From the IMG/VR virus record IMGVR_UViG_3300042475_000803, positions 1-28,929 of that record: DNA of 28,929 nt; one strand, written 5' to 3'. The notes beneath the pieces were generated by a model, which saw only the letters and a program-made list of their open reading frames with translations, did no database searches and was not told the origin of the DNA. A program made the translations under genes and the position numbers. Source of the DNA: a virus. Each line of letters opens with the position of its first letter. Positions within the stretch are counted from its first letter, which is position 1. Positions 1 to 28,929 of this stretch are shown here, piece after piece.

Positions 1-2
1 TA

Positions 3-1646
3 CTCGTTTACCTTATGTTCGTTAGTATTGCCGCTGCGGCTATCACTGACTTAAAGCTCAGCACTGCGCAGATATTCGACGTGCAGTGGTATATTTCCGG
101 CGGAACACTGCATGCGAGCGGATTTAACTATATCTTTGCGAGCGTGAACTATGCTACTCAGACTAATTCGGCTGCTAGATGGACAGCTGCACAAACTGCA
201 GACGCAAACAGTAATGGCAGATACATTGGGTTCTTTAATAGTACAACCAATCCTGGCACCTACGGTATGGCCGTGTTCAATAGCGACGGCACAAGATACA
301 AAATAATTAACAACACAGGCTCGTTTCGAGCATTAGCCAACGGAGCGATCTTCTATAACGGCAACGGTATGTGGGGAACTCTCATCACTACCGGTCAAGG
401 ATATAGTCTTGGTCAAAGCGGTTCGTGGTCTGTCACTCAAGATAACCCAACGAATAGTCAACTTCAAGCGTATGTTCCACCAAGCTCAACGCCGTTGGCT
501 GCGGGACAGACTGCGCCACCACCTGCTGTCGCAACTCCAATCTATAATAACAGCTCGAATGTTAACATAACCAATCACTATCCTACGAGTAATAACAGCC
601 CATCGGGTGAAGGTGCTTCGCAAGCGTTTGATAATAATCCAAACACAAAGTATCTAAACTTTGATAAGAAAAACGCTGGTGTTACTATTAAACTAAACGC
701 TGGGCGAGTGGTAAACGAGTTTACACTTACCACTGCGAATGACTTCTCAGGAAGAGACCCGACGAGTTATAAGCTATACGCAAGTAACGACGGTGTAAAC
801 TGGACGTTGATTCAAGAAGGTGCTTTATCACTTAGTAACGATAGATTCTGGACCAGTCCTAAAATTCCAGTCACAAACAGCAATGCGTATGTCTACTATT
901 ACATATTCTTTCCCACGACTAAATCCGGAGACGGCTGTGGTTTGAACTGTGACAGTATGCAGATTGCAGAAATTACATTCTACTACAATTCAGGCAACAC
1001 AACAACATCAACGGCGACTGGTTCAGGATCTGTATCAAACCCAGGATCTGCTCCAACCCCGGTTTACTCGTCAGGTATCAATCCTTCACAGGCGATGAGA
1101 AGAGCGGCCAACCTTGCTTTGACGAACGGTCATAATGCAAATGTAAATATTGTTGGAAACGACAATGATGTTCAGATCCAACAGATTGGTGGAAGCCATT
1201 ATGCTATCTTAAATATCGATGGTGATAACAATAGCACAGATATTTTACAGACAACAACTACATCATCTAGACACTATCTAGAGGCTGACATCATCGGCAA
1301 TGGAAACAGCCTAATACTACAGCAAAGAGAAACTGGAAAAAACATGTTCTTAAACGTTAACGGAAACAGCAATGATCTGTCCGTGAACCAAAAAGGAACT
1401 GGGAACCATTATTTAAATCTAACGTTAATTGGGAACGATCATAATGCTAGCGTAATTCAGGATGGAAGCGGCAGTCATGCTGCGACTGTTCAGTTAGAGA
1501 ACGGTGGCGGAGCATGGAATTTTATTCTAAACCAGTCCGGATCAACTTCTAAGACATACAGTTTGCCACATAGTATGAGCGATGGAAGTACTGTATCCGG
1601 AGTATGTAATGTTTCTGCGGGGTGTAACTTAACAGTGAATCAGTAG
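3..1646 (+). CDS. Discoidin (F5/8 type C) plus curlin-repeat surface protein, 5' partial
   Basis: The frame is open to the window edge. The residues before the first ATG (base 15) are hydrophobic, so the true start, probably with a signal peptide, lies upstream. Counting from that ATG, residues about 185-330 resemble an F5/8 type C (discoidin) carbohydrate-binding domain: a QAFDNN motif, YKLYASNDGVNW and a late IAEITFYY strand. Residues about 375-515 hold roughly six 22-25 residue repeats of the form GN-x-N...Q-x-G...N, as in curlin subunits (CsgA/CsgB), where they stack into an amyloid beta-solenoid. The C-terminus has two close cysteines (GVCNVSAGCN). The domains suggest an adhesin-like virion or host-surface protein. 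The stop is 13 bases before the next gene. The domain calls are fairly secure; the biological role is inference. Confidence 0.7.
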   Translation, partial: LVYLMFVSIAAAAITDLKLSTAQIFDVQWYISGGTLHASGFNYIFASVNYATQTNSAARWTAAQTADANSNGRYIGFFNSTTNPGTYGMAVFNSDGTRYKIINNTGSFRALANGAIFYNGNGMWGTLITTGQGYSLGQSGSWSVTQDNPTNSQLQAYVPPSSTPLAAGQTAPPPAVATPIYNNSSNVNITNHYPTSNNSPSGEGASQAFDNNPNTKYLNFDKKNAGVTIKLNAGRVVNEFTLTTANDFSGRDPTSYKLYASNDGVNWTLIQEGALSLSNDRFWTSPKIPVTNSNAYVYYYIFFPTTKSGDGCGLNCDSMQIAEITFYYNSGNTTTSTATGSGSVSNPGSAPTPVYSSGINPSQAMRRAANLALTNGHNANVNIVGNDNDVQIQQIGGSHYAILNIDGDNNSTDILQTTTTSSRHYLEADIIGNGNSLILQQRETGKNMFLNVNGNSNDLSVNQKGTGNHYLNLTLIGNDHNASVIQDGSGSHAATVQLENGGGAWNFILNQSGSTSKTYSLPHSMSDGSTVSGVCNVSAGCNLTVNQ

Positions 1647-1659
1647 CGAGGAAATTAAA

Positions 1660-1998
1660 ATGGATTTAATATACGGAATAGCATTGAGTTTTCATTTAGA
1701 CTTTGAACAACATTACAATAGCATTCATCCTCATATCCGTTTACAAGACGATAGTTTTATCGCCGGCGCTTATTATAACAGCGAAGATGCTTTAAGCGCG
1801 TACGCCGGTGTTCAAATAACACGATCCAAGTGGAACCATGAATTTGGCGTAGTGTCTGGATACGGCAATTACGAAGTGCTTCCTTTTATCAGAACAACAT
1901 ACGATTTTAATGATAATGTAATAGGTTACATCACACCAGGATTTGAAAACAATAATGTTGGCATCGTCTTTGGTATAGAATTACAGAACTCTAAGTAG
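1660..1998 (+). CDS. Small beta-rich protein, possibly outer-membrane-barrel-like
   Basis: This 112-residue protein starts at an ATG preceded by a GAGGAAAT-type ribosome binding site, 13 bases after the curlin-like gene, so the two are probably co-transcribed. The sequence alternates hydrophobic and polar residues in short strands rich in Gly and aromatic residues (AYAGVQITRS, FGVVSGYGNYEV, YITPGFE, GIVFGIEL). This is the pattern of beta-barrel or beta-sandwich proteins, and the final strand ends close to the C-terminus. No signal peptide is evident. I recognise no catalytic motif. It could be a small virion or membrane-associated protein working with its upstream neighbour; the function is unknown. 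Confidence 0.7.
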   Translation: MDLIYGIALSFHLDFEQHYNSIHPHIRLQDDSFIAGAYYNSEDALSAYAGVQITRSKWNHEFGVVSGYGNYEVLPFIRTTYDFNDNVIGYITPGFENNNVGIVFGIELQNSK

Positions 1999-2039
1999 AA
2001 TAAGATATATAGATTAATAGTTAGTCAAAAGGTTTACAG

Positions 2040-2219
2040 ATGGATATATCGAAACAAGTAAACGAACTTCGTATGAGAATTGCAGAAGAAAAAAGAAAGT
2101 GGGGATTTGATGAAGAGACCCCTTCGATAAAAAGAGAGCCATCTAAGAAAGTTATTAAAGATACGCCAAATGAGTCGGATGATTTAAAGGCAAAGCTGCT
2201 TGGATTAAAGAAGCGATAG
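2040..2219 (+). CDS. Small charged hypothetical protein (59 aa)
   Basis: This 59-residue reading frame starts at ATG 2040, with an AAAGG-like ribosome binding site just upstream, and ends at TAG 2217-2219. It fills most of the gap between the barrel-like gene and the cyclase. The product is very rich in Lys, Arg, Glu and Asp. It has a predicted helical N-terminus (QVNELRMRIAEEKRKWGFDE) and a basic C-terminus (LLGLKKR). No known domain is recognised. The coding call rests on its start site, its fit between neighbours and its amphipathic composition. Confidence 0.55.
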   Translation: MDISKQVNELRMRIAEEKRKWGFDEETPSIKREPSKKVIKDTPNESDDLKAKLLGLKKR

Positions 2220-2247
2220 CGAATGAAATTTTAAGAAAGAAACGAAA

Positions 2248-4293
2248 ATGATGAAGAAGATATTGTTATCACCTATTTGGAGTCTATTAGTACTCGGATT
2301 ATTGTGTATGCTGTTTGTAAGTAACCCCGGTTTCTTAGAAAGCATAAAGCTTAGATATTTTGACCAATTGATAGTGAATCAAGAACCGGTTCAAAACAAT
2401 ATCTACACTGTGAATATTGATGAAGCTGCGATCGAAGAAAAGGGTCAGTGGCCATGGCCTCGAGGAGAATATGCAGCATTAATCGAAGATCTATATGCTA
2501 GGAATGCAGGACTCGTCGTGTTCGGCGTCCTGATGAGCGAGAAGGATCGCTTCGGTGAAGACTATAAGTTGACTGAGACTCTACAAAAGAACCCAGTCGT
2601 TCTTAATACAGTCGGCGGTGATCGAACCGTGAACGAACCGATCAATCCTGGTGCAGCAATCATTAACTCTGAGTATCAGGATCTCATTCTTTCGTATCCT
2701 GGCGTCATTGCAAACATTCCTGAGCTTGAGAAGTTTGCTATTGGATCCGGTATCGTTAATACACTTCCTGAACCCGATGGTGTCACAAGACGTGTTCCAC
2801 TCGTTATTGAGTCTGAAGGTGTTTTGTATCCAAACTTAACACTCGAGGTTCTTCGAGTTCTTGCTGGTGATCCAAGCTTTCAGATACGTCTTTCGCCACT
2901 TGGAGTTGATAAGTTAAGAGTTCCACAGTTTGGTCCTATCTCAACGGACGAACTTGCGAGAGTATGGATCGACTGGAGTCAAAAGTCAATATCAGTAAGT
3001 GCGACAGATCTTCCTGAAGACTTCGGTGGTGCGGTGGTGTTTGTAGCTCCTACGGCTGCAGGTATCAATAACCCGATAGCGACTGCAGCTGGTCAAGTAT
3101 GGCCGCACGATCTTCAAGCTGCTCTATTGGGAACTGTATTCAACGGTACGAATATTGAGAGACCGGCTTGGGCACCAGGTATGGAACTCATCGCATTCAG
3201 TATCGCAGGTTTACTTCTGATAGCATTAGCGAGATGGACCTACGTCGGTCTAGCATTCTTTGCGGTAGTTGTCGTAGCAAGCATTGCATCAAGTATGTAT
3301 GCGTTCGCTGAATATAAGATGCTTATCGACGGCGTTATAATTCCAGCCGGATTACTGCTCGTTGGTCTAATTCGTTATGCTGTAAAGTTCATAGACGAAT
3401 TCCTACAGAAGCAAGCGATTAAGAAACAGTTCGGAGGATATGCTTCACCTGAGGTTGTTGAGATCCTACAGAAGAATCCAGATTTAATTAAAAAAGGCGT
3501 TAAGAAAGAAGTTAGTATTCTATTCTCTGATCTTCGTGGCTTTACTCCTTTAGGCGAAAGTTTTGGTGATGATGTTGCTGGTCTTACAAAGGTAATGAAT
3601 GGATACATGGATGCAATTACACAGCCAGTTCTTGACTCTAGTGGTATGATTATTAAGTACATTGGTGACGCGTCAATGCACATACATAACGCTCCTATCG
3701 ACGATCCGCATCATCCTAAAACCGCTGTCCAGTGTGGATTGGACATGCTTAAGGCCGTAGAAAAATTTAATAAAGATGTTATCATACCTCAAGGTCGCCC
3801 ACCCGTAGGCATGGGTGCCGGCATTAATACCGGTCTTGGTTATATTGGGGAAATGGGCTCAACTAAACGCCACAGCTATGACGTGTTAGGTGACAGCGTA
3901 TCAACCGCTGCTCGCATTGAAAGCAAATGTAAAGAATACGGCTGCTTGCTATTAGTTGGTGGTGCAACCGTTGAACATTGTAAAGATGACTTCTTTTTCC
4001 TTAAGATAGATGATCTAGCAGTAAAAGGTAAAACTGTAGGTATTTCAATTTACACGGTACTAGATGATGTTCAGCCGAGTTATATTAGCAACAAAAAAAT
4101 TCACGATGCGATGCATGAACTGTATCTAAGACAAAAGTTTAGCGAAGCTATTGAACTTTGCCAAAGCCTTAGACACTGTTTCGATGGAAAAATGGATAAG
4201 TATTATGATATGTGGATCGAGCGTTGCGAATATATGAAAACTCAAAAACTTCCAAAAGATTGGAACGGAGTATTCATAGCAACTTCAAAATGA
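2248..4293 (+). CDS. CHASE2-domain class III adenylate cyclase, membrane-bound
   Basis: Predicted to make cAMP from ATP at the cytoplasmic membrane. One membrane segment lies at about residues 8-26. A CHASE2 extracytoplasmic sensor follows at about 30-305 (WPWPRGEYAALIEDL near its start). Three membrane segments lie at about 312-376, then a class III cyclase domain at about 415-600. Metal-binding Asp residues are D428 (FSDLRGFT) and D474 (KYIGD). K470 and D545 (YDVLGD) are the adenine-selecting pair, favouring cAMP over cGMP. The transition-state Arg R556 is present, but the usual Asn is Ser (S552, GDSVSTAAR). The C-terminus keeps the ERC...P..WNGVF..TSK tail of bacterial CHASE2 cyclases, so the gene is full length (681 aa). 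It lies upstream of the ho1-pcyX pair. Host origin by transfer is inferred; activity is unproven because of the Asn to Ser change. Confidence 0.93.
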   Translation: MMKKILLSPIWSLLVLGLLCMLFVSNPGFLESIKLRYFDQLIVNQEPVQNNIYTVNIDEAAIEEKGQWPWPRGEYAALIEDLYARNAGLVVFGVLMSEKDRFGEDYKLTETLQKNPVVLNTVGGDRTVNEPINPGAAIINSEYQDLILSYPGVIANIPELEKFAIGSGIVNTLPEPDGVTRRVPLVIESEGVLYPNLTLEVLRVLAGDPSFQIRLSPLGVDKLRVPQFGPISTDELARVWIDWSQKSISVSATDLPEDFGGAVVFVAPTAAGINNPIATAAGQVWPHDLQAALLGTVFNGTNIERPAWAPGMELIAFSIAGLLLIALARWTYVGLAFFAVVVVASIASSMYAFAEYKMLIDGVIIPAGLLLVGLIRYAVKFIDEFLQKQAIKKQFGGYASPEVVEILQKNPDLIKKGVKKEVSILFSDLRGFTPLGESFGDDVAGLTKVMNGYMDAITQPVLDSSGMIIKYIGDASMHIHNAPIDDPHHPKTAVQCGLDMLKAVEKFNKDVIIPQGRPPVGMGAGINTGLGYIGEMGSTKRHSYDVLGDSVSTAARIESKCKEYGCLLLVGGATVEHCKDDFFFLKIDDLAVKGKTVGISIYTVLDDVQPSYISNKKIHDAMHELYLRQKFSEAIELCQSLRHCFDGKMDKYYDMWIERCEYMKTQKLPKDWNGVFIATSK

Positions 4294-4330
4294 TGATAAA
4301 TATTATATCACACCACAAAGGATTTCAAAA

Positions 4331-4543
4331 ATGCTAAACGTAAATTACTTTATAGACTTCGTTCAAGAAACAAAGAGACAGTTCGTAAGATCAACTGTCT
4401 CTGATGAAAAAATCAAGGCTGGGCTGCTGAATTTTATTGACAAACAGACAGAACTGAGTAAAATAGTAACTAAGAACTTTGAAGAATTCAGTAAGATTGG
4501 TATTGATGCAATAACGAGTAAAGGAAATATTTGTAAGCCATGA
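4331..4543 (+). CDS. Small phasin-like protein
   Basis: This 70-residue, all-helical protein has an AAAGGA ribosome binding site just upstream of its ATG. Its stop overlaps the heme oxygenase start (ATGA). The pattern FIDKQTELSKIVTKNFEEFSK resembles the amphipathic helix of phasins (FVDTQTEFAKTVAKN-type), which coat polyhydroxyalkanoate granules in alphaproteobacteria and other bacteria. It is shorter than typical phasins (about 100-180 aa), so granule binding is only a suggestion. Its 3' part contains a near-consensus sigma70 promoter for ho1. It could instead be an unrelated small helical phage protein. Confidence 0.6.
   Translation: MLNVNYFIDFVQETKRQFVRSTVSDEKIKAGLLNFIDKQTELSKIVTKNFEEFSKIGIDAITSKGNICKP
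4437..4464 (+). promoter_or_regulatory. Sigma70-type promoter for ho1-pcyX
   Basis: TTGACA (4437-4442), a 16-base spacer, then TAAAAT (4459-4464): 11 of 12 consensus bases. It lies inside the phasin-like gene, about 75 bases before the heme oxygenase start. The same -35, spacer length and -10 recur before gene 41. Predicted to be read early by host RNA polymerase. Confidence 0.6.
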
Positions 4544-5133
4544 ACAATTTGAGAGAGCTCACGAAAGAAGAGCACAGAAGAGCAGAACGAACTGCTTTTA
4601 TGAATAGAATGTTAAAGAAAAAACTTACACCTTATCAGTATTACACGTACTTGAAGAATCAGTTACTTATGTACGTTACTCTAGAGTATTATGCGACAGA
4701 AGTAGGAATCTTCGGAGAGGATATCTTCGGCATATTAAGGTCGGCTGCTATCCTCGAAGATATTACGATCATGGAGTCAGAGTCCGAGATCTCGTTAAAA
4801 ACTGCCCCTACTCTACCCGCCGCAACTGCTTATGTAGAATACATTCATAAGATTAAAGAAGATAAAGACAAGCTTCTTGCACATATGTATGTTAGACACA
4901 TGGGAGACCTTTCCGGTGGCCAGATGATAAAGAAGCTAGTACCAGGACCAACTAACTTCTACGAGTTCGAAAGAGATGTCGATGAATTAAAGACTCTTAT
5001 TCGAAACAATCTACACGACGGTTTAGAGAAAGAAGCTAAAGTATGCTTTAGCATGGTTCAGAAATTTCTAGAAGAATTGGAGGATTACTTTGGAGGTATG
5101 GACCCCGCTGATTCAACTGTCAAAGAAGATTGA
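4540..5133 (+). CDS. ho1: Heme oxygenase (biliverdin-forming)
   Basis: Opens heme to biliverdin IX-alpha, CO and iron using O2 and reduced ferredoxin, in the cytoplasm. The proximal heme ligand is H12 in EEHRRAE. The distal helix carries GDLSGGQ at residues 122-128, the family hallmark. At 197 residues it is shorter than cyanobacterial HO1 (about 240), as is usual for phage copies. It overlaps the upstream gene by ATGA and the bilin reductase by 44 bases, so biliverdin production and its reduction are coupled in translation. A sigma70-type promoter lies 75 bases upstream. Cyanophage ho1 genes are known; here it sits with a PcyX-type reductase. Confidence 0.95.
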   Translation: MNNLRELTKEEHRRAERTAFMNRMLKKKLTPYQYYTYLKNQLLMYVTLEYYATEVGIFGEDIFGILRSAAILEDITIMESESEISLKTAPTLPAATAYVEYIHKIKEDKDKLLAHMYVRHMGDLSGGQMIKKLVPGPTNFYEFERDVDELKTLIRNNLHDGLEKEAKVCFSMVQKFLEELEDYFGGMDPADSTVKED

Positions 5134-5764
5134 AAGTATCTTTGACGATCACTATAGTAGGAACTCTAGCCTAGAACTATTCGATGGATGGAAAGATAAT
5201 ATCTGGAGTTCCAAGTATGTTCGAAAGTGTCACTTAAAGACGATTGACAATAGAGAGTCACAAAAACTCTGGCTTATGCATGTGAATATATTTCCGCACG
5301 AGCATTTTAACTTTCCAATCCTTGGTTTCGACATCGTGGCAGGCCCAAGTAAGATCACCGGATCGTTCTTTGACTTCTCTCCAACTACGGACGAAACTCC
5401 AGAACACCCATACCTGAGTTATATGAGAGACACGGCGAAGGATCTTTCATGGTCTAAACCTCGTGATCTTCCTGACTGGGCTCAGAGTATCTTCTCAACT
5501 TCAATGATCGCGGCAGGTAATTTAAAATCTGAGGAAGAGATCGATCAACTCTCAAAGACCTGCCTTCATCTCGTTGAATACTATGTAACGAATATGAAGA
5601 GCAATCTTTACGTCACGAATCCAATAAAGATCACTGAGAGACACAATCAATACTGTAGGAACCAAAAGCTAAATCCGCATCTTCACAGATCAATACTCTC
5701 GATGGGTATCTCTGAAAACGATAAAAACAACTACATAGATAGTGTTTTATTCGAGGAGATCTAG
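5090..5764 (+). CDS. pcyX: Ferredoxin-dependent bilin reductase, PcyX type
   Basis: Reduces biliverdin, the product of the overlapping ho1, with electrons from ferredoxin. PcyX enzymes yield phycoerythrobilin. The start is TTG 5090, set by GGAGG at 5079-5083 with a 6-base gap; no in-frame ATG fits. H64 (LMHVNIFP) and D81 (GFDIVAGP) are 17 residues apart, matching H88 and D105 of PcyA. This Asp-His pair is kept in PcyX and PcyA, whereas PebS has Asn at the His position. The C-terminal NPHLHR replaces the NDKTR of PcyA, so the Asp equivalent to D220 is Pro196. The length, 224 aa, suits the family. PcyX is preferred to PcyA because of the phage setting and absence of the clear Glu76 context; product specificity needs a tree or assay. 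Confidence 0.88.
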   Translation: MEVWTPLIQLSKKIESIFDDHYSRNSSLELFDGWKDNIWSSKYVRKCHLKTIDNRESQKLWLMHVNIFPHEHFNFPILGFDIVAGPSKITGSFFDFSPTTDETPEHPYLSYMRDTAKDLSWSKPRDLPDWAQSIFSTSMIAAGNLKSEEEIDQLSKTCLHLVEYYVTNMKSNLYVTNPIKITERHNQYCRNQKLNPHLHRSILSMGISENDKNNYIDSVLFEEI

Positions 5765-5765
5765 C

Positions 5766-5882
5766 TTGGATGATATAAAAGTAGTTGACATTTATAGAAA
5801 AATGGGTTATACTTATATCGAAAGCCGTGACGATGGAGACGGCTTTTTAGATGTTTCGAGAATTGGGTTTTTAGTAAAGTAA
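5766..5882 (+). CDS. Possible 38-aa protein with TTG start
   Basis: A strong GAGGAG motif at 5754-5759, in the last codons of pcyX, stands 6 bases before TTG 5766. The frame runs to TAA 5880-5882 and encodes a balanced sequence (VVDIYRKMGYTYIES, then DDGDGFLDVSRIGF). The same DNA contains a near-perfect sigma70 promoter and a GC-rich hairpin, so the stretch may be mainly regulatory. Coding is plausible because of the ribosome binding site and amino acid mix. No family is recognised. Confidence 0.4.
   Translation: MDDIKVVDIYRKMGYTYIESRDDGDGFLDVSRIGFLVK
5785..5813 (+). promoter_or_regulatory. Sigma70-type promoter before the 33-59 genes
   Basis: TTGACA (5785-5790), a 17-base spacer and TATACT (5808-5813): 11 of 12 consensus bases at ideal spacing. 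Transcription should start near 5820, directly at the hairpin at 5821. It would drive the small protein at 5893, gene 33 and gene 59. Confidence 0.65.
5821..5848 (+). terminator. Hairpin with short T run (terminator or 5' stem-loop)
   Basis: AAAGCCGT (5821-5828) pairs perfectly with ACGGCTTT (5839-5846) around a 10-base loop and runs into TTTTT. For transcripts coming from pcyX it could be a weak intrinsic terminator. For transcripts from the promoter at 5785 it would form the very 5' end of the mRNA and could stabilise it. Confidence 0.5.
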
Positions 5883-5892
5883 GGGATTGCAT

Positions 5893-6102
5893 ATGGATAG
5901 TAAATTAGTCGAATTAATCATTCGCGAAAATCACGGGATCATGTATTCCGCAAAGATCTATGAAGACTCTGACAACCATCGAGTTGATTACTACAAGAAC
6001 GATCAGTTGATCGAAACTCGTATCTTCGAGGAAAAGCAAGTAGAAAGAACTCGAGCAGCTGTTTCCAGCTGGTTAGATAATATAAAGGTATTGAAAAGTT
6101 AA
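5893..6102 (+). CDS. Conserved-type small phage protein of unknown function
   Basis: This 69-residue protein starts at ATG 5893, with AAGGG at 5881-5885 as ribosome binding site; an upstream in-frame TTG (5887) would sit too close to it. The sequence alternates strands and a C-terminal helix (SAKIYEDSDNHRVDYYKNDQ, then AAVSSWLDNIKVL). Small proteins of this general pattern lie beside genes 33 and 59 in marine T4-like phages, but I cannot assign a function. Its stop immediately precedes the gene 33 start, so it is co-translated with the late-transcription co-activator. Confidence 0.7.
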   Translation: MDSKLVELIIRENHGIMYSAKIYEDSDNHRVDYYKNDQLIETRIFEEKQVERTRAAVSSWLDNIKVLKS

Positions 6103-6336
6103 ATGATTGTCACAAGAACAGCAGAAAAGATACATATGGAAATCGCCTCCAAGCTTTCGAACGGCGCTACATATATCGATGCGCTAGTAGAATACGCGAA
6201 AGAAAATGACCTTGAGATTGAAACAGTCGCAGAGATCGTTAAGAAATCTTCGATACTCAAGGAAAAAATTCGTGAAGAAGCGGTTGCTGTAAGAATGGTG
6301 AAGAAGGAAGAGAATGGTCTCGTTAAATTATGCTAA
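6103..6336 (+). CDS. 33: Late-promoter transcription accessory protein gp33
   Basis: In T4, gp33 bridges host RNA polymerase to the gp45 clamp and activates late promoters together with gp55. This 77-residue protein has the family core YIDALVEYAKENDLEIETVAE followed by an ...LKEKIREEA helix, at the length usual for gp33. It lies in T4 gene order (33-59-32) and overlaps gene 59 by 23 bases. The presence of exact TATAAATA late promoters in this window fits a working gp33. An in-frame ATG at 6136 is an alternative start. Confidence 0.78.
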   Translation: MIVTRTAEKIHMEIASKLSNGATYIDALVEYAKENDLEIETVAEIVKKSSILKEKIREEAVAVRMVKKEENGLVKLC

Positions 6337-6919
6337 TGAGGAGTCGTTTCGTGTCTATGTCAACTACTTGGCATTGAAGAAACACTTTGAAAGCGATAGC
6401 TACGATTATCATAAGTATAATGGTAAAGTGCGCGCGTCCTTTGATAAATTTCAGACACGAAACGACGCGTTTTTCTTTTACAAACTGTCAAAGAGAAACG
6501 ATCCTACTAAGATTCTACTCGCGAACATTATCCATAATCAAAAGGTATGGATCCGCGATATCGTAGATGAAACAGGTGAGAACATATTCGTCGAATGGGA
6601 AAAGAGAGTAGAGTCTCTTACGTATATGTTCAAGAACGACATCAAGAAACTTAAAGAGAACTATCACGACAACTTCGTAGTGAAAGATGGTCAGCATCCA
6701 TACGTTATGACTCTATACCTACGTAAAGAAATATCGCTCGAGACGTTTTCTATTTTAGCCCGCATATCAAACGTTTATGACCTATGGGAAAAAGAAATAG
6801 TTGACAAATTCATCGCGCGCGATATAATAAGGTTATCCAAGAAATATTATCCATTCATGGAAGTGGATCAAAAAAAATTTTCGAAGATTGTGAAAGAACA
6901 GTTTTTCGAAGATAAATAG
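6314..6919 (+). CDS. 59: Helicase loader gp59
   Basis: In T4, gp59 binds fork DNA and gp32 and loads the gp41 helicase. This 201-residue, largely helical and basic protein follows the T4 gp59 pattern: a YHKYNGKVRASFDKFQTRND segment near residue 35, FFFYKLSKR, then LANIIHNQKVWIRDI, with a C-terminal helical domain ending in IVKEQFFEDK. T4 gp59 is 217 aa. Its place between genes 33 and 32, with both partners (gp32 and gp41) nearby, supports the call. Its 3' part contains a perfect-consensus promoter that would serve gene 32. Confidence 0.85.
   Translation: MVSLNYANEESFRVYVNYLALKKHFESDSYDYHKYNGKVRASFDKFQTRNDAFFFYKLSKRNDPTKILLANIIHNQKVWIRDIVDETGENIFVEWEKRVESLTYMFKNDIKKLKENYHDNFVVKDGQHPYVMTLYLRKEISLETFSILARISNVYDLWEKEIVDKFIARDIIRLSKKYYPFMEVDQKKFSKIVKEQFFEDK
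6801..6828 (+). promoter_or_regulatory. Perfect-consensus sigma70 promoter for gene 32
   Basis: TTGACA (6801-6806), a 16-base spacer and TATAAT (6823-6828): all 12 consensus bases match. It lies inside gene 59, about 160 bases before the gene 32 start. It would let the abundant single-strand binding protein be made early and independently. The leader between 6835 and 6988 includes a weak hairpin (TGATGG/CCGTCA, 6925-6941), a possible but unproven operator. Confidence 0.7.
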
Positions 6920-6988
6920 TATTGTGATGGTTGATCCGTCATAAAATTGCAATACATTGTCATACATCGCATACAAGGAGATACACCG

Positions 6989-7912
6989 ATGGTAGATTTT
7001 GCTACACTCAAAAATAATCGTTCAAAGTCACTCGACAAATTGAACTCTCAGCTCTCGCAGATTGCACAGAAGAGCTACACCGATCCCAACGAAGGCAAGT
7101 TTTGGAAACCATCGCGAGATAAAGCTGGAAACGGCTTTGCGATCATTCGCTTTCTTCCTGCACCAAACGGAGAAGATATGCCATTCGTTCGTTTGTGGGA
7201 TCATGGTTTCCAAGGTCCGACTGGTCTTTGGTATATCGAAAATTCCTTAACCACAATCAACAAAGACGACCCAGTCTCAGAATTGAATTCTAAGCTGTGG
7301 AATTCCGGTGTTGAAGCAGACAAAGAACAGGCTCGCAAACAGAAGCGTCGTCTTCACTACATCGCTAACGTGTACGTGATTAAGGATAGCGCCAATCCCG
7401 ACAATGATGGAAAGGTTTTCCTTTTCAAGTTCGGCAAAAAGATCTTCGACAAGTTGAACGACTTGATGAACCCGCAATTCGAAGATGAAAAGCCGGTTAA
7501 CCCGTTCGATCTTTGGGAAGGTGCAAACTTCCGTCTTAAGATCCGTCAGTTCGAAGGTTACGCGAACTATGATAAGTCTGAATTCGACTCGTCTGAGCCT
7601 CTGTTCGAAGATGACTCTAAGTTGGAAAACGTTTGGAAATCAGAACATTCTCTGCAAGAAATCGTCGATCCTAAACACTTCAAACCTTACGCAGAGTTGA
7701 AGGCAAAGCTTTATCGTGTACTGAACCTTACTGGTGACCAGGTTGACGGTAATCGCAAAGCTGAAGACGAAGTTGATGAAGATCTTGACATGAGTCGTTT
7801 CTCAAAGAGCGAATCTCAGCAAGAAATGAAACAGTCTCAGTCGTCAATGGATAGCGTTGACGATGACGATGATGAAGATCTCGCCAAGTTCAGAAGCCTT
7901 ATTAAGTCATAA
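6989..7912 (+). CDS. 32: Single-stranded DNA-binding protein gp32
   Basis: Coats single-stranded DNA during replication, recombination and repair. The start ATG 6989 follows a strong AAGGAGAT (6975-6982). The 307-residue protein has the basic N-terminal region for cooperative binding (KNNRSKSLDKL), the OB-fold core (SELNSKLWNSG, YIANVYVIKD, GKVFLFKFGKKIFDKL, LWEGANFRLKIRQFEGYANYD) and an acidic C-terminal tail (DDDDDED) that recruits partners such as gp59. Unlike T4 gp32 it has no cysteine, so the T4 zinc site (one His, three Cys) is absent. A UUCG-loop terminator follows, and a perfect sigma70 promoter lies upstream in gene 59. Confidence 0.96.
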   Translation: MVDFATLKNNRSKSLDKLNSQLSQIAQKSYTDPNEGKFWKPSRDKAGNGFAIIRFLPAPNGEDMPFVRLWDHGFQGPTGLWYIENSLTTINKDDPVSELNSKLWNSGVEADKEQARKQKRRLHYIANVYVIKDSANPDNDGKVFLFKFGKKIFDKLNDLMNPQFEDEKPVNPFDLWEGANFRLKIRQFEGYANYDKSEFDSSEPLFEDDSKLENVWKSEHSLQEIVDPKHFKPYAELKAKLYRVLNLTGDQVDGNRKAEDEVDEDLDMSRFSKSESQQEMKQSQSSMDSVDDDDDEDLAKFRSLIKS

Positions 7913-7915
7913 TAG

Positions 7916-7936
7916 AGAGGAGCTTCGGCTCCTCTT
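7916..7936 (+). terminator. UUCG-tetraloop terminator after gene 32
   Basis: AGAGGAGC (7916-7923), loop TTCG, GCTCCTCT (7928-7935), starting four bases after the gene 32 stop. The very stable UUCG loop is typical of T4-type terminators. The T run is short, so read-through into the next gene is likely. Confidence 0.75.
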
Positions 7937-7957
7937 CCACTTAAAGAGGTGATTCAC

Positions 7958-8245
7958 ATGACAAAGAATAAAGAAATCATAGACTTTGATTTTGGATTTA
8001 GTTTCATAGACGACGAAATCGAAGAAGTAAAAGAGACTGCGATTAAACTTGAGTCTGCTCACGCAAACGACCAAGCTGCAATCGAGGATCTTCAAGAAAG
8101 ATTGAACAGACTATACAATTCGATAGTTCCGTTCTTAGATAATCTCTGCAGAAATCCAGAGAAATCAACAATTTATTGGCCGGATCGTGTAAAGAAGATT
8201 GAGGCCTATAAAGATAAGCTACTCTCAATTATAGAAGGAAGATAG
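7958..8245 (+). CDS. Conserved small protein between gp32 and UvsX
   Basis: This 95-residue protein starts at ATG 7958, with AAAGAGGTG upstream as ribosome binding site; the in-frame GTG at 7949 lies inside that site. The N-terminus is acidic (DFDFGFSFIDDEIEE), followed by a coiled-coil-like helix (about 25-55) and a conserved-looking block FLDNLCRNPEKSTIYWPDR at about 60-80. Similar blocks occur in small unassigned proteins of marine T4-like phages. It ends two bases before uvsX starts, so it is probably co-translated with the recombinase. Function unknown. Confidence 0.8.
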   Translation: MTKNKEIIDFDFGFSFIDDEIEEVKETAIKLESAHANDQAAIEDLQERLNRLYNSIVPFLDNLCRNPEKSTIYWPDRVKKIEAYKDKLLSIIEGR

Positions 8246-8246
8246 T

Positions 8247-9332
8247 ATGAGTCTGTTGGATAAACTCGTAAAGAATAGTACCATTAAGTTGACTGCTCCG
8301 ATCATGGAGTCGAAAGTCTATGGTAAGAAAGACATGGCTCCGACTCCAGTTCCTATGGTTAACGTAGCTCTGTCTGGTCGTATCGATGGTGGTGTAGCAC
8401 CTGGTCTGCTCGTCCTTGCAGGTCCATCAAAACACTTTAAGTCTGCGTTCGCACTTCTGATGGCTGCAGCTTATCTTGAGAGAAATAAGGACGCAATCCT
8501 GTTGTTCTATGACTCGGAATTTGGTACTCCACAATCGTATTTTGAATCCTTTGGTATTGATATGGGTAGGACTGTTCATACTCCTATCACGAACGTGGAA
8601 GAACTTAAATTCGATATCTCTCAGCAGCTCGATAAGATCGAAAAGAAAGATAACGTCATTATCATTATCGACTCTGTCGGAAACCTTGCATCGAAGAAAG
8701 AAGTCGAAGACGCCCTTGACGGTAAGTCCGTTGCTGATATGTCTCGTGCAAAGGCTCTTAAGTCGTTGTTCCGTATCGTGACTCCACATCTCAATCTGAA
8801 GGATATTCCTTTGATTGCGGTTAACCATACGTATAAAGAAATCGGTCTCTTTCCTAAGGACATCGTTTCTGGTGGTACTGGTATCTACTATTCGGCAGAT
8901 GCTATTTGGATCATTGGTCGTCAACAGGATAAGGTTGGTACTGAGATCCAGGGTTATCACTTTGTTATCAACATTGAGAAATCTCGCCACGTCAAAGAAA
9001 AGTCTAAGATTCCGATTAGCGTAAGCTGGGAGGGTGGCATCGCAAAGTGGTCCGGTCTTCTTGAGGTTGCCGAAAAAGGTGGTTTCATTCGCAAGCCTAA
9101 GGTCGGTTGGCACGAGGCTGTGAACCCAGACACTGGAGAAATTATCAGCGAAAAGCTTCTTCGAGCAAAAGAAATTGTTGACAGTAAAGAATTTTGGAAT
9201 AAAATGTTTACAGAGACAAACTTTGGAGAGTACATTAAGAACGCTTACACCGTAGGCGGAAGTATTATTCTAAGGGATGACGATAGTGAAGTTACATACG
9301 TTGATGACGACTCAGAAGAAGGTGATGAATGA
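8247..9332 (+). CDS. uvsX: RecA-like recombinase UvsX
   Basis: Forms filaments on single-stranded DNA and catalyses strand exchange for recombination-dependent replication and repair. The 361-residue protein has a Walker A motif GPSKHFKS at 59-66 and Walker B VIIIIDS ending at D142. A YKEIGLFPKDIVSGGTG segment matches the DNA-binding loop region of phage RecA-like proteins, and the C-terminus is acidic. Length and motifs match T4 UvsX (391 aa). It overlaps gene 41 by four bases (ATGA). The uvsX-41 order is that of T4, and a promoter for gene 41 lies in its 3' end. Confidence 0.96.
   Translation: MSLLDKLVKNSTIKLTAPIMESKVYGKKDMAPTPVPMVNVALSGRIDGGVAPGLLVLAGPSKHFKSAFALLMAAAYLERNKDAILLFYDSEFGTPQSYFESFGIDMGRTVHTPITNVEELKFDISQQLDKIEKKDNVIIIIDSVGNLASKKEVEDALDGKSVADMSRAKALKSLFRIVTPHLNLKDIPLIAVNHTYKEIGLFPKDIVSGGTGIYYSADAIWIIGRQQDKVGTEIQGYHFVINIEKSRHVKEKSKIPISVSWEGGIAKWSGLLEVAEKGGFIRKPKVGWHEAVNPDTGEIISEKLLRAKEIVDSKEFWNKMFTETNFGEYIKNAYTVGGSIILRDDDSEVTYVDDDSEEGDE
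9178..9205 (+). promoter_or_regulatory. Sigma70-type promoter for gene 41
   Basis: TTGACA (9178-9183), a 16-base spacer, TAAAAT (9200-9205): 11 of 12 consensus bases, identical in both hexamers and spacing to the promoter before ho1. It is inside uvsX, about 125 bases before the gene 41 start. Confidence 0.55.
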
Positions 9333-10786
9333 TCGAAAAGGCAATCCTGTCGAATTTGATCTATAACGAAGACTATTGCCGTAAAGTGTTTCCTTATATT
9401 AAAGAGGAATACTTCGACGACAATAGTCTTCGTAAGATCTTTTCAACTTATACCGATTATATGAATGAATACAAAGAGCCGCCATCTATTGAGGCTCTTA
9501 AGATCTCTATCGATAAACGTAAGGATCTTAACGAGTCTTCATATAAAGAAGTGGTGACTCTTATTGACGAATTGAAAGTTGATAAGGATACGAACGAACA
9601 CTTTCTTATCAATGAAACGGAAAAGTTCTGTCAGGATAAGGATCTCTATAACTCAATTCGTAGAGCAATCCTTATTCTTGACGGGCAGGATAAAGAACTT
9701 GACAAGGGAGCAATTCCAAAGATACTTTCGGACTCCCTTGGCATCGGCTTTGACTCTCATATCGGTCATGACTTCCTTGAAGATGTTGAGTCTCGACACA
9801 GCTACTATCATCGTAAAGATGAACGCATCGCGTTTGATATTGAACTTCTGAATAAAGTAACAAAGGGCGGTCTTCCTCGTAAGTCTATGACTGTCCTGCT
9901 TGCGACTACCGGTGGTGGTAAGTCTCTCGTTAAGTGTCACATGGCTGCTTCGAGTCTTATGTTCGGAAAGAACGTTCTGTATATTACAATGGAACTTGCC
10001 GAAGAAGAAGTTGCGAGAAGGATCGACGCAAACATCATGGACATAACTCTTGATGAAGTTCGAGAGCTTCCTCTCGATGTTTTTGAAAAGAAGATGGCTA
10101 TCTTTAAACGCAAGACTCCAGGTAAACTTATCATTAAGGAATATCCGACTGGGTCTGCTCACTCCGGTCATTTCCGTCACCTACTGAATGAGTTGCGCCT
10201 GAAGAAGAACTTTACACCAGATATTATCTTCTTGGACTATCTGAATATCTGTTCGTCTTCAAGAGTAAAGGGAGCTGCGCAAGCAAACTCCTATACTCTC
10301 GTAAAATCTATCGCAGAAGAAGTTCGTGGTCTTGCGATGGAGTTTAATTTAGCTATCGTAACTTCTTCGCAGTTCAATCGCGGAGCGTATGATAGTTCTG
10401 ACGTTGAACTATCGAATACTTCAGAGTCCATGGGTATTACTCATACTGCAGATGCAATCTTCGGCCTAGTTACATCCGAAGAATTGTCAGACCGTCGCCA
10501 GATCATATTCAAACAGCTTAAAAACCGTTGGGGTGATCTTGGTCAGTATCGAAGATTTATCGTTGGGATCGACCGTGCAAAGATGAAACTGTTCGATGCT
10601 GAAGAGTCTGCTCAGAAAACTCTGTTTAAAGAACCGCAGGATGACCGAACGAATAAACGTGGTGAGACTAAATTTACGAGTGATGATGAAGACTCCTCTG
10701 TCTTTGATAAGGGTGCTTTCAATCAGCAGTGGGATATTAAACCTAAGGGCAAAAAGTCGTTATTTGAAGTAGGAGATCTGAAATGA
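9329..10786 (+). CDS. 41: Replicative DNA helicase gp41 (DnaB family)
   Basis: Hexameric 5'-3' helicase that unwinds the fork and works with primase. The 485-residue protein has an N-terminal helical domain (about 1-150) and a RecA-like motor domain with Walker A ATTGGGKS at 192-199, then LYITMELAEEEVARR, the Walker B region IIFLDYLNIC and a VTSSQFNRG sensor-type motif, as in DnaB-family phage helicases. T4 gp41 is 475 aa. It is loaded by gp59, encoded upstream. It overlaps uvsX and the following small gene by ATGA junctions. Confidence 0.96.
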   Translation: MIEKAILSNLIYNEDYCRKVFPYIKEEYFDDNSLRKIFSTYTDYMNEYKEPPSIEALKISIDKRKDLNESSYKEVVTLIDELKVDKDTNEHFLINETEKFCQDKDLYNSIRRAILILDGQDKELDKGAIPKILSDSLGIGFDSHIGHDFLEDVESRHSYYHRKDERIAFDIELLNKVTKGGLPRKSMTVLLATTGGGKSLVKCHMAASSLMFGKNVLYITMELAEEEVARRIDANIMDITLDEVRELPLDVFEKKMAIFKRKTPGKLIIKEYPTGSAHSGHFRHLLNELRLKKNFTPDIIFLDYLNICSSSRVKGAAQANSYTLVKSIAEEVRGLAMEFNLAIVTSSQFNRGAYDSSDVELSNTSESMGITHTADAIFGLVTSEELSDRRQIIFKQLKNRWGDLGQYRRFIVGIDRAKMKLFDAEESAQKTLFKEPQDDRTNKRGETKFTSDDEDSSVFDKGAFNQQWDIKPKGKKSLFEVGDLK

Positions 10787-10977
10787 GCTATAGCGTAAAG
10801 AAACAAGAAGACGGTTACGATATTCTTGAAAAAGATACCGGTACATTGATTCATCTTAGCTGCGACGAAACCAAAGCAAGGGATATCTGTCGAAAAATGA
10901 ACCTTGGGTCTGGGTTCAATGGATGGACTCCGACGTTCTTTACTACGAAAGTAAATGCAGTATATGAAGAGGCGTAA
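10783..10977 (+). CDS. Conserved small phage protein
   Basis: This 64-residue protein overlaps the end of gene 41 (ATGA). The N-terminus has a strand pair (YSVKKQEDGYDILEKDTG), followed by a helix with a Cys (KARDICRKMNLGSGF) and an FNGWTPTFF motif. Similar KARDLCR...GSGFNG-type sequences occur in marine T4-like phages, but no role is known to me. Its stop codon lies in the loop of the terminator that ends this early operon. Confidence 0.75.
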   Translation: MSYSVKKQEDGYDILEKDTGTLIHLSCDETKARDICRKMNLGSGFNGWTPTFFTTKVNAVYEEA

Positions 10978-10990
10978 AGCCTCTTCTTTC
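10966..10990 (+). terminator. Intrinsic terminator ending the early replication operon
   Basis: GAAGAGGC (10966-10973), a 5-base loop and GCCTCTTC (10979-10986), followed by TTTCTTTT. The stem overlaps the last codons of the preceding gene, and a late promoter begins a few bases downstream, so this is an early/late boundary. Confidence 0.85.
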
Positions 10991-10993
10991 TTT

Positions 10994-11001
10994 TATAAAT
11001 A
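10994..11001 (+). promoter_or_regulatory. T4-type late promoter
   Basis: An exact TATAAATA lies 23 bases before the start of the nuclease-like gene, directly after the early terminator. This is the gp55/gp33-dependent late consensus of T4. It would drive the packaged-enzyme operon. Confidence 0.8.
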
Positions 11002-11023
11002 AAAGAAAACTCAGAGGTTTTCT

Positions 11024-11809
11024 ATGCAATCTTTTAGAAGGTATATTATTGAAGTGGCTCAACAAGGTTTTCAATACGAAAGAAATGCTGTTGAAGCGTT
11101 AAAACCATTTGACATCGTACCAAAAAGTTTTGTTCCTGCTGGCGCTGGATCTGATATACCAGATCTTATGATTAAAAGACCTGGGCCTGGCCAGACAGCA
11201 ACCGGGTGTGAACTTAAGATCACTGCGGCATCTGCAGGTTCGTTAGTCATGAAATGGAACGATGGCAATTGGTCGATAGGTAGTGAGAATGAAACCAATG
11301 ACGAAAAACTATTTGTCATAGAACTCGCTAAACAAGTTGGGATACTTGACACAATCAAATCTTCTTGGAAGCAAGAACCATATAAGTTTACGAAGAATAG
11401 AAACGTTTTGTCTGAGATAGAAGGACTAAACAAAAGAGAAATATATTCAAAAGAGCTTTCTCGTTTTTCAGAAATTAAAGGTGTTATACCTGCAACAAAG
11501 ATAGAAGAATACTACAATAAGAAAAAGACTTATTATGTAAATGTTGGTACTGATGGGTTCTTTTTATTAGGAAATAACAATCCGCTTGGATTAAAGGGTG
11601 TTCCTTCATTTGGTAATGCCGCAAACGCTGGTTATAGGGCAAGAGTGCAGGCAAAAGGTGGCGGAACATATCAATTTACATTTGAAATGAGTTTTTCAAT
11701 ACCAAGAGCACGAAGATCTCCGTTTAACATTGCACCTACGATGGGAAAAACAGTTAACATAGATTTCGATGTGATGGAAAAAACATTAAAAGATCTTTTT
11801 GGAGTTTAA
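11024..11809 (+). CDS. PD-(D/E)XK nuclease-like protein with capsid-targeting N-terminus
   Basis: The first residues, MQSFRRYIIE, fit the T4 capsid-targeting pattern (aromatic at 4 and 7, I/L at 8, E at 10), which the prohead protease cuts after I-x-E. The mature part looks like a restriction-endonuclease fold: helix with E19, GSDIPDL with D44 and D47, then GCELK with E63 and K65, the D...ExK catalytic layout. The rest (261 aa in total) includes a Gly-rich segment near residue 205 and a basic patch PRARRS. Its stop overlaps the next gene. Predicted to be a virion-packaged DNA-cleaving enzyme. The nuclease call is from motifs only; its target is unknown. Confidence 0.7.
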   Translation: MQSFRRYIIEVAQQGFQYERNAVEALKPFDIVPKSFVPAGAGSDIPDLMIKRPGPGQTATGCELKITAASAGSLVMKWNDGNWSIGSENETNDEKLFVIELAKQVGILDTIKSSWKQEPYKFTKNRNVLSEIEGLNKREIYSKELSRFSEIKGVIPATKIEEYYNKKKTYYVNVGTDGFFLLGNNNPLGLKGVPSFGNAANAGYRARVQAKGGGTYQFTFEMSFSIPRARRSPFNIAPTMGKTVNIDFDVMEKTLKDLFGV

Positions 11810-11811
11810 TG

Positions 11812-12417
11812 ATGCTTTCATTTAAATCTTTCATAACCGAACAGACTCGCGGTAAAGGTCTAACGATCTTTGATATCGATGAGACTCTCTTTCGCACTTC
11901 TGCTAAGATACGAGTGATGAAGGACGGCAAGTTAGTTCGTTCACTCGATAATCAAGAATTTAATACTTATAAATTGAAAGATGGCGAGTCCTATAACTTC
12001 GGGGAGTTTGAGTCCGCAGAAGTCTTTCAGAAGACTTCAGTCCCCATCATGAAGATGATCGAAAAAGCAAAGGCGATCATTAAGAACGCCACGGCTGCAG
12101 GGTCTAGAGTCATTATCGTGACTGCTCGATCCGATTTCGACGATAAGAAAAAGTTCCTTGACACATTCCGTCGTTATGGTATAGATATTGATAACGTATA
12201 TGTTGAGAGAGCTGGAAATCTAAAACTTGGATCATCTGCAAAGAACAAGAGGTTCGTCTTCCATAAGTATCTTCGTGGCGGTAAGTACGAGAGAGTTCGT
12301 TTCTTTGACGATGCCATGTCGAACATTACAATGTTTAAGGCTCTCGCAAAACAGTATCCAGGTATTTCCTTCGAGGCATATCACGTAAAGCACGACGGAT
12401 CAATAAGGAAAGTATGA
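11812..12417 (+). CDS. HAD-family phosphatase with capsid-targeting N-terminus
   Basis: The second of two adjacent ATGs (11812) is chosen because it gives MLSFKSFITE, an exact fit to the capsid-targeting pattern; ATG 11809 would add one Met. HAD motif I is FDIDETL with D21, D23 and T25, motif II is IIVTARSD, and motif IV is RFFDDAMSN. This architecture resembles the 3'-phosphatase domain of phage polynucleotide kinases, although no kinase P-loop is present. The gene (201 aa) sits between a nuclease-like and a ligase-like gene with overlapping ends, which supports a role on nucleic acid ends. A small-molecule phosphatase is the alternative. Confidence 0.85.
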   Translation: MLSFKSFITEQTRGKGLTIFDIDETLFRTSAKIRVMKDGKLVRSLDNQEFNTYKLKDGESYNFGEFESAEVFQKTSVPIMKMIEKAKAIIKNATAAGSRVIIVTARSDFDDKKKFLDTFRRYGIDIDNVYVERAGNLKLGSSAKNKRFVFHKYLRGGKYERVRFFDDAMSNITMFKALAKQYPGISFEAYHVKHDGSIRKV

Positions 12418-13646
12418 TGATAACTTTTAGAGAATACCTCGCCGAGGAAAAGAATCTCCATATGGAGCACCTTGAAGATGCCATTCTAAACCTCGGTGTT
12501 GATGGAACTCGTTCGTCAATCAACTTCCTCCGCTCGCTTCGAGACATGCTTGCTGGAAGATCTAAAGCTCCTATCAACGTAACCGTTAAGTGGGATGGCG
12601 CACCTGCCGTATTCGCTGGAATAGACCCTTCTGACCGTAAGTTCTTCGTCGCTAAGAAGGGTATCTTCAACAAGAATCCAAAGGTCTATAAAACAGACGA
12701 AGACATTGATGCCGATACCTCAGGCGATTTGAATACAAAATTGAAACTTGCTCTTGCTGAGCTTCCAAAGCTTGGCATCAAGGGTGTGATACAAGGTGAC
12801 TTTCTATATGCGAGAGAAGATATCAAAGAAGTTAACATTAATGATGAACCGCATATTACTTTTCATCCTAATACGATTGTTTACGCGGTACCTGAAAACA
12901 GCAAGCTTGCTAAGGAAATCCTCAGATCTAAGATCGGAGTGGTATGGCACACTCGATACAGAGGAGACTCTTTTGAAACAATGTCAGCGAGTTTTGGAGA
13001 AGAGATCGCAAGCGGCCTTAAGAAAGTAAATTCTGTCTGGTCCGTCGACGCCGTCTATAAAGACGTGTCCGGAACAGCTAACTTTACTTCAAACGAGACC
13101 GAAGCCGTCACTGAGATACTATCCAAGGCAGGAAAGCTCTTCAACTCGATTAAGAGGGAGACACTTAACGGCATCTCTGAGAACGAAGAGAGACTTATGA
13201 GAGTAAAGACCTTCGTAAACTCCAAGATCCGTCAGGGAGAAAGAGTTCGCAACTCTGCGGTGTTCGTCAACGACCTAATCGTATATCTGAACCGATACTA
13301 CGACGGCGAGATTGAAAAGAAAAAGACAGACGCTGGCAAGAAGGCTGTGATGGCTAAAAAAGACGAAGTAATGTCTTACTTTGACAAGACTCAGAGATCT
13401 CAGATCGTAGCGATGTTTGATCTATACAATCATATCATAGACGCAAAACTATTAATCATACGAAAGCTCGATAGAGCAAAGAGAATTGGTACCTTCCTCA
13501 AGACAGCTGACGGGTATAAGGTAACCGAGCAGGAAGGTTTTGTCGCAATCGACCACATGGGTAAGAACGCAGTTAAACTTGTAGACCGACTCGAATTTAG
13601 TAAAGCAAACTTCTCCGCGGAATACATAAAGGGATGGCAACGATAA
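12417..13646 (+). CDS. Ligase-like nucleotidyltransferase with capsid-targeting N-terminus
   Basis: ATG 12417 gives MITFREYLAE, which fits the capsid-targeting pattern; ATG 12414 adds one Met. Residues 56-64 read VKWDGAPAV. K58 in KWDG matches motif I of the covalent nucleotidyltransferases (DNA and RNA ligases, capping enzymes), where the Lys takes AMP or GMP. A later VIQGDFLY resembles motif III of RNA ligases. The C-terminal half is helical and basic. At 409 aa it is ligase-sized. A clear motif IV or V was not identified, so ligase activity is inferred. It overlaps both neighbours. Phage proteins of this type are usually annotated as unknown. Confidence 0.7.
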   Translation: MITFREYLAEEKNLHMEHLEDAILNLGVDGTRSSINFLRSLRDMLAGRSKAPINVTVKWDGAPAVFAGIDPSDRKFFVAKKGIFNKNPKVYKTDEDIDADTSGDLNTKLKLALAELPKLGIKGVIQGDFLYAREDIKEVNINDEPHITFHPNTIVYAVPENSKLAKEILRSKIGVVWHTRYRGDSFETMSASFGEEIASGLKKVNSVWSVDAVYKDVSGTANFTSNETEAVTEILSKAGKLFNSIKRETLNGISENEERLMRVKTFVNSKIRQGERVRNSAVFVNDLIVYLNRYYDGEIEKKKTDAGKKAVMAKKDEVMSYFDKTQRSQIVAMFDLYNHIIDAKLLIIRKLDRAKRIGTFLKTADGYKVTEQEGFVAIDHMGKNAVKLVDRLEFSKANFSAEYIKGWQR

Positions 13647-15448
13647 TGAGTAATGCAATTAACGAGTTGAAGAAAATGCTTCTTGAAGCAGCAGCTGCAC
13701 AGAAGAAGTCTCAAGAGCCAAATCTTAAAGAAGAAATTATAATTGCGCCTACGGCCATTGAGGAAGAAGACGTTGTAAAAAAGACGATGCACTATTTAAA
13801 TAGTCCACGTAAATCCGAACCTATTGTACGTAATGTGGCTGAAAATATAGAAACTCAAAGATGGAACGATCCTCTTCGAAGAGAACCTAGCGAAAAATTT
13901 GTAACATTTAAAGAAATGAACGATCATTACGGTTTGTTCTTACAGCGCATTCAACAACAAATGTCGTCAATCGGTGGTGGCGGTGAAGTTAACTTTTCTA
14001 GATTAGATGATATTAATTCAGCAACTGTGGGCACAAACAAGTATCTAACTTACGATCAAGCTACCAAAAAATTCATCTTTGATACGATAGAAACTGGCGA
14101 TGGTCTTTACTTAAATGGCAGTAATGAAGTTTCTCTTTCTGTTGCTTCATCAAGTGATCTTGGCGGGATAAAAATAGGTACTGCATTTACGATAGATGGA
14201 TCCGATAGACTTCAACTGAACGCGGCAACTAATGATATAATAGGCGGTGTTAGATTAGGACCCGGTGTCACTACCAATAACCAAGGCCAAATTATCATTA
14301 GCTCTGAAGGGCTCGATTTTAGTTTCGGTGACTTCCAAGCAACAGTTCCAGCTAATGGTGCTGCTACATTAAGTTCAGTGAATCTTGGTCAAAACATTGA
14401 TATAGTATCATCAGCCAATGGTGTTATTAATGTTATCGGCAATTTTCATGTGCATACACCAGATACATATGATCCAATCGACCCGGATGCAAATGGCGCC
14501 GTTTTTAGAGTAGACGAATCCGGCAAAGTTCGTATACTTGTGCCGAACGCTAATAGTAGTGAAGGCGCTGTTGAAATTATTGGTGGTTCGGGCGGAGTTT
14601 TCCAATCGCCAGTTAACACTGGAGTTATGTTACACGTTACAGGTATTGCCGGGTCACCTGGCGTACCTAGTAGAATATACAATGACTCACAAAATGCATT
14701 TTCTGCGTTTGTTTCGAGAAGATATAATAATACCGCAGCATCACCATCCGCGGTGTTGGCCGATGAAGAAATTATGCGTCTCAGCGGTACCGCACATAAT
14801 GGCACGATAATACCAGGAACAGCCAATCAACGTATTGTCTATAAGGCGTTAGGTAACCAAACCTTAACTAATCAAGGCGGTTATATTGAATTGTGGGCTA
14901 CTCCGATAAACACCACGACATTAGCTAAAATTGCCACTGTGGACAGTACAGGTATTACACTTGAATCAGGTAAGGTATTAACAGGTAATGTGTCAGGCTC
15001 TGCCGGTTCAGTTGCTGCTGCAAACGTTACTGGCACAACATTAGCAAGCAATGTAGTTACAAGTAGTTTGACTAGTGTGGGCACATTGGGTAGCTTAACC
15101 GTCACAAATCTTGTTACTGCTAGAAACTATCACGGTCAATCTCGTGATGCTGGAACACTAGGTGCGGCAGGCACGCTGACTATTGACTTTGCTACAGATC
15201 ATAATGTGTTAGTTGAACTTACTACTACTGCGGTCATTGCGTTCTCTAATATTACAGCAGGCAAGACTGTGACCGTATTGGTTAAGAATGATACTGGTAG
15301 CAATCGTGCTGTGACAACAGGCGTTAACGCTGGCAATCACACTGGGAATAACACTGCTCCTAACGTCAATGATGGTAGAACTGGTGTGTTTATCTATCGC
15401 ACATTTGGCACAGCAACCGGTGATGTCTATGTTGAGATCAGCGTTTAA
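13646..15448 (+). CDS. Tail-fibre-like virion protein
   Basis: ATG 13646 overlaps the stop of the ligase-like gene (TAATG); an earlier in-frame ATG at 13634 is possible. The 600-residue protein has a helical N-terminus (about 1-110, with LLEAAAAQKK), a GGGGEVNFSRLDDI linker, and then a long Gly/Ser/Thr/Asn-rich beta region. That region contains the SLTSVGTLGSLTVTNLV and SGSAGSVAAANVTGT motifs common in marine phage fibre shafts. The C-terminal 100 residues form a beta-domain (DHNVLVELTTTAVI..., ending GDVYVEISV). This suggests a trimeric receptor-binding or head-decorating fibre. It has no capsid-targeting N-terminus although it is in the same operon. Confidence 0.72.
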   Translation: MSNAINELKKMLLEAAAAQKKSQEPNLKEEIIIAPTAIEEEDVVKKTMHYLNSPRKSEPIVRNVAENIETQRWNDPLRREPSEKFVTFKEMNDHYGLFLQRIQQQMSSIGGGGEVNFSRLDDINSATVGTNKYLTYDQATKKFIFDTIETGDGLYLNGSNEVSLSVASSSDLGGIKIGTAFTIDGSDRLQLNAATNDIIGGVRLGPGVTTNNQGQIIISSEGLDFSFGDFQATVPANGAATLSSVNLGQNIDIVSSANGVINVIGNFHVHTPDTYDPIDPDANGAVFRVDESGKVRILVPNANSSEGAVEIIGGSGGVFQSPVNTGVMLHVTGIAGSPGVPSRIYNDSQNAFSAFVSRRYNNTAASPSAVLADEEIMRLSGTAHNGTIIPGTANQRIVYKALGNQTLTNQGGYIELWATPINTTTLAKIATVDSTGITLESGKVLTGNVSGSAGSVAAANVTGTTLASNVVTSSLTSVGTLGSLTVTNLVTARNYHGQSRDAGTLGAAGTLTIDFATDHNVLVELTTTAVIAFSNITAGKTVTVLVKNDTGSNRAVTTGVNAGNHTGNNTAPNVNDGRTGVFIYRTFGTATGDVYVEISV

Positions 15449-15450
15449 TT

Positions 15451-15573
15451 ATGTATAGAAAATATAACAACGTTGTGTACGTCACAGAACACAGACCCAG
15501 ACGACTCTAAAGGCCGCAACGATCAACCCGTTTAAAAGCAGTTGAAGATAATCTTGCCGAGGTAAGCGAATAG
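15451..15573 (+). pseudogene. Interrupted 40-codon reading frame
   Basis: Two bases after the fibre-gene stop, ATG 15451 opens a frame of 19 codons (ending TEHRPRRL) that meets TAA at 15508. It then continues in the same frame for 20 codons (start RPQRSTRLKAVEDN, end LAEVSE) to TAG 15571. Codons on both sides look coding-like and basic. It could be a decayed small gene, a sequencing error at one base, or chance. No start codon follows the internal stop. Confidence 0.3.
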
Positions 15574-15605
15574 TAGCTATAACATAACCGAATACCGGCT
15601 ATTCT

Positions 15606-15632
15606 AAATAGGTAAACCTTTTTTACCTATTT
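15606..15632 (+). terminator. Perfect 11-bp hairpin downstream of the fibre gene
   Basis: AAATAGGTAAA (15606-15616), a 5-base loop and TTTACCTATTT (15622-15632) pair perfectly. The stem is AT-rich and the 3' side ends in TTT. It lies between the fibre gene and the next late promoter, so it probably ends the late operon that began at 10994. A bidirectional or protein-binding site is the alternative. Confidence 0.6.
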
Positions 15633-15646
15633 TAGTAAACTATTCC

Positions 15647-15654
15647 TATAAATA
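15647..15654 (+). promoter_or_regulatory. T4-type late promoter
   Basis: An exact TATAAATA lies 69 bases before the first small gene (15723) and just after the 15606 hairpin. The rest of the gap 15574-15722 holds a 5' leader with no other recognisable feature. Confidence 0.75.
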
Positions 15655-15722
15655 ATATCATTAAATCTGTGGTAATTCTACTACGGGCAACAAAATACAC
15701 ACACATTGAAAGAGAGAAAATA

Positions 15723-15890
15723 ATGCTAACGCTAAGACTTTTTGATGGTCTAATAAAAACCGCGCACCGTTCAGAATCTGATAAAGAACTTGCTACTTGG
15801 GCTCGCACCGAGTATAAAGCTGATGCCGACTATGCATACTTCCATATGAAGCAGTATGGTGTCGCACCAAGACTAGGGGTGTCAGTATGA
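15723..15890 (+). CDS. Small unknown protein (55 aa), first of a small-protein operon
   Basis: ATG 15723 follows a GAAAGAGAG-type ribosome binding site; an upstream in-frame start at 15669 would begin only 15 bases after the late promoter and has no such site. The protein has a helical core with ELATWARTEYKADADYAYFHM and an R/S/D/E-rich N-terminal part. Its stop overlaps the next start (ATGA). I do not recognise a family. Co-expression with DUF1127-like and DUF3563-like proteins suggests a related regulatory or stress role, but that is inference. Confidence 0.65.
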   Translation: MLTLRLFDGLIKTAHRSESDKELATWARTEYKADADYAYFHMKQYGVAPRLGVSV

Positions 15891-16057
15891 TATCCCTACT
15901 CGTTAAGTGGTATTCTAGAAACAGAACCTATAGAAAAACCTACAAAGAACTCAGTTCTTTAACCATACATCAGCTCAAAGATCTAGGATTACATTATAGT
16001 TCTATCGATCAAATCGCGTTTGAAGCTGCGTATGGTAAGGAGGCTCGCGGTGTTTAA
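15887..16057 (+). CDS. DUF1127-like small protein
   Basis: This 56-residue frame starts at ATG 15887 (overlapping the previous TGA) and ends at TAA 16055-16057. The sequence RTYRKTYKELSSLTIHQLKD, followed by LGLHYSSIDQIA, closely follows the DUF1127 (YjiS-type) pattern of YR.T..EL..L...L.D.G..RS.I...A. DUF1127 proteins are small, basic and abundant in alphaproteobacteria, where some bind RNA and affect RNA turnover and phosphate or stress responses. In a phage it could redirect host RNA metabolism. The family resemblance is clear by eye; the role here is inferred. Confidence 0.75.
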   Translation: MISLLVKWYSRNRTYRKTYKELSSLTIHQLKDLGLHYSSIDQIAFEAAYGKEARGV

Positions 16058-16220
16058 TTTTAAAAATTTATTTAAAGTAAGAACCGAAAAAGATAATATT
16101 GATGAATATCTTGCAGACTCTTCTGATCTTGCTGACCTAGAGAACCGTATTCGAAGAATCGATCGCCAAGAAGCTCCGTGGCAGATCAAATCAAATCAGA
16201 ATTTAGTAGGGTGGGCATGA
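16050..16220 (+). CDS. DUF3563-like small protein
   Basis: The GTG start at 16050 is set by a perfect AAGGAGG at 16037-16043 with a 6-base gap, and the start overlaps the end of the DUF1127-like gene. The 56-residue product has the DUF3563 pattern EYLADSSDLADLENRIRRID followed by RQEAPW, a family of 45-75 residue proteins of unknown function common in alpha- and betaproteobacteria. It is one helical hairpin with an aromatic/basic N-terminus (FNFKNLFKV). It is probably host-derived. Confidence 0.7.
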   Translation: MFNFKNLFKVRTEKDNIDEYLADSSDLADLENRIRRIDRQEAPWQIKSNQNLVGWA

Positions 16221-16282
16221 TGATAGATCCAGATCACACCTTCCACAAAGATAACACCGAAAAGAAAAAGGGCGGAAAGTAA
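16217..16282 (+). CDS. Tiny basic peptide (21 aa)
   Basis: ATG 16217 overlaps the previous stop (ATGA), and the frame ends at TAA 16280-16282. The peptide (MMIDPDHTFHKDNTEKKKGGK) is charged, with His residues and a Lys-rich tail. Coding is inferred only from the tight coupling to its neighbour; no family is recognised. Confidence 0.4.
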   Translation: MMIDPDHTFHKDNTEKKKGGK

Positions 16283-16314
16283 GAGTAAATCTTATTTGTA
16301 TCGTTTGAATAAAT

Positions 16315-16366
16315 AAAGGAGGATACAGTCCTCCTTTTAAAGGAGGATACAGTCCTCCTTTTTTAT
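16315..16366 (+). terminator. Tandemly duplicated intrinsic terminator
   Basis: Two identical 24-base units (16315-16338 and 16339-16362) each form a perfect 9-bp stem, AAAGGAGGA with TCCTCCTTT, around the loop TACAG. The second runs into TTTTTT. They close the small-protein operon and separate it from the glycan cassette, whose first gene starts 20 bases later. An AATAAATA (16308-16315) directly before them resembles, but does not match, a late promoter. Confidence 0.85.
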
Positions 16367-16386
16367 TATCTAAAACTGAGTTAACG

Positions 16387-16932
16387 ATGAAAGAATGGTT
16401 CGCAGGAAAAACTGTTGCGGTTGTTGGTAATGCGGCTTCGCTCTTACAACAAAAGTACGGTAAAGAAATAGATCGAGCAGAAGTAGTGGTTCGTATCAAC
16501 CGTGGTGGATATCGCTTCACCGAGTTTCCATCTCAGATGGGATCGCGTCTTGATATCTGGTGTATGCAGAACATTAACCAAAACAAAGCATACTTTAATA
16601 AACCTCATACAAGACACGTACGTAAGATGCAGATGGATACTGTAGACGTATCCCCATTGCATATAGAGATGGCAGATCTGGTGTTCTCTGATGAGGATAG
16701 AAAGCAGTTAGACGGTAACTTGCCAAAGAAATCTTCGACTGGTCTAAGAGTCTTATACTATATAAAGAAGCAGAACCCACAAAAAGTTTTTGCATATGGC
16801 TTCGATTGGAAAGCATCTTATTCCTGGCACGAGAGAAGAAAATGTATCGCTCATGACTTTGGAACAGAACGAAATTACTGTTTGAATAACATATTTAACG
16901 ATGATACATTTTTACTTAGAGGTTCATCGTGA
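16387..16932 (+). CDS. GT29 sialyltransferase-like protein (copy 1)
   Basis: This 181-residue protein matches the sialylmotifs of family GT29. Motif L is KTVAVVGNAASLLQQKYG, followed by EID...VVVRINRGG. Motif S is SSTGLRVLYYI...VFAYGFDWK. The VS-type HxxxxE is H156...E161 (HDFGTERNYC). GT29 enzymes transfer sialic acid or a related nonulosonic acid from a CMP donor. No CMP-sugar synthetase is in the window, so the donor would come from the host. It is about half the length of eukaryotic GT29 enzymes, so it is a minimal core. It overlaps the next gene (GTGA) and is one of three paralogues here. The sugar is unknown. Confidence 0.8.
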   Translation: MKEWFAGKTVAVVGNAASLLQQKYGKEIDRAEVVVRINRGGYRFTEFPSQMGSRLDIWCMQNINQNKAYFNKPHTRHVRKMQMDTVDVSPLHIEMADLVFSDEDRKQLDGNLPKKSSTGLRVLYYIKKQNPQKVFAYGFDWKASYSWHERRKCIAHDFGTERNYCLNNIFNDDTFLLRGSS

Positions 16933-17831
16933 TTACATCTTCTATATTTTACAAAACTCTAAAGTCTGATAGAAAAGATGAAAGATTTGAGGCAATTCAA
17001 AAAACATTTCCAAATTGCTCTGTCGTGAAAAACTCGGTTTGGAATAAATGCAATCTTGCTATCATACAGGGATGGCCAAAGCCAGGATCCGATACACCTC
17101 ATAATATGTTTAGAAGATACGTCATAGAAAAACAGAAAAACCATTGCGGCCACATTTTAACTGTTGATGGGAACATCTTTAATTATCTAAGTAAAAACAT
17201 TTATTTTAGATACAGCATGAACGGCATATTTGCAAACACTGGTTATTATTTTGATAAAGAGATAGATCCAAACAGATGGACTAATATAAGTAAGGTAACC
17301 GAATGCAAACTTAAACCTTGGAGAAAAACCGGAGATCATATTCTCATACTTATGCAAAAGAGTTCCGGTTGGACTATGTGTGGTTTAGACGGATTAAAGT
17401 GGTGCACTTCAACGATAAAAAAGATAAGGGAATATTCCGATAGAGATATTGTCATTCGATTACACCCAACCGATAATCATTTAGTAAATGGATACATTAG
17501 TAACTTAGAAAAAAGTAGAGTAACCATATCGAGAAATAAAAGCATTTTAGAAGATTTAAAAAACGCATGGTGTTCCATTACATATAACAGTTCTCCTGGA
17601 GCCGTTAGCGCGATTGAAGGCGTTCCGGTGTTTATCATGGACCCGGATTGGAAAAAGAGCCCGGTGGCAGATGTTGGAAATTATGACATGTCAATGTTAG
17701 AAAGTCCATATATAATAGATAGAGAAACTTGGATCCAAAAGATAGCAATGTCTCATTACAGTATTCAAGATATAAAAGATGGCCTCCTGTGGAAAGAAGT
17801 ATCAAAATATTTAGACGTAGGTAAGATATGA
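16929..17831 (+). CDS. GT-B-like glycosyltransferase, capsule-type
   Basis: The GTG start at 16929 overlaps the previous stop. In the 300-residue protein, the second half carries VIRLHPTDNH near residue 177 and SITYNSSPGAVSAIEGVPVF near 220. This is the pattern of the nucleotide-sugar-binding half of GT-B transferases of the capsule/CDP-glycerol type, where a Ser/Gly-rich loop and Glu contact the donor. The N-terminal half is less recognisable. It is AT-rich and similar in plan to the protein at 18616. Substrate unknown. Its stop overlaps the next start (ATGA). Confidence 0.6.
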   Translation: MITSSIFYKTLKSDRKDERFEAIQKTFPNCSVVKNSVWNKCNLAIIQGWPKPGSDTPHNMFRRYVIEKQKNHCGHILTVDGNIFNYLSKNIYFRYSMNGIFANTGYYFDKEIDPNRWTNISKVTECKLKPWRKTGDHILILMQKSSGWTMCGLDGLKWCTSTIKKIREYSDRDIVIRLHPTDNHLVNGYISNLEKSRVTISRNKSILEDLKNAWCSITYNSSPGAVSAIEGVPVFIMDPDWKKSPVADVGNYDMSMLESPYIIDRETWIQKIAMSHYSIQDIKDGLLWKEVSKYLDVGKI

Positions 17832-18619
17832 AAAGAATTAATGCAGTAACTTGTTATAATACAAGCGGGTTCAGAGAGACTGGATCGCTGCTCATCAATG
17901 GGTTTATTCGATACTGGCCAAAAGAAGTATCATTAACTGTGTATGTTGACGACCCTATTCCAAAGAACGAACTCATTCGAGACGAGAGAGTTACATATAA
18001 GATATTAAATCAGAAAGATCTAATAGCTTTTAAAGAAAGACACGCGAACAACTTGGAAGCAAATGGTCTCGGAAGTAAATCTGAAGCAGGTCAGAAAAAT
18101 TACAGATACGACGCAGTAAGATTTAGTCATAAAGTGTTTGCTTTGTTCCAATTCCTTGAAGAGAACGATACAGATGTTCTTATATGGTTAGATGGCGATA
18201 GCAGAACTCATTCATCTGTCTCTGTAAATGATATTAACAGTTGGTGCCCAAACGAAAAGTTCGCTGGATATCTTGCCCGCCCTTGGATGTACACTGAAAC
18301 TGGTTTTCATATCTTAAATACGAAACATCCAATATCCAAAGAGTTTCTTAATGCTTGGAAGCAATACTATATTGATGATAGTATCTTTCGCCTTGATATG
18401 TGGACGGATTGTCATACTTATGATGCAGCAAAGACAAAGTTTAACGATGATCACTGGTATAACCTTAGCCCACCAATTAAGAATAATCATCCTTTCATTA
18501 ACGGGCCTCTCGGTATGTTTATGGACCATATGAAGGGTCCTCGTAAAAAGAAAGGGACTAGTAATAAGAGGGATCTAGTCGTAAAGAGAAACACAGAATA
18601 CTGGAACAAAGTAAAATGA
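17828..18619 (+). CDS. GT-A-fold glycosyltransferase
   Basis: This 263-residue protein begins with a strand and loop typical of GT-A enzymes (INAVTCYNTSGFRETGSLLI, then VSLTVYVDDP). At residues 120-125 it has WLDGDS, the DxD metal-binding motif (D122, D124) that holds the nucleotide-sugar phosphates. HILNTKHPISKEFLNAW and a late NHPFINGPLGMFMDHMKG segment may form the acceptor side. The C-terminus is strongly basic (RKKKGTSNKR). It overlaps both neighbours (ATGA), within a single co-translated glycan operon. Donor and acceptor cannot be read from the sequence. Confidence 0.72.
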   Translation: MKRINAVTCYNTSGFRETGSLLINGFIRYWPKEVSLTVYVDDPIPKNELIRDERVTYKILNQKDLIAFKERHANNLEANGLGSKSEAGQKNYRYDAVRFSHKVFALFQFLEENDTDVLIWLDGDSRTHSSVSVNDINSWCPNEKFAGYLARPWMYTETGFHILNTKHPISKEFLNAWKQYYIDDSIFRLDMWTDCHTYDAAKTKFNDDHWYNLSPPIKNNHPFINGPLGMFMDHMKGPRKKKGTSNKRDLVVKRNTEYWNKVK

Positions 18620-19497
18620 TGTGCGCATTTCTTTCAGGAAAAAAAGACCAAGACTCGTATGTTAAATCTTTTGGTTACACAAACGAAGCAAAAATTGTTT
18701 ATACACGTCATCATGTATACAAACACCAAACTTCACGGCATGCACCACCGCATCTAAGAATTAAAAAGCTATTACCTAGTTATGAATCTGTGGTATTTGC
18801 TGGTCTGCTAAGAGGAAACGCTCATATTTTGGATATGGCCGTGAATGATAATATGAATTTCTATTACATAGATCACGCATACTTTAAACCAGGTTATAGA
18901 TATCCAAACTGGATGAGAGTTGTAAAAAACGGATTTGTTCAGAATACCATATTACCTGATGTTAACAGTGATCGTTTAAAACTATTTGATATTAACTTTT
19001 TAGACTATAATTTTAACAAGAAACAAAATATTGTCGTGTTTCCACCGAGCGATACCGTTGCTCGAGTATTCAATCATACAAACTGGGAAGCTGAAACTAT
19101 AGAAAAAATAAAACAATACACGGATAGGCCGATCGTAGTTAGAAGAAAGACCGGGCCTGTCATGGATAATCTAATGATTAATGTTAAGTACGAAGAAAAA
19201 CACGATTACGAAGAATCTCTTGACGATGTTCTAAACAATGCTTACTGCGTAGTTGCTTTCAATAGTGCAGTAGCTCTTACGGCATTGGAAAGAGGAATAC
19301 CTGTGATATGTGAAAGATACTGTGCCGCGTTTCCGTTAACCCATTCATTTGAAGAGATAGAGCATTTAAAAGAAAAAGAAAGGTTTCATCTATTCGCGAG
19401 TCTTGCGTGGGGTCAGTTTACGATGGAAGAAATAAAAGACAAGAAAACATTCAAATTCATAAACGGTGCAACACAATGGAAGGGACCTATAAAATGA
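18616..19497 (+). CDS. GT-B-like glycosyltransferase, related to the gene at 16929
   Basis: This 293-residue protein has FAGLLRGNAHILDMAVN and YIDHAYFKPGYRYP in the first half. The second half has a strand/loop IVVFPPSD, PIVVRRKTG and the donor-site-like VVAFNSAVALTALERGIPVI near residue 215, matching the NSSPGAVSAIEGVPVF of the upstream gene. The two therefore look like distant paralogues. The start is ATG 18616, overlapping the previous TGA, with ATG 18619 as an alternative. The stop overlaps the aminotransferase-like gene start (ATGA). Substrate unknown. Confidence 0.6.
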   Translation: MMCAFLSGKKDQDSYVKSFGYTNEAKIVYTRHHVYKHQTSRHAPPHLRIKKLLPSYESVVFAGLLRGNAHILDMAVNDNMNFYYIDHAYFKPGYRYPNWMRVVKNGFVQNTILPDVNSDRLKLFDINFLDYNFNKKQNIVVFPPSDTVARVFNHTNWEAETIEKIKQYTDRPIVVRRKTGPVMDNLMINVKYEEKHDYEESLDDVLNNAYCVVAFNSAVALTALERGIPVICERYCAAFPLTHSFEEIEHLKEKERFHLFASLAWGQFTMEEIKDKKTFKFINGATQWKGPIK

Positions 19498-20654
19498 AAT
19501 ACAAACTTGCGAGTGATACTTGGGGCCAGGAAGAAATAGATGCTATTCATCGAGTAATCGCAAGTGGGCGATATACTATGGGTGAAGAGGTTAAGAAGTT
19601 TGAAAAGCAATTCGCTAAGTTCTTCGGTAGTAAATATGCAGTCATGACGAATAGCGGAAGTAGTGCTAACTTAATAGCACTTGCTGCGCTCGCTCTCAAT
19701 CCTAAGTACAAGAATAAAGGAAACATCGTTGTTCCTGCTGTGAGTTGGAGTACAACGTATTTCCCAGTACATCAGTGGGGATATAAGCTTCGCTTTGTTG
19801 ATGTTGATCCTAACACGTTCAATATTAATACAAAGAAAGTGATTGCGGCGATCGATGAAGATACGGCAGCCGTATTTGTTGTGAACCTACTAGGTAACCC
19901 AGCAGAACTTGAAGAACTTAAGACGATATGCGACGAACGCAGCATTGCTCTTCTTGAGGATAACTGTGAGAGTCTAGGAGCTTGGGAAGGTTCATCATTC
20001 TGTGGATCCATTGGTGAGATGGGCACGTTTAGTTTCTTCTTTAGCCATCATATGCAGACTATGGAAGGCGGAATGGTTCTTACGAACGACGACCTAACAT
20101 ACGAGTATCTAAAGAGTCTGAGAGCTCACGGTTGGATACGTGATATGTCTGAAGGTAGTACTCTACATCAGAAAACTGGCGATCCGTTCGAGGATAGCTT
20201 TAAGTTTGTTCTTCCTGGTTACTGTGTTCGTCCGCTTGAGATGAGCGGCGCCGTTGGGCAAGAGCAACTCAGGAAGTGGCCAGATATGATGACGAAGCGT
20301 AGACAGAACGCGACCGCAGCCAAAGCCGCATTTCGTAACGTCCCTGGTATTAGATTACAATCAGAACATGGTACCAGTAGTTGGTTTGGTTTTGGATTAG
20401 TCCTAGAAGGACATCTAAAGGGAAGAAGAAAAGAAGTCATTCAGATCCTCACAGAGAATGAAGTTGAAACTAGACCGATCGTAGCAGGAAACTTTATGAA
20501 GAACCCAGTGATCAATCTTTTGAACTGGGATAGTGTTGGAACGTTTGAAGGTGCGGATGATCTTCATGAAAATGGATTCTTTATAGGAAACGACTGTGTT
20601 AACTTGGTCGATAATATAAACATGGTCGCAGATATAATAAGGAACATAAAATGA
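19494..20654 (+). CDS. PLP-dependent sugar 3-dehydratase, ColD/RfbH-like (DegT family)
   Basis: The chosen start ATG 19494 overlaps the upstream stop (ATGA); an in-frame start at 19407 would run through the upstream gene. The 386-residue protein belongs to the DegT/DnrJ/EryC1/StrS family: GRYTMGEEVKKFEKQFAKFF near the start, TNSGSSANLIALAAL at about 45, LLEDNCESLGA at about 155. At the usual Schiff-base Lys it has His: SFFFSHHMQTMEGGMV with H185. His replaces Lys in ColD and the CDP-hexulose 3-dehydratases, which remove the 3-hydroxyl of 4-keto-6-deoxy sugars instead of transaminating. With gmd next door, the likely substrate is GDP-4-keto-6-deoxymannose, giving a 3,6-dideoxy sugar. Confidence 0.88.
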   Translation: MKYKLASDTWGQEEIDAIHRVIASGRYTMGEEVKKFEKQFAKFFGSKYAVMTNSGSSANLIALAALALNPKYKNKGNIVVPAVSWSTTYFPVHQWGYKLRFVDVDPNTFNINTKKVIAAIDEDTAAVFVVNLLGNPAELEELKTICDERSIALLEDNCESLGAWEGSSFCGSIGEMGTFSFFFSHHMQTMEGGMVLTNDDLTYEYLKSLRAHGWIRDMSEGSTLHQKTGDPFEDSFKFVLPGYCVRPLEMSGAVGQEQLRKWPDMMTKRRQNATAAKAAFRNVPGIRLQSEHGTSSWFGFGLVLEGHLKGRRKEVIQILTENEVETRPIVAGNFMKNPVINLLNWDSVGTFEGADDLHENGFFIGNDCVNLVDNINMVADIIRNIK

Positions 20655-21628
20655 AGACTGCGCTAATTACAGGATTCCCTGGCCAAGATGCATGTTACCT
20701 TGCTGATTTCTTGTTAGAAAAAGGTTACGTTGTATACGGAGTCGTTAAGAGATATACAAGTCCAAATTGGAGCAACATAGAGTTTCTAGATTTATTTAGT
20801 AAGGGTCTTAAGACAATCGTAGGAGATGTTACTGATCCATGTAGCCTGATGGATGTAATGGAGATAGTGCAACCCGACGAGTTCTACAACCTCGCAGCAC
20901 AGAGCTTCGTTGGTGGATCTTGGAGACTTGCTTATGTAACTACTCACGTTGATGCGCTCGGTCCTCTTAATTGTCTTGAGGCAATTCGTCGTATCAAACC
21001 TGATACTAAGTTCTATCAAGCTGGTACGAGCGAGATGTTTGGAAACAGTAGTATAGACGGAAGGCAGACAGAAAAGACACCTTTCGAACCAGTAAGTCCA
21101 TACGGCATTGCTAAACTCTATGGATACCACATTACACGAAACTATAGAGAGAGCTACGATGCTTTTGCCTGCACAGGTATTCTATTCAATCACGAGTCTC
21201 CTATTCGTGGAATAGAGTTCGTCTCAAGAAAGATAACCGACGGCGTTGCAAGAATCGTAACTGGAAAGGGTGATAAGATTATCCTTGGTAACCTAGATGC
21301 AGAACGCGATTGGGGTCATGCAAAGGATTACGTACGTGCTCAGTGGTTAATGTTGCAACAGGACAAACCTGAAGACTTTATCATTGCAACTGGAGTTAAA
21401 CACAGCGTAAGGGATCTATGCAGGATCGCGTTCTTGGCGGCTGGGATATCAAACTGGGAAGACTATGTAGTATCCGATAATGAATTCCAAAGACCGAATG
21501 AGCTTCACAGCCTACACGCAGACTCGGACAAAGCAAAGAGACTACTTGGTTGGGAACCAAAGTATTCGTTTGAGTCTATGATATGCGAGATGGTCGCATG
21601 CGATATTGAAAGACACAGTATAACATGA
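20651..21628 (+). CDS. gmd: GDP-mannose 4,6-dehydratase
   Basis: Converts GDP-D-mannose to GDP-4-keto-6-deoxy-D-mannose with bound NADP. The 325-residue extended short-chain dehydrogenase has the TGFPGQD nucleotide-binding loop at 7-13, the NLAAQSFV motif, AGTSEMFG, and the catalytic pair Y151 and K155 in SPYGIAK. It also has the Gmd-specific FNHESPIRG and LGNLDAERDWGHAKDYV. Length matches bacterial Gmd (about 325-370). It overlaps the ColD-like gene by four bases, and its product is the expected substrate for that enzyme. It overlaps the following SDR by ATGA. Confidence 0.94.
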   Translation: MKTALITGFPGQDACYLADFLLEKGYVVYGVVKRYTSPNWSNIEFLDLFSKGLKTIVGDVTDPCSLMDVMEIVQPDEFYNLAAQSFVGGSWRLAYVTTHVDALGPLNCLEAIRRIKPDTKFYQAGTSEMFGNSSIDGRQTEKTPFEPVSPYGIAKLYGYHITRNYRESYDAFACTGILFNHESPIRGIEFVSRKITDGVARIVTGKGDKIILGNLDAERDWGHAKDYVRAQWLMLQQDKPEDFIIATGVKHSVRDLCRIAFLAAGISNWEDYVVSDNEFQRPNELHSLHADSDKAKRLLGWEPKYSFESMICEMVACDIERHSIT

Positions 21629-22167
21629 AGGTAGTAGTAACTGGTCATACTAGCGGTCTTGGCAAGACGCTATACGATAGACTATCAGAGAAACATCACA
21701 CAATAGGTCTCAGTAGGTCAAACGGACACAATCTTTCAAATGGTGTCGAGTCATTTTTAATAGAAAATTTTGATGTCTATATTAATAACGCGTATCATGC
21801 TTATGCGCAAGTTGATCTATTATATAAGTTATTTGAACAAAATAAATATAGAAACTGCACAATCATTAACATTGGAAGTGTAAGCGCTGACGGTAATAAA
21901 GACACCGTTAATGAATATGCTATTCATAAATCTGCATTGGAAAAAGCTTGTTCTCAGCTTCAGTTAATTGACACCGGCTGCAAAGTCATTCATTTAAAAC
22001 TTGGAAGAATGAACACTCCAATGACGGATTCCAAAAAAGAATACCCACGCATAGATACGGATTACATCGCAAATGTAGTTGAGTGGATGCTACACCAACC
22101 CGAAAAAATGTTCTTTAAGAACTTAACGATAGATATAATGCATAGTAGAAGAAAGGAAGCGTCATGA
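21625..22167 (+). CDS. Short-chain dehydrogenase/reductase
   Basis: This 180-residue classical SDR has TGHTSGLGK at residues 6-14 (TGxxxGxG cofactor site), an NNAY variant of the NNAG motif, the Ser of INIGSVSADG, and the YAIHK catalytic pair (Y98, K102). It lacks some C-terminal length of full classical SDRs (about 250) and is far shorter than ColC-type extended SDRs. From its position after gmd and the ColD-like gene it could reduce the 4-keto sugar, but that is inference. It overlaps both neighbours. Confidence 0.8.
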   Translation: MKVVVTGHTSGLGKTLYDRLSEKHHTIGLSRSNGHNLSNGVESFLIENFDVYINNAYHAYAQVDLLYKLFEQNKYRNCTIINIGSVSADGNKDTVNEYAIHKSALEKACSQLQLIDTGCKVIHLKLGRMNTPMTDSKKEYPRIDTDYIANVVEWMLHQPEKMFFKNLTIDIMHSRRKEAS

Positions 22168-22841
22168 TACCAATTTTTATTGGTTTTGATAAGAGAGAAT
22201 CAGCAGCTTATCACGTGTGTTCAAACTCAATTATGAGACTGTCCACATCGCCAATTAGTTTAAATCCTCTATCACTCAATCTCTTGAGCGGATACGAAGA
22301 AAAGCATACTGATGGCAGCAATCACTTCATATACAGTCGCTTTCTTATTCCGCACCTAATGAACTATAAGGGTTGGGCTTTGTTCCTTGACGGAGATATG
22401 ATTCTTCGTGACGACATTACAGAGTTGTGGAATATGCGTGACGAGACGAAAGCCGTCATGGTCGTAAAACACGACTATAAGACTCGCATGGAAGAAAAGT
22501 ATCTTGGTGCAAAGAATGAAAATTATCCTCGCAAAAATTGGTCAAGTGTGATACTATGGAACTGTGGACACGAGGCGAATCGAGTTGTGACTCCCGAGTT
22601 TGTGCAGAATGCGACAGGTGCAGTCGTTCATCGTTTCACTTGGCTAGACGATAGTCTAATTGGAGAACTGCCTATCGAATGGAACTGGCTACCTGACGAA
22701 TTTGGAGAGAACAAGAATGCAAAGCTTCTTCACTATACATTAGGAACTCCGTGCTTCCATGACTTCGCTACAACACCAATGGCTGATGAATGGCATAGAG
22801 AAAGAATCTACATGAACTACAGTCTTCAGAGAGGATTATGA
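22164..22841 (+). CDS. Glycosyltransferase, GT8-like (GT-A)
   Basis: This 225-residue protein begins IPIFIGFDKRESAAYHVCSN, the opening of GT8-like transferases. It has LFLDGDMIL with the DxD metal site (D76, D78), then VILWNCGH and TWLDDSLIGELP, with a late HYTLGTPCF that resembles the HY.G..KPW-type segment of GT8 enzymes. It probably adds a hexose to a phage or host glycan. It overlaps the SDR and the next GT29-like gene by ATGA junctions. Substrate unknown. Confidence 0.8.
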   Translation: MIPIFIGFDKRESAAYHVCSNSIMRLSTSPISLNPLSLNLLSGYEEKHTDGSNHFIYSRFLIPHLMNYKGWALFLDGDMILRDDITELWNMRDETKAVMVVKHDYKTRMEEKYLGAKNENYPRKNWSSVILWNCGHEANRVVTPEFVQNATGAVVHRFTWLDDSLIGELPIEWNWLPDEFGENKNAKLLHYTLGTPCFHDFATTPMADEWHRERIYMNYSLQRGL

Positions 22842-23341
22842 GAGAAGTATTTGAAGGTAAGACTGTGTCTATAGTCGGAAACGCAAGAAGTCTTTTTGAT
22901 AAAACATATGGTAAAGAAATAGACTCTGCACAGGTCGTTTGCAGGATCAAACGTGGCTTCTTTATGTTAAAACCAGAAGATATTAAGTCTCATGGTAAGA
23001 GAACAGATGTCTGGTTTTTAAACTGGTTTAAGACTATGAAGCCAAATAGAGTTACGAATAAAACTTGTGATCATATAGTTGAGATACTGCATCATCCTGA
23101 GATAGACGTCGAGTGGTTAAGAAACGATCTCGGTCATCATCGCCCATCAACAGGATTGAGGATACTTCATTTGATCTCTCTTTACAATCCAGATCAAGTA
23201 AACGTATATGGTTACGACTGGAAAGCGACTTCTTCTTTTCACGATAGAAAACTTCACGACGACCGACATGATTTCGCTCTTGAAAAGCAATACTGCATAA
23301 ATAAATTTTTCAGCAACAAAAAGTTTGTGTTAAGACAATGA
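22838..23341 (+). CDS. GT29 sialyltransferase-like protein (copy 2)
   Basis: This 167-residue paralogue of the genes at 16387 and 23338 has motif L KTVSIVGNARSLFDKTYG followed by EID..QVVCRIKRG. Motif S is PSTGLRILHLI...VNVYGYDWK, and the HxxxxE is H144...E149 (HDFALEKQYC). A conserved FLNWF-type segment follows motif L. It is the shortest of the three. It is translationally coupled to copy 3 (ATGA), so these two look like a tandem duplication. Confidence 0.78.
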   Translation: MREVFEGKTVSIVGNARSLFDKTYGKEIDSAQVVCRIKRGFFMLKPEDIKSHGKRTDVWFLNWFKTMKPNRVTNKTCDHIVEILHHPEIDVEWLRNDLGHHRPSTGLRILHLISLYNPDQVNVYGYDWKATSSFHDRKLHDDRHDFALEKQYCINKFFSNKKFVLRQ

Positions 23342-23898
23342 AAGAATGGTTTAAAAGTAAAACGGTTGCCGTGATAGGCAACTCGATGGCACTCTTTGGT
23401 AAGAGTTACGGCGAAGAGATTGATGCACACGATGTTGTTGTGCGCATCAATAAAGCAGCGATGTTATACACGCGTCAAGAGGTAAGTAAGAGCCACGGAA
23501 CGAAAACCAACGTCTGGGTCTTTTGGAATGCTGCTGAGTATAAGTCTTTCTTTAATAAGATACCTAAACATATTAAAAAGATGCATGCTGGCCATCAGGG
23601 AAGAACACCAAGTAACATACATGCAGTCGACTTTGTTTATCCGGAAAATCTGTATAAAGAGTTAAAGAAGCATTCTGGTAAATACAGTAACCCAACAACG
23701 GGTCTAATTTTTCTAGACTACTTATCAACTTGTAACCCAAAGCACGTAGATGTGTATGGTTTTGATTGGAAAGAGACTGCAACGTTTACAGATCCTGAAA
23801 TGAAGAGAGAAAAGACGTGCCCTCACGACTATCCAACAGAGAAGGAATACTGCGCAAAGAACTTCTTCTCAAAGGATAATTTTACTTTAAGAGACTGA
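23338..23898 (+). CDS. GT29 sialyltransferase-like protein (copy 3)
   Basis: This 186-residue paralogue has motif L KTVAVIGNSMALFGKSYG followed by EIDAHDVVVRINKA. Motif S is NPTTGLIFLDYLS...VDVYGFDWK, and the HxxxxE is H163...E168 (HDYPTEKEYC). Its N-terminus MKEWF is identical to that of copy 1, suggesting common descent of the first and third. It ends the glycan cassette; a late promoter starts four bases after its stop. Confidence 0.8.
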   Translation: MKEWFKSKTVAVIGNSMALFGKSYGEEIDAHDVVVRINKAAMLYTRQEVSKSHGTKTNVWVFWNAAEYKSFFNKIPKHIKKMHAGHQGRTPSNIHAVDFVYPENLYKELKKHSGKYSNPTTGLIFLDYLSTCNPKHVDVYGFDWKETATFTDPEMKREKTCPHDYPTEKEYCAKNFFSKDNFTLRD

Positions 23899-23901
23899 TA
23901 T

Positions 23902-23909
23902 TATAAATA
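23902..23909 (+). promoter_or_regulatory. T4-type late promoter
   Basis: An exact TATAAATA lies 28 bases before the ATG of the large nucleotidyltransferase-containing gene, directly after the glycan cassette. It would start the run of late internal-protein genes. Confidence 0.8.
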
Positions 23910-23936
23910 GAAAGAACATACTCCTTAGAGGACAAG

Positions 23937-26405
23937 ATGGACGACAATAAAAAGATTGATCCAAAGAAAAAGAAGCAAAAAAGCTTTAAAGAATTTGACC
24001 CAACAAAATACATAGAAACAGAGCCAACTATGAACGAAGCTGCAAGAGGTGTGGCTGTCGTTAGTTTTGGTCGTTTTAATCCAATTACAACCGGTCATGA
24101 AAAGTTAGTCAACACCGTCATGTCTGAAGCGATTAAGCGTAAGGGCGAACCTGCGATCTATATGTCTCATACACAAGATCCTAAAAAGAACCCGCTATCG
24201 TACAATCAGAAGATATCTCTCGGTCAATCTGCATTTGGCAAGATCGTTAAAAAGTCTACATCAAAAACACTCATAGAAGTAGCCAAAGAGCTCTCAGGAA
24301 AATATTCGGAACTCGTAATCGTTGTCGGTTCGGATCGAGTCAATGAATTTGAGACTCTTATGAATAAGTATAACGGAAAAGAATACAATTTTGAGAATAT
24401 ATCAGTAGTATCTGCCGGAGAAAGAGATCCGGATTCTGACGATGTTTCTGGTATGTCAGCATCAAAGATGAGATCTCTTGCAGCTAAGAAGGACCTTGAA
24501 GCTTTTAAGAACGGTCTTCCAAAAAAGTTAAAATCGTCAGCTAAGAAAGTGTATGACATGGTTAGAAACGGAATGAACATGACAGAAAGCACTGAAGAAG
24601 TAGTTTTAGAAGCAGCACCTCTTACTCTTGCTCAAAGACGTAAACGTGGTCTTATAATGAAACGTTATAAGACAAAGATAAAGGCTGCTCGTGAGAGAGC
24701 TAAGAGAAAGATGGCGCCAAAAGAAAACCTTCTTAAGAGAGCAAGAAAGCGAGCTTTAGAAGTTATTCGTGATCGCCTTATGAAGAACAAGAAGTATTCG
24801 GAAATGTCTCCTGCCGAAAAGATCAATCTAGACGCAAGACTTGCAAAAGTACCTAAGGCAGTCATTGGTCGTATTGCAGCAAAGCTTCTTCCTAAAGTTC
24901 GTGCCGCAGAAAAAGAAAGACTAAAGAATGTCCTTGCGCCTAAACAAGAATCTTTAGATACTGCGTTCGAAACTTTCTTAGAATCAAGAACCGTTAAACC
25001 GCAGGACAAAGACGTGGCACATATGCCGGGTTCGCAGCCTAAGGGATACTATGCTGGCGTTAAATCAAGTGTAAAGGATGATCGTGCTAGACACTTCGCA
25101 AAGTATTCTAAAAAGAGCGACGATGAGCAATCATCATATAAGCCAGCGCCTGGTGATAAAGGTGCTAAGACGAAGCCATCGGTTCACACAACAAAATTTA
25201 AACAGATGTTTGGCGAGTCTCTTAACGAAGCTTCACAGGCAGATACTAAGTTTCGTAAGAGACCGCATATGGCACTAGAAAAGAATGGTTCTGTTAAGTT
25301 TGATAAAAGATTTAAGATCTTTAAGAAACAGATTAACGAGAGCCACGAAGATTTTTCGTTTGAAATACTCGGTCTCATGGAAGATGTTGATAACTTTGTC
25401 ATGTCTGAAGAGTACGATGTTCTTATGGAAAATAATCCAGAAGAAGCTCTCAAGAATAAAGCCGAAAAGAGCGGAATATCATACGGAATACTTAAGAAGG
25501 TGTTCGATCGTGGTGTAGCTGCTTGGAGAACTGGACACCGTCCAGGTACGACTCCAACTCAGTGGGGTCTCGCAAGAGTTAACTCGTTTGCCACAAAAGG
25601 CAAGGGTACTTGGGGTAAGGCAGACTCAGATCTTGCTGCTAAAGTAAGAAGCGAAGCAGTATCGCCAACAGCAGTTCATCCTTTTGTCCACATAAAGGAC
25701 CCTGATAAAGCAGTTAAGATACCAAAGGCTCTAAAGCACAAGCTAGGTGTTGGTCTAACTCCAAAGCATATGATGATGCATGGAAGTAAAGCAATCGACT
25801 TAGATGTTGATGGCGACGTGGATAAGTTTGATAAGACTACACCAGACGAAATCACTGGTACAGAGAAGAAGAACCTTACTCGTCAAATGCAAAAGAAGTA
25901 TTCTGGAGAAGTCAAAACAGGTAAGATCGGAAACGCTTTTGAATCTGTTGACGAAGGCGTAGAACAAGCAAAGATGAAGATGAAGATCTCTCAAGAAAAG
26001 ATGGCTGATGCAAGAAGGCACGATCGTATGCTTGATGCTGCAAAGCAAAGAGATAAATCTTCAAGCAAGAATCTATCTCGAGATATTCAAGAAGGTGATC
26101 CGAACCCTCATAATCGTGAGGATGGGACCGATAAGCTAGTCAAGACTTATAAGAAAGATACGCCCGGAGAGAAATCCCTTAAAGAGTTTATGCTCGCAGG
26201 ATCGTTTGGCACATTCAAGAGAGGCGATAGAGTTCGTTTTACGAAACACTCGATGGATATGTTCGACGGTCAACTACGTAAGGGTACTGTAGTAGGCGGA
26301 GACATTTCTTGGCTAAGAGTAAGAGACGACGACGGTACACTATATAAAGTTCGCCATTACAACGCAGCTGCCGTCAATAACGACGATCCAGCCAATAAGT
26401 TTTAA
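23937..26405 (+). CDS. Large multidomain virion protein with cytidylyltransferase-like domain
   Basis: This 822-residue protein has a Lys-rich N-terminus containing KSFKEF and a TMNEA site. A nucleotidyltransferase-like domain follows at about 40-200, with GRFNPITTGH at 45-54 (variant of HxGH) and SGMSASKMR (variant of ISSTxxR), as in NMN or pantetheine-phosphate adenylyltransferases. Next come a Lys/Arg-rich helical region, the module VKPQDKDVAHMPGSQPKGYY, GVAAWRTGHRPGTTPTQWG at about 528, and a predicted EF-hand-like loop DLDVDGDVDKFD (621-632). A C-terminal SH3/KOW-like strand set (FKRGDRVRFT...) ends the protein. I/L-x-E or N/D-E-A/S sites recur between blocks, consistent with prohead protease processing. 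It is probably a packaged core protein; whether the nucleotidyltransferase is active is unknown. Confidence 0.75.
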   Translation: MDDNKKIDPKKKKQKSFKEFDPTKYIETEPTMNEAARGVAVVSFGRFNPITTGHEKLVNTVMSEAIKRKGEPAIYMSHTQDPKKNPLSYNQKISLGQSAFGKIVKKSTSKTLIEVAKELSGKYSELVIVVGSDRVNEFETLMNKYNGKEYNFENISVVSAGERDPDSDDVSGMSASKMRSLAAKKDLEAFKNGLPKKLKSSAKKVYDMVRNGMNMTESTEEVVLEAAPLTLAQRRKRGLIMKRYKTKIKAARERAKRKMAPKENLLKRARKRALEVIRDRLMKNKKYSEMSPAEKINLDARLAKVPKAVIGRIAAKLLPKVRAAEKERLKNVLAPKQESLDTAFETFLESRTVKPQDKDVAHMPGSQPKGYYAGVKSSVKDDRARHFAKYSKKSDDEQSSYKPAPGDKGAKTKPSVHTTKFKQMFGESLNEASQADTKFRKRPHMALEKNGSVKFDKRFKIFKKQINESHEDFSFEILGLMEDVDNFVMSEEYDVLMENNPEEALKNKAEKSGISYGILKKVFDRGVAAWRTGHRPGTTPTQWGLARVNSFATKGKGTWGKADSDLAAKVRSEAVSPTAVHPFVHIKDPDKAVKIPKALKHKLGVGLTPKHMMMHGSKAIDLDVDGDVDKFDKTTPDEITGTEKKNLTRQMQKKYSGEVKTGKIGNAFESVDEGVEQAKMKMKISQEKMADARRHDRMLDAAKQRDKSSSKNLSRDIQEGDPNPHNREDGTDKLVKTYKKDTPGEKSLKEFMLAGSFGTFKRGDRVRFTKHSMDMFDGQLRKGTVVGGDISWLRVRDDDGTLYKVRHYNAAAVNNDDPANKF

Positions 26406-26414
26406 GAGGATAAA

Positions 26415-27212
26415 ATGAAATCTTTTAAGAAGTTTGTAAAAGAAGCATGCTGGACTGGATACAAGCAGGTTGGCATCAAAGAAAAGAATGGACGTAAAGT
26501 TCCTAATTGTGTTCCAGAAGAAGCTGATGTTGACGAAGCATATGTTCATACTGATTTTACTGATAAAACAACCCCAATGGGGAATAGAAAGGCATATGCA
26601 GCTGCAAAAGCAAATGATGAAAAGAAACCAGTTTCTTTAAAAAAGGCTCCTTGGGATAAGAAGAACGAAGAAGTTCAACTAGATGAAGTATCCGATAAGA
26701 AGCTAGATGTGTATCGTCAGAAGGCATTTGCGGATCAACCATCTGGTGACGATGGTTCTGACAAGTATCGTAAGCGCAAGTTTGGTCGTGACCTAGCATT
26801 CGCTAAACAAACTGGTAGAGCTAAAGTTCTTGCTACAAAGGAATCTGTCGAAGAGCTTGATGAGCTTTCACCGAACACGCTTTCTTCTTATGCAAGTAAA
26901 GCTAACATAGACGCGTCAAAAGCTAGAAGTCATATGAGAGTTTCCGCTGGTGGAAAAGATTTTGCTACTCATAAGAAAAGATACGATAAGAGAACCGCCG
27001 GTGCTGTGAGGGCAGGAGAAAAGTATCGCAAGTTAGTAGCCAGAGAAGAAATCAAACTTGATGAAGCTTCAGATCTTCGCATCACCAAGGTCTACAATAA
27101 GTTTCCTAAGAAAGCGACCTATGCAGTTCACTCACCAGATCGCAAGTACTACAAAGAGTTTGACTCAATGGAAAAAGCAAAAGCTCATCACGCAGAAAAG
27201 ACAGGTAAGTAA
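26415..27212 (+). CDS. Capsid-targeted internal protein with LDE-repeat modules
   Basis: The N-terminus MKSFKKFVKE (then A) fits the capsid-targeting pattern. CWTGYKQVG...GRKVPNCVPEE follows, a block seen in marine phage proteins. After that the sequence is a low-complexity, very basic helical chain. It carries repeated segments EEVQLDEVSDKKLDVYRQKA, EELDELSPNTLSSYASKA and EEIKLDEAS, which match (I/L)-x-E prohead cleavage sites followed by a helix. The C-terminus (ITKVYNKFPKKATYAVHSPD) is a small beta-domain. The total is 265 aa. It is likely packaged and cut into peptides; no enzyme is recognised. Confidence 0.75.
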   Translation: MKSFKKFVKEACWTGYKQVGIKEKNGRKVPNCVPEEADVDEAYVHTDFTDKTTPMGNRKAYAAAKANDEKKPVSLKKAPWDKKNEEVQLDEVSDKKLDVYRQKAFADQPSGDDGSDKYRKRKFGRDLAFAKQTGRAKVLATKESVEELDELSPNTLSSYASKANIDASKARSHMRVSAGGKDFATHKKRYDKRTAGAVRAGEKYRKLVAREEIKLDEASDLRITKVYNKFPKKATYAVHSPDRKYYKEFDSMEKAKAHHAEKTGK

Positions 27213-27213
27213 A

Positions 27214-27492
27214 ATGAAATCTTTTAAGGAATTCGTAGAACATCCAAACTGCGGAACGCCAGACTGCTGCGGACAATGCAGCACCGTCTCGGAAGCCGAG
27301 TCTTGGGAAGCAGGATACAAGCGTCGTGTCGTAAAGACTACGAGTGCTGAGCATAAAGAAAAGGGAATGAACTGGCGCATCAAGGGTAAAGAGCGCCCAG
27401 AGATCTCAATCAAGCTCTATAAAGAAAAGCCATCACAGGCAGAGTTCAATAAGCAGATGCGTCGAGTCGCCGGCCACGAGTTTGGTGGATAA
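27214..27492 (+). CDS. Capsid-targeted internal protein with Cys cluster
   Basis: The true start is ATG 27214, one base after the previous stop (TAA AATG); an in-frame ATG at 27058 would overlap the upstream gene by 155 bases. The N-terminus MKSFKEFVEHP follows the capsid-targeting pattern with one deviation (Glu at 9, not 10). HPNCGTPDCCGQC next offers four Cys and a His in 13 residues, a possible metal-binding knuckle. The 92-aa chain is basic, with KERPEISIKLYKEKPS in the C-terminal half. Its stop overlaps the next gene (TAATG). Function unknown. Confidence 0.7.
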   Translation: MKSFKEFVEHPNCGTPDCCGQCSTVSEAESWEAGYKRRVVKTTSAEHKEKGMNWRIKGKERPEISIKLYKEKPSQAEFNKQMRRVAGHEFGG

Positions 27493-27785
27493 TGATTCGT
27501 TTTAGTCAATACATCTCAGAAGCATATTTTGTTCAATATGTCCGTGATAAAGATATTGACGTATTAAAGTTGCGTGATACCAATCAAAGAGGCTGGGTTG
27601 AGGTTCGCGGTAAAAAGAACTATGAAGTTACATATGATAAGAACGATCCTATGCACAAAGCTATCGACGGTTTAGGCAAGGCAGCAAGTATATCAGATCT
27701 GATGAATGGTGATGTAGTAAGTATCAATCCTCATCATCCTCATGGTAAAAAAGCAATCGAAAACATCCAAAGGTTAATGAAATGA
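27492..27785 (+). CDS. Capsid-targeted internal protein (97 aa)
   Basis: The N-terminus MIRFSQYISE (then A) is an exact fit to the capsid-targeting pattern, with the expected cleavage after ISE. The remainder has strands GWVEVRGKKNYEVTY and a helix/strand C-terminus with a His-rich SINPHHPHGKK. Start and stop overlap both neighbours. No family is recognised. It is likely a small head-internal protein. Confidence 0.7.
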   Translation: MIRFSQYISEAYFVQYVRDKDIDVLKLRDTNQRGWVEVRGKKNYEVTYDKNDPMHKAIDGLGKAASISDLMNGDVVSINPHHPHGKKAIENIQRLMK

Positions 27786-28090
27786 AGACGTTTAAGCAGT
27801 TTCTCGAAGAAAAGGATCCTCGTATCGAGAGAGCAGGAGTTGCCGGTTTCAATAAGCCAAAGGCGACTCCTAGTCATCCAGAAAAGAGTCACATAGTCGT
27901 TGCAAAGTCCGGCGATCAAGTAAAGACGATCCGCTTTGGACAGCAAGGAGCCGAGACTGCGGGTGATCCTAAGGAAGGCGAATCCGAAAGAATGAAGATG
28001 AAGAGAAAGTCTTTCAAAGCTCGTCACGGTAAGAATATCGCTAAGGGAAAAATGTCGGCTGCTTATTGGGCCGATAAAGTTAAGTGGTAA
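27782..28090 (+). CDS. Capsid-targeted internal protein (102 aa), basic
   Basis: The N-terminus MKTFKQFLEE fits the capsid-targeting pattern, followed by KDPRIERAGVAGFNKPK. The body has HIVVAKSGDQVKTIRFGQQG, KSFKARHGKN and a C-terminal MSAAYWADKVKW, a module recurring in marine phage virion-type proteins. It is Lys/Arg-rich, as expected of a DNA-associated internal protein. ATG 27782 overlaps the previous stop. Confidence 0.72.
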   Translation: MKTFKQFLEEKDPRIERAGVAGFNKPKATPSHPEKSHIVVAKSGDQVKTIRFGQQGAETAGDPKEGESERMKMKRKSFKARHGKNIAKGKMSAAYWADKVKW

Positions 28091-28097
28091 CTACTTT

Positions 28098-28105
28098 TAT
28101 AAATA
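28098..28105 (+). promoter_or_regulatory. T4-type late promoter
   Basis: An exact TATAAATA begins eight bases after the previous stop and 69 bases before the last gene. The gap 28091-28166 holds nothing else recognisable apart from an AAGGACA ribosome binding site at 28154-28160. Confidence 0.78.
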
Positions 28106-28166
28106 AAGTAAGTAGATCTAGTATCAGCAATTCATGTTAGGCAATCAATTTCTAAGGACAGAATAA

Positions 28167-28929
28167 ATGAAGAGATTCAAATCTTATATTAACGAATCAG
28201 TTGAGCTCGATGAGTCAATCACGAAAATGTCTGATGCTCGTCTCAAGTTTCACGTTTTGAAAAATGTACCACATGGTAGCTATACCAAAAAAGAGCTATC
28301 GGCAGAACACGATCGTCGTAGAAAGACCCAAGGGCCTGCATATATGGCCGTAAAACCTTCACTCAACGAAGAAAATATTGATGAAGCAGTAAATGCTAAA
28401 AAGATTGCTGCAGATCATGACGCTGGTCATTCGATTGACGTTATTGTCCAAAAGCATCTCAATAAAAAGGGTGATAACAAGGATGAGATTCTAAAAGCTA
28501 TTCAAGCTCACCGCTGGAATAAGCGTATGAAGAAAGAAGAAGCTGAACTTGACGAAGTTTCACAGGAGACGCTCCGTAATTATCACGCGAAGGCTGCTCT
28601 CGATTTAAGAAAGAAAAGAGAAAAACTTGATAAGGGTACTCTGACCTCTAAAGATTATAAGCAGGGACAAAACCGCGTAACTGGTTTGAATAGAGCTGCC
28701 AATAAAATGGAAGAAGTTGAACTTGATGAAGCTCGTAAGAGCGACTCATATCAATTTACTCACAAACCAGGCGATGCTGAATCTGAAAAAAGATTAGCCG
28801 ACCTTAAAAAGTCAGTAAAAGGTACTGGTAAGCGTGTTGTACTACAAGGTCGTTTGGGTAAAGACAATCCTAACGCACATAAGTATTCTAAGGATGCACC
28901 TAGTGCGAAATACAACTACGGCAAGCGCG
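28167..28929 (+). CDS. Capsid-targeted internal protein with LDE repeats, 3' partial
   Basis: The frame starts at ATG 28167, after AAGGACA, and runs open to the window end (254 codons seen). The N-terminus MKRFKSYINE (then S) fits the capsid-targeting pattern. Repeated segments follow: SVELDES, EENIDEAVNAKK, EEAELDEVSQETLRNYHAKA, EEVELDEARKS. Each puts an (I/L)-D-E site before a helix, as in the protein at 26415. The chain is Lys-rich. It is predicted to be packaged and processed by the prohead protease; no enzymatic domain is seen in the part present. Confidence 0.72.
   Translation, partial: MKRFKSYINESVELDESITKMSDARLKFHVLKNVPHGSYTKKELSAEHDRRRKTQGPAYMAVKPSLNEENIDEAVNAKKIAADHDAGHSIDVIVQKHLNKKGDNKDEILKAIQAHRWNKRMKKEEAELDEVSQETLRNYHAKAALDLRKKREKLDKGTLTSKDYKQGQNRVTGLNRAANKMEEVELDEARKSDSYQFTHKPGDAESEKRLADLKKSVKGTGKRVVLQGRLGKDNPNAHKYSKDAPSAKYNYGKR

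Follow-up and report, generated by a model that had tools for sequence, protein, structure and literature searches.

The closest described counterparts of the locus analysed here are the proteins IPI, IPII, IPIII and Alt of phage T4. T4 packages Alt and IPI, whose roles are described as unrelated (PMC9026906); IPI is a restriction inhibitor and Alt is an ADP-ribosyltransferase. The N-terminus of IPII and IPIII reads MKTYQEFIAE, and the T4 mutations described in PMC9026906 assign residues 4 and 7 to targeting and residues 8 and 10 to processing.

Other counterparts are enzymes that act on nucleic acids. RNA ligases (Naegleria Rnl, T4 Rnl2, T4 Rnl1, TbREL1 and fungal Trl1) have a nucleotidyltransferase fold, and the type II restriction endonucleases HhaI and HinP1I, as well as Holliday junction resolvases, have the PD-(D/E)XK fold with its E/D/ExK core. 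In T4, the genes denA, rnlA and pseT, which encode endonuclease II, RNA ligase 1 and PNK-phosphatase (PseT is annotated also as a kinase), lie close together. In cyanophages, a locus that follows gp41 contains T4-GC71 (DUF6267) and the cytidyltransferase T4-GC190, and in S-SM1 a peptide-tagged neighbour of the DUF6267 gene was found in the virion.

The locus considered here lies in a 28,929-nucleotide stretch of viral DNA (IMG/VR record IMGVR_UViG_3300042475_000803), which we call the window. It shares the post-gp41 position and the DUF6267 family with the cyanophage locus, and its peptide positions 4, 7, 8 and 10 are those of T4 IPII and IPIII. Whereas the T4 cargo consists of proteins such as IPI and Alt, that of the window comprises a predicted nuclease (NUC), a HAD phosphatase (HAD) and a ligase (LIG). 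Unlike this trio, T4 RnlA and PseT have no targeting peptide at their N-termini. The reading that we favor, with moderate confidence, is that these nucleic-acid enzymes are packaged in the head of a T4-type phage, are injected with the DNA, and act before phage genes are expressed.

Overlapping genes behind a late promoter motif

Three open reading frames occupy positions 11024-13646 on the plus strand. NUC (11024..11809) overlaps HAD (11809..12417) by 1 base, and HAD overlaps LIG (12414..13646) by 4 bases. A T4-type late promoter motif, TATAAATA, is located at 10994..11001 on the same strand, 22 bases 5' of the first ATG. The ORF coordinates and this motif confirm the layout given in an initial annotation, namely three overlapping genes behind one late promoter. 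The window contains four matches to TATAAATA, all on the plus strand, which is not an unusual count (mean of 1.95 in shuffled sequences, with 17 of 100 shuffles reaching 4). In the fetched loci, pooled over all three queries, the motif precedes 42 of 77 peptide-tagged runs whose first gene has 25 or more bases of room upstream, versus 131 of 469 untagged genes. The window also includes a gene for a gp33-type late co-activator (6103-6336). The three genes are probably expressed late, from a single promoter. A fourth gene (13634-15448), with a weak match to tail fibres, shares 13 bases with the 3' end of LIG, and transcription may therefore extend beyond LIG. No RNA family above its gathering threshold and no tRNA was found in the window.

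Capsid-targeting peptides

Each of the three proteins begins with a putative capsid-targeting peptide: MQSFRRYIIE in NUC (11024..11053), MLSFKSFITE in HAD (11812..11841) and MITFREYLAE in LIG (12417..12446), the last two counted from the second Met. All have aromatic residues at positions 4 and 7, I or L at position 8 and E at position 10, and thus agree with T4 at each of the four mutationally defined positions, which supports the claim that each protein carries such a peptide. A strict form of the pattern, M..[FY]..[FY][ILV].E, is rare by chance: 2 of 3866 shadow ORFs contain it, as do 64 of the 1932 other genes in the fetched loci. Among relatives in the pooled loci, it is present in 62 of 95 LIG, 35 of 45 HAD and 15 of 57 NUC proteins. 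In a separate count of distinct homologues, made with a looser pattern and another deduplication, the peptide is missing from 41 of 67 NUC, 15 of 59 HAD and 8 of 108 LIG relatives. What separates tagged from untagged homologues is a discrete leader, and many untagged NUC homologues begin with MAAQQGFQYE at the edge of the domain. The leader is predicted with low confidence in the structural models (pLDDT of 58 for NUC and 35 for LIG over the first ten residues).

The protease and capsid families of T4 are also present in large relatives, and the late promoter motif is likewise of the T4 kind. A gp21-type protease and a gp23 capsid protein are encoded in nine of ten large relatives, and lie outside the window fragment. 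One of the nine is G001, a 218-kb record from the lineage of the window; its NUC and HAD show 100% identity to those studied here. In S-SM1, T4-GC190, which adjoins the DUF6267 gene, begins with MKKFSAFLNE, and published mass spectrometry places its product in the virion (PMC3037559). PMC3037559 adds that earlier work had not detected the S-PM2 counterpart in virions of that phage. The T4 positions of the peptides, the gp21 and gp23 genes of the lineage and the tagged virion protein of S-SM1 together make it likely that NUC, HAD and LIG are packaged in the head.

Predicted activities of the three proteins

NUC (261 amino acids, phrog_26930) is a PD-(D/E)XK nuclease-like protein. E19 in an upstream helix, D47 (11162..11164), and E63 and K65 of the E63-L-K65 motif (11210..11218), which corresponds to ExK, are invariant in 39 of 39 aligned sequences. 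The predicted structure (pLDDT 93) was compared with the PDB. Plain Foldseek found no match at E <= 0.001, so fold support comes from VIA-align, which re-aligns the candidates of Foldseek and for which best Z scores of 7-8 are common, together with the motifs. The first VIA-align matches are HhaI (Z 9.2), SPARDA (6.2 and 5.2), HinP1I (5.5) and DdmD (4.0), and the first eight (Z 9.2 to 3.0) are all entries of these four. At the level of sequence profiles, NUC also has a Holliday junction resolvase as a match (7bgs, E 0.005). The model and the invariant residues therefore support the nuclease-like fold proposed for the first gene. Unlike HhaI, HinP1I and Holliday junction resolvases, NUC has an N-terminal targeting peptide and matches no curated family. 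No methyltransferase was recognized among the window proteins scanned. In cellular genomes, 26 matches to the NUC pattern included no relatives according to tblastn, which detects close relatives only.

HAD (202 amino acids, phrog_415) has profile matches and motifs of HAD-superfamily phosphatases. Motifs I to IV are complete, including D22-I-D24 of motif I (11872..11880) and D167-D168 of motif IV (12307..12312), and D22, D24, T105, K147, D167 and D168 are invariant in 21 of 21 sequences, as expected if the middle gene encodes the HAD phosphatase originally proposed. In Pfam, the protein scores 25.5 bits against DUF2608 (cut-off 22.6) and falls under the cut-off of Acid_phosphat_B. It matches phrog_415, labeled 'polynucleotide kinase', with an E-value of 1.3e-10. 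PDB sequence profiles yielded no convincing match, and an hhalign comparison with T4 PseT aligned only the surroundings of the DxD motif, at a probability of 12%.

LIG (410 amino acids) belongs to DUF6267 (PF19782), the only Pfam family listed for it at E <= 1, and a search of 50,697 phage records found relatives of it in 455. Its motifs follow the order of the nucleotidyltransferase superfamily of RNA and DNA ligases, with motif I as KxDG (K59-W-D-G62, 12588..12599), motif IV as EGxV (E374-G-F-V377, 13533..13544) and a lysine in the motif V region (K388-L-V-D-R392, 13575..13589, with R392 also invariant). The full series of I, III, IIIa, IV and V is in the same order as in RNA ligases. K59, D61, G62, Q127, D129, Y157, E374, G375, V377 and K388 are invariant in 56 of 56 relatives and also in 11 of 11 sequences of a more diverse set, and W60 is not fully invariant. 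The predicted nucleotidyl lysine had been given as K58, which is correct from the second Met; it is K59 in the full ORF.

The LIG model (pLDDT 89.9) supports an RNA-ligase-type nucleotidyltransferase fold, and hence the ligase-like assignment, on the same footing as NUC. Plain Foldseek against the PDB gave no match at E <= 0.001, and all 50 matches listed by VIA-align are ligases, many being repeat entries of the same enzymes. The best are Naegleria RNA ligase (Z 9.0), T4 Rnl2 (7.5) and T4 Rnl1 (7.2). No convincing match was found among PDB sequence profiles, and the NCBIfam models listed at E <= 1 include no ligase. Kinship in sequence to T4 Rnl1 and PseT was considered and rejected, as hhalign returned only short motif matches. 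The C-terminal OB domain with motif VI, a mark of ATP-dependent DNA ligases, is absent, and 22 residues follow the motif V lysine K388. In contrast to the RNA ligases named above, the motif III of LIG is QGD, a helical insert (about residues 226-355) precedes motif IV, and joining is only predicted. The other added regions of the model are mostly helical.

Proposed route and function

The 10-residue peptide would draw NUC, HAD and LIG into the prohead core, and a gp21 protease would cut after Glu10, leaving mature enzymes that are kept in the capsid and enter the host with the DNA. This course from core to cleavage to injection is proposed by homology to T4 IPII and IPIII. All three enzymes would act ahead of any phage gene expression. 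The HhaI-like NUC would most likely cleave DNA of the host or of a competitor. LIG would most likely self-nucleotidylate at K59 and then seal or adenylate nucleic-acid ends. Its predicted substrate is more likely RNA than DNA, as RNA ligases are its nearest structural matches and the protein leaves no space for an OB domain. HAD would most likely remove a terminal phosphate or that of a small molecule.

Gene neighborhood and alternative explanations

The initial annotation had suggested looking for the same trio in other marine phages. Loci were fetched for the best 80 relatives per query, from at least 596 confirmed relatives of LIG and at least 133 and 207 of NUC and HAD, respectively. For counts of distinct loci, rows whose middle part was identical to that of an earlier row were dropped. 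Among the 64 distinct loci of the ligase query (best 80 of at least 596), the NUC family lies within three genes in 14, the HAD family in 7, and both in one, which is the lineage of the window itself. On these 64 loci, a fixed, conserved trio is rejected. Queries with NUC and HAD showed that the trio recurs in a few other lineages, and all three members carry peptides only in the window lineage and one other contig.

Judged from these sequences, the putative ligase is the constant member. Its upstream neighbor differs between loci, bears the peptide in most cases and in many shows a nuclease-like signature. In 100 distinct loci, whose family shares are biased because they were drawn from all three queries, the slot directly upstream of LIG holds NUC in 23, HAD in 12, other genes in 62 and a contig edge in 3. 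When genes with an open 5' end are left out, tagged genes in the pooled loci are most frequent at the ligase (93 of 100), followed by position -1 (53 of 97) and position -2 (20 of 91), with 0 to 15% at the other 14 positions.

This mixed slot is what might be expected if the locus were a cargo bay for independent effectors, that is, unrelated anti-host or anti-defense proteins that share just the targeting peptide. NUC would then attack the DNA of the host or of rivals, HAD would act on a signaling nucleotide or protein, and LIG would repair or modify nucleic acid. Other tagged genes in relatives match ART-PolyVal (below the Pfam cut-off), HD_4 and Zeta_toxin/AAA_33, and the unrelated roles of Alt and IPI in T4 offer a precedent (PMC9026906). 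However, the upstream gene is often nuclease-like. Among upstream proteins in the pooled loci that have no other assignment and a length of 150 amino acids or more, 36 of 52 (15 of 24 clusters) have a D...xK signature, versus 134 of 968 control genes, an enrichment that is descriptive only, because the pattern was fitted by eye to the very sequences counted and several matches look spurious. When the 24 clusters were aligned to NUC with hhalign, one, c_L058, aligned across the core (probability 53%) and several others at the N-terminal peptide alone, whereas control alignments to the HAD and LIG profiles reached 25% and 20%. Three upstream families gave nothing below E 0.3 against PDB sequence profiles. 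For the other upstream genes, the PD-(D/E)XK assignment thus rests on the post hoc pattern. We regard independent effectors as a possible explanation, and a less probable one than packaged nucleic-acid enzymes.

Packaged enzymes might more specifically form an injected pair, in which a lineage-specific, restriction-type nuclease accompanies one conserved RNA-ligase-like enzyme, but we consider this version unlikely. If it is true, the nuclease would attack host or rival nucleic acid and the ligase would reseal that of the phage, with the phosphatase preparing ends, and an arms race would exchange the nuclease while the ligase is retained.

DUF6267 might instead be a nucleotidyltransferase that does not ligate and that caps or adenylates RNA, DNA or protein, perhaps with the cyanophage cytidyltransferase. 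The gene for the latter is annotated directly 3' of the DUF6267 gene in five of seven named phages; one gene intervenes in C48C1, and none is annotated within the stretch fetched for S-SSM6a. A single PHROG profile covers both domains, and a common fold is no proof of joining. The peptide is distributed differently in these phages: the annotated DUF6267 protein lacks it in six of seven (the exception is C48C1, where the protein begins with M-MLDFKNFITE), and the neighboring cytidyltransferase carries it instead in four of eight. In S-SM1 and DSL-LC02 it sits on the cytidyltransferase and not on the ligase, whereas the LIG of the window is itself tagged. Because all 50 listed fold neighbors are ligases, with RNA ligases on top, a role without ligation appears unlikely.

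Slightly less credible is a concerted system in which all three enzymes cut, clean and reseal one substrate, for example to repair RNA after attack by a host anticodon nuclease at entry. Three predicted end-processing activities in one overlapping run, the nearness of LIG to RNA ligases, and the clustering of the genes for T4 endonuclease II, RNA ligase 1 and PNK-phosphatase are in its favor, and the 32 predicted tRNA genes of G001 are possible targets of such a nuclease. However, the trio is seldom kept together, the fold of NUC resembles DNA endonucleases, no kinase was recognized among the tagged window genes scanned, and in G001 separate genes specify an RNA ligase of the T4 Rnl1 type, a DNA ligase and a PNK-like AAA_33 protein.

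It is very improbable that the peptides are chance matches or folding elements, as might be suggested by the homologues that lack them (many for NUC, some for HAD and LIG), given the two matches among 3866 shadow ORFs, the discrete leader, and the tagged neighbor in S-SM1 virions (PMC3037559). Least probable is that the peptides are real and the proteins are noncatalytic core or structural filler, as the suggested role of T4 IPIII in head assembly (PMC9026906) might allow, because predicted catalytic residues are invariant in the alignments of all three proteins.

Implications

In openly licensed papers, our searches found no account of DUF6267 and none of a packaged ligase whose partners are exchanged. 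The favored reading gives DUF6267 a testable function and predicts that it is a new family of the ligase type, with a helical insertion. Around this one locus are predicted nucleases, phosphatases, an ADP-ribosyltransferase-like protein, HD-domain proteins and kinases. This suggests that the T4 capsid-targeting peptide may serve as a tag for finding injected proteins in uncultured phages, which would make the repertoire of phage-injected proteins searchable.

Gene run and phage setting

The NUC (11024-11809), HAD (11809-12417) and LIG (12414-13646) genes encode a predicted PD-(D/E)XK nuclease, a predicted HAD phosphatase and a DUF6267 ligase-like protein. They overlap by 1 base and by 4 bases, and the late promoter motif TATAAATA lies upstream of the run at 10994. 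This is the arrangement proposed in the initial annotation, and late expression is likely. In the fetched loci, TATAAATA occurs at most 110 bases upstream of 42 of the 77 tagged-run starts with room for a promoter; for comparable genes without a tag the figure is 131 of 469 (Fisher p 9e-6). Tagged genes are those that begin with a predicted ten-residue capsid-targeting peptide.

A domain scan of proteins from the 28,929-base window identified gp33 and gp59 homologues, and by inspection we read the ORFs at 8247-9332 and 9329-10786 as UvsX and gp41. The DUF6267 gene is likewise downstream of gp41 in annotated cyanophages. A larger record of 217,966 bases, G001, belongs to the same lineage; its NUC and HAD are 100% identical to those of the window. 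Peptidase_S77 (gp21 type) and the Gp23 capsid protein are each found in nine of ten large relatives, including G001; the exception is a 99-kb record.

Elsewhere, the window encodes a protein with a curlin repeat and an F5/8 type C domain (15-1646), a protein combining CHASE2 with an adenylate/guanylate cyclase catalytic domain, which is unexpected on a phage contig (2248-4293), and a phage bilin pathway of adjoining heme oxygenase (PF01126) and ferredoxin-dependent bilin reductase (PF05996) genes (4540-5764). A long sugar-related block (16387-23898) includes a GT29 sialyltransferase-like ORF and, by inspection only, aminotransferase-like and dehydratase-like ORFs.

Predicted capsid-targeting peptides

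The T4 proteins IPII and IPIII begin with MKTYQEFIAE. According to passages of PMC9026906, the first ten residues of IPIII suffice for packaging, with residues 4 and 7 governing targeting and residues 8 and 10 governing processing. The predicted peptides of NUC, HAD and LIG all satisfy these four positions, in agreement with the initial proposal that each protein is targeted to the capsid. HAD and LIG open with two Met codons, and counting starts at the second, as indicated by the many relatives that have a single Met. Four other window genes (26415, 27492, 27782 and 28167, within 26415-28929) also conform, and all seven recur in G001. The last of the four has its own TATAAATA at 28098.

Of the 282 genes picked in G001, 9 fit a looser pattern; the expectation from shuffling is 2.6, and none of 200 shuffles exceeded 7. 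Among 410 shadow ORFs, 1 fits it. The strict pattern, applied to the fetched loci, matches 62 of 95 LIG, 35 of 45 HAD and 15 of 57 NUC proteins, versus 2 of 3866 shadow ORFs and 64 of 1932 other genes. NUC relatives begin either MDSFKGYISE-MAAQQGFQYE or straight at MAAQQGFQYE, so the peptide behaves as a removable module.

Predicted functions of the three proteins

Pfam yields nothing for NUC at E <= 1. Across 39 aligned sequences, the most divergent of them 19% identical to the window protein, residues E19, D47, E63 and K65 never vary. The best structural match of the NUC model (pLDDT 93) is HhaI endonuclease, with Z 9.2 over 179 residues at 5.1 A; the alignment tool itself warns that a best Z of 7 to 8 is common. 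SPARDA, HinP1I and DdmD chains follow, all of them PD-(D/E)XK proteins. Foldseek alone found nothing in the PDB at E <= 0.001; among viral models it matched P-SSM2 protein Q58MG2 (E 1.3e-18). The nuclease fold proposed initially is well supported, and nuclease activity is presumed.

All four HAD motifs are present in the HAD protein, a predicted phosphatase. Its closest phage family is annotated as polynucleotide kinase, but its likeness to T4 PseT is limited to the region around DxD.

LIG matches DUF6267 (E 8e-112), a name not found in the openly licensed papers searched. Its invariant residues are K59, D61 and G62 (motif I), Q127 and D129 (acidic motif III), Y157, E374, G375 and V377 (motif IV) and K388 (motif V), both in 56 aligned sequences and in a set of 11 that includes those of seven named phages, at 29-53% identity to the window protein. 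Foldseek alone gave a weak result for the LIG model (pLDDT 89.9). Of 998 chains aligned, 324 reached a Z of at least 2; all 50 rows listed were ligases, although many repeat the same enzymes. RNA ligases fill rows 1-27 (Z from 9.0 down to 6.8), and DNA ligases appear from 6.7 down. No space remains after motif V for a DNA-ligase OB domain. A helical insert (226-355) precedes motif IV; much of it is missing from the short family members in S-SM1 and S-SSM6a. We read LIG, initially described as KWDG ligase-like, as a new RNA-ligase-type nucleotidyltransferase family, and we infer that it joins ends.

A constant ligase-like gene with varying partners

Queries with LIG, NUC and HAD confirmed at least 596, 133 and 207 relatives, and the 80 best loci of each were fetched. 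The LIG set comprises 64 distinct loci, 37 of which have three genes to either side; within three genes, NUC is present in 14, HAD in 7 and both in one, the window's own lineage. NUC loci (44 distinct) have LIG nearby in 21, HAD in 4 and both in 4 (own lineage, L107, L109 and L131), and HAD loci (40 distinct) have LIG nearby in 9, NUC in 3 and both in 2 (own lineage and L223). The arrays of L107, L109, L131 and L223 carry the peptide only on LIG. All three genes are tagged on one other contig, whose record yielded two separate loci, L178 and L034 (identity in parts about 60 to 81%); a few bases between its HAD and LIG are unread. The trio recurs in a few other lineages, but not as a set generally conserved around LIG.

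Pooling the three queries gives 100 distinct LIG loci; among these, LIG is tagged in 93, the gene at position -1 in 53 of 97 and that at -2 in 20 of 91, versus 0 to 15% at the remaining 14 positions. The gene directly upstream is NUC in 23, HAD in 12 and another gene in 62 (contig edge, 3). Same-strand proteins of this last kind with at least 150 amino acids number 52, in 24 clusters. The signature D-x-x-x...[ESDHN]-x-K, an eye-fitted pattern with some matches that look spurious, occurs in 36 of them (15 clusters), versus 134 of 968 controls. Seven genes ahead of HAD-LIG pairs were read; four have it (L006, L035, L166 and L174), while the other three, L169, L173 and L057, lack it.

Other tagged genes of relatives match ART-PolyVal (L171:6603-7172, below its cut-off), HD_4 (L013:12150-12722) and Zeta_toxin/AAA_33 (L076:4171-5013); one is ADP-ribosyltransferase-like by eye alone, with no Pfam match (L088:7991-8527). 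In a Pfam scan of 20 tagged or upstream proteins, 16 had no above-cut-off match worth naming, or none at all. A tagged KVDG protein (L175:7753-8667; phrog_12709, no Pfam match) is possibly a second ligase-like family.

Named phages and virion proteins

DUF6267 is tagged in one of seven named phages, C48C1; as annotated, it lacks the peptide in S-8S53, P-HM1, DSL-LC02, S-SSM6a, ACG-2014i and S-SM1, most of which begin near the domain. In S-SM1 the gene directly after DUF6267, T4-GC190, begins MKKFSAFLNE. Passages of Sullivan et al. (PMC3037559) report T4-GC190 and gp21 in purified S-SM1 virions; the S-PM2 counterpart had earlier gone undetected in S-PM2 virions. This is the nearest thing here to experimental support for packaging, and is not proof that the peptide causes it. 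Cytidyltransferases are tagged in four of the eight phages read (S-SM1, P-SSM2, S-SM2 and DSL-LC02) and untagged as annotated in S-8S53, P-HM1, ACG-2014i and C48C1; in C48C1, a small gene between DUF6267 and the cytidyltransferase is tagged. The window encodes an 822-amino-acid cytidyltransferase-DUF5824 protein (23937-26405) without a canonical peptide, akin to T4-GC190, the S-SM1 virion protein.

A proposed cargo site for injected enzymes

The best-supported reading is that the locus is a cargo site, in which the ligase-like enzyme is constant and its partner varies and is frequently nuclease-like; both would be packaged by the T4 route and then injected into the host. Injected nucleases are feasible, because T4 packaged and delivered fusions carrying EcoRI or staphylococcal nuclease, according to passages of PMC9026906. 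No packaged nuclease-phosphatase-ligase set was found in the openly licensed literature consulted on capsid targeting, internal head proteins and RNA repair or ligases, including passages of PMC7824862, PMC9026906, PMC9958956, PMC5694885 and PMC10229621, in keeping with the initial view that no such system had been described.

G001 also encodes its own Rnl1-type RNA ligase, a DNA ligase, an AAA_33 (PNK-like) gene and 32 predicted tRNA genes (L252:10870-19360 and L253:276-9400, about 50.9-69.4 kb of the record), one of them labelled Pyl with anticodon cta. None of its nine tagged genes falls in the part of the record with these genes. This argues that the packaged enzymes have a role specific to entry.
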